Shown here piece by piece: positions 1-43,365 of a stretch of 43,365 nucleotides of DNA (position 1 is its first letter; each line of letters opens with the position of its first letter). The notes beneath the pieces are model-generated. The model saw only the letters and a program-made list of their open reading frames with translations. It ran no database searches and was not told the DNA's origin. Both the position numbers and the translations under genes were made by a program. This DNA is from a virus: IMG/VR virus record IMGVR_UViG_3300042868_005214, positions 1 through 43,365 of that record, one strand, 5' to 3'.

Positions 1-103
1 AGTCACTCAAGTCACCGGTATAGTTCATTCTCCCAACATTTTCTTTTAATGAGTTGGCAATCCAATTTAAATCATTTGTATCAAAAGTTCTTTCAGTAAT
101 CAT
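1..103 (-). CDS. Unknown protein, N-terminal part only
   Basis: An open frame starts with ATG at 103-101 and runs 34 codons off the left edge of the window with no stop. It begins MITERTFDTNDLNWIANSL. Its ATG overlaps the TAA of the zinc-ribbon gene (shared TAATG), a typical sign of translational coupling within an operon, and this is the main support that it is real. I recognise no family and too little is visible to suggest a role. Confidence 0.6.
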   Translation of the reverse strand, partial: MITERTFDTNDLNWIANSLKENVGRMNYTGDLSD

Positions 104-318
104 TACTTATCAAATAATTTAAATTCCACATTTACGTGACCACAATCATCACATCTGTATGTTGGGAACGGAACTATAGTGTCTTCCGAACTTCCTGTTA
201 ACAATTTGTTAACTTTTTTTATCATAACAACTTCTTTGAAGTAGATACTGTCACACTCCTCACATACTAATGTAGGTTGTTTTTTTAAATCAATCTTTGG
301 TTGTAATAAATCGTCCAT
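103..318 (-). CDS. Small zinc-ribbon protein
   Basis: This is a 71-residue protein with two CxxC pairs: CEEC around residues 19-22 and CDDC around residues 56-59. Together they form a probable four-cysteine zinc ribbon. The segment between the pairs is basic and hydrophobic, and there is no other domain. It lies downstream of the PD-(D/E)XK nuclease and primase on the same strand and overlaps the next gene by one base, so it is probably part of that early operon. Such small ribbon proteins are often nucleic-acid binding or protein-contact factors in phages. The specific function is unknown. Confidence 0.75.
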   Translation of the reverse strand: MDDLLQPKIDLKKQPTLVCEECDSIYFKEVVMIKKVNKLLTGSSEDTIVPFPTYRCDDCGHVNVEFKLFDK

Positions 319-346
319 ATGTTTTTCTTTTAAATTTAGTTATTTT

Positions 347-1210
347 TTACTTCTTTGTCAAATATTTTGTCACATCCATCTTCAAGATTGTTTCTTGAAC
401 TTCTTTAGGAACACGGAACTCTTCATACTGACCAATTTCTTTTACAAGAACAATTACACATCCATACAATTTAATGTTTTCGTATTTGGTTCCTTGTAAC
501 ATTTTAATAAGAAGTTTCCCGTAAAATGGTAATTGGGTAAAATAGTGACCCAACGCATTGTTTGGTAACTTATCAAACGGGTAATACATCTTTTTGGTAA
601 AGAACGATTCTTCAAAGTTCTTCGGCTTATTACTTTTCCAGTCTGTTATCACCAAACCAAACTCAGTTTGTTCCTTATTCATAATCAACCACACCTTATC
701 CGGTTGTCCTGTATATTTCAACTCGGGGTCACCCAATACAATCTCCGTGTCCAATAACACAGCACCCCTCTCAACCATAAGGTCCAAGTAAGCCGTTCCC
801 GCAGATATCATACTATCCCCCTTTAATATTTGGGTGAAGTCACATTCAAATATGGGTTGTCTTACTTCTTTGTAATCCCCAAACATCTCAATGGTTTTCT
901 TCTCCAACATATAGTGAACTCTACTCCCCATATTGGTTGAATAGTCACCCGCCGCTTTCCACTCATCTAATAGTTGTTGTTGAACCTCAGGGTCTCCTTT
1001 GGCTTTCTTTAGTGAGATACCTTCCGTATCAAACTCCTCGTAGAAATATTTCATTACCTTACTAACAGACGGATAATCACTTCGGATTACACCGGTTTCA
1101 TCCTTCATATAATAAGTGTGGGTATCCTCAACGAATGTTAACCCAAGGTCCTCTCTTCGTTTATCTAACAACCCCCTTATTTCTTTTGCAACCTCATTTA
1201 AATCTATCAT
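347..1210 (-). CDS. PD-(D/E)XK nuclease, RecB/Cas4-like
   Basis: The 287-residue protein carries the ordered motifs of the RecB/Cas4-type PD-(D/E)XK nucleases: GSRVH with His99, Glu156, GQPD with Asp171, DWK with Asp190 and Lys192, and a QLPFY helix motif (Gln226, Tyr230). These residues would bind the metal and cut DNA. No iron-sulphur cysteine cluster of the Cas4 type is visible, so it is closer to stand-alone phage exonucleases of this superfamily. The ATG directly abuts the primase stop codon (TAG at 1213-1211), so the two are co-translated. A role in DNA end processing during replication or recombination, or in host DNA breakdown, fits the neighbours. The substrate is inference. Confidence 0.85.
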   Translation of the reverse strand: MIDLNEVAKEIRGLLDKRREDLGLTFVEDTHTYYMKDETGVIRSDYPSVSKVMKYFYEEFDTEGISLKKAKGDPEVQQQLLDEWKAAGDYSTNMGSRVHYMLEKKTIEMFGDYKEVRQPIFECDFTQILKGDSMISAGTAYLDLMVERGAVLLDTEIVLGDPELKYTGQPDKVWLIMNKEQTEFGLVITDWKSNKPKNFEESFFTKKMYYPFDKLPNNALGHYFTQLPFYGKLLIKMLQGTKYENIKLYGCVIVLVKEIGQYEEFRVPKEVQETILKMDVTKYLTKK

Positions 1211-2110
1211 CTATTTCATTGTATAAAAATGATTATCTATATCACCTCTTAAATCAGCAACATCGGCATCACCCGTTAGTTTTATTATTTTAACCTTACC
1301 ATATAGTCTACCCCCATTTAAGTTGTGGTATAGTTTTACGGCATCTTGCCACGCATCAGCATCAAGACATATAATTATATTCCCATTTGCCTTCTCATAT
1401 AATGTATTAAGTAACAACTCCGACATATGTTTTCCCAACATAGCAATACTATTTGGTAGGAAGATAGCATCAAACGCTCCTTCACAAAGATAGATATCGG
1501 CATTCCAATTAATTGTACTTTCAAAGAAGATTATCTCATCTTTTGCCGCCTCCGGGTTCTTATACTTAGCACGACTATTTGGGTCCCAACTTCGGGCGAT
1601 AAAATAGTTTAATTCGTCCTTACTATCATAAGAAGGAATTATTATCCTACCCGAGAACGCACCCCTATCACAGAATCCAATTCCATATTTCTCAACAATC
1701 TTATCTGTAATACCACGTTGGGTTAAGTAATTATATGCCTGACGACGAACCGGATAAACTAAACTACTATCTTTGAATTTGGTAAATCCATCAGGTAGTT
1801 TTAGTTTGTCAACACGTTTCTCTTTTGGTTTGTGATTTTCCGGTTGAAGTAGGTTGTAGATTTTTTTCTGTTTCTTATTACCAAAAGTATCTATAAGTTT
1901 TCCAAGAGGTCCTTTGGTATTGTTTTCATCCCCACAACTCCAACACTTGTAGACGTGTTCAAAGTAGTTCACCTCCATATTTCCCTTATGTTGGTCTTCA
2001 TCGCATATTGGACAGTCAAAAGATATCTGACCCTTTGACTCATAGTGAAGTTTCTCATCCCCTAAGATATCGTGTAATATCTCCAATAAAATTTCCGCAT
2101 CATCTGACAT
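1211..2110 (-). CDS. DNA primase, DnaG/T4 gp61 type
   Basis: The 299-residue protein has an N-terminal zinc-binding module (CPIC at residues 33-36, CWSC at 56-59) followed by a Toprim catalytic domain. The Toprim glutamate is in CEGAFDAI (Glu210) and the metal-binding aspartates are in CLDADAW (Asp250, Asp252). It would make RNA primers for lagging-strand synthesis with the DnaB-type helicase encoded at 38457-39839. Length and organisation match T4-like primases, with no fused helicase domain. It is the first gene of a minus-strand operon and has a Bacteroidetes-type promoter immediately upstream (2115-2144), so early transcription by the host polymerase is likely. The primase family call is firm. 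Confidence 0.92.
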   Translation of the reverse strand: MSDDAEILLEILHDILGDEKLHYESKGQISFDCPICDEDQHKGNMEVNYFEHVYKCWSCGDENNTKGPLGKLIDTFGNKKQKKIYNLLQPENHKPKEKRVDKLKLPDGFTKFKDSSLVYPVRRQAYNYLTQRGITDKIVEKYGIGFCDRGAFSGRIIIPSYDSKDELNYFIARSWDPNSRAKYKNPEAAKDEIIFFESTINWNADIYLCEGAFDAIFLPNSIAMLGKHMSELLLNTLYEKANGNIIICLDADAWQDAVKLYHNLNGGRLYGKVKIIKLTGDADVADLRGDIDNHFYTMK

Positions 2111-2114
2111 ACAG

Positions 2115-2144
2115 CAAAGATACGAATAAAATTATTATTATCAA
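2115..2144 (-). promoter_or_regulatory. Bacteroidetes-type sigma-A promoter
   Basis: On the minus strand TATCTTTG (2122-2115) matches the Bacteroidetes -7 element TAnnTTTG exactly. A TTTTG ending at 2142 lies 19 bases upstream, as expected for the -33 TTG element. The start of transcription would fall just before or at the primase ATG (2110), giving a very short leader. The match and spacing are seen in the sequence. Use by the host primary sigma factor is inference from known Bacteroides and Flavobacterium promoters. Confidence 0.75.
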
Positions 2145-2171
2145 AACTTTATTAGTTTTTTAATCCCCCTA

Positions 2172-2179
2172 TATTTATG
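2172..2179 (+). promoter_or_regulatory. Candidate late promoter motif, variant
   Basis: TATTTATG lies 18 bases before the preferred start at 2198 and resembles the TATTTATA boxes at the other late-looking transcription starts. It is a one-base variant and overlaps the alternative ATG at 2177, so it is the weakest member of the set. Confidence 0.35.
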
Positions 2180-2197
2180 ATAATAACTTTTAAGCAA

Positions 2198-2419
2198 ATG
2201 CCAACGAATATTTTAATTAACGACATATCAGGAGCAACACCGTTCAATGTCTATCTATGTGACCAAACAAACGTCACTTGCGTTTATATTGATACAATCC
2301 CCGCATTGTCGTTACCATACGATTTTCAGGTCCCATCAATAATGGAAAATCAACCATCATATAATTTAAAAGTTGTCGATAATAATGGTTGCGTATCAAT
2401 CTCAAATATCTTAATTTAA
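2198..2419 (+). CDS. Small fibre-cluster protein (shared N-terminal module)
   Basis: This is a 73-residue protein consisting almost entirely of a module that recurs at the N-termini of four neighbours (3513, 5703, 7888, 10147). The pattern is a short strand, then a [PF]xxxYxxD segment (here PFNVYLCDQ), a ProPhe or LeuPro strand about 25 residues later, and a conserved Cys near the end. I prefer the ATG at 2198 over the one at 2177 because MPTNILINDISG aligns with [11 protein letters not shown] of the 5703 product, and because a promoter-like TATTTATG overlaps the upstream ATG. Its stop is one base before the next gene. It is probably a virion protein such as an attachment cap or a subunit that pairs with the longer proteins. 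The exact role is unknown. Confidence 0.65.
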   Translation: MPTNILINDISGATPFNVYLCDQTNVTCVYIDTIPALSLPYDFQVPSIMENQPSYNLKVVDNNGCVSISNILI

Positions 2420-2420
2420 T

Positions 2421-3482
2421 ATGCCTTGTAATTCAACATACTGTATAAGCAATACCGGATTAGTAGGTGCCGACGATAATTACATTACAGGAGGAACCTA
2501 TAATGGTGACACCTATTGGTCAGGACAAACAAGTGGTTGGACCATTTATTACTCAACCGGAACAACTAGTCAATGGTGTTTATCAGATACTTTAGGAGGA
2601 CCTTGTTACTTGACAGGTAAATCACCTTGTAGTAGTCTATGTCCTGATTTATCAAGTATTTATGTTTTTAGTGGTATATGTTTAACACCTACCCCAACAC
2701 CTACACAGAATTGTGATGTGTTAGATTTTTCCGCAATGTTTAATTGTGATTTTATTCAGACACAAACACCCACACCTACCGCTAGTGTTACTCCAACTCC
2801 GACAATAACACCATCACCAACTAATTTCTGTTCAATTATTGGTATTGACGCTAGTGGATATACCTACACACCAACTCCAACACCAACACCTACCGTAACA
2901 CCCACAATGTATTACGTAAATAATAGAAAAGCTCGATTACCTTTCTATTCATCCTTAATTGCTAGAAATTGTGACGCGTCCGGATTGGCTATCTTTACAA
3001 CAATAGAAGGACAAATTATATGTCCCGGCACTCAAAAATTCCAAGATTGTTTTGATAATAAACAATATTATTACGCTAACGAAATAACTGGTGTTCCAAC
3101 GGGAACTCAATTTGAGTTATATTCGGTTTATTTAGCACTTGTATATTACAATGGTGTGAATGAATTAAAATGTGTCTCATATTATGGTTATGATTATAAT
3201 CACGGAAACGATTCCATAATTCAAATTACAAACCCGGTTTCGTATGGTCTTTCAACAGAAGGTGATTGTATATACTGTCAACCAGATACTGTGCCAACAC
3301 CTACACCAACACGAACTCCAACAATGACACCTACCCAAACAATGACAATGACACCAACACAAACGCCAACACAAACACACACACCAACACCAACTAATAC
3401 TCCAACATCAACATTACCAATTGTTTGTTTAGATAGTGGTATGTCAGGGTATTCATTTTCAAATACTGTGTGTCTTAGTTAA
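2421..3482 (+). CDS. Thr/Pro-linker fibre protein
   Basis: The 353-residue protein consists of cysteine-rich globular segments separated by low-complexity Thr-Pro linkers at about residues 89-95, 115-134, 149-162 and 292-331. Such linkers act as stiff, extended spacers. There is no signal peptide or membrane segment, as expected for a protein assembled into virions in the cytoplasm. The opening MPCNSTY resembles MPCNLTY of the SprB-repeat protein encoded at 14533-18105, which also has a Thr/Pro linker. The short C-terminal MSGYSF segment resembles MSGYTF at the end of the 7218 product. It is most likely a tail-fibre or adhesin component. I recognise no named family. Confidence 0.7.
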   Translation: MPCNSTYCISNTGLVGADDNYITGGTYNGDTYWSGQTSGWTIYYSTGTTSQWCLSDTLGGPCYLTGKSPCSSLCPDLSSIYVFSGICLTPTPTPTQNCDVLDFSAMFNCDFIQTQTPTPTASVTPTPTITPSPTNFCSIIGIDASGYTYTPTPTPTPTVTPTMYYVNNRKARLPFYSSLIARNCDASGLAIFTTIEGQIICPGTQKFQDCFDNKQYYYANEITGVPTGTQFELYSVYLALVYYNGVNELKCVSYYGYDYNHGNDSIIQITNPVSYGLSTEGDCIYCQPDTVPTPTPTRTPTMTPTQTMTMTPTQTPTQTHTPTPTNTPTSTLPIVCLDSGMSGYSFSNTVCLS

Positions 3483-3490
3483 TAGTAATA

Positions 3491-3510
3491 AAATAAAATA
3501 AAATAAAATA
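3491..3510 (+). repeat. AAAAT pentanucleotide repeat, 4 copies
   Basis: Four perfect AAAAT units fill most of the 30-base gap between the stop at 3482 and the ATG at 3513. Their position just before a start codon, in a genome that lacks Shine-Dalgarno sites, means that changes in copy number could alter initiation of the large adhesin gene. Confidence 0.8.
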
Positions 3511-3512
3511 AT

Positions 3513-5699
3513 ATGTCATTTTCAGCATCGACTTGTTTATCATATACAGGAACAACAACTTTAACGGAACCAATATCAATTTACACTTTTAGTGATGTGT
3601 TTATTACCGCAGTTACATTAAACCAAATAACAAATTGTCCGTTAGTTTTAACAGGAATACCTGATGGGACATCAACAATAAAGTTAAAATCAGCAAACTT
3701 TTATTGTTGTGATGTTCCTCTTACTTGTAATGACTTATGTACGACGTGTGATTTATCTTTTGATTCGTATTCAACAAGTTTAATTAGTAGAATAGTTGCA
3801 GGAAATTTAACAGGGTCTTGTCAACCAAGTATTGCTCAATATAGAATAAATTGGTTTAAAAGTCCTGATTTTACAACACCTGTATTTACATCAGGATATG
3901 GAACAGAATTTATCCCATACAATTATACACATCCATTAACCGGTGCAACCTCACCAATGACAATCGCGGGGACTTATACACCAATTATCGATAAAATAAA
4001 ATTAAACGGGTTAAATTACTCACAAACAGGTGGAACAGGATTTATTCAAGCAAACTTAGAATGTTTTAACTCCACAACCGTTGTGGTTCAAGCGTATAGA
4101 TGTGATAATGGTACCGAATCCGGGGATTATACACATAGAGTTCAGTTTTCAGGAGCATCTGCGGGAGTACAACCATTAATAATGTCATCAACTTTTGAAA
4201 TTTCTGCCGCAACCACAAATTATTTTGCATGGAAATTTGCAGGTTTTACAGTTCCTGACACTCTTACATTAACATATTATGGGTCACACTATAGTTATAA
4301 CCCAATTATTTTAGAAAAGTGGGTTGTAGGTATTAATACAGAAACCAATATTGACTTATTAACTCTCCCAAAATCAGGTAAAACACCTACTTATTTTTCA
4401 AAAGTAACGTCATTAACCTCATTAACTCGAAATACAGGTGATTATATAAAATTAGAAGTAACCCCAAATCCAAATAACAATCAAACAAATTGGGATTTTT
4501 ATTTTACGTGTAAAAATACTTTTAACTGTAACATATGTGCATACGATTATTTAAACACCCCATATAAAATAAAAGCATCATCTATCACAGGAACCACAGG
4601 TTCTTGTTCATCAATCAGTATTTCTTTTAACGTATCTGGATGTACAACAAATTCAATAGAAACTAATGATATTACACGATATCAAGCATCAGGTTTATAT
4701 AGTGTTAATAATACACAATATTATAATATATCAACAGACAATACCACACAACTACTACAAAATACTACGAGTCCATTGAAGTGGGTCTCAAATAGTTGTG
4801 GGGGAGGGTATCAAAAATACATAGAGCCACCTACTTGTTTATCACCCGCAAATACAAATACAATATCATTTCAAAAATCTAACACTGGTCCATTTGGTCA
4901 AGGGTTTGTTCAAATGAGTTTTAATAATTTAAGTGATTTTTCCGCATACTATTCATCATTTCTAAGTATTTTACCATATTCAGGAACACCATCAACACCT
5001 TCCCTTACAACTTATTATAGATGGTATGAATTATCAATACCGGAAAGAAGTGGTAGTCAAGTATGTGGGGATGGAACTAATATATTAAGATATCAATTTC
5101 ATTATTCTAGTGTATTAACAACCGGTTTTACCTCAGGAAACTATACTATAACGATAACAATGCCAACAATAACAAATGGTATGCCACCATATAATATTTG
5201 TGATGATAATTGTCAATCATATCACAATGGTGCAATCAATGATATTAATAATAGTTCGACCGGAACAACAAATGTTACAGCATTTACTTCAAATACCGGT
5301 TCTAGATACTTAGACCCTTTTGGGCGTGTATTCGTCTATTACCAAAACGCACCCGTAGTTGCTTCAGCATCAACCGCTTATGGATATTTTATGTATAGTG
5401 ATTGGTTAAACACAACAATGCCGTTTTCAGGTAATACATTACCTTATACACCAATCCCCACATTATCAGCATCAACGTGTAATAATTATACATCAGCAGG
5501 GACAAATGTTAGTTGGGGTGCCAGACAAATGTTCATGTATTATTATGACATAAAATTAACAGACCCTCTTAATGTCGAATCATATCAAATTTTGGCAAGA
5601 CCAATTATTAATGGAGTGTATAGTTTGACATACGATACAGTTGCAACGGTAATTAATGGTGTTCTCCAATTACCTACAAACCCATTATACACATATTAA
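3513..5699 (+). CDS. Large fibre/adhesin protein, copy 1
   Basis: The 728-residue product is a diverged paralogue of the 751-residue product of 7888-10143. Shared landmarks, in order, are the N-terminal module, GNLTGSCQ versus GFLTGSCQ, TYTPII versus IYTPII, a TNYFAWKF versus TNFIAWKF segment, and NxFNCNxCAY. Similarity fades in the C-terminal third, where the two differ most; in fibres that part usually contacts the receptor. The protein is rich in Thr, Ser, Asn and aromatic residues with scattered cysteine pairs, which suggests a beta-rich structure. No signal peptide is seen. It is probably a tail fibre or baseplate-attached adhesin. The assignment rests on composition, context and duplication, not on a known family. 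Confidence 0.7.
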   Translation: MSFSASTCLSYTGTTTLTEPISIYTFSDVFITAVTLNQITNCPLVLTGIPDGTSTIKLKSANFYCCDVPLTCNDLCTTCDLSFDSYSTSLISRIVAGNLTGSCQPSIAQYRINWFKSPDFTTPVFTSGYGTEFIPYNYTHPLTGATSPMTIAGTYTPIIDKIKLNGLNYSQTGGTGFIQANLECFNSTTVVVQAYRCDNGTESGDYTHRVQFSGASAGVQPLIMSSTFEISAATTNYFAWKFAGFTVPDTLTLTYYGSHYSYNPIILEKWVVGINTETNIDLLTLPKSGKTPTYFSKVTSLTSLTRNTGDYIKLEVTPNPNNNQTNWDFYFTCKNTFNCNICAYDYLNTPYKIKASSITGTTGSCSSISISFNVSGCTTNSIETNDITRYQASGLYSVNNTQYYNISTDNTTQLLQNTTSPLKWVSNSCGGGYQKYIEPPTCLSPANTNTISFQKSNTGPFGQGFVQMSFNNLSDFSAYYSSFLSILPYSGTPSTPSLTTYYRWYELSIPERSGSQVCGDGTNILRYQFHYSSVLTTGFTSGNYTITITMPTITNGMPPYNICDDNCQSYHNGAINDINNSSTGTTNVTAFTSNTGSRYLDPFGRVFVYYQNAPVVASASTAYGYFMYSDWLNTTMPFSGNTLPYTPIPTLSASTCNNYTSAGTNVSWGARQMFMYYYDIKLTDPLNVESYQILARPIINGVYSLTYDTVATVINGVLQLPTNPLYTY

Positions 5700-5702
5700 T
5701 TT

Positions 5703-6275
5703 ATGACATCAATAATCCTAAATAGTATCACAGGGTTAACTTACCCATACGATGTTTACGTATGTGATGTCTATGGGAATAATTGTGGATATATTGTTCA
5801 AATTAACACACCTGTACCAGCATCTGTAGAAATTGTATTACCAATTCCATTTGATATGGCACCCGCTGTCGGTATTAAAATTATAACCTCGGATGGGTGT
5901 GAACGATTTAATATTATTAATTGTAACTCTTTATACCCAACGCCAACCCCAACAATGACTCAAACCCCAACAAACACTCTTACTCCAACACCGACACCAA
6001 CTATAACTCCAACAAACACTCTTACTCCAACACCGACACCAACTATAACTCCAACCCACACACAAACCCCAACAAACACTCTTACTCCAACACCGACACC
6101 AACTATAACTCCAACCCACACACAAACCCCAACAAACACTCTTACTCCAACACCGACACCAACTATAACTCCAACCCACACACAAACACCTACACCGACT
6201 CCAATATATTATTTAGAACAAGCCAACGGGTTTTACATTTTACAAGCCAATGGGTCAAAAATTATTATAACATAA
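5703..6275 (+). CDS. Thr/Pro-repeat linker protein with shared N-terminal module
   Basis: The 190-residue protein has three parts. Residues 1-74 are the shared module (PYDVYVCD and a terminal Cys). Residues 79-168 are a pure Thr/Pro rod in which a 20-residue unit ([20 protein letters not shown]) recurs. A short C-terminal peptide follows with two similar arms ([19 protein letters not shown]). It would act as a spacer joining a virion-bound head to a small tip. The perfect DNA repeat under the rod (5969-6190) means its length can change easily. It starts three bases after the preceding stop and is part of the same operon. Function is inferred from architecture only. Confidence 0.7.
5969..6190 (+). 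repeat. 60-bp perfect tandem repeat coding a Thr/Pro rod
   Basis: Units begin at about 5969, 6011, 6071 and 6131. The last two full units (6061-6120 and 6121-6180 in register) are identical over all 60 bases, and the preceding one differs only in its first ten. The first unit is a 42-base version lacking 18 bases. Because 60 and 42 are both multiples of three, gain or loss of units keeps the frame and alters only rod length. Absence of silent differences indicates recent expansion or ongoing homogenisation. Confidence 0.95.
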
Positions 6276-6277
6276 AC

Positions 6278-6285
6278 TATTTATA
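6278..6285 (+). promoter_or_regulatory. Candidate late promoter motif
   Basis: CTATTTATA lies 11 bases before the ATG at 6297. It overlaps TATAAATA (6282-6289), the T4 late-promoter sequence, on the same strand, so this site fits either reading. It resembles the CTATTTATT in front of the 1884-residue gene, and both are followed by an AAAAGAT stretch. Confidence 0.55.
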
Positions 6286-6296
6286 AATAAAAAGAT

Positions 6297-6935
6297 ATGC
6301 CAGATTTACCAATATCAGGATTACCCGAATTAACCGCTACAACCTCAAATGCAGAATATGCTGTTGAACTTTCGGGAACAACATATAAAATAAAACAATC
6401 AACATTAACACCGTTTCCGTTGGCATATGGTTTATTTGCCCAAACAGGTGATAGCGCTACGGTATCCGCAACCACTGTCGAGACTAGTGTAATAGGACCG
6501 GGTGTTGGGACTTTGTCTGTTCCTGCAAATAGTTTCAGAGTTGGTGATTCGTTTCAAGCATCATTCGATGGCGTTTTGTCTTGCATTAACACCGCAACAA
6601 TCCACGTTCACGTTAGAACAACTGGTGGGACATTACTCATTGATACAGGAGTAATAGATTTGGATACCTCAACCTCAAAGCCTTGGTTATTAACACTATA
6701 TTTCACGATAAGACAAATCGGGGGAACCACCGTTGCTTCAATATCATCCGGTGGACTATTCTCCTACCTTAAAGATTCTGGACTTACCTATGAAGGATAT
6801 CCATTAAGTGAGATTAATAATACGACATTTGACACCACAATAATCAACACATTATCGGTGAATGTCCAATGGAATACCACTAATGCGGGAAATCAAATAT
6901 TTTCAAGAAATTTTACACTTACTAAAATTTATTAA
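6297..6935 (+). CDS. Short tail-fibre/virion jelly-roll protein
   Basis: The 212-residue protein opens with DLPISGLPELTATT and later TTYKIKQSTL, a pattern common at the start of phage fibre and baseplate-attached proteins, where a short Ile-Ser-x-Leu head is followed by a Thr-Tyr-Lys-Ile strand. The rest alternates hydrophobic and Thr/Ser residues and looks like an all-beta jelly-roll (residues about 55-212). No cysteine-rich or Thr/Pro linker is present, unlike its upstream neighbours. It ends the first fibre cassette, converges on the 6932-7114 gene with the stop codons overlapping, and has its own candidate promoter. A trimeric receptor-binding or decoration role is plausible. Confidence 0.7.
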   Translation: MPDLPISGLPELTATTSNAEYAVELSGTTYKIKQSTLTPFPLAYGLFAQTGDSATVSATTVETSVIGPGVGTLSVPANSFRVGDSFQASFDGVLSCINTATIHVHVRTTGGTLLIDTGVIDLDTSTSKPWLLTLYFTIRQIGGTTVASISSGGLFSYLKDSGLTYEGYPLSEINNTTFDTTIINTLSVNVQWNTTNAGNQIFSRNFTLTKIY

Positions 6936-7114
6936 TCAATAGGTTTATTTTCTCTCTTACCTAAATTTTCATATATCCTTAGAAGTTTTAAGGATTCGTA
7001 GTAATTTTTTTCTAATCTATCAAGTTCCTTCTCAGGAACACCTTTGTCACAAGCCGTTTCGTAGACATTTTTAGCCTCAGTAACAACATTTGATATTGTG
7101 TCTATAAGTTTCAT
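6932..7114 (-). CDS. Small coiled-coil protein, unknown
   Basis: The 60-residue product starts MKLIDTISNVV and is charged and helical, with a likely short coiled coil in its second half (ELDRLEKNYYESLKLL). I choose the ATG at 7114 rather than 7129 because TATTTATA (7125-7118) ends three bases before it. The longer version would have to translate through that motif. Its stop overlaps the stop of the plus-strand 6297 gene. It is a lone minus-strand gene between two plus-strand cassettes with its own putative promoter. I do not recognise it. Confidence 0.55.
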   Translation of the reverse strand: MKLIDTISNVVTEAKNVYETACDKGVPEKELDRLEKNYYESLKLLRIYENLGKRENKPID

Positions 7115-7117
7115 ATC

Positions 7118-7125
7118 TATAAATA
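7118..7125 (-). promoter_or_regulatory. Candidate late promoter motif
   Basis: TATTTATA reads toward the 60-codon minus-strand gene, three bases before its ATG. A second copy at 7191-7198 faces the other way, so this 100-base region looks like a divergent promoter pair. Confidence 0.5.
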
Positions 7126-7190
7126 TCAACTACCTCACCATTTATTAACAACAAATGTCAATTATATTTTAATAAAATCAAACTTTAGAT

Positions 7191-7198
7191 TATTTATA
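7191..7198 (+). promoter_or_regulatory. Candidate late promoter motif
   Basis: TATTTATA lies 19 bases before the ATG at 7218 in an AT-rich, gene-free stretch. It is the outward-facing partner of the minus-strand motif at 7118-7125 and would start the second fibre cassette. Confidence 0.55.
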
Positions 7199-7217
7199 GT
7201 AAAATAAAACTTGTATA

Positions 7218-7880
7218 ATGATATATTACTTTACTTCTTGCTGTGATAGAACAAAGGTTTTTGGGGTTCCAAATAACTCTAACCCGTTTGTGCCTTGGAA
7301 TGGTTTCACAGATACTGTTGGAACAACATACGGACTTGTTATTGGTTCATACTCAGGATGCGTAACATATAGTGGTAGTTCAAACACCGTTATCACAAAC
7401 CCGCCTATACCATTAAAAAACGTATCCTCAACTCCTCCAATATTTATTTCATATAGTTGTAATCAATGTATTATTTTATTTCCTTGTTATACACCACCCG
7501 TTGTTGTACCCCCTACAATCATAGGATATCAAAACGAATGTGGAATTGTAACAATTTTACCAATGAGTGTAGTATGTGAAAGTTCTCCACCATCAGTTTG
7601 GGGTCTCGAAGATGGCGAAGTCTCGGTATCAATATCGGGAGGAACCGCCCCATATACCGTCACTTGGTTGAATAACGGAAATGTCTCACCAGCACTTGAA
7701 ATGGTTGGAAATGGTTCATACACCGCAACTACGGTTGATTTTTATGGTGATTACACGGCAACAACAGTTTGTGAAATATTCACACCAAAAATTTGCACGT
7801 TTGGTGCTAGTATAGAAGAAACTTTTGTGGAAGAATGTCTTCCTACGGTAATGTCCGGATACACATTTGATATAACTTAA
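7218..7880 (+). CDS. Fibre protein with one SprB-like repeat
   Basis: The 220-residue protein has a cysteine-bearing N-terminal part (residues 1-115) and then one SprB-type repeat at about 125-185. The hallmarks of the repeat are visible: EDGEVSVSISGGTAPYTVTW, followed by a GSYTATTVD turn. SprB repeats form chains of beta domains in the mobile gliding adhesin of Flavobacterium. Here a single repeat sits in a phage virion cluster. The C-terminus (MSGYTFDIT) resembles the end of the 2421 product. It is the first gene of the second cassette and precedes the 751-residue paralogue by seven bases. An attachment role is inference. Confidence 0.7.
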   Translation: MIYYFTSCCDRTKVFGVPNNSNPFVPWNGFTDTVGTTYGLVIGSYSGCVTYSGSSNTVITNPPIPLKNVSSTPPIFISYSCNQCIILFPCYTPPVVVPPTIIGYQNECGIVTILPMSVVCESSPPSVWGLEDGEVSVSISGGTAPYTVTWLNNGNVSPALEMVGNGSYTATTVDFYGDYTATTVCEIFTPKICTFGASIEETFVEECLPTVMSGYTFDIT

Positions 7881-7887
7881 AACATAT

Positions 7888-10143
7888 ATGCCAACAACAT
7901 TTTCAGCAGCAACCTGTCTAACATCAAGTTTCGTTTCACCGGGACCATTTAACATCTATTTAACCGATGATTATAGTTCAACACCCTTTAGTTCTGTAAC
8001 AAAAAATCAACTTACAATTGGATGTCCATTTATTTTTAGTAATATTCCTACCGGAACAACCACCCTTTACTTAAAAGATGTTAACTTACTTTATTGTTTT
8101 ACAATACCTGTTAGAGATAACAACATATGTCAAACTTGTAATTTAGGATTATCTAACTATTCTGCAACAACAATAACAAGATTGTCTTGTGGTTTTTTAA
8201 CAGGGTCTTGTCAAAATATTACGGACTATGTTATTCATTGGTATGGTCCAAACGATACAACAACATTACAAAAAAGAACCGGATTTGGTTCAGTTTTTTC
8301 AGGACAATACGATATTCCCCACCCATTTTTGGGCATATCTTCTATACCTTTACCCGAAGGTATTTACACCCCTATTATTCAAAAAGTAATTGTAAGTGGG
8401 TTAACTTTTTCAAACACAGGTGGGACCAATAGTATATTGTTTGATGGTAATTGTCTTCCAACAACAACAATACAACCATTAACTTGTTTTAATCAAACTA
8501 ACACAAAAACTGAATATTGGGCTAGCGGTTATAATCATAACATTACATTTAGTTCACAAAGTCAAGGAATACCTCAACCAGTTTCATCAACATATGTGTT
8601 GTCTCCAACCACAAATTTTATTGCTTGGAAATTTCAAGGTAAAGCGAATCCGGATACAATTAAATTATCATTTAGAGGTAGTAGTTATCTTAATGATATT
8701 GGATTGGAAAATTGGGTAATTGGTACAAATAGTTCCAACGCATATACTCCATCTTTAATCTCTAAATCAGCCGCAACCGCAAGTTATTTTACAAAAATAA
8801 CTTGTTTAACAGGATTAACAAGAAATCCCGGTGATGAAATAATTATTGATGTAATCCCCGCAGAAGCAAATACTGATTGGGACTTACTTATAACGTGTTT
8901 AGATAACTTTAATTGTAATAGTTGTGCATATACTAACCCATACAAAATTATTGGTTCAACAATAACAGGAATTACAAATAATTGTAAAATAAACGTAAAG
9001 TTTACAGTGTCCGGATGTTCTTCAAATACTTTATTTAGTGAGGATTATTTTAAGTATTACGATACCACCGAACTGAATGGTGTTAGTACATTATTTCAAG
9101 ACGCTCAACGTATTTTATCACAACAACAATTTGGAGGTACATTTAACAATATTAGATACGCAGACACAAATGGTAATTTACCATATGATAGTGCCGATTT
9201 TTATTATAATAATAAAGTTTGTACTTATGATTTTCAATATCCTCAAGGTGCCCTAACTAGTTGTAAAACAGACCCAAATGATATAACTTACAAAAAAACA
9301 TTTTTAACTGATGGTAGCAATAGAGGAGTGTTTAGCATTACCGGTTCATCAACCGTAATATCAACATTTTACGATTCTTGGATAGCCGCCATCAACCTTT
9401 CAAACTCATTAGGATATAACCCTAATAACACAAATTTGGGGTATTATAGATATTTTGGTTGGTATTTTCCAAAAACGAATCACCCACATGCTTGTGGTGA
9501 CCAAAGTGGTACAAACGCGGCACTAATTCACCCATCATCAACGGTATTAACCGGGACAACATCAGGCGGAAATTACTTTTTTAATATAACCGCAAATACA
9601 ATCACAAGCGGATATACCATTTCTACTTGTGATATCGATTGTGTATCACGTATTAGTGGGGTATTATCGGTTGTTAACGATTCTTCAACCGGGAATACAC
9701 AATTTAATCAATACTTTTCTGCCAATACAAGTTTTGGTTGGTATGGTATCTATTATGCCCCCGTATTTGAATTTTTATATTATATCACAGCACTCACAAC
9801 CACATTTTCAGCACAAACAATAGGAGAAAAAATATTTACCAATGATTGGTCAACAAGTACATACCCATATTCAGGAACATCACCTTCAATAATACCATCA
9901 TTATCCGGTTCTGTATGTAACTTTAATAATCTTGGTTCTGAAGGGTCTTTTCAAGGGGGTTTCTACAACAACACATTATTATGTCAATATACAACATTAT
10001 ACCCTAATTCTGCCGATACTAGTAGTTTTGAAATATGGGCAACCCCAATTATTAATTATGTTCCAACACCGCCAGATGTATTAGCATACAGATATTCAGG
10101 TGGAAATGTTACATATTCATCATCAACATATATAATCGGATAA
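7888..10143 (+). CDS. Large fibre/adhesin protein, copy 2
   Basis: The 751-residue protein is the paralogue of the product of 3513-5699 and matches it along roughly the first 370 residues (shared module with PFNIYLTDD, GFLTGSCQ, IYTPII, NFIAWKF, FNCNSCAY). The C-terminal halves share only scattered patterns such as HAxGDQSG versus QVCGDGTN and the ISTCDIDC versus YNICDDNC segment. This layout suggests gene duplication followed by divergence of the distal part. The protein is beta-rich by composition and lacks a signal peptide or membrane span. Together with copy 1 it may form two alternative or co-assembled fibres. No named family is recognised. Confidence 0.7.
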   Translation: MPTTFSAATCLTSSFVSPGPFNIYLTDDYSSTPFSSVTKNQLTIGCPFIFSNIPTGTTTLYLKDVNLLYCFTIPVRDNNICQTCNLGLSNYSATTITRLSCGFLTGSCQNITDYVIHWYGPNDTTTLQKRTGFGSVFSGQYDIPHPFLGISSIPLPEGIYTPIIQKVIVSGLTFSNTGGTNSILFDGNCLPTTTIQPLTCFNQTNTKTEYWASGYNHNITFSSQSQGIPQPVSSTYVLSPTTNFIAWKFQGKANPDTIKLSFRGSSYLNDIGLENWVIGTNSSNAYTPSLISKSAATASYFTKITCLTGLTRNPGDEIIIDVIPAEANTDWDLLITCLDNFNCNSCAYTNPYKIIGSTITGITNNCKINVKFTVSGCSSNTLFSEDYFKYYDTTELNGVSTLFQDAQRILSQQQFGGTFNNIRYADTNGNLPYDSADFYYNNKVCTYDFQYPQGALTSCKTDPNDITYKKTFLTDGSNRGVFSITGSSTVISTFYDSWIAAINLSNSLGYNPNNTNLGYYRYFGWYFPKTNHPHACGDQSGTNAALIHPSSTVLTGTTSGGNYFFNITANTITSGYTISTCDIDCVSRISGVLSVVNDSSTGNTQFNQYFSANTSFGWYGIYYAPVFEFLYYITALTTTFSAQTIGEKIFTNDWSTSTYPYSGTSPSIIPSLSGSVCNFNNLGSEGSFQGGFYNNTLLCQYTTLYPNSADTSSFEIWATPIINYVPTPPDVLAYRYSGGNVTYSSSTYIIG

Positions 10144-10146
10144 TTT

Positions 10147-11442
10147 ATGAGCACAGAAAAATATTACACAATAAAAATAACGGGGACAACGTCATCACCG
10201 GGACCATACACAATTTATCTTGATAGTGTCTTTGGAACCGTTGCAACACTTTATCCTGTTGCCGCCCCAGCAACAGGTTTATCATTACCTTTATTACAAG
10301 CGGGCGTAACAATAAAAACTAACACCACACCAAACTCAATTTTCCTTTACAATACGTATTGTGGTAACAATTTATCATTATTACCACCGGTGAATATTAC
10401 TTATAATCCATTCTGTTTATCATTTGAATCTAGTTATTTAGGAACTGTTGTACATAAAACTTTCATACCAAATGGTTTAGTTGGTGGATACCCTTCTTGG
10501 AAGGATAATGAATTGAATTCAACAATTACAATCACTTGGGACGCAACTCTGAACCCCGCTAGATTTGTAATAAATAATTATCAACCGGGGGGAACAGGTA
10601 ATGTTATCTCATCAAAATATCCAACTAACTCAACATCAAACCCACCAAGTAATTGGCAGAGTGTTGGGGGGGTTTCAGTATACTTTACCCAAACTTTAGG
10701 TAATTGTCCCGTAATACAACAAGGTAATTTTAGAAGAAGTGTAAACCAACCTACGTGTATATGTGACGGTAGTATTATTTTTAATGTTGATTTAGATAAC
10801 CCACCTTTCAGTTATTCAATTGATAATGGTGTAACCTATTCATCATCTCCAATATTTACAAACCTTTGTAGTGGAACTTATATTTTAGCAGTTCTTGATT
10901 CAATTGGGAATGTTCATTTAAGTACGGAAATAGTAAAAACTGAAATCCCATCAACAACGTATACAATATCTCTTTACACAACTAATACAAAACCGGTTAA
11001 CAATAATGTGTCGTTAGCAAATTCATATCAAACAACAGTAGTAGTGAACCCACCGTTACCTAACGGAGCAACAATAACTTTTGATTTAATACATAACAAT
11101 AATTTCTATTCATCACCTAATAGTGGAACATCAATACTAACCACTTCAACATTATTATATAAAAATGGTGATGAAGTATTATTAACAAGCACTTCAAATA
11201 GTGTTAATCAATCTGTTAATACCGCCGCAGGATGTCAAACGGATTATGTTTACCAATCAAATATTAGTGATGTTTGGAGTTCATTAACAATCTCTAATAG
11301 TGATACAATAACAATCTCTACATCATCAAGAGTTGACAAAACAACAACAGGAAAATGTGTTGTTGGATATAGTAACGATAACTACTCAATTAGTAATCCG
11401 GTTATTAGTGGATGCGATTGTTGTTCAATAATTATTAACTAA
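10147..11442 (+). CDS. Fibre protein: shared module plus SprB-like domain
   Basis: The 431-residue protein begins with the shared N-terminal module (GPYTIYLDSVFG, then a Leu-Pro strand and Cys). A middle segment at about residues 199-256 resembles one SprB-type unit (CDGSIIFNVDLDNPPFSYSI and then CSGTYILAVLD). The remainder is Thr/Ser/Asn-rich beta sequence ending in a cysteine cluster (GCDCC). It starts three bases after the previous stop, so it is translated with the large paralogue. A virion adhesin role is likely from context. The SprB assignment of the middle unit is weaker than for the 7218 and 14533 products because the glycine turn is missing. Confidence 0.65.
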   Translation: MSTEKYYTIKITGTTSSPGPYTIYLDSVFGTVATLYPVAAPATGLSLPLLQAGVTIKTNTTPNSIFLYNTYCGNNLSLLPPVNITYNPFCLSFESSYLGTVVHKTFIPNGLVGGYPSWKDNELNSTITITWDATLNPARFVINNYQPGGTGNVISSKYPTNSTSNPPSNWQSVGGVSVYFTQTLGNCPVIQQGNFRRSVNQPTCICDGSIIFNVDLDNPPFSYSIDNGVTYSSSPIFTNLCSGTYILAVLDSIGNVHLSTEIVKTEIPSTTYTISLYTTNTKPVNNNVSLANSYQTTVVVNPPLPNGATITFDLIHNNNFYSSPNSGTSILTTSTLLYKNGDEVLLTSTSNSVNQSVNTAAGCQTDYVYQSNISDVWSSLTISNSDTITISTSSRVDKTTTGKCVVGYSNDNYSISNPVISGCDCCSIIIN

Positions 11443-11457
11443 TAATAAAACACAGAA

Positions 11458-11465
11458 TATTTATA
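11458..11465 (+). promoter_or_regulatory. Candidate late promoter motif
   Basis: TATTTATA lies four bases before the ATG of the 807-residue gene, in the short gap after the stop at 11442. If it is a true -10 box the transcript would be nearly leaderless. Otherwise it may act in translation initiation. Confidence 0.5.
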
Positions 11466-11469
11466 CAGT

Positions 11470-13893
11470 ATGGCATATATAATTAAAAACACATCAGCGT
11501 TAATTAGTACAAGATTAACCGACACAGCTAGACAAAAACTATCTGAAGGTAATTTTAACATTTCGTATTTCCAAGTTGGAGATAGTGAAGTGTCTTATAA
11601 TACACTAACCGGAACATCTTACAATCAATCTAGTAACAATATATTAGAACCTAATTTTAATTCACAAAATTCCGCTCCGGGACAAAGTAATAAACAAAAT
11701 GTAAAATATCCAATTTACGTTGACCCTGATGACAGTAATACGTTTGGTATTCCATTTTCAGACCCAGCGGTTTCTCCAATATATAATAGAGCAACAATGA
11801 GAGGTTTTTTTAGTGGAGATTCATCCACATCTAATTGGAGTGCATTAACCGATACTAACTATGTGATTGATTCTAACTACGTTGTTGATATTTCAACATT
11901 TACCGGAGGAACAAACATTAAAATAATATACTCAGCTTGCGGTGATTCAACCATTGTTAGATTACCAGCTAAAGGTGATTTAATAACAATTTATTTTGAC
12001 GGTAATTCAAGTTCTTGTACCACTGAACCAATTTCTGTTACCCCAACACCGACACCAACACCGACACCAACACCATCATACGACGCTTGTATCATATATC
12101 CAACACCAACACCGTCATCATCTTGTTGCGTTACAACACCAACAGGTTGTACTCCAACACCAATTATTAATAGTTTTGTAAATGTTAATAGTTGTTACAA
12201 TATATTAACATACAGAATTGTCGATATTTGTTTAAATGTTGTAACATTAGATAGAGTAACACCAAACTATTCATATATTGCCTCCGGATGTTCTTATGTT
12301 AGAACATTAGTGTATCCGCCAAATATGACTGATTTATATGACAGTATTACACCGTCACCACATTGGAACACTGATGTAATTAATTATGAATCTGTTTGTA
12401 ATACAGACGAATTTGACGTTAAAGTTTGGAATATGAATATTCCTTGGTCGGAGAATCCTGCGGGATTAATTGACACTATTTCTCAAGATTATAAAACATT
12501 TAACTCTAAATCATACATTGGAACTAAAGAATATTTAGGATATATGTCCGATAGTGGACAAACTTTTGTTAATATGGCGGGCGATGTTGAAGATTCAGTT
12601 TATTACTACGACTCATTTTACAATAAAATAACAGTCGCACCTAAAGAACAAAAAGCTATCGCAATTATTCATTACACAAACCAATCTATTGATTTCTTTT
12701 ATGGTGAAAAATTTGCATTAGAACAACCTATTAGTGGAACAATCCCTGAAGATATTACAGGAGACGCTAGAAACTTTAAACTACATTTACCTTGGTTAAT
12801 GTGGCATAAAAACCCTGAATGTTGTTTTGGTGAAACATTTTATGTTAGTCCACCTGAAGACAAGGTATTAATTAACGTTTTTGAACCTCACTATATTAAA
12901 TCAACAAAAAGTAGTGATATGAATAATCCGGGTATTCGATATTATTTTTTATGGGACACTCACCAAAATAGTAGTAGTGGATTACCAAATAGAGTTGGTA
13001 AAGTATTCCCTGACCAAAAAATAATAATTATAGATGATGAAGAATTGATTGCGGCGTTATCATATAAATCAAACCGTAACTGGACTTTACCGGCAGCAAC
13101 AACATCACTAATCGTTCCAAATAGTTGTAGTTCAAAAGAAGGGTCATTTAATGGTGTATTAACAAGTGCTAATCAAACTATGTATGTTAGTTATTTATTA
13201 ACAAATACAACCTCAGGAGCAACTAATTCATTACATTGTAATTACTACTCAACCATATCCGGACCAAACGTTGACTGTGGAACTCCGGGTAGTCAAAACG
13301 TTGCTGTTAGATTTGGTGGAGAATTTAATTGTTTAAATCAAATAACAAATAATTCACTTTTTGGTGGTTATATTGCAAATAAATTTCAAATTATTTGTCA
13401 AATAGTTGAGGACGGTAGTAGACCTTTGTCAAACGCTTGGACAATAATTAACTTTACAAACCAATTAAGTGCGTCAACAGTAAATGGTTATATAACTCAA
13501 AGCGGATTAACAGGGAACACATTTGTTATAACTAGCGATATGCTTAACTCTACTGTCGCAACAAAATACAACTTAAATAATTACATTTCATTACCACCTA
13601 AAACACCAATAAATCTTACAACACCTACTCTTAATTTTGGTGACGAATATTATTTCTATGGTTCATTAGAAACCGACATCCAAGCAACTATCTATGAAAT
13701 GAGATATAAGATAAACCTTGGTCAAGCAGAATTTCAACGTTCATCAAACCCAACTTGGTCACAAGGTGTCTCACCATATATTTCAGAAATTGGGCTTTAC
13801 GATGACAAAATGAATCTTATGATTGTATCAAAGCTACAATCACCTATTCTTAGACAGGGGATTCAACAGTTTTTAGTAAAATTTGATTTTTAA
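11470..13893 (+). CDS. Tail-collar-fibre-like protein with Thr/Pro linker
   Basis: The 807-residue protein begins MAYIIKNTSALISTRLTDTA followed by a FQVGDSEV segment, resembling the start of phage tail-collar fibre proteins, in which a leading helix is followed by a conserved GlyAsp/GlySer turn. Its C-terminus (ISEIGLYDDKMNLMIVSKL, then a hydrophobic strand) matches the 'xEIGLYDxxGxLIAxA' pattern of the same group. Between them are a Thr/Pro linker at about residues 190-225 and a large aromatic, cysteine-containing region. This protein probably joins fibres to the baseplate. It has its own promoter-like motif and is followed three bases later by the RuvC-like gene. The fibre-collar assignment rests on short motifs. 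Confidence 0.65.
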   Translation: MAYIIKNTSALISTRLTDTARQKLSEGNFNISYFQVGDSEVSYNTLTGTSYNQSSNNILEPNFNSQNSAPGQSNKQNVKYPIYVDPDDSNTFGIPFSDPAVSPIYNRATMRGFFSGDSSTSNWSALTDTNYVIDSNYVVDISTFTGGTNIKIIYSACGDSTIVRLPAKGDLITIYFDGNSSSCTTEPISVTPTPTPTPTPTPSYDACIIYPTPTPSSSCCVTTPTGCTPTPIINSFVNVNSCYNILTYRIVDICLNVVTLDRVTPNYSYIASGCSYVRTLVYPPNMTDLYDSITPSPHWNTDVINYESVCNTDEFDVKVWNMNIPWSENPAGLIDTISQDYKTFNSKSYIGTKEYLGYMSDSGQTFVNMAGDVEDSVYYYDSFYNKITVAPKEQKAIAIIHYTNQSIDFFYGEKFALEQPISGTIPEDITGDARNFKLHLPWLMWHKNPECCFGETFYVSPPEDKVLINVFEPHYIKSTKSSDMNNPGIRYYFLWDTHQNSSSGLPNRVGKVFPDQKIIIIDDEELIAALSYKSNRNWTLPAATTSLIVPNSCSSKEGSFNGVLTSANQTMYVSYLLTNTTSGATNSLHCNYYSTISGPNVDCGTPGSQNVAVRFGGEFNCLNQITNNSLFGGYIANKFQIICQIVEDGSRPLSNAWTIINFTNQLSASTVNGYITQSGLTGNTFVITSDMLNSTVATKYNLNNYISLPPKTPINLTTPTLNFGDEYYFYGSLETDIQATIYEMRYKINLGQAEFQRSSNPTWSQGVSPYISEIGLYDDKMNLMIVSKLQSPILRQGIQQFLVKFDF

Positions 13894-13896
13894 CAT

Positions 13897-14496
13897 ATGA
13901 AAAAAACATTAAAAGAAAGCCCTAAAGTTTTAGGGCTTGATGTATCAACCAAAACTATTGGTTGGGCATTATTTGACATACAAAGTAGAGAATTATTAGA
14001 ACTAACCCACGTATCACCAACACCAAAACCAAAGGAAGATAATAAAATAAAAGAACTACTTCTTAAAGGTGAAATCTTTAGAACCAAACTTTTAGAGTAC
14101 AAAGATATGGGTATCACTAAAGTTATTATTGAGGAACCTCTATTAAACTCAAATAACGTCTATACAGTCCAAACTTTATTAAGGTTTAACACATTAGTCA
14201 CAAAAGAAATTTACGACGTTTTAGGGGTAGTTCCTGACTTCATATCAACATATAACTCTCGTAAGTTCGCCTTCCCCGAATTAGTTAAAGAAAATGATAA
14301 AGGTAAGTTTGTTTTATTTGGTGGTCTACCAAAAGACATTGATAAAAAACAAATCATATGGGAATTAATAGCCAAAAAAGAACCCCAAATCACTTGGCAA
14401 TACACAAGAAACAACACTCTTAAAAAAGAGAACTTCGACCAAACAGACGCTTATTGTTGTGTCTTAGGTCATATGAATCAAGAAAATTTATGGTAA
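13897..14496 (+). CDS. RuvC-like Holliday junction resolvase
   Basis: The 199-residue protein has the RNase H-fold resolvase signature: GLDVSTKTIGWAL near the N-terminus with Asp15, IIEEPLL with Glu79/Glu80, and a C-terminal DQTDAYCC helix with Asp181 and Asp184. These acidic residues would bind two metals and cut four-way junctions. T4 itself uses the unrelated endonuclease VII (gp49); RuvC-type enzymes fill that job in several other phages. Cutting of recombination junctions before packaging is the likely task, which suits its position at the end of a late fibre operon. A strong terminator follows directly. Confidence 0.88.
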   Translation: MKKTLKESPKVLGLDVSTKTIGWALFDIQSRELLELTHVSPTPKPKEDNKIKELLLKGEIFRTKLLEYKDMGITKVIIEEPLLNSNNVYTVQTLLRFNTLVTKEIYDVLGVVPDFISTYNSRKFAFPELVKENDKGKFVLFGGLPKDIDKKQIIWELIAKKEPQITWQYTRNNTLKKENFDQTDAYCCVLGHMNQENLW

Positions 14497-14497
14497 T

Positions 14498-14527
14498 AAA
14501 AAAACCCCCAATTAAGGGGGTTTTTTT
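14498..14527. terminator. Bidirectional intrinsic terminator
   Basis: Five C (14505-14509) and five G (14516-14520) form a stem with loop AATTAA. The flanking seven A and seven T extend it and give a U-tract on either strand. It lies between the stop of the RuvC-like gene (14496) and the stop of the convergent SprB-repeat gene (14533), so it can end both transcripts. Confidence 0.92.
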
Positions 14528-14532
14528 ATTTA

Positions 14533-17500
14533 TTAACAGAATGGGTATATACAACCTGCAGTAAATGTTGAGTAGTTACTATCAATAACATTACCATTTA
14601 ATAATGTTGCCGATATTCTTATTCTATAATTATGAACCGGATTTGAAGGTGGACAAGGTCCATTCCATCCATTAAAATTATCACCTGAACCATAATCTGT
14701 TGGTTGAACATTACCACTATTCCAATTACCATTTATAGGTATGTTTAATTGGGTCGGGTCAATATCCGTCACCCACCAATGGATGAAATATCCATCAGGA
14801 CTACTACCTGAAGCATCTATATCTTCACAAAGTATTTCATAACTCACAACATTTGAAACATCGAACGAATTTAAAATCCAATTCATCTCAGGAGAGTCAT
14901 TAAATTGGTAACAAAACGATGAATAATACGCTGTTGGAATAACATTTCCTTCAGTATATGTGTTACTGTATAATGTTATTGATGGTTCTCCCTTTTTACA
15001 AGTTGAAAAGATATCAATGTTGTATTGAGTGGTTGATTTTTTATCACACCTAACCGTATACACAAAACCAATTTCACTATTACTACTTGTTTGAGAAAAT
15101 ACTGATGCTCCATTATACGTAACATTTAAAGTAACCACACTATTAGTTACATTTGGTGTTAATACAATTTTTACAACGTCACCCTCATTTGTACCTAAAG
15201 TACTAATAAATACATTAGCGTCAAAGGTTGAATCAAATGAATAGATTAAAATATCATTAATATATATATTACCACTTGCGTTAGACCTAGCACAATCACT
15301 CCAATTTCTTAATTTAGTAGGACAGTTTGATTTAACAGGAACAATAACAGTATCTAACAGTTTAACACATTCTTCACAAGGTTTAACCCCATCACTACCT
15401 GTATATATTGTTGGCGACACATCGTCAAACCAATTATAATCATAAGTTGTTCCACCCCAATTGTTCTCTAATTGAGCTAAATCACTAGAAATCTCTTTCA
15501 ATTCCCAACAAAGTTTATTTGTAAAGTCCAAAATAACACCACCAACAACGTTACCCGGAACCGCAGGAACCGGTTGAATAACTACAGTAGTTTTATTCGG
15601 TCTTTCTCCGCATATTAAATAAGCGTAATACGTTTTCTTAGAAGACGGTGTTGGAGTCATTGTCATTGTTTGAGTTGGGGTTTGAGTTTGAGTTGGAGTA
15701 TTTGTCGGAGTTTTAGTTGGAGTCTGAGTAGGAGTTTTAGTTTGAGTAGGGGTTTGAGTATTTGTAGGCGTAACTGTAGCCGTATTTGTTGGTGTTGGTG
15801 TTGGAGTTGGAGGTATAGACCCAATTGTTGGTGTTTGACTTGGAGTATGAGTTGGTGTTTGTGTTTGAGTTGGCGTATTTGTCGGAGTTTTAGTTGGTGT
15901 TTGAGTTTGGGTAGGCGTAACTGTCGTAGTATTTGTAGGAGTAGGTGTTGGTGTAAGACAACCAAATTCACATTCAATATCGTAATCAATTCTCATTTTA
16001 ATTAAAACATTAGAATTATGTAACGATTCCGGTTCACAATTTGTTGAGATTGTTATTTCATTTGTTAATGGATTAATATCAACATTTCCCGGACCAATTT
16101 GAGGGCACGATTCAATCAATGATGCGATTGTTGAGTACCATAAATTATCTGAAGGGTAATCCTGCAATGTAGACCCTGTATAGAATGTTGCGGAATTAAC
16201 ACAGTCACCAATGACTGTTGACGCTGAGAATATTGTTTGAGTTAAAAGACAATTTTCATTCCCTATAATTAATTCGGCATATCCCTCATTTAAATATTGT
16301 CTAGGACCTGAGTAAATTTTCATAGGTTTGTTTAATTCACCTAAACAAACATTAGAATAACCTACTTGGTTTTCGTAGACTTTATCTCCCCTAATACCCA
16401 TTCTTTTCGCTTTTGAACACCCTGAACTATCTACAATTCTAACCTCATAATCACCCGGAGGTAAATCAGTTATTTCCATAACAGTAGTTCCAACAGTATC
16501 TCCATCAAAATATAATGTAAACGGTGGTGTCCCGTTTGTTATATAAGATGTTAACGAACCATTACTATTAATAGAGTCAGTACTTAATAAATGAAAATCA
16601 ATAGTATTTGAACCATCAATGGTAAACGGAGATGATTGATTACATAACAATGCGTCTGTCACATTTGCAATATAATTACCTGAAAATAAATTAGTAAAAG
16701 TGTATGACGTAAATGAAGTTGATATAGATTTACCATTAATTGTATACAAATAAGGTGGAGTTCCACCTGAAGTTATTTCCAATTTAACCGACCCATCTTT
16801 TCCGTTACAAGTTGTTCCGGTTGTGGTAACTGTTAAATCATACACAACATCATTATTAATGACGTAAGTCCCCATAAATACACATAAAGCAGAACCTGAA
16901 TCAGATACTGTTAATGAATATGTTCCTGACGATAAAAAATCAAAAATCCAAGTACCACTATCTGATGGTGTTTGACTGTCTGAATTACCGTCAGAATCTG
17001 TTAAAGTAAATGTATAAGGAGCAACCCCACCAAAAACTTGAATAGGACCTATTGCTCCTGATGAATCATTACACTTTGAGTTTCTTGTATTAACAGAAAC
17101 TGTAGATATCCCCATAGGAACTTGTAGAGTAACTGTTGCTGTAAACGTACATAACCCGGCATCAGTAACTTGAATTGTAAATCCTCCAGCACCCAATCCA
17201 CTAAAGACAACAGTTCTGTCAAAAGTAATATTTGTTACACCATTTGACCCTAAGTAATAAAATGGTGGTGTACCGCCGGTTATAGTTATACTAACTTCAC
17301 CATCACTACTAAAACAAGTCGGTTGTGTTAAATAAGCAACACCAAAACCAACGGGTTCTATTTTACCAACAAACCCACTTTTACTTATACTACATCCTGT
17401 ATTATCTGTAACTGTCACAGAGTATGTCCCTGTCGATAAATTAGAAATAGAATCCCCAACACTACCGTCAGACCATAAATACGTATATGGTGGGTTACCT

Positions 17501-18105
17501 GTTAATCCTGAAATAAACATTTTTCCGGAATTAACTGCACATCCCGCATCGTTTACAATGTAGAAACCATAATCAATTGTTGTTGAATTTTTAATAATAC
17601 AAGTCTCAGACTTCCCGGTACAACCACCTCCGTCATCAGCAATCACATAATAAGTTCCATAAGGTATTGTTGTGAATTCAAATGTGTTTGAATATGATGC
17701 CCCTGAGGATACAAACCCTGTTGTATTATTATATAAACTAAAAGTTGATATATCATACGCATTAATTGTTGACGCAATTAGAGAACCATTATTGAACCCA
17801 CATAATGTGTTGGTTGCTGATGTTATTGTAACACAGGTTCCACTAGATATAATAATATTTACCGGTAATATTGTATTGGTTGGAGCACAACTATCAATAA
17901 TGTTGAATGAATACGTTCCTGCGGATAAACTTGTTGCGTTATATGTTGTCGCGCTTGGACCTAATGAAATAGTTGTTGCCGATGGTGATAACCATTGGAT
18001 GGTATAATCAGGAGCTTCACCAATAATATCAATGGTGAACGAACCTGAATTAGTATTAGCACAATCTCCTGTTATACTAGCGTTATATGTTAAATTACAA
18101 GGCAT
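14533..18105 (-). CDS. SprB-repeat virion adhesin with Thr/Pro stalk
   Basis: The 1190-residue protein has about seven tandem SprB-like units in residues 1-575, each near 75-80 residues and carrying DG or SG, then GGTPPY, then GTYxVxVxD and a Cys. The clearest are at 183-250 ([26 protein letters not shown]), 258-330 ([15 protein letters not shown]) and 425-495 ([16 protein letters not shown]). A linking region follows, then a Thr/Pro stalk at 718-822 and a 365-residue C-terminal domain with further beta strands. SprB repeats are known from the surface adhesin used in Flavobacterium gliding. There is no signal peptide or type IX sorting domain, so it is not itself a host-type secreted adhesin. 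It is the last gene of the minus-strand late operon. A long host-contacting fibre is likely. Confidence 0.82.
15640..15954 (-). repeat. Degenerate Thr/Pro-coding repeat
   Basis: This segment codes residues 718-822 of the SprB-repeat protein. [18 protein letters not shown] unit occurs twice (near residues 736-752 and 795-811), with the intervening [11 protein letters not shown] break. The DNA units are similar but not identical, unlike the perfect repeat at 5969-6190, and lie in inverted orientation to it. Confidence 0.85.
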
Positions 18106-18108
18106 TTT

Positions 18109-21100
18109 TTATTGTGGACAAGTTATATTAAAGTTTATTCCTACATTTATACTTATAGTTGTATTTAGTGGAGAAACAGAACAATTTATGTTCCATATCT
18201 TAACTTTTGTTGGTGGTGAACCTATTTCATCATTAACTGAACGTTCATAACGATAATCATACCCCATTAATATTAAAGTAGAAAGACTATTATTTAACGC
18301 TGTTTCCCATGCAGATACACAAGGCATCGCATCACTACAAAGGTAACCAACCGGGTTTGAGTATCCTACCCCATCAAAGAACACATCTTGAATAATATTA
18401 GTTCCATTTATACTTATGTCAACAAACCATTCACTAACAATTGTTCCGTCTCTATAACACGACCCAACATCTATTCCATTATCGGTTTCCCACTGATTAA
18501 TAACATCACTAAAAACACCACTAAAACTATCAAATTCCATTACATTTTCCGGATATCGATTACATAAGGTATACCAAACATCACAATTAAGTTGATAAAC
18601 ACTACCCGTGAATTTACAAGGTTTACAAATAATTGGTACCAACGCACACCCTCTTTGTCTTCTCCAAACAAATTTTTGTCTATGAAAAATAGAATTCTCT
18701 AATTTAACACCCGTATTCCAAATTGTAGTTGCCGGAATCATTTGTTCAACTAATCTAATCCAATAATCACCCATACCTTCAACATACTCAATCATTGTTT
18801 TGTATGTGAAGTTATCATTTGGAATTCCAGCTAAAGATTCTGATTGTAAATAATTCCAATATATTGATGATAACGTTGGATATCCACTTGTTCCACCATC
18901 TGTTGCAAATTGTCTATTTCTAACATTAATTGTGTTTTTCCAAAATGTTTGAGCAAACTCAAAAAAGGTTTCTTTCCTTGGTTGGGGATTAATAAGGGTT
19001 GAGTCAACACCACCGTTATGTGGATAAGACGATACCGGATTAGGGTTACATCTTGTTGGTGCAACATAACCCAAACCTTGATTATTAATTGGGAAGTTGT
19101 ATTGTCTTGACATATACCAAACATCGTAAGATAATCCTTGAGAGGGGTTTAAGTATAAATCAATATTTTTAACATTAATAACTAAACCTTCTGCCCCAAC
19201 ATTATATAATGCGTTATACCCACCATCTAAATTATTTCTATCCCCAATTTCACTATCAACCCACGTTTTATTGTTATCTACGGCTGTTCTTATGTTATAA
19301 CCTAAATCAGTAAATGGGAATGATTTATATACATTCAAATATTCTTGCCCATAAGTAAATGGAGCTAATTTTGTTTGATAATTAGGATTTGAACCTGTGA
19401 ACACACTATTAGTTAAATCCGGTTGTTCTAATGACCTATGTTTTGGTGTTGATTCAAACCAACCAGCACCCATCTGATAAAAATATGTTTCAGAATTACC
19501 CGGTGACATAGGATATCCACTATCACTAATTGGATAATCTCCTTTACTTAAATCAACTTCTTGAAGAACTGATGTTGTTGTAAAACCAGAATATTGAACC
19601 CCTTGTATATTGAATGTATATCCACTCTCTAATGTCGGTAATGTTTTAGAATATGTTCCACCCGATATTTTAGCATATTGAGAGTCGAACTCTGACATAT
19701 TAATTCTTTGGTCAGCTAAACAAACATACTCATTAAAATCAATTAAAGCGTCCGGAGCACCAATTAACCTCATTAAAGTTTCTATGGATTTTCTAGTCCC
19801 TTTTGATTTAAACAAATAGGCGGAATTAAGAACTAAATTCTTATAATATTGGTAGTTTAACTCGTCAGGCGTTTGAGACTGTCCTACACCACTAAAAGCG
19901 GATTTATCAACATTCTTTTGACCAAATACCGAACCTAAAAAGTCCTCGTTAGTAATTGGGGACATATTTGTCGCCCAACCTAATGTTTGTGATAAATTTT
20001 TTAGTAATTGAGACGGAATATCGTTTCCGGTGTTATAATTCACCGAATTCATATAAGCTAAACCATTAATGAATTTCTTAGTTTCATCAAAACTTCTACC
20101 GTAAATTTGTAATATTTTTTCAATTTTTTGGTCAGAGGTGTCAAATTCTTTAAGTGAATCAGTTGTTAAAAATCTTGAAACAAGATTTGTTTGATATCCA
20201 TCAAAAGACAAACTAATCTCATTTAATGTTGTTAAATATATTGTAAAGGAATTGGTTAATATATCCAAATTCCAATTACCATATAACGGCCAAGTCACTA
20301 ACTTATTTTGAATATAAAAAGTTCCATCATCGTTTTCATTTGGAACTTGGAAAGTTGCTGTATAAATAGGAACAACATTTCTATTTAATAAAAATCGTTG
20401 AACTTCATCCAAATCCTCATTAAGAACTCTATTAACCTGATAATCATTTGGTCTAATAACTAAATCATCTTGTGTCTGAGTTTGACCCGGAAAAACATCA
20501 CCTTTAAGGTATATTCTAAGGGTTCCTGTAGTTGATGACGTTGTTGGCTCAATATGAGTAACATCAAATCCAACACCACCATAATATAAGGAGTATTTGG
20601 CAAATTGATTTGTCATATTTCTTAAAGGAGAAACTTGAATCTCTCTTAGTTCTAAATTTCTAGTTGCGTTAACAGTAAAATCAATATCAAAAGGGTTTCT
20701 AATTCTTGAAATATCTAAATCAATACTTGTTTCATTAACTATTGGATTATATGAAATGTTTGTCGCAGTAGCTCCGGTTAAATAGTTTTCATCCATAAAA
20801 GTAACCTCCAACGCTGCCGGAAATTTACTAATAATCATTTCAACCGATGTTGAAATTCTTTTAACCATTGAACCGTATGATGTAAAATTAGTTACTTCAG
20901 TTAAATCAAAATTAGGATAAACTTTAAAATTGTTTTCAAATATCACCTTTGATTGAACAACACTATTAACCCCCATACTATCTAAGTTAATAGGGTTTGA
21001 GAATGCTCCTGTTGTAAAAGTTCTATTTGATTTTTCCTTAACTCCTCTAGTGAACTCAAAATTTCCTTGCGTCAATCCACCCCCCGCAACAAGTTGGAAT

Positions 21101-21174
21101 CCAACTAAATTATCGGAGAATGTACCTGCACCGGATGCTGTCTGTGGTGGACACGTAAATTTTTCTATTGCCAT
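18109..21174 (-). CDS. Large baseplate/tail protein, P2 gpI-like segment
   Basis: The 1021-residue protein ends three bases before the SprB-repeat gene. Its N-terminal 340 residues are beta-rich. Residues about 341-480 are helical and include LVLNSAYLFKSKGTRKSIE followed by IGAPDALI, which resembles the 'K-G-T-x-x-[SG]-[IL]' helix pattern of tail protein I family members that attach fibres to the baseplate. The C-terminal region contains Cys and Trp-rich strands (CKPCKFTGSVYQLNCDVWY). Its place immediately upstream of an adhesin gene agrees with a fibre-anchoring role. The gpI resemblance is short and I hold it as moderate. The virion role is more secure, given the operon. Confidence 0.6.
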   Translation of the reverse strand: MAIEKFTCPPQTASGAGTFSDNLVGFQLVAGGGLTQGNFEFTRGVKEKSNRTFTTGAFSNPINLDSMGVNSVVQSKVIFENNFKVYPNFDLTEVTNFTSYGSMVKRISTSVEMIISKFPAALEVTFMDENYLTGATATNISYNPIVNETSIDLDISRIRNPFDIDFTVNATRNLELREIQVSPLRNMTNQFAKYSLYYGGVGFDVTHIEPTTSSTTGTLRIYLKGDVFPGQTQTQDDLVIRPNDYQVNRVLNEDLDEVQRFLLNRNVVPIYTATFQVPNENDDGTFYIQNKLVTWPLYGNWNLDILTNSFTIYLTTLNEISLSFDGYQTNLVSRFLTTDSLKEFDTSDQKIEKILQIYGRSFDETKKFINGLAYMNSVNYNTGNDIPSQLLKNLSQTLGWATNMSPITNEDFLGSVFGQKNVDKSAFSGVGQSQTPDELNYQYYKNLVLNSAYLFKSKGTRKSIETLMRLIGAPDALIDFNEYVCLADQRINMSEFDSQYAKISGGTYSKTLPTLESGYTFNIQGVQYSGFTTTSVLQEVDLSKGDYPISDSGYPMSPGNSETYFYQMGAGWFESTPKHRSLEQPDLTNSVFTGSNPNYQTKLAPFTYGQEYLNVYKSFPFTDLGYNIRTAVDNNKTWVDSEIGDRNNLDGGYNALYNVGAEGLVINVKNIDLYLNPSQGLSYDVWYMSRQYNFPINNQGLGYVAPTRCNPNPVSSYPHNGGVDSTLINPQPRKETFFEFAQTFWKNTINVRNRQFATDGGTSGYPTLSSIYWNYLQSESLAGIPNDNFTYKTMIEYVEGMGDYWIRLVEQMIPATTIWNTGVKLENSIFHRQKFVWRRQRGCALVPIICKPCKFTGSVYQLNCDVWYTLCNRYPENVMEFDSFSGVFSDVINQWETDNGIDVGSCYRDGTIVSEWFVDISINGTNIIQDVFFDGVGYSNPVGYLCSDAMPCVSAWETALNNSLSTLILMGYDYRYERSVNDEIGSPPTKVKIWNINCSVSPLNTTISINVGINFNITCPQ

Positions 21175-22082
21175 TATTGGGTTATATTTGTAAAGTTTTT
21201 ACTAAAATCTATGTTATTCCCTCTGTCTTGTCTAACTTCATATAATAACTCGTTAAATTGGTCTCTAATCTCATATAAGTTGTATTGTTTGTATATGTTA
21301 TTAGCATTATCGTATAGTGTATACACACCATCATCAATAGATTTAGTTTGATTACCATATAAAGCAATAGCCAATGTTGAGAAATCGTGTTCTCCAATTT
21401 CAATATCCAAAGTTATTGGATTAAAGAAAGTATTTGTTATAATAACATTTTGATTTGGTTGACCAATATATGGTGTGGCGTTTGGCTTATTTGTTGGTGC
21501 CGAAGATGGTGTTAATGTACAAAACAATAAATTAGTGTTATTATCTGTATATCGATATCTAATAGCCTTTTGAGATGAATTTGTTAAGTTTTGAACAACC
21601 GGTTCACAAAAGAATGATGAGGTAATAATTCTAAAGAAATTAGGTATCTTTGTCCCATCAGCATTTAGATATTCAATTCTAAAACCAACTAACCCTTGAC
21701 TAACAAATTTGTTTCTATAAGTAGATGGAACAGAATTTAAATCAAAAATTAATCCTTTAACATTAGGAAGTGCCGATAAAACACCACAATCTAATATTGT
21801 TGTTCTTATTTGAGCAGGTCTAATAAAAATCGTATAAATCCCAATTTGATTAAATTGTTCAGCAGGTAATTTTAAATTATATAAACCACCTAATATCTCA
21901 ATACCATTATTCACACCTGTAGTATCATTATTATAATAAGGTCTTAAAATAGACTTCGCATCCAATTTTGTTAAAACAAAATTATCTGTTTCATCTCTTG
22001 ATGGAGTATAATTTAAAATTATCTCAACATCTTCCGGACTTACGTCAGCCGGTCTTATTGTCCCATATGTTCCTGTAGCCAT
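21174..22082 (-). CDS. Putative virion protein, unknown
   Basis: The 302-residue protein has no recognisable domain. It starts MATGTYGTIRPADVSPEDVE, then has a DNFVLTKLD segment and alternating beta-type sequence, with a charged C-terminus (YEVRQDRGNNIDF). Its stop codon shares one base with the ATG of the 1021-residue gene, so translation is probably coupled and the products may be assembled together. A baseplate or tail role is inferred from the operon only. Confidence 0.6.
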   Translation of the reverse strand: MATGTYGTIRPADVSPEDVEIILNYTPSRDETDNFVLTKLDAKSILRPYYNNDTTGVNNGIEILGGLYNLKLPAEQFNQIGIYTIFIRPAQIRTTILDCGVLSALPNVKGLIFDLNSVPSTYRNKFVSQGLVGFRIEYLNADGTKIPNFFRIITSSFFCEPVVQNLTNSSQKAIRYRYTDNNTNLLFCTLTPSSAPTNKPNATPYIGQPNQNVIITNTFFNPITLDIEIGEHDFSTLAIALYGNQTKSIDDGVYTLYDNANNIYKQYNLYEIRDQFNELLYEVRQDRGNNIDFSKNFTNITQ

Positions 22083-22083
22083 A

Positions 22084-23280
22084 TTATATACTATTATTTA
22101 CATTAAAAAATTTATATCCGTATTTGACTAAATCACCTACGTTGTCAACCTCACCCAATCTTTCAACTCTCTCAAGTGCTGAGTTCTTCCCTCGTTCTAT
22201 AAATATGTTGGATTGTACTTCTGCTTCATCAATTATATTCATTAATAAATCATTTTTTACTATTTTTTCACAAACTAACATATCAGAAGTTAAACCCGAA
22301 GATTTTACAACAAAAATTGTTGTCCCATTTGAATAATCATAGTAATCAATATCATTAATTGTATAGGCGGTATATAAACCATTTGAACTTACTCCTGAAT
22401 ATTTACCAATCGTACCAGTATTACCCGTCACCCATTGATTAGGTATATATTGAGTCGTTCCATATTGTTTTAAATCACTTAACGATGACATTGTATATCC
22501 CGTTATTAAAAATGGAATTGATGTTATTGGGTTAAATAAATTAATATCATTTAATGTTGCACCACAACTTGAATCTCCACTGAATATATAATCATACGAT
22601 AATAACGTATTTGACCAATTACCACCCGCAGGTTTAAAATAAGCAACCCCTTTAGGATTTGTTATTGTTACACCCGTGAATGGTGTGTTAACCGTTTTTG
22701 TTATTACATTTGTCCCCCAAGGGCTCATACCTGACATAGTGATTGTATATGCCGTATTATTAGCATAATCATGGTACATTGATGTTGATGTTACCGCACT
22801 AACTTGCCCATCACCCCAATCAATCTTGTATGTAGAAAACTCCAAATACTTTTTAAACTCAATATCCGATGTATTATAAACATAACACCTTTTTGAGTTT
22901 GAACTATTGCCCGAAAAGATAAAATTCGTCATAGTTTCTTGTTGTAACACCATACCATCAAATACAGAATAATATCCTATGTCTGTCACAGTTTCTGTTA
23001 ATAAAATTGGGATAGTTAATCCGGTTAATAAAGAAGTACCTGATTTGGTTGTCGCCGACGAAATATTAGTAGTGTTTGTACCTCCTGACAAGACTTCTGT
23101 CATTGACGAATAAATGTAAGATGCCCCCACTAAATCAATTTTAAAGGTTTCTGCAGGAATAATACAACACTTATTAACAATACCTGACCCCGTTATAGTT
23201 CCAGCATTATAATTAACTTTAAAAATGTCTCCACTAATAAATTCCGGTGATATTTTAATATGATAATCTCTTTCTGTCAT
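22084..23280 (-). CDS. Putative virion protein with PKD-like domain
   Basis: The 398-residue protein contains one PKD-like unit at about residues 145-182: a YKIDWGDG strand-turn, then MYHDYANNTAYTITMSG, matching the usual 'W-x-GDG ... H-x-Y ... Y-x-V-x-L' layout. PKD domains are immunoglobulin-like folds common in surface proteins of Bacteroidetes and in some phage tails. The C-terminal 60 residues are charged and helical (EAEVQSNIFIERGKN). It sits one base from both neighbours in the late operon. It is probably a baseplate or fibre accessory. No phage family is recognised. Confidence 0.6.
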   Translation of the reverse strand: MTERDYHIKISPEFISGDIFKVNYNAGTITGSGIVNKCCIIPAETFKIDLVGASYIYSSMTEVLSGGTNTTNISSATTKSGTSLLTGLTIPILLTETVTDIGYYSVFDGMVLQQETMTNFIFSGNSSNSKRCYVYNTSDIEFKKYLEFSTYKIDWGDGQVSAVTSTSMYHDYANNTAYTITMSGMSPWGTNVITKTVNTPFTGVTITNPKGVAYFKPAGGNWSNTLLSYDYIFSGDSSCGATLNDINLFNPITSIPFLITGYTMSSLSDLKQYGTTQYIPNQWVTGNTGTIGKYSGVSSNGLYTAYTINDIDYYDYSNGTTIFVVKSSGLTSDMLVCEKIVKNDLLMNIIDEAEVQSNIFIERGKNSALERVERLGEVDNVGDLVKYGYKFFNVNNSI

Positions 23281-23281
23281 A

Positions 23282-24160
23282 TTATGGATTTATATATTCA
23301 TACCATTTTATTGGAACTGATGTTCCTCTTCTTACACTATTATCCCAAACTTCATATGTTTTTTCATTATAATTTAACCTTACCTCATAATAAAAATAAA
23401 TCTCAGGGTCAAACATAAATTTTGATGTAATATTACTTTGTGGTGTATTTGTCATTTTAACAAAAACACCCAATCTAGCATCAAAAAATTTTGCTGTCAT
23501 ATAAAATTTACTAATGTCTAAGAATTTTTTATTTCTTAACCAATATAGAAAGAACCCTTCTTTGTCACCCACATAATCTAACTTAAATGATGGTATTTTA
23601 ATTTGAACTGAAGGTTTATACGAACTCACAACTTCTGTTACCGTAAACCCTTGTTGCACAGGTAATATCACTGTAAAATAATTAGTTTGAGTGATAGTAT
23701 CTTTACTATCATAAAAATCCAATTTAAAGAAAGATTTAGTAAATGGTTTTACATAATAATATATTTCACTTATGGTAAATCCTTCCGGAACATAACTAGT
23801 CACCCAATAACTTGACGGAGCAGTTGTTACTAACGAAGATGGATTAACAGGAACCGTTGGAACTAAATTACCATTTGAATCCAACTGTAAGTCACTAAAA
23901 AAATGAAAATCGTATTTAATATCCGTTTTTGTATCACTACTATACGGTGCGTGAGCAAATCTTAATACTTCAAAATCCCCCGGAAATCCAACAATATCCT
24001 CAACAACATTTTGTTGATATTCTTCAACGGCATCACCTTGCCCAAGAAAATCCCATTTAATTTCAATCGGTATATTGATATATTTGTCGTCACCTTTTGG
24101 TAAGGTAAATTTATAACTGTTATTATTCACAATCGTCTTTTGTTGGTTGAGCAGCTCCAT
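23282..24160 (-). CDS. Putative virion protein, unknown
   Basis: The 292-residue protein has no recognised domain. It is rich in aromatic beta-type segments (KFFDARLGVFVKM, FMFDPEIYFYYEVRL) and has no membrane span or signal. Its first 38 bases (24123-24160) overlap the end of the 625-residue gene in another frame, which is unusually long for this otherwise tightly abutting operon. The first in-frame Met fits MELLNQQKTIV; a later start could remove the overlap, but the downstream sequence (YKFTLPKGDDK) gives no clear alternative. A virion role is inferred from the operon. Confidence 0.55.
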   Translation of the reverse strand: MELLNQQKTIVNNNSYKFTLPKGDDKYINIPIEIKWDFLGQGDAVEEYQQNVVEDIVGFPGDFEVLRFAHAPYSSDTKTDIKYDFHFFSDLQLDSNGNLVPTVPVNPSSLVTTAPSSYWVTSYVPEGFTISEIYYYVKPFTKSFFKLDFYDSKDTITQTNYFTVILPVQQGFTVTEVVSSYKPSVQIKIPSFKLDYVGDKEGFFLYWLRNKKFLDISKFYMTAKFFDARLGVFVKMTNTPQSNITSKFMFDPEIYFYYEVRLNYNEKTYEVWDNSVRRGTSVPIKWYEYINP

Positions 24161-26000
24161 AAAGAGTTGCGTAATTATTTAAAGTACTTTCTATATAATT
24201 AGTTCCTTCCGGTATTATTCTAAAAATAAAATTTTCATATGGATAATGTTTTCCATTTAAAAATGGATAATCAACACCATTACCGAGACCATCATTAAAA
24301 CCATAGGTATATAAATCTCTCCAAATAAATGAATTGTATGTTGTTGAAAAATATGAGTAATCCGGAACACCCACCATATTGTTAATGCTACCTGTTTCTA
24401 TATAATCAGAAAACCCTCTTATTTTCATTCGTCTATTTGGTTTGTAGTAATAACCAAATTGATTATTATTCATATCTACCAAACTCATATCAAACACATC
24501 AGTATTAAATGTAAACTTATGATACATTTCAGAAATAACTCTTTCTTTTTGTTCATAATCATTCCACTCACAGTAATTACCATTTATTGTGTCACCACTT
24601 TTAAGTGATTTAAGATATGTGAAATCAATATTTATTCCATTCACATTACCACCATAAGGTGTGTTATAATACCCCGTTGGATATGCGTTATTATTTGAAT
24701 CCACAAAATTTGATTCTACCGTATCCACATCCCACCAAGTTTGTGGGTTATTAAACTGAGTATCCGGTGGTAAATTAAAATCAAACCCCTGTTTTAATCC
24801 CACATCATTACCATTACTATCAACACCCCCAAAAGTTAATCCAAAATACCCTTTCCAAATTGTTGTAATATATAACTCACTAATTGGTCGTTTTTGATTG
24901 TCACGCAACTCACTAACATCAATATCTTTATTAAACGATAAAGTATATGATTGAGCATTTTCTTTAATTGAAACTCTCTTTACATTATTTGGTGTATAAA
25001 CAGGACTTTCAAATTTCTTTTTAGTCCCAAATATATTTTTTTCAAACCCGGCATTAACTAAAACAGCGTCATTAACATCTGTAATTATTTTATGTTGAAT
25101 CACATAATATTTGGATGTAGTATCATTAGGGTTTTCATAATTTATAACTCTTTTAAATGTTCCTGTAGTTTGGTCATCCACAAAAATTGAAGACCCGTAT
25201 CCGATATTAAATATGTTAAAGATATACTCATTAGTTCCCGGCAAACCGTCTCCAAAAGAAAATACTTGATATGTATTAACATACCCATTATTTAATTTTA
25301 TTTTTACAAATTCAGATTCCGATAATCCGTGTTTAACGGGACATCTAAATTGAATTATAGGGTTCCCTCCCTCCATAATATCATTACCGTCATTATCCTT
25401 ACTATTAATTATAAAAGGAATCCCATCAACAGCATTCCAAACAAAAGTAGGAACATTAGACCCGGTACCATCATAAAAATTCATAACCTTATCTATGTTC
25501 TTATATGGATAACTAACAAAATGATTCCAATTATAGGTTGAAGCACTTCTAGCGACAAAATCAACGTGAACCTGTGGTTGTCCATTTGGAATTGTTGATG
25601 GTATTGGAACCGTGTATCCCGAAACATTGTAATCACTTCTAATAAAATCAAACTCATCATATTGGGGAAATCCTTCCCAACTTACTGAGGTAGACAACGC
25701 CCCACATTGTCTTAAAGTTAACGCAGTTTCATTAATGTAATATAAATTATTTTCTAATGGTTCATAATTTGTTGAACCCGTATATGAGTTATTAAATAAC
25801 ACTTGAAACTTACAAACCGGTCTAAATGTTGTCGATTTTTGCCTTTCATCGTTAAATATTTGAACTAAATTAACATCAATACTCCTATCAAATTCTTCAA
25901 GATTTTTTGTGTTTTGAACCAATGGTGTTGGTATCGATAAATTAGTGTCCGTCGACGTTTTATACCTTAACGACCCTAATACTATTCTTATATCATCCAT
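24123..26000 (-). CDS. Putative baseplate/virion protein, unknown
   Basis: The 625-residue protein begins MDDIRIVLGSLRYKT directly after the giant 1884-residue gene (stop at 26002, one base between). It is aromatic and Asn/Asp-rich with many short beta-type segments and no low-complexity linker. No catalytic motif or signal peptide is seen. Its C-terminus (AAQPTKDDCE) lies within the overlap with the next gene. The position between the giant tail protein and the PKD-like protein suggests a structural part of the tail end. I recognise no family. Confidence 0.55.
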   Translation of the reverse strand: MDDIRIVLGSLRYKTSTDTNLSIPTPLVQNTKNLEEFDRSIDVNLVQIFNDERQKSTTFRPVCKFQVLFNNSYTGSTNYEPLENNLYYINETALTLRQCGALSTSVSWEGFPQYDEFDFIRSDYNVSGYTVPIPSTIPNGQPQVHVDFVARSASTYNWNHFVSYPYKNIDKVMNFYDGTGSNVPTFVWNAVDGIPFIINSKDNDGNDIMEGGNPIIQFRCPVKHGLSESEFVKIKLNNGYVNTYQVFSFGDGLPGTNEYIFNIFNIGYGSSIFVDDQTTGTFKRVINYENPNDTTSKYYVIQHKIITDVNDAVLVNAGFEKNIFGTKKKFESPVYTPNNVKRVSIKENAQSYTLSFNKDIDVSELRDNQKRPISELYITTIWKGYFGLTFGGVDSNGNDVGLKQGFDFNLPPDTQFNNPQTWWDVDTVESNFVDSNNNAYPTGYYNTPYGGNVNGINIDFTYLKSLKSGDTINGNYCEWNDYEQKERVISEMYHKFTFNTDVFDMSLVDMNNNQFGYYYKPNRRMKIRGFSDYIETGSINNMVGVPDYSYFSTTYNSFIWRDLYTYGFNDGLGNGVDYPFLNGKHYPYENFIFRIIPEGTNYIESTLNNYATLYGAAQPTKDDCE

Positions 26001-26001
26001 C

Positions 26002-29000
26002 TTAATTTATAACGTTACTAGTGTTTATCCATTTTGTTCTAAATCTATCAAATGCCGACGCTCCTCTTCTAAGTCCAAAATAAAAGTGAAATGGCGCTCC
26101 GACAGTAATCAAATCTGTTTCAGGAGTATTTTGACTCCAATATTGTGGTTTTGCAGTTATTGAGTTATTTTGGTAAGTTGGTAAACTATTCCCATTAGTG
26201 ACTGCGTATATGTAACCTTTAAAAAAGTCATTTTGTGACTGATTAGTAGTTCTAAAATATCTAGATACCGGTAATAACCTATCCAAAGATTGATATTTTG
26301 AAGAAAAAATTGTTTGAAAATCCCAATCATTTGATTCACCACCAAAAATACTTCCCGCATGCTCACCACCACCATCAATTCTCCATTGTGATAATGGAAC
26401 TTCTTGAGAATAAACTGTAAAATTATTAAATGTACAAATACTTGATGTTGTCCCTGTTGGATTTATTATTGTTCTTTTTGGTGAAACATAATCTCTAATT
26501 TGAGTATCCGATGAAAAGAATATTCCCAAAGAATTCTTACAATCAAAGAAAATAGGGTTTTGAATACCAGGGTCAACCAATGCTGTTCCTGTACCTGTTC
26601 CGGGACCTGTTGCGATAAATGTTGTTGTTCCCGCAACGTATCCCGGAGGTGCTCCAATCGACGTAAAATCTGTTGGGTTAGAAGCCGTTCCACCCGACAA
26701 AATTTTATATCGAATACCTGTTACAAAACCACCCGCACCTACCGTTGTTGGTGCATCAGGATAATTCGACGATTGGAATGCTGCAACACCTAATTCAGAA
26801 TTAATTGAAATTAATTGAGAGTAATCAGCATCAATTAAATATTTCCCTTTTCTACTATTTTGAAAATACGCAAATATGTTAAACGCCCCTAACAAATTAT
26901 TTAAAAAGTTATTATCCATAAATCTACTTATAATAAATAAATTAAGGATTTCATCAACGTGAGAATACGTTGAACTTGTTAACTTATTAACCAAGTATCC
27001 GTCATACTCGTCAGACATCACCAATTCTTGTAAAAAGTCCGCTCTAGGACCCAAATCCATAATTGTTGTTGGATACTTTAGGTCAGCACTAAATTCACCT
27101 GAATTGGAGTCATAAGGTGAACATCTATAATAAAAACTTCTAGATGGATTATGATACATAATAACACTATTACATTTCTTTCCTTGCGGAAAGTTTGGTG
27201 GATTTGATGTTGGAGAACTAAACCCACTAATCTCATTTTTAAATGGAAAAGCATATAATACTCCATTCACCCAATTATTATTAAATCTGTGAGAAAACAC
27301 ATTTCTACACGCACCAAGCATCACCATATTTCGAGCAATCCATTCAAACATTAATTCCCAATCTCTAAATAAAGAAATAAATATTGTTGTAATAAAGACA
27401 TAACATCCACCCACAAAAATCGTTTCACCCTCATATTGGAGACAATCACCACCTCTCGGTCTTACGAATATAGTACTATTTACAGGACTTGGAGTACAAC
27501 CATAACAGTCCAAATTAACGGAACCAGCACAGGTAAAAGTGTTTATAACTCGATTTATTTTTGGAGAACCAACTAAATCTTCCCTAACATCATCTAAAGA
27601 CCCGTTACCAAAAGACCCTGTTGACCCCGCTATTGAATTTATCCCGATTACACCTGTCGAAGGTATTAAATACAACGTTAATTTACTGTTTTTTTGTAAA
27701 ACACGTCCATTACAACAGTATTCCTCAACAACAGTCCCTGTCGGTAATCTATCGCCTCTCATAACAATTTGATTATTACTAGCACCAGAATAAGAACCAA
27801 CCCTACCTAATGTAAAATTCATAGTATTTCCCGTACTATAGATTGGTGAATAATAATACGTTAAAACTCGAGTTGGAGGAAATCGATAATCACCGTACTG
27901 ATACCAATATGGAGTATCGGATGGGTCGAAATTAAGGGAAATTCTTAAATATTGAATGTCCATGAGCATCATTGATGCTCCCTCAACAATCTCATTAGGA
28001 ATATATCCTTCAGTCCTACCTGTCACATTATAGACACTTGGATTATCTGGAGTAGGTACCTGCATATAACAGTAACCATTAAAATCCCTTATCATCCCAT
28101 AAGGAGTGTATGTATACGCTTTAGTAAAATCATTATTTAAACTTATTCGTAAACCAAATGGTGAAGAACTTGCACCATTACTTACGGTAGGTGTATTCGG
28201 ATAAGCTCCATTTGATAGTGAATCATCACTTGTTTGAGTTGTCCCACGTAAAGGTTGTGCGTTTTTACAACTTGGTGCGTAAAATAGTGAACGATTATCT
28301 AAGTTAGAATAATAACTAATTAAGTTTGAATTAAACCCTGAGAATCTAGATGTCATTTGCGTCCAAGTAGACGCTGTCACTCCCTGAGTATAACCTGTAA
28401 CAAATTGCCAAGTTTCTTTTTGATTAGGACAATAAGAAAATGAGTTAAAATATAAATTTTGTCCAATAGCGTACCCTGTTTCAGTATTAATATTTCCACC
28501 TACCGTTGGTTGGATTCCACCTACCCAAGTAGCCCCTGTCACATAATTTGGTGTGCTACCAGTTGGTAATGGTGTCCAAGCAGGTAATGGTGTTGTAACC
28601 GCCCTTTCATTACCATCGTGACTAATATTTAAAAATTTACCCTGAATCGGAATATTCATTCTATAGTAACCACTAATCTCAACATCACTTTCATTTTGAT
28701 GTCCAAAAAGTTTACCAATACCATATTTAATTGGTATTTTACTGGTATATGGGTCAACACCTCTATTTAATATCACAACAACGTTTTCATTACGGTTTCT
28801 AACATAATTCATCGAATCATACTTTTGAACTCCAAAAGGTATTGGGTCTGGATGTGTGTTACCATTAGGTCGATAATAACAATTTGGGTTAAAAATAGTA
28901 CCCGTCCAATCCCGTCTTCCTCCATTAATAGTTGAGAACAATTGAAACAAAGTCGACTCATTTCTGAAGTATTTTTTATTTAATGAATTAGGTAAAGTAT

Positions 29001-31656
29001 TTACACATTGACCACTAAAATTACTGTATGTCATAGCAGTAATAACTTGGAAATATTCTATATCAATAGGGAATTTATGGGTATTTGTAGTTGTTTTTGC
29101 ACTATATGGACCAGCATCATCAAATACTCTAACATCATAAGTAGTTGATAACATACTACTAATACCGTTAGGATGTGCGTAATTAACTGTCACCGTTGTA
29201 TCACCTGTATATGTTGTTCCTGTAATTGCGTTGTTATTAAATATATTTTTAATACCTCCCGTTAAATTTGGGTCTTTACTAAAAGTCGGATTTTGAAAAG
29301 CCAACATTTCTCCCGCAACTAATCTTCTAGCAGTTGATTTATCACATAATATTACAATAGTATTATCTTTATGAAATTTACCCGGATTACGTGCTTCGTC
29401 AAAAGTAACATTAATTCTATTAACACCACCTCCCGGATTAGTTGTACCACTATTAAAATATTTCGCTTTAACATTAAATAAGTTAATTCTATCCGCCATT
29501 GGTAATGCGTTAGTAAACCAATCATACGCAAAAGATGTACTATCACCCCCTTCACCCACAGCAATAACCTCACTTTGTAAGTAAGGTGCTCCAATAGTGG
29601 ATGACCCATATTGATTATCAAATTGATACCCCGCAAAATCATTAGCAAAAATAACTTTTCTTTGACCCGGAAACCCATTTGGATTTGTCTCAGCATTAAA
29701 GGATGGTAATTTAAACGTTGCAAAGGTAGATAATGGAACACTTATTAAACCAGCATTTAATGGTGATATTGGTTTAGGGTCTGACGATATTGTTGGACAC
29801 GGTACTAATTCATTTTCTTCATCCTCATCATTACCATCCGGGTCAGGGTTTTCATTAACACTTTGTCCTTGTTCACAAGAACAAAGGTCACAATCCGGAT
29901 ATGTTAATATAGGAACTTTTATCCCTTTTAAGTCAAGTTTCCATAACAGCCTTAAAATATACGCCAAAAGAAGTCCTAATATTATATATATAACTATCAT
30001 AGCCAAATACCCCGCAATCATCCCTAAAGCATATGGAACACAACCAAGAATCAATATCCCGTAGTTAATAATACTAATAGCACACCAAACAATTAATCCA
30101 GGTATAACTATAAGCCTTAATAACCACACAACAAAATATAAAATGTGCATCACCAATATTAACGCAAAGAATACCGGTGTAAGTATTATACTGAAAAACA
30201 TAAAAATTATGTATAGTATGTCAAACCTAAAATTACCATCATTTGTTGGAAATTTATTATTTTCAGTTTCACAAGATTCCTCTAAGATATTTTTAATACC
30301 GACATACCTTTCACTTCCGCTACCCCCTCTATGATTATATATAAATTCTGATACAGTATAAACTTTATTATACTGCATTATGTAAAACTTATCATCACAA
30401 TTTATAGCGTCTTGAATCATTTGAGTATTTCCATAATCATTCCAATCAACGCTAAAAGCATACGATTCAAATTGATTGGAACTATATTCTCTAATATTTG
30501 GTACTAAAAAATAAGCTCTTTTAGTAAGGTCTGATAATGATGGTGATTGAGACCATTTTACTTTAAATCTATATTTTGCTTTAGTTGGGATACCAACCTC
30601 AGGGTCATTTGAAAGAACTTGTTCTCCAAACTCATTGGTTACATAGTAATCCATATTCATTGGGACATCTACCAACCAAGTTCCGTTTTCATCAATAACT
30701 TTACCACCCCCCTCTAAACTAAAATTTTCAAGAATAGGTAACCCGTTAGAATCTTGTTGTATTGTTTGTCTAATCGCCAATATTTCACCGGGACCCGTAG
30801 TTAAACTACATTGATACCCCGACCTGTTAGTTGGTTTACAATTAGACTTTAATGCGTTAGTATCTGAGTCAGAAATTATAGAACCCATAAAAATAGATGT
30901 TGGTCGAATATCAACATTCGCCTCACTACTTAAATCAAAATCTGTTCTTGTTATACCTAAATTACAAATTTCAGGTTGTCCCCATAATGGTTCAACCTCA
31001 ATACTTCTATTTACCGATACAATTTGTGGTAATTCTCTTAAATTATTTGATGATTTAAAATTTGTTCCGGATACTTGAGCTTCTGTTGCAAGACCCATTC
31101 TAATCAAATCTTGAGGTGATAATGAAAATTCTCCAATGTCAGACAAATCAACATCTAAAACAATTAGATGAGCACCAACAGGAACCCCAAAAATCATATA
31201 ATCACCACTATCGTTTGTAACCGCATTATATTTATAATACTTGTCGTAAACTTCAATTAAAGTTGGGTTAGTTAAAACATCCGTTCTAGTGAAAAATGTC
31301 CCGGTAGGAACGTGAGCACTATATGATGGTTTATAGGGTAGTAAATTATATCTATAACCATCATCATTATTATCTAACAATGATTTATACGGATATAACT
31401 CAGAAATAATTGGGTCAGCTTGGTCTTTACTATCTAAAGGTATGAAGATAGATACTTTGGCATTTGGAACACCAAATCCATTATTAACACTAACACGTCC
31501 AACAATAACACCATAATCAGCACATTGTCTAGTATAGATGTCTGTTTGTAATATTTTTAAGGATAATATTTCTAAATGTTCGAACTCTTGGTCAATTAAT
31601 ACTTTAACTGAAGTGTCAACACCGACCTTTGTTCTTATTCTATAAGATTTTGACAT
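26002..31656 (-). CDS. Giant baseplate/tail protein with internal membrane block
   Basis: The 1884-residue protein is the first gene of the minus-strand late operon. Residues about 48-170 look like a carboxypeptidase-regulatory (transthyretin-like) fold: GRVSVNNGFGVPNAKVSI, then TNDSGDYMIFGVPVGAHLI. Residues 480-572 form a nearly unbroken hydrophobic block, enough for three or four transmembrane helices. A CDLCSC motif (589-594) and an acidic stretch (602-616) follow. The remaining 1250 residues are beta-rich and include, near 1640-1690, a 'YKIL..GT..FTSIGA....GT.TFIATG.GTGTGTAL' module that is common in phage tail proteins. A virion protein with an internal membrane block is unusual; it could insert into a host membrane on infection. 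Tail placement is supported by the operon, the mechanism is inference. Confidence 0.7.
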   Translation of the reverse strand: MSKSYRIRTKVGVDTSVKVLIDQEFEHLEILSLKILQTDIYTRQCADYGVIVGRVSVNNGFGVPNAKVSIFIPLDSKDQADPIISELYPYKSLLDNNDDGYRYNLLPYKPSYSAHVPTGTFFTRTDVLTNPTLIEVYDKYYKYNAVTNDSGDYMIFGVPVGAHLIVLDVDLSDIGEFSLSPQDLIRMGLATEAQVSGTNFKSSNNLRELPQIVSVNRSIEVEPLWGQPEICNLGITRTDFDLSSEANVDIRPTSIFMGSIISDSDTNALKSNCKPTNRSGYQCSLTTGPGEILAIRQTIQQDSNGLPILENFSLEGGGKVIDENGTWLVDVPMNMDYYVTNEFGEQVLSNDPEVGIPTKAKYRFKVKWSQSPSLSDLTKRAYFLVPNIREYSSNQFESYAFSVDWNDYGNTQMIQDAINCDDKFYIMQYNKVYTVSEFIYNHRGGSGSERYVGIKNILEESCETENNKFPTNDGNFRFDILYIIFMFFSIILTPVFFALILVMHILYFVVWLLRLIVIPGLIVWCAISIINYGILILGCVPYALGMIAGYLAMIVIYIILGLLLAYILRLLWKLDLKGIKVPILTYPDCDLCSCEQGQSVNENPDPDGNDEDEENELVPCPTISSDPKPISPLNAGLISVPLSTFATFKLPSFNAETNPNGFPGQRKVIFANDFAGYQFDNQYGSSTIGAPYLQSEVIAVGEGGDSTSFAYDWFTNALPMADRINLFNVKAKYFNSGTTNPGGGVNRINVTFDEARNPGKFHKDNTIVILCDKSTARRLVAGEMLAFQNPTFSKDPNLTGGIKNIFNNNAITGTTYTGDTTVTVNYAHPNGISSMLSTTYDVRVFDDAGPYSAKTTTNTHKFPIDIEYFQVITAMTYSNFSGQCVNTLPNSLNKKYFRNESTLFQLFSTINGGRRDWTGTIFNPNCYYRPNGNTHPDPIPFGVQKYDSMNYVRNRNENVVVILNRGVDPYTSKIPIKYGIGKLFGHQNESDVEISGYYRMNIPIQGKFLNISHDGNERAVTTPLPAWTPLPTGSTPNYVTGATWVGGIQPTVGGNINTETGYAIGQNLYFNSFSYCPNQKETWQFVTGYTQGVTASTWTQMTSRFSGFNSNLISYYSNLDNRSLFYAPSCKNAQPLRGTTQTSDDSLSNGAYPNTPTVSNGASSSPFGLRISLNNDFTKAYTYTPYGMIRDFNGYCYMQVPTPDNPSVYNVTGRTEGYIPNEIVEGASMMLMDIQYLRISLNFDPSDTPYWYQYGDYRFPPTRVLTYYYSPIYSTGNTMNFTLGRVGSYSGASNNQIVMRGDRLPTGTVVEEYCCNGRVLQKNSKLTLYLIPSTGVIGINSIAGSTGSFGNGSLDDVREDLVGSPKINRVINTFTCAGSVNLDCYGCTPSPVNSTIFVRPRGGDCLQYEGETIFVGGCYVFITTIFISLFRDWELMFEWIARNMVMLGACRNVFSHRFNNNWVNGVLYAFPFKNEISGFSSPTSNPPNFPQGKKCNSVIMYHNPSRSFYYRCSPYDSNSGEFSADLKYPTTIMDLGPRADFLQELVMSDEYDGYLVNKLTSSTYSHVDEILNLFIISRFMDNNFLNNLLGAFNIFAYFQNSRKGKYLIDADYSQLISINSELGVAAFQSSNYPDAPTTVGAGGFVTGIRYKILSGGTASNPTDFTSIGAPPGYVAGTTTFIATGPGTGTGTALVDPGIQNPIFFDCKNSLGIFFSSDTQIRDYVSPKRTIINPTGTTSSICTFNNFTVYSQEVPLSQWRIDGGGEHAGSIFGGESNDWDFQTIFSSKYQSLDRLLPVSRYFRTTNQSQNDFFKGYIYAVTNGNSLPTYQNNSITAKPQYWSQNTPETDLITVGAPFHFYFGLRRGASAFDRFRTKWINTSNVIN

Positions 31657-31669
31657 TTTTATCTTTTTT

Positions 31670-31677
31670 AATAAATA
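31670..31677 (-). promoter_or_regulatory. Candidate late promoter motif, variant
   Basis: CTATTTATT on the minus strand, 13 bases before the ATG at 31656, is followed by an AAAAAAGAT tract like that of the site at 6278-6285. It would start the long operon 31656 to 14533. Confidence 0.5.
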
Positions 31678-31724
31678 GTTTATATACCATTTTTAAAAGA
31701 TAAAACATTTTTTTTGAAAATAAA

Positions 31725-32651
31725 TTATGGTTTAAACTTATATTGTTTAACAAAATCAATAGGGTTTGATTTTTTTTCTAAAAAATTATTAACAATACTA
31801 ATAACATATTTGTGAACAGTGTTATCAATAGATGTGTGAGTTGTATTAGGAATATCAACATTAAGGACTTTAGTTATTCGATTATCCTTAAATAAGGACA
31901 CTCGTCCCCCTGAATTGGTGAAGAAAATCATATTGTCCGACCATTTAACAGACATAAAGTTTATCACATAACCAACATTATCTTTAATTTGATAATCATA
32001 GTTATTATACAATTGGTTAGCACTATCTAAGAAAACAACTAAATCAACACCAATTTTTTCTTTATTTAAATTATCCAACACCTGAGCAACATTATACCCA
32101 CCAATACTATGTCCAATAAGAACAACCTTACCTGTTGGGTTAAATAGCCTAAAATACTTTACTGTTTTAAAAACCTCTTCGGACGTTAAATTATAGTTGT
32201 TTGTTCCAATATATGTAATTACACTTGTCTCTTTAGTTTCGACCTTACTTTCAACCAAACCCAAACCATCTAAGTCCCTCGACTTAGAAATGTCAATTTG
32301 AACCTCATTAGCCCCTGACACATCCTTGAATGGTCCTAACGAACCTTCAACAACTATAACTAAATTTTTGGTATTTTTATTAAAATAATCTTGGGGGTGT
32401 TGGATTGTTTCTAATTTTCTTCTTTCATTAAAATCGGTAATATCTGAAGTAATAAAAGAACTAACAATTATTAATAAAAAAATTTGAAATTTTGTTACTT
32501 TTTTAGTTACCCTAATTTGATTAAAAAAAATCAAAAAAATAATAAAAGAACAAATCAATCTGAAGTTAAGATATAATCCCGCAACAAAACATTGAGACCA
32601 AGTCCCATTATACCCTTTAATAAAAGTTAAAATATCTGTAATATAATCCAT
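31725..32651 (-). CDS. Membrane-anchored alpha/beta hydrolase
   Basis: The 308-residue protein has two N-terminal hydrophobic segments (about 22-44 and 53-70) and then an alpha/beta-hydrolase domain. The nucleophile elbow is GHSIGG with Ser182. Asp209 in VVFLDSAN and His272 or His280 near the end are the likely other triad members. The fold suggests an esterase, lipase or similar serine hydrolase held in the inner membrane with its catalytic part on one side. It lies in the baseplate operon between gp6 and the giant membrane-block protein. A role in lysis, envelope lipid change or superinfection control is possible. The substrate cannot be told. The hydrolase call is firm, the biology is inference. 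Confidence 0.82.
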   Translation of the reverse strand: MDYITDILTFIKGYNGTWSQCFVAGLYLNFRLICSFIIFLIFFNQIRVTKKVTKFQIFLLIIVSSFITSDITDFNERRKLETIQHPQDYFNKNTKNLVIVVEGSLGPFKDVSGANEVQIDISKSRDLDGLGLVESKVETKETSVITYIGTNNYNLTSEEVFKTVKYFRLFNPTGKVVLIGHSIGGYNVAQVLDNLNKEKIGVDLVVFLDSANQLYNNYDYQIKDNVGYVINFMSVKWSDNMIFFTNSGGRVSLFKDNRITKVLNVDIPNTTHTSIDNTVHKYVISIVNNFLEKKSNPIDFVKQYKFKP

Positions 32652-32682
32652 TTATTAAAAATAGAGAATACCGATTAAATTA

Positions 32683-34521
32683 TCAAGAGAAATTAACCGT
32701 TTTTAAATTTTTAACTCTAATGTTTATATCTTTGTTTGCATATTTTATTTGGTAAGTTTGGTTTGGTTCCGCAAAGATTGTATCATCAATTAACCCTATC
32801 TGATAAGTTGTACTGTCAATATATCGTTGAGATGTTTGAGATGATGAATACTGTCCACCAACTTTATTAAAGACTTGAATATCGGATAATGAAATTACCC
32901 CGTTTTCACTTTGTATTAATCTTCTTAATTCAGAAATATTAACATTTTCACCCATTTGTCTATTTTCCGGATTAAAATATTCCGAAACAATCGTAATGAT
33001 TTGAGAAATAACTGTTCCTTGGTTTTGTGTATTATCTAAAACAACATCAATATTAAATCCTAAATCAATAACGTTAGCACTTTGTATTGACACATAATCA
33101 TTTATCATACGATAGTTTGATAAATAATTTGCAACATTATTCTTTAAAGTGTTTGAAATTACCTCTGTTAGTCTACCTGTTTCATCATACGACAACATTT
33201 GGACAATAATTTTATTATTGTTTTCCGTTATTGATACTTTTGCCGGAGCTCCAAATTGTGAAGGCATTGTTCGGATTATTGAATCGTAATCATTTACGGT
33301 TACCGCTCTTTTTTGTGATGAGAAATTATATGAAACTAAATTTCTAACTTCTTCAGTTGTTGGGTAATTAGCTCCCCCAATCGCTGCGGTTACGTTTGTA
33401 CATCTTAATGAATTTACTACAGTTGTGTTAATACTATCTGATGGTCCGTTCACAAAGAATGATACTGTACCTATTTGAGTAATTGAATTTACACCAATAT
33501 TACTACCTACACCACCACCAACTCTATATTGTATGAATAGTGTTGTATTTGGTTTTAAAGTACTACCTAACGCTAAGTTGTTGGAATACTTATATAGATT
33601 TAATTGATAACCATCTCTTGCAAACTCTCTTAACTGTTCGTCCGCAGATTGTGAACCACCCCCAAAAGTAATTTTTAAAAATCCTTCAGGTGTAAATTCA
33701 CTAATAAACTTAGTACTTGTTTGAATGTATTTCCCCACTTTAATCCCCGGAGAATCCGATACTTTTGTTGGGTCTTCTACAAATACTCTATCTTCCGCCA
33801 AAGCATCCACTTCATACCATCTATTATCTAACCCTAAGAACTCCTGAACTGACGGTATATTAGTATACTGTGTACTATCTTTCAACAAAACACTAGTTAT
33901 ACCCAATACATTCTTGTCCGGTAAAAATAATTCATAAAAAGGTCTAACATCATTAGGTGTTATTACTTTTTTAAACACTTTTGTTGTTCCATTAACAACA
34001 GTTTCTCGTTTAGTAATTGTATAGTTTAATAATTTATTATTTGAATCAAAATTAGGTATTTTTAGTCTATTTGGAAAACCTTCACCATTAATAGGTGATG
34101 AGAAATCAATATCATATACAGTTTCAAAGACTTGTCCGGCACCATTAACTTGTGACCCTCTTCTTAGAATACCACAATATCGTAAATCTTCTTTATCCCC
34201 AAAAGCAGGAACTGTAATTGAAAAATCAACTAAAGCAACCGATGGTCTCATACCCGGAACTTTTAATCCATAAGTTTTTGCTATATTAAAAACTGACGAC
34301 CTTTGTTGAGCATATTGAAGAACTGTCTCTTGAATACTTCTATCAATGTTAAATTGTAAGTTATCCGTTACCGCAGCGTTCAAATCTAATAATACAGAAA
34401 AAACAGACGCGTCATTGAAGTTTTGAATCGTGTCCGGATAATACGTTTTAGTGAAGTTAATTAACTCAGTTCTGATTGATTGGAAATCCCTTGTTGTGTA
34501 GGAAATTTTCTTGTTTGCCAT
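32683..34521 (-). CDS. 6: Baseplate wedge protein gp6
   Basis: The 612-residue protein matches T4 gp6 (P2 J-like family). It opens with ISYTTRDFQSIRTELINF, then a FNDASVFSVLLDLNAAVTDNL helix and the NIDRSIQETVLQYA-type motif that marks these wedge proteins, and ends with the ring-forming C-terminal region (FNPENRQMGENVNISEL, then a VISLSDIQVFN strand). T4 gp6 is slightly longer (about 660 residues). In the virion it forms the inner ring of the baseplate with gp25 and gp53. It follows gp25 after a four-base gap, the same order as in many T4-like phages. Confidence is high. Confidence 0.93.
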   Translation of the reverse strand: MANKKISYTTRDFQSIRTELINFTKTYYPDTIQNFNDASVFSVLLDLNAAVTDNLQFNIDRSIQETVLQYAQQRSSVFNIAKTYGLKVPGMRPSVALVDFSITVPAFGDKEDLRYCGILRRGSQVNGAGQVFETVYDIDFSSPINGEGFPNRLKIPNFDSNNKLLNYTITKRETVVNGTTKVFKKVITPNDVRPFYELFLPDKNVLGITSVLLKDSTQYTNIPSVQEFLGLDNRWYEVDALAEDRVFVEDPTKVSDSPGIKVGKYIQTSTKFISEFTPEGFLKITFGGGSQSADEQLREFARDGYQLNLYKYSNNLALGSTLKPNTTLFIQYRVGGGVGSNIGVNSITQIGTVSFFVNGPSDSINTTVVNSLRCTNVTAAIGGANYPTTEEVRNLVSYNFSSQKRAVTVNDYDSIIRTMPSQFGAPAKVSITENNNKIIVQMLSYDETGRLTEVISNTLKNNVANYLSNYRMINDYVSIQSANVIDLGFNIDVVLDNTQNQGTVISQIITIVSEYFNPENRQMGENVNISELRRLIQSENGVISLSDIQVFNKVGGQYSSSQTSQRYIDSTTYQIGLIDDTIFAEPNQTYQIKYANKDINIRVKNLKTVNFS

Positions 34522-34525
34522 AATT

Positions 34526-34984
34526 TTATATATTAATAATTACAAAGTCACTACTATTAAACACATCATTGTTGATGGTGTAATCAATCTTAACTTTCGC
34601 TGTATGTTCTTTATTCGACATATTTGGTACCCGAAATATTCTCTCATCGTTATCATTTATATAACTACCTTTATCTTCACTACCCTCTGAGGCGGCTTGG
34701 ACACTAATGTTAGTTATTGTTATCCCCGGTAAATAGTTTCCCGCGGATTCTCGTATTTCAGATTCTATTTCTGAAAATGTTGGACCATCTAATGGTTCAA
34801 AAATAAACTCATATAATCTTGTCCCAAAATCCGGTAAATAATATCTACTACCTTTTCTTGTTAATAAAAGGTGTATTAAGTTAGACCTAATCTCTTGGTC
34901 ATTATAATCTGATAAATCTAAGTATTTCCCATCAAAAGATTCTCTGAAAGGAAAAGTTAAACCATATGTTGTTCCATCTGCCAT
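34526..34984 (-). CDS. 25: Baseplate wedge protein gp25
   Basis: The 152-residue protein belongs to the GPW/gp25 family: GLTFPF near the start, DQEIRSNLIHLLLTRKGSR, then LPDFGTRLYEFIFEP. In T4 it bridges gp6 and the tail sheath start in the wedge. I start it at MADGTTYGL (ATG 34984-34982) and not at the in-frame upstream ATG at 35041. The longer form would add 19 residues, run across two TATTTATA motifs and begin inside the downstream flank of the nrdA terminator. It is the first gene of a late operon with gp6 and the hydrolase. Confidence 0.92.
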   Translation of the reverse strand: MADGTTYGLTFPFRESFDGKYLDLSDYNDQEIRSNLIHLLLTRKGSRYYLPDFGTRLYEFIFEPLDGPTFSEIESEIRESAGNYLPGITITNISVQAASEGSEDKGSYINDNDERIFRVPNMSNKEHTAKVKIDYTINNDVFNSSDFVIINI

Positions 34985-34987
34985 AAC

Positions 34988-34995
34988 TATAAATA
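34988..34995 (-). promoter_or_regulatory. Candidate late promoter motif, proximal
   Basis: TATTTATA on the minus strand, three bases before the gp25 ATG. The same motif recurs 27 bases upstream (35015-35022), so this one may be a duplicate or an initiation-related copy. Confidence 0.45.
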
Positions 34996-35014
34996 TAGTG
35001 TCGTAATTATTTCT

Positions 35015-35022
35015 TATAAATA
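35015..35022 (-). promoter_or_regulatory. Candidate late promoter motif, distal
   Basis: CTATTTATA on the minus strand, 30 bases before the gp25 ATG and just after the terminator at 35036-35057. The terminator-then-motif layout is what a late promoter restarting transcription would look like. Confidence 0.6.
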
Positions 35023-35029
35023 GAGTAAA

Positions 35030-35057
35030 ATAAAAAATCACGACCGAAGTCGTGATT
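35030..35057 (-). terminator. Intrinsic terminator with UUCG loop after nrdA
   Basis: On the minus strand a perfect nine-base stem (AATCACGAC and GTCGTGATT) closes on a TTCG loop and is followed by TTTTTTATTTTA. The C(UUCG)G tetraloop is known to be very stable. It lies 24 bases after the nrdA stop and ends the replication/nucleotide block before the late gp25 operon. Confidence 0.92.
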
Positions 35058-35081
35058 ATTGTTATAATTATTTTAATTTAA

Positions 35082-37496
35082 TTAAGAACCACACCCAAAA
35101 CACTCAAATTCTGTGTCAGTAGGTTTTTGTGTTAAATCTACCGTTGGTTTTTCAATAGTCTTTGGTTGTTGTACTTTTGTAATATCAACTGCCAAATGTT
35201 TTGCCCCGGTTGATATTGCTTTTGTTCTAACATAGTAACAAAGAGTTTTTAATCCTTTACCCCAAGAATGGAAGTGAGATGATGAAATCTTTGATAATGT
35301 TGGTTCAGACATATAGATATTCATCGACTGTGATTGGTCAATAAATGGTGCTCTGTCAGCCGCCATATCAATAAGTTCTCTTTGAGATATTTCCCAAATT
35401 GTTCTATATTTAGGAATTAAATGTTCAATTCTTTTTACCTTTTTATTGTAATTCTTATCTTCCGTGTCCAAATAATGATTAAAGTTAATGTTTTGAACAG
35501 AACCTTCATTCATTATGATTTCATTTTTTAAATCCTCACACCAAACACCTAACTTTTCAAAATCGTTAATTAAGTATTTATTAACAATTAAAATTTCTCC
35601 CCCAACCACACGACGATTAAATAATGCCGAGTGAGCCGGTTCTGTCATTTCAAATGAACCTGTGATTTTAGCCGAAGATGCTACCGGCATCTGAGCCGTA
35701 AATAATGAGTTACAAACCCCGTGGTTGGACACCTCTAATTTAAGTGAGTCCCAATCCCACATTCTACCTAATCCTTCGTAATCTAATCCCCACATATCAA
35801 ATTGAAATATCCCTTTTGACATTGGTGACCCTTTAAAGAATTTATATGGTTTGTATTCACCTGTTTTACATAAGTTCATACTTTCGGTGATTGCAGCAAA
35901 ATAGATTGTTTCAAAAATTTCTTTGTTTAATTGTTTTGCCTCTTCAGTCGTGAAGATATAATCCATTAAGAAGAATACGTCAGCAAGACCTTGAGTTCCA
36001 ATCGCAATCGCTCTTTGTTCTAAACCACCTTTTCTACCTTGTTCAGTTGAGTAACTATTAATGTCAACAACTTTGTTAAGTGCTCTAACAACCTTTCTAA
36101 CCTCACTGTAAAGTAACTTGAAATCAAACTCACCTTTAATAATAAAGTTTTTCAATACCATAGATGATAATGTACAGATTGCTGTGGTGTTTTCATCAGT
36201 ATATTGGTAAATCTCATTACATAGGTTAGATTGTTTAATCACCCCAATGTTTTGATGGTTTGTTTTTCTGTTTGCACTATCTTTAGAACATAAGTAAGGA
36301 ACTCCGGTTTCAACCTGAGATTCAATAATTTTATTCCAAATTGTCTGAGCTTTCACTTTCTTACCTAAACCAAGTTCAACCGCTTTGTTGTAGTTTGATT
36401 CATACTCATCACCGTAAGCCTCTTGTAATGGTTTAATACCCGCTTTAACAATGTCGTTAGGGCAGAATAAGTACCAATCATCATTGTTCTTAACCGCGTT
36501 CATAAAGTTGTCCGGTAACCAAATTGACGTAAACAAATCTTTTGCTCTCAACTCCTCAGCACCTGTATTCTTTTTGATTTCAAGTAAGTCCATAATGTCT
36601 TTATGCCAAGGTTCTATGTAGATGGCGGCGCTACCCGGTCTTCTACCTTGTTGATTAAAGAATCTCAGTCCTTCGTTAACAATCTTTAGGTATTTCAATA
36701 AACCACCGGCAAATCCACCTGATGAGTTAATACGACTCTCTTTACTACGAATGTTAGACATACATAATCCAATACCTGCAGCATCTGATGAATACGTTGA
36801 AATATCATTAAAGGTGTCTAATAAACCTTGTCTTGAATCCCCGTTATTGTATTTCAACACACAGGACGCTAATTGAGGTGTTTTAGTTCCCGCATTAATC
36901 ATAATTGGGGTTGCCGGAGAGATAAGTTGATTTGATAACGAATTGTAGTATTCAACCGCCTCTTCAAATGATTTAGTAACCCATAAAGCAACTCTCATAT
37001 ACATATGTTGCGGTCTTTCAACAACAACACCTTGTGGAGTCTTCAACAAATACATTTCCTGTAATGATTTCCACGCAAAATAATCAAAATTGTAATCATT
37101 CTCGTGATTTATTACAGAATCAATATCCCCCCAACCATATTCGTTAATAGTATCAATTAATATGTCATTAATAACTCCATCCTCGTGTAAACGTTTCATA
37201 GTATTACAGAAACTTTCGTCAGTTTCTTTATGATACGCAGAAATAGCCACCGAAGAAGCCAATCTTGAATAATCGTGATGACTACCGGTATAAGCCGCAG
37301 CAATCTCGTAAACCAATTTATCTAACTCTTTTGTGGTAATCACACCTTCAGTCGGAACAGAAGTAATCACCTTAATGAATACCTCATCAGCATTAACGTT
37401 TAACCCTTTAGCAGCTCTTTTTACTCGACTGTATATTTTTTGGGGGTTAAACGACACCTCGTCACCCCCTCTTTTTTTTATCTTTAATGACATCAT
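35082..37496 (-). CDS. nrdA: Ribonucleotide reductase large subunit, class Ia
   Basis: The 804-residue protein has an N-terminal ATP-cone (residues about 3-92) and the ten-stranded barrel. Key residues are visible: the SCVL cysteine (Cys212), NLCNEI with Asn424, Cys426 and Glu428, the second redox cysteine (Cys441), and the C-terminal CFGC pair (Cys799, Cys802) that renews the active site. The paired radical-transfer tyrosines are in CYYVRT. It reduces ribonucleoside diphosphates with the NrdB encoded upstream, three bases away. The ATP-cone implies normal dATP feedback control. Two adjacent Met codons (37496, 37493) make the exact start uncertain by one residue. Confidence 0.97.
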   Translation of the reverse strand: MMSLKIKKRGGDEVSFNPQKIYSRVKRAAKGLNVNADEVFIKVITSVPTEGVITTKELDKLVYEIAAAYTGSHHDYSRLASSVAISAYHKETDESFCNTMKRLHEDGVINDILIDTINEYGWGDIDSVINHENDYNFDYFAWKSLQEMYLLKTPQGVVVERPQHMYMRVALWVTKSFEEAVEYYNSLSNQLISPATPIMINAGTKTPQLASCVLKYNNGDSRQGLLDTFNDISTYSSDAAGIGLCMSNIRSKESRINSSGGFAGGLLKYLKIVNEGLRFFNQQGRRPGSAAIYIEPWHKDIMDLLEIKKNTGAEELRAKDLFTSIWLPDNFMNAVKNNDDWYLFCPNDIVKAGIKPLQEAYGDEYESNYNKAVELGLGKKVKAQTIWNKIIESQVETGVPYLCSKDSANRKTNHQNIGVIKQSNLCNEIYQYTDENTTAICTLSSMVLKNFIIKGEFDFKLLYSEVRKVVRALNKVVDINSYSTEQGRKGGLEQRAIAIGTQGLADVFFLMDYIFTTEEAKQLNKEIFETIYFAAITESMNLCKTGEYKPYKFFKGSPMSKGIFQFDMWGLDYEGLGRMWDWDSLKLEVSNHGVCNSLFTAQMPVASSAKITGSFEMTEPAHSALFNRRVVGGEILIVNKYLINDFEKLGVWCEDLKNEIIMNEGSVQNINFNHYLDTEDKNYNKKVKRIEHLIPKYRTIWEISQRELIDMAADRAPFIDQSQSMNIYMSEPTLSKISSSHFHSWGKGLKTLCYYVRTKAISTGAKHLAVDITKVQQPKTIEKPTVDLTQKPTDTEFECFGCGS

Positions 37497-37499
37497 ATT

Positions 37500-38450
37500 T
37501 TAAAAATCTTCTGTAAATGTTAATGACTCACCTAATTTCGCCTTTTGGTATTCCATAGTTCTTGACTCAAAGAAATTACCCTTTGTCTCGACAGCTATTT
37601 GTTCCATAAATTTGAATGGTTGTTCCACATTAAAATGTTTCTTACATCCAAACTTAACTAATAGTCCGTCAGTTACAAATTCAAGATATTGTTTCATCAA
37701 ATTTGAATTCATACCTATTAAAGATACAGGTAATGACTCAGTAATAAACTCTTTTTCAATCTCTAACGCAGATAATAAAATTTCTTTAATTCTTTTCTCT
37801 GTTGGTTTGTTCTCAACGTGATTGTTAATCAAATGGATAGCAAAATCACAGTGTAAGTTTTCATCTTTAAAAATAAGACTATTAGCGTTACACAATCCTT
37901 GCATAATTCCTCTTGATTTCATCCAAAAGATAGAACAGAATGAACCGGAGAAGAATATACCTTCAACCGCCGCAAACGCCACTAATCTTTCTTGAAATGA
38001 AGAGTTTTCAATCCAATCAAGAGCCCATTTAGCTTTCTTTTGAACGGCAGGTAATCTGTCAATTGCGTGAAAACATTCATCCTTTTCTTTCTCGTCAGAT
38101 ACGTAAGTATCAATCAATAATGAATACATTAATGAGTGAATGTTCTCCATCATAATTTGGAATCCGTAGAAGAACTTTGCTTCAGCATATTGAACTTCTT
38201 TTAAGAAATTCTCAGCCAAGTTTTCATTAACAATACCATCAGACGCCGCAAAGAACGCTAATACATTTTTAAGGAAGAACCTCTCATTATCAGATAGATT
38301 TTCCCAATCTCTAATATCGTTAGATAAATCCACTTCTTCTGCCGTCCAAAACGCGGCTTGGTGTTGTTTATAAAATTCCCATATATCGTTATGTTCTATA
38401 GGGAAGATAACGAATCGGTCATTATTCGGTTCTAATATTTTTTCTTTCAT
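37500..38450 (-). CDS. nrdB: Ribonucleotide reductase small subunit, class Ia
   Basis: The 316-residue protein has all iron ligands of the R2 family: Asp41 (WTAEEVDLS), Glu102 and His105 (ENIHS), Glu163 (VEGIFF), Glu197 and His200 (DENLH). The radical tyrosine is Tyr109 (IHSLMYS). The sequence [19 protein letters not shown] is of the eukaryote-like type also found in Bacteroidetes, not the E. coli type. The C-terminal TFTEDF tail would dock on NrdA. It forms a tight pair with nrdA (three-base gap). It differs from the T4 enzyme in type, so it was probably taken up from a Bacteroidetes-like source; this is inference. Confidence 0.97.
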
Positions 38451-38456
38451 TTTAAA

Positions 38457-39839
38457 TTAATTTTGTTGTTGGTTTTTTTCTTTTCTCTTGTCTAACAAGT
38501 CTTTGATTCTTTGTCTATTTCTTTCTTCGGTTTGTTCTTCTAATCCTAAGAATGTTACTGAACTTTCAGTATCAATCTCCAACATACCATTGTCAAATTT
38601 ACAATTCTCAAAGACAACACCATCATCACCAATCCGTGATTTAGTAATTGCGATTGTTGCTAATTTCATTTCTTTTTGTTGTAAAGATTTAGCCACGGAA
38701 ATGATTACGTGTCCAACCTGTGCTTTTTTAATAGACCCACCCATTTGGTCGGTTGTAACAACATCAGACGATATTGAACTTCTATTACCCTGAGTCGCTG
38801 TCCATCCTACCAAATCAAGTTCGTGACACATAGATTCAAAACCTCTCATCACAGACCCTTCAGATTTCCATTCATCCCCCAAGTTTTTATCCGGTACCAC
38901 ACAGTCAATGTAGTCCAATAATACCATATCAATTTTGATTCCTTCTGAAATCATTTTTCTGATTTGATTCTTAATCTGCATCATTGTTACAGTATCGGAT
39001 GGAAGTTTTTTAAGTATCAATTCATTAGGCATTTTTTCCTTAATTTCTTGAACTTTAGTTATTACTTCATCTTTTCTAATAGACAATTCATCCGGATGGA
39101 TTTTTGTCCATAATGTAATGTGTTTACGTTGAATAATCTTTGGGTTATCCTCAAAGAATATTTGTAACACATTATATCCCAAATTAAATGCGTGATTTGA
39201 GATTTTTGTAAGTAAAGTAGATTTACCTACACCTGTTGGTGCTAAAATAACACCGATTTCACCTTTAGCCAACCCTCCTTTTAAGAGTCTATCTATCCCC
39301 GGAATACCCATTGGTATCGGATGACGATAATCCTCGTTTAGAACATCATCTAAATTGCTGAAAACACTTTCCGTTCCCTTATCGTGTTCCCCAACCTGAA
39401 GAGCTTTACTCACCATCTCTTCTAATGTGTCGTAACTCTCAAATTCACCAGTGTCGATGATTTTTTGAGCTTTAACCATTACTTTCTGTAACTCCTGTTG
39501 TTTACAGAACTTCATCGATTTTTCTTGCACAAACTCAGCCCCTTCAAGCGTAGACTCCTTAACTTTTGTAAGGGTATCAATAATTATTTTTGCTGCTAGA
39601 GGTTGTTGTATCTCAGATTTTGTAATTTGTTCTAATGTGTCAAAGGTTGGTGTGTGTTCGTATTTTGTATAATACTCCTTAATCATTTGGATGATTAATT
39701 TGAAATATTTATTCTCAAAATAACTTGTTTCAATCACATCTATAATTGACCGTGAAAAGTCTTTGTCGATAATGATTTGGTTTAGTAATTGTATCTGAAA
39801 GGTGCTACCTAGATACTCGAAATTTTTGTTTGACGCCAT
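38457..39839 (-). CDS. Replicative DNA helicase, DnaB/gp41 type
   Basis: The 460-residue protein has an N-terminal helical domain (1-160) and a RecA-type motor: Walker A APTGVGKST (200-208), a catalytic Glu in FFEDN (Glu230), Walker B DMVLLDYID (304-312), and a TATQGNR sensor (348-353). It follows the DnaB/T4 gp41 pattern and would form a hexamer that unwinds DNA with the primase at 1211-2110. The C-terminal tail is basic and Gln-rich. A TATTTATT-like sequence (39862-39869) lies 22 bases before the start at the stop of the preceding gene, but early/middle expression fits the block better. Confidence 0.93.
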   Translation of the reverse strand: MASNKNFEYLGSTFQIQLLNQIIIDKDFSRSIIDVIETSYFENKYFKLIIQMIKEYYTKYEHTPTFDTLEQITKSEIQQPLAAKIIIDTLTKVKESTLEGAEFVQEKSMKFCKQQELQKVMVKAQKIIDTGEFESYDTLEEMVSKALQVGEHDKGTESVFSNLDDVLNEDYRHPIPMGIPGIDRLLKGGLAKGEIGVILAPTGVGKSTLLTKISNHAFNLGYNVLQIFFEDNPKIIQRKHITLWTKIHPDELSIRKDEVITKVQEIKEKMPNELILKKLPSDTVTMMQIKNQIRKMISEGIKIDMVLLDYIDCVVPDKNLGDEWKSEGSVMRGFESMCHELDLVGWTATQGNRSSISSDVVTTDQMGGSIKKAQVGHVIISVAKSLQQKEMKLATIAITKSRIGDDGVVFENCKFDNGMLEIDTESSVTFLGLEEQTEERNRQRIKDLLDKRKEKNQQQN

Positions 39840-39869
39840 ATATTTTTTCTTTTAGTGTAATAATAAATA

Positions 39870-40322
39870 CTACACACTTAGGGTAACATCTAGATATTTT
39901 TTTGTTAAATTTTTAGATGAAAAGATGTCAGTCAAGTTCATCAATAGGTTTTTTAGGTGTGGGCGTACATCCACAGTATATCTTATCTTTGGAGGGTATA
40001 CTTTTGCGTCCACCTGTCTATGACAAATTGTCACATCATTTTGTTTGATGAAGATGTTAAAGTACTCCGGACCGTCCGTATTAGACGTTTCCAAAATAGC
40101 CGGATTGTTAATAATTTCGTACAGATTATCCGTCATATACGTTACGGTTTTCAACGACAATTGTTTTTGAATGTCGTCTTTAAATTCACGAAGTAATTCG
40201 TAAAGTTCCAAAGAGTTTTTACCCTCATTATTGAACTCTCTCACGTTAAAAAATCTTTGCACAATGATGTTATCATTTACCATCATTAAGAATTCTAATT
40301 TTACCGATTCTTGGTCTTTCAT
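39870..40322 (-). CDS. Conserved-looking replication-block protein, unknown
   Basis: The 150-residue protein has no catalytic motif that I can see. It begins MKDQESVKLEFLMMVNDNII, contains a helical middle (ELYELLREFKDDIQKQL) and ends with beta-type sequence (KIRYTVDVRPHLKN). It is eight bases after the exonuclease gene and 30 bases before the helicase gene on the same strand, so it is in the replication operon. A helicase loader or accessory factor would suit the place, as T4 gp59 does for gp41, but I see no sequence resemblance to gp59 and make no claim. Confidence 0.65.
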   Translation of the reverse strand: MKDQESVKLEFLMMVNDNIIVQRFFNVREFNNEGKNSLELYELLREFKDDIQKQLSLKTVTYMTDNLYEIINNPAILETSNTDGPEYFNIFIKQNDVTICHRQVDAKVYPPKIRYTVDVRPHLKNLLMNLTDIFSSKNLTKKYLDVTLSV

Positions 40323-40330
40323 AGCTTTAG

Positions 40331-41335
40331 TTAATTGTTTTTATAATTTCTTTTTTCTTTTCTTGTTAATTTCATAAAGGGTCTAACAAAATTCACCCAA
40401 GCATCATCCCCCTTTGGTAGATACTTAAAAAACCCGTCTTCCATCATCATCTTAATAAGTCCTCTATGACCCCTACCATCAGGGTCTAAAGTTTCTTTAT
40501 AATACAATTCAACAAGTTCTTTAGCATCATCAGTAATTAATGGGTTTGATAAGTTTATGATTTTTTCATTTATCACAAAAAATTCATCACCATAAACACC
40601 ACTTTTAGTTTTACCGGATAAAAGATTTTGTAATGTCTTATTATCTTTATTCTCCTTTAGTAGAGTTTCTGCCTTTTCTAAAATATCGGTGATTGAAACC
40701 GGTTTTTCAAGTAGCTCAGGAAAAAACTTTATAAGTGTTTTCTCCCCCAACCCTGAAATACCATCAATATTATCCGATTTATCTCCCGATAAAATTTTAT
40801 AAGTTCTAATGTTTTGATGCGGAAATTCGTAAAAATCACATTTGATTTTACTTCCAACGTGATAAGTTTGTTTGGTTCTCGGATAAAACACCGATACCTT
40901 ATCCGAGATTAATTGGGTAAGGTCTTTATCCCCCGAATAGATGGTCTTTTGTTCGTTCTCCGAGATTTGGCAGTAGTAAGCAATCAAATCATCTGCTTCG
41001 TTATTATCTACGTTGATTTGTCTTATATAACAGTCCTCCAAGTATTGTTTGATTCTTTCTTTCTGCTCAGTGAAAGAATCTAACTTATACTCGTTGTCTC
41101 TGTCTCTACGTTGTTCTTTATATTGGGGATAAATAAGTTTTCGAGTCGAAGAGTTATCATCACCGTCCCACATAACAACAACCTTATCAAAGTCTTGTTC
41201 GTCTATGAAACGTCTAATGGTATTCACAAAGTGCCATAAGGCACCTATGTGTTTTCCATTGTGATAATAATCTTTAACCCCGTGGAATCCAATCTTTACT
41301 AAATTGTTTCCGTCAACCAAAAGTGTTTTAGTCAC
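40331..41335 (-). CDS. 5'-3' exonuclease / RNase H, FEN type
   Basis: The 334-residue protein matches T4 RNase H and the 5'-nuclease family: LLVDGNN with Asp8, WDGDD with Asp57, NNEADDL with Glu113 and Asp115/116, GDKD with Asp136/138, GDKSDN with Asp185/188, and a helix-hairpin-helix GLGEKT. It would remove RNA primers and flaps from lagging-strand fragments. The start is GTG (41335-41333): no ATG is present between the uvsX stop at 41358 and the invariant Asp8, so the GTG is required. It lies 22 bases downstream of uvsX. Confidence 0.92.
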   Translation of the reverse strand: MTKTLLVDGNNLVKIGFHGVKDYYHNGKHIGALWHFVNTIRRFIDEQDFDKVVVMWDGDDNSSTRKLIYPQYKEQRRDRDNEYKLDSFTEQKERIKQYLEDCYIRQINVDNNEADDLIAYYCQISENEQKTIYSGDKDLTQLISDKVSVFYPRTKQTYHVGSKIKCDFYEFPHQNIRTYKILSGDKSDNIDGISGLGEKTLIKFFPELLEKPVSITDILEKAETLLKENKDNKTLQNLLSGKTKSGVYGDEFFVINEKIINLSNPLITDDAKELVELYYKETLDPDGRGHRGLIKMMMEDGFFKYLPKGDDAWVNFVRPFMKLTRKEKRNYKNN

Positions 41336-41357
41336 TTGTTTTTGTTTGTATTCGTTA

Positions 41358-42377
41358 CTACTCTTTTTCTTCTACCTCTTTTTCTTCTACCTCTTTCAAA
41401 TCGTAATCACCATCTGTTCCGATGATATTCTTCCAATATTCAGAGTATTCTTTTTTGTATTTCTCAATAGACGCTTTTTCTTCGGTAGTTTCTTTACCTG
41501 CCAAGAATCCGTGAGGTGTTACAATAATCTTACCATCTTCATAACCCAATCCGTTGATGTGGTTTTTCATTACTGAGATTTTAGTTCTCACAGCAAATTT
41601 GATAGTTCTTTTATCTTTAGTCGCGGTAATCTTTGTTGTTCCCGCACCTTTTTCATTCCCGAAACGGAAAACTAATGAGGAGTTCAACCAAATCGCCTCA
41701 CCACCTTTAGCCTTAATTTTAGGTTGTCCAAATGGATTATCCGGAAGTTCAACCCAAGGTTGGTTAACAATAACCAAAGTATTCTCATATTTAGAATCCG
41801 CTTTACGACTTCCCGATATTCTTTGATTGATACCCATACCAATTTTGTCAGCCAACGCCGCCGCGTTATGTTGTTTACCACCTTTACCTTCAAAAGTCAT
41901 TTTACAAGGAACTGAACCAACAGAATCCCATAAGAACAATAAACTATAATCTAATTCACCTTTCTCTTGAGCGTCAAGTAAACTATTAATGTAATCTGTA
42001 ATTTGTTCTATATAACTAAAGTTATTATTGAAGATGTAGAACCCGTCCCATTCTAATTCACCCGTTTCTTCATCAACCATTTCTTCACAATCAAAACCCA
42101 TAAGTTTTGCGTGTTCAAATGACCACTTTTGTTCGGTAATAATGAATACCGGTAATATTTGTTTTTTCTGAGCATCAACAGCACATTTCACCAACGCAGT
42201 TGTTTTACCTGTATCTGAGTGACCCAAGAACATATTTAAGTGTCCTATAGCCGGTCCCGGAATACCAACAGCATCCAAAAAGTCAGGACCTAAGTCGAAA
42301 AACCTTTGTGGTTTGTATTTTGCAGATGTCGAGAATTTGTCCTTAATGGACTTAAAATCGTGTTTTTTAATCGCCAT
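41358..42377 (-). CDS. uvsX: UvsX-type RecA recombinase
   Basis: The 339-residue protein has a RecA core with Walker A GHSDTGKTT (52-60), catalytic region ITEQKW (80-85), Walker B LLFLWD (146-151), and a GEAIW/NSSLVFRFG segment in the DNA-binding loop region. It would coat single-stranded DNA and drive strand exchange, the basis of recombination-dependent replication in T4-like phages. Its C-terminus is a highly acidic KEVEEKEVEEKE tail coded by a short tandem repeat. The gene lies next to the gp32 homologue, its usual functional partner. Note the order is gp32 then uvsX, with a hairpin in the gap. Confidence 0.94.
   Translation of the reverse strand: MAIKKHDFKSIKDKFSTSAKYKPQRFFDLGPDFLDAVGIPGPAIGHLNMFLGHSDTGKTTALVKCAVDAQKKQILPVFIITEQKWSFEHAKLMGFDCEEMVDEETGELEWDGFYIFNNNFSYIEQITDYINSLLDAQEKGELDYSLLFLWDSVGSVPCKMTFEGKGGKQHNAAALADKIGMGINQRISGSRKADSKYENTLVIVNQPWVELPDNPFGQPKIKAKGGEAIWLNSSLVFRFGNEKGAGTTKITATKDKRTIKFAVRTKISVMKNHINGLGYEDGKIIVTPHGFLAGKETTEEKASIEKYKKEYSEYWKNIIGTDGDYDLKEVEEKEVEEKE
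41361..41396 (-). repeat. 15-bp tandem repeat in the uvsX tail
   Basis: The unit CTCTTTTTCTTCTAC occurs twice perfectly (41361-41375, 41376-41390), then in part. It codes the VEEKE units of the acidic tail just before the stop. Length change would keep the frame. Confidence 0.9.
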
Positions 42378-42418
42378 ATGTCTAAGTTAAATTAATTTTT
42401 TGAGTTTTTTTAGACAAG

Positions 42419-42447
42419 TTGGACACTAATTATGTCTTAGTGTCCAA
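42419..42447 (-). other. Hairpin between gp32 and uvsX genes
   Basis: A perfect 11-base stem (arms 42419-42429 and 42437-42447, minus-strand sequence TTGGACACTAA) encloses a seven-base loop in the 95-base gap. Downstream on the minus strand there is no T-run, but a run of A, so it is not a clear terminator for the gp32 gene. A partial direct repeat ACTTGGACA lies just upstream. It may protect or process the mRNA, or be an attenuator. Confidence 0.6.
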
Positions 42448-42472
42448 GTTATTTGTCCAAGTTTTTTTTTGA

Positions 42473-43327
42473 TTAGAATGGCATATCATCATCCTCTTCA
42501 GCGCCCGCTTGTGGGTCAATTGGAGCCGATGGTTTAGAACCACCAAATGAAGTTTCACTTTCATCAGAGTTACCATAATCGTAACCACCTTTGTCAGTAT
42601 TCCATTTTGGAGATTCGCCTCTTGCAATAGCTTCTAAGTATTCAACCGGTTTTTTAGAGTAAACATCTTCCCAAGTTAATTCATCGTTAACCCAACTTTC
42701 AGAAAGTTTTGTGTCTTCGTGAATTGGAGCCGCGTCATCATACATAACTGTCTGAATTACCGTGTAAACCGCCCCTTTTGGAGTTTTAGCTTTTGTTAAT
42801 TCAAGGATAAGGTCTCTCCCTTTTTCAGGGTCAGCAATATCTCCTTTGTTTCTGTAGATAGGGATGATTTTGTCATAGATACCCTCATTTTTGTAGTTAG
42901 ATTTAAATCTCCAAAATTTAACTCCATCTTCTTCGTTATCTCTATCGATAACTTTAACAATGTAGAATTTACGTGATAAATAAGTAGATGACAATTTTTT
43001 GTCATTTTCATTACCTGTCGAACGAAGTTCTTCGTAAACCTCAGTTAAAGGTGAACGTTCATTGTCATTTTTTCCCGGGTCATAAAATTTTTGGAATTTT
43101 CCATCAACTTGAATCTCGTGGTACCAAACTTCTTTAAATGGTGAAGAACCATCTGTAGTTGGTAAGATTCTTAATCTTCGTTGACCTTGAGTTTCCTTAT
43201 CTGAAAGGATAGCCGCGAAGTATTTTTTCATTCTTTCTTCTTGTGTAAATTTTGAGGTAGAAGAAGTACTACCTTGTTTTGCTTTCTCGTATTGAGCCAA
43301 AACTGCGTCTAATGAATTTGTCGCCAT
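42473..43327 (-). CDS. 32: Single-stranded DNA-binding protein, gp32 type
   Basis: The 284-residue protein has the T4 gp32 layout: a basic N-terminal segment for cooperativity, a core with KEVWYHEIQV (residues 65-74) and aromatic DNA-facing strands (FYIVKVIDRD, VKFWRFKSNY), and an acidic C-terminal tail (GAEEDDDMPF) used by other replication proteins to dock. The core aligns with gp32 near SPLTEVYEEL, where T4 has the CxxC zinc ligands, but this protein contains no cysteine at all, so the zinc site is absent. It probably folds without zinc. It is the first gene here of the block leading to uvsX. Confidence 0.9.
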   Translation of the reverse strand: MATNSLDAVLAQYEKAKQGSTSSTSKFTQEERMKKYFAAILSDKETQGQRRLRILPTTDGSSPFKEVWYHEIQVDGKFQKFYDPGKNDNERSPLTEVYEELRSTGNENDKKLSSTYLSRKFYIVKVIDRDNEEDGVKFWRFKSNYKNEGIYDKIIPIYRNKGDIADPEKGRDLILELTKAKTPKGAVYTVIQTVMYDDAAPIHEDTKLSESWVNDELTWEDVYSKKPVEYLEAIARGESPKWNTDKGGYDYGNSDESETSFGGSKPSAPIDPQAGAEEDDDMPF

Positions 43328-43365
43328 AGTGTTTAAAATATTTAAAGGTTTATAAAAGTATAAGT

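Follow-up and report, generated by a model that had tools for sequence, protein, structure and literature searches.

What use does a virus make of a long array of SprB-type repeats, the domain type of the Flavobacterium gliding adhesin SprB? The question is raised by a gene in a viral record of 43,365 bases (IMG/VR record IMGVR_UViG_3300042868_005214; this whole stretch is called the window), which a first-pass annotation had described as encoding about seven SprB-type repeats in residues 1 to 575 followed by a Thr/Pro stalk. The gene was searched with Pfam, PHROG and a phage-record collection. Frame 1 of the plus strand contains many stops between its ends, and the open reading frame (ORF) lies on the minus strand (Table 1). 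Its product matches the Pfam SprB repeat (PF13573) with 70.4 bits (E 9.2e-20), well over the curated cut-off of 28, so that the profile check proposed for the repeats came out in their favour. The match marks five stretches, two of which exceed the cut-off singly, and the repeats number exactly seven; the stalk was found as described. The PF13573 search gave no match in 14 control genomes, and PHROG returned weak matches only for the array product and the product of the gene at 7218 (E 0.0018 or worse). Within U7, residues 530-558 narrowly pass the cut-off of the PEGA family (21.3 versus 20.8 bits).

An AlphaFold2 model of residues 1-712 has a mean pLDDT of 83.3 and a pTM of 0.35, and the orientations of the domains in it are unreliable because of the latter value. 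Residues 1-575 consist of strands only, with no helix, and are followed up to residue 712 by an alpha/beta domain; by family profiles and model, residues 1-575 are predicted to be seven beta-sandwich units. Among solved structures, the best three Foldseek matches are chains of the Aureispira protein GhpA (9flp, 9fly and 9flw; E 2.7e-20 to 2.3e-18). VIA-align returned many Ig/FN3 chains with Z-scores of 9-11, which points to Ig-type folds and nothing more specific. In BFVD, two phage proteins that already carry the label SprB were found, A0A6J5LD72 and A0A6J5LDA4; the former, of 714 amino acids, aligns over 725 columns with the 712-residue model (34% identity, E 7.5e-64, TM-score 0.49).

Table 1. 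Features of the window; residues are numbered along the array protein and positions along the window.
Feature	Residues	Position	Strand	Remarks
Array gene: seven SprB-type units, Thr/Pro stalk, C-terminal tip		14533..18105	-	1190 aa
U1	1-90	17836..18105	-	Weak PF13573 stretch at 17983-18063, 16.4 bits; beta domain
U2	91-175	17581..17835	-	Beta domain in the model; family profile; without Pfam match
U3	176-250	17356..17580	-	PF13573 17.7 bits, below cut-off; frequent best match of cellular units
U4	251-330	17116..17355	-	PF13573 35.3 bits, above cut-off
U5	331-421	16843..17115	-	PF13573 24.0 bits, below cut-off
U6	422-501	16603..16842	-	PF13573 31.9 bits, above cut-off
U7	502-575	16381..16602	-	Without Pfam SprB match; profile against cellular SprB-type units up to 53.8 bits
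Shoulder, alpha/beta domain	576-712	15970..16380	-	Probable counterpart at the C-terminal end of the upstream protein
Thr/Pro-rich stalk	713-835	15601..15969	-	Variable in the family; short tandem DNA repeats
PEBP-family (YbhB/YbcL-like) tip domain		14608..14913	-	C-terminal; PF01161 47 bits, cut-off 24
Conserved operon neighbour		18109..21174	-	1021 aa; immediately precedes the array gene; putative tail role, from the operon
Baseplate wedge genes, gp6-like and gp25-like		32683..35041	-	PHROG 219 and 261
Protein with one SprB unit		7218..7880	+	220 aa; PF13573 28.9 bits, cut-off 28
Protein with one weak unit-4-like domain		10147..11442	+	431 aa; family unit-4 profile

The array belongs to a widespread family. 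Relatives of the upstream operon gene were present in 298 of 301 pattern-matched viral stretches, and the best 80 of the 298 were used as loci. In 75 of these, the array gene follows next on the same strand, with a similar N-terminus as read by eye, and a one-base overlap between its start codon and the upstream stop codon occurs in 46 of the 75; the remaining five contigs stop inside the upstream gene. PF13573 was detected at E 0.001 in 74 of the 80 records, above the cut-off in 71, and the six misses are the five contigs that end early and one in which just 142 residues of the array protein are encoded. Scanning with the array alignment confirmed at least 564 of at least 597 viral stretches. 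All complete copies scanned with unit profiles (70 of 70, four of them second loci of contigs already counted) have the units U1 to U7 in this sequence, without an eighth. Because the profiles derive from 42 members of the same family, a match as such is given by construction, but the order and number of the units do not follow from it. Over a compared length of 23,570 bases, a contig of 272,437 bases shows no difference from the window, which is therefore probably a fragment of a jumbo-size genome.

Clustering of the 71 complete copies, window included, at 90% gave 42 representatives, in which the length of each unit varies by at most seven residues. Like units of different phages are 47-62% identical, whereas unlike units share 25-36%, both between and within proteins (200 random pairs); averaged over the representatives, pair identity is 46-61% for the units, with 61% for U1, and 43% for the shoulder. 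Since like units are closer than unlike units across phages, the array is old and fixed. In a tree that combined the units of six diverse phages with 83 comparison units, taken from cellular proteins and from the huge phage LR756502.1, the seven units form seven separate clades with support of 0.85-0.999. The smallest split that holds all phage units also takes in 37 comparison units, with a support of 0.79 against a tree median of 0.80, and the tree as it stands does not demonstrate that all phage units share one origin. A recent capture of a piece of host adhesin was considered and rejected, as unit i lies nearest to unit i in distant phages and none of the cellular proteins compared has U1 to U7 in colinear order.

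Judged from gene order, the array gene is part of the tail operon: it lies on the same strand as the baseplate wedge genes and keeps the same neighbour. The upstream protein has no match in Pfam, PHROG or the phage collection, and its structure model (mean pLDDT 47.6) is too poor for placement in a known baseplate. When the C-terminus of this protein was compared with the shoulder by hhalign, the probability was 92.6% (83 columns at 16% identity; E 4.6e-7, counted as one comparison), against 0.2-2.8% for the shoulder in six control pairings. Single-profile searches within the window see the same link weakly (E 0.0012 in one direction and 0.027 in the other) and list three further proteins at borderline values of 0.06-0.1. 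When both profiles were run against all 80 loci with a limit of E 0.1, the only ORFs that they matched were the array and upstream genes, as identified by start position; neither gave a match in 12 comparison proteins, eleven cellular and one from a huge phage. Attachment to the baseplate is thus proposed from gene order and from a shoulder domain that plain profiles see weakly. A profile of the upstream protein, run without a positive control, had no match in Flavobacterium phage immuto, LR756502.1 or LR756508.1. The wedge protein of immuto and LR756508.1 is about 27-28% identical to that of the window phage, and PF13573 found nothing in these two. The host is probably a member of the Bacteroidota, an assignment based on the domain family and on the distant wedge match to Flavobacterium phages, a match which wedges of other phages share as well.

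Two other genes of the same strand were noted. The product of 26002-31656, a tail-operon protein of 1884 amino acids without Pfam or PHROG match at E 0.01, contains long hydrophobic segments that resemble several membrane helices by eye, which is unusual for a tail gene. Between this gene and the gp6-like gene, positions 31725-32651 encode an alpha/beta-hydrolase-like protein of 308 amino acids with a hydrophobic N-terminus, whose Pfam matches are all under the cut-off.

Behind the shoulder, the protein family becomes variable. The aligned stalk region measures 3-177 residues among the 42 representatives, a rough value since the borders follow the window protein, and by a simple filter the Thr/Pro stalk is absent from 10 of the 42 copies. 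The C-terminal region, with equally rough borders, spans 0-492 residues at a mean identity of 23% and is shorter than 50 residues in five copies, and another fibre may serve copies with short ends or without a stalk. The window protein ends in a PEBP-type domain, which was absent from the first-pass description of the gene. This domain matches 1fux, E. coli YbcL, with an E-value of 1.8e-7; against the YbhB/YbcL subfamily model TIGR00481 it remains below the cut-off of 57.75 bits (35.0 with the entire protein and 37.3 with its C-terminal part). The histidine of the first PEBP motif is kept in five of the six ends that fit a loose motif pattern. Among the matches listed, the phage-tail literature seems to have taken little notice of tail-operon proteins that end in a PEBP-type domain. 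Of the 42 C-terminal modules, 37 were scanned, leaving aside five with less than 60 residues: PEBP (PF01161) was found in five, Fib_succ_major (FISUMP) in one and a DUF in one, and at least 30 of the 37 have no Pfam match at E 0.01, so that the tip role of most modules is assigned by position. Three modules match PHROG 5139, for which no function is annotated, and this domain type is therefore already present in phage proteins. Ends also differ between close relatives. In 30 of 82 close pairs (array identity above 60%, one or both ends 100 residues or longer), the C-termini can be aligned over less than 60% of the longer one; in the pair L029 and L068, arrays of 84% identity carry C-termini that are 94% identical, but across only about a quarter of the longer.

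Units related to those of the array occur elsewhere in the window. The single unit that had been claimed for the 7218 product is confirmed narrowly; the one called probable in the 10147 product is recognized by the family unit-4 profile (23.3 bits for this gene in near-identical contigs), but Pfam has no match for it at E up to 1. Of 49 loci that extend past the array by more than 5 kb, 44 contain at least one further ORF with a unit-profile match (E 1e-3) within 10 kb after the array, on either strand, and the region after the array (loci L007-L086) reads as a changeable cassette of unit-bearing ORFs. Other plus-strand genes of the window were noted as well. The products of 3513-5699 and 7888-10143 (728 and 751 amino acids) look like paralogues by eye and have no Pfam or PHROG matches. 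A Thr/Pro-rich protein is encoded at 5703-6275, where 3.2 copies of a 60-base repeat with 97% match (6005-6194) likely form a site of length change. A RuvC-like resolvase gene (13897-14496; PHROG 159, E 9.3e-6) is located between the plus-strand fibre-like genes and the array gene.

A genome scan for cellular relatives gave 19 loci, all with Bacteroidota-type titles. Eleven of them were inspected and contain large ORFs with signal-peptide-like and T9SS-like ends as judged by eye; the ORF ends of L098, L101 and L110 are cut by the stretch. The two best-scoring cellular matches, L112 and L096, both carry type A T9SS sorting domains by profile (two of two tested). L101 is an F. johnsoniae ORF of 5431 or more amino acids, followed by a gene of the PorP/SprF family (TIGR03519, 236 bits; cut-off 90.55), and is most likely SprB itself, judging by this context. 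The unit profiles match it at 51 places, mostly weakly, with a best score of 50.5 bits; together with PF13573, this bears out the assignment of the units to the SprB repeat family. Cellular units are best matched by U3, U7, U6, U4 and U5, seldom by U2 and never by U1. As the first-pass annotation had stated, the window protein lacks a type IX sorting domain: none was detected at E up to 0.01, nor in any of the family's 37 C-terminal modules scanned, while the same library gave matches in the L112, L096 and L094 proteins. In a crude hydropathy scan of N-termini, the phage proteins reached a maximum of 1.79 (median 1.15, n=42) and ten comparison proteins with an N-terminus 1.43-2.97, a range that overlaps the phage values. 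L094 derives from LR756502.1, a 642-kb uncultured huge phage, where a SprB-repeat protein of 1670 amino acids (L094:12784-17796) shows 14 PF13573 matches in frame, a type B T9SS sorting domain (50.1 bits, cut-off 35) and, by eye, a signal-peptide-like N-terminus. Unlike the array gene of the window, this record thus seems to encode a complete exported adhesin.

Taken together, the array protein probably is a tail fibre (or whisker) fixed to the baseplate or its vicinity in a large phage that has a baseplate of the contractile type and probably infects Bacteroidota. This reading is based on the position of the gene, the constant units, the likeness of the shoulder to the upstream protein and the variable end; a conserved proximal part next to a variable distal part is, as far as genes can tell, the pattern of a fibre, and we infer a location in the virion, as a predicted part of the tail. 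Seven SprB-type domains would form a rod of constant length, which the N-terminal part, the shoulder or both may hold on the tail, and the exchanged C-terminal tip could provide a contact that differs between hosts. Trimerisation is usual among fibres. The SprB family was probably recruited long ago from Bacteroidota surface proteins, and the units would then have diverged within the phage lineage. Of the earlier proposal that a host adhesin fold was turned into a fibre, the SprB family and the operon with the baseplate wedge genes speak for the core. Whether a long-ago uptake of SprB domains, a frozen seven-domain ruler rod and borrowed tips (PEBP, FISUMP and others) belong to one and the same family history is a more tentative matter, which we regard as possible but doubtful; if true, the fibre would be built of host-protein domain types, apart from a phage-specific shoulder.

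Other functions were weighed against the fibre. The SprB/Ig domains could serve surface retention, keeping the virion on glycans, biofilm or particles in places where hosts live instead of acting in infection, a role that has been proposed for Ig-like proteins of gut phages, and several matches would suit this: the best solved folds are those of the Aureispira grappling-hook protein GhpA, the family profile picks out, if weakly, PDB entries of phage decoration proteins and neck whiskers (E 8.8e-4 and 1.2e-3), and modular BACON/PKD adhesins of predicted Bacteroidota phages are reported to bind epithelium (PMC13370021). However, the array gene directly follows a conserved baseplate-operon gene, and a constant number of units with changeable ends suits a rod with a receptor tip better, so that retention is an unlikely main role. 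Still less probable is a display of the array protein on the surface of infected cells, for example to exclude other phages. Its cellular relatives do look exported, with sorting domains by profile in L112, L096 and the LR756502.1 protein and by eye in others; however, the 37 C-terminal modules hold no sorting domain, hydropathy gives no clear signal peptide, and the gene is co-located with the baseplate operon. We consider this very improbable.

The reading from which the analysis started, that the units mimic SprB and bind the host gliding machinery or its adhesin track, has a background in the literature: phages can adsorb by way of gliding proteins, with SprB and RemA as possible receptors (PMC13288928), and the receptors of F. 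columnare phages are described as likely parts of the gliding machinery (PMC7345892). The repeats are also true members of the SprB family, with the unit-profile matches in the likely F. johnsoniae SprB. However, in a sample of 41 genomes of one Bacteroidales order, 30 carry SprB repeats, 29 of them above the cut-off; the sample was centred on a genome chosen for its SprB repeats, without which the count is 29 of 40 (E 0.001). The order sampled is not known to glide. Being common there, the SprB domain is therefore not a marker of gliding, and the label 'SprB repeat' should not be equated with it. In addition, the best cellular matches are not Flavobacterium SprB-like, the cellular proteins compared lack a colinear array, and it is the array that is conserved and the end that varies. 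The special link to gliding was thus not upheld, mimicry of the host gliding adhesin is unsupported, and we judge this reading improbable. For the tail fibre favoured here, the choice of receptor is more likely located in the tip, because the array is constant and the end variable; studies of host range should look to the tip and treat the seven units as its scaffold.

Among the matches listed, the open-access literature on SprB and phages describes no SprB arrays in phage tails, and in the phage-record collection the array was matched at E 1e-5 by LR756502.1 only. Within the reach of these searches, three features are new: an array fixed at seven units throughout the family, a shoulder that resembles part of the upstream protein, and ends that can be exchanged. 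For neither the array nor its neighbour did the phage collection contain an annotated relative, and what was a single gene becomes a family-wide, testable phage part.

Several known systems resemble parts of this design. Aureispira GhpA provides the best solved-structure fold matches, but it is a cellular protein of 5898 residues, and the likeness holds at the level of domains only because TM-scores for the whole array are 0.16-0.18. A0A6J5LD72, from an uncultured Caudovirales phage and labelled SprB, is a relative of the whole array and shoulder; however, its recorded length leaves no room for a stalk and tip. The SprB adhesin and other SprB-repeat proteins of Bacteroidota share tandem PF13573 repeats and detectable unit homology with the array. 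In contrast to the phage protein, the cellular ones tested (L112 and L096) have a T9SS sorting domain, and the likely SprB shows 51 matched places, whereas the phage protein has seven units and a shoulder that was not found in the 12 comparison proteins. The Ig-like BACON/PKD adhesins of gut phages are modular as well and are encoded near structural genes, including in a myovirus group; they differ in being described as binding epithelium, and the main text of that study does not mention SprB (PMC13370021). The closest parallel in architecture may be drawn with the BACON tandem repeats of crAss-like and other gut phages, which are reported to be tail-associated and to have arisen by domain duplication or transfer, the crAssphage array being distinct from bacterial domains (PMC6949934). 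Like the array described here, they are tandem copies of a domain known from Bacteroidota within tail-associated phage proteins (de Jonge et al. 2019, PMC6949934); however, they belong to another domain family, and here the same seven units recur in all 70 copies scanned.
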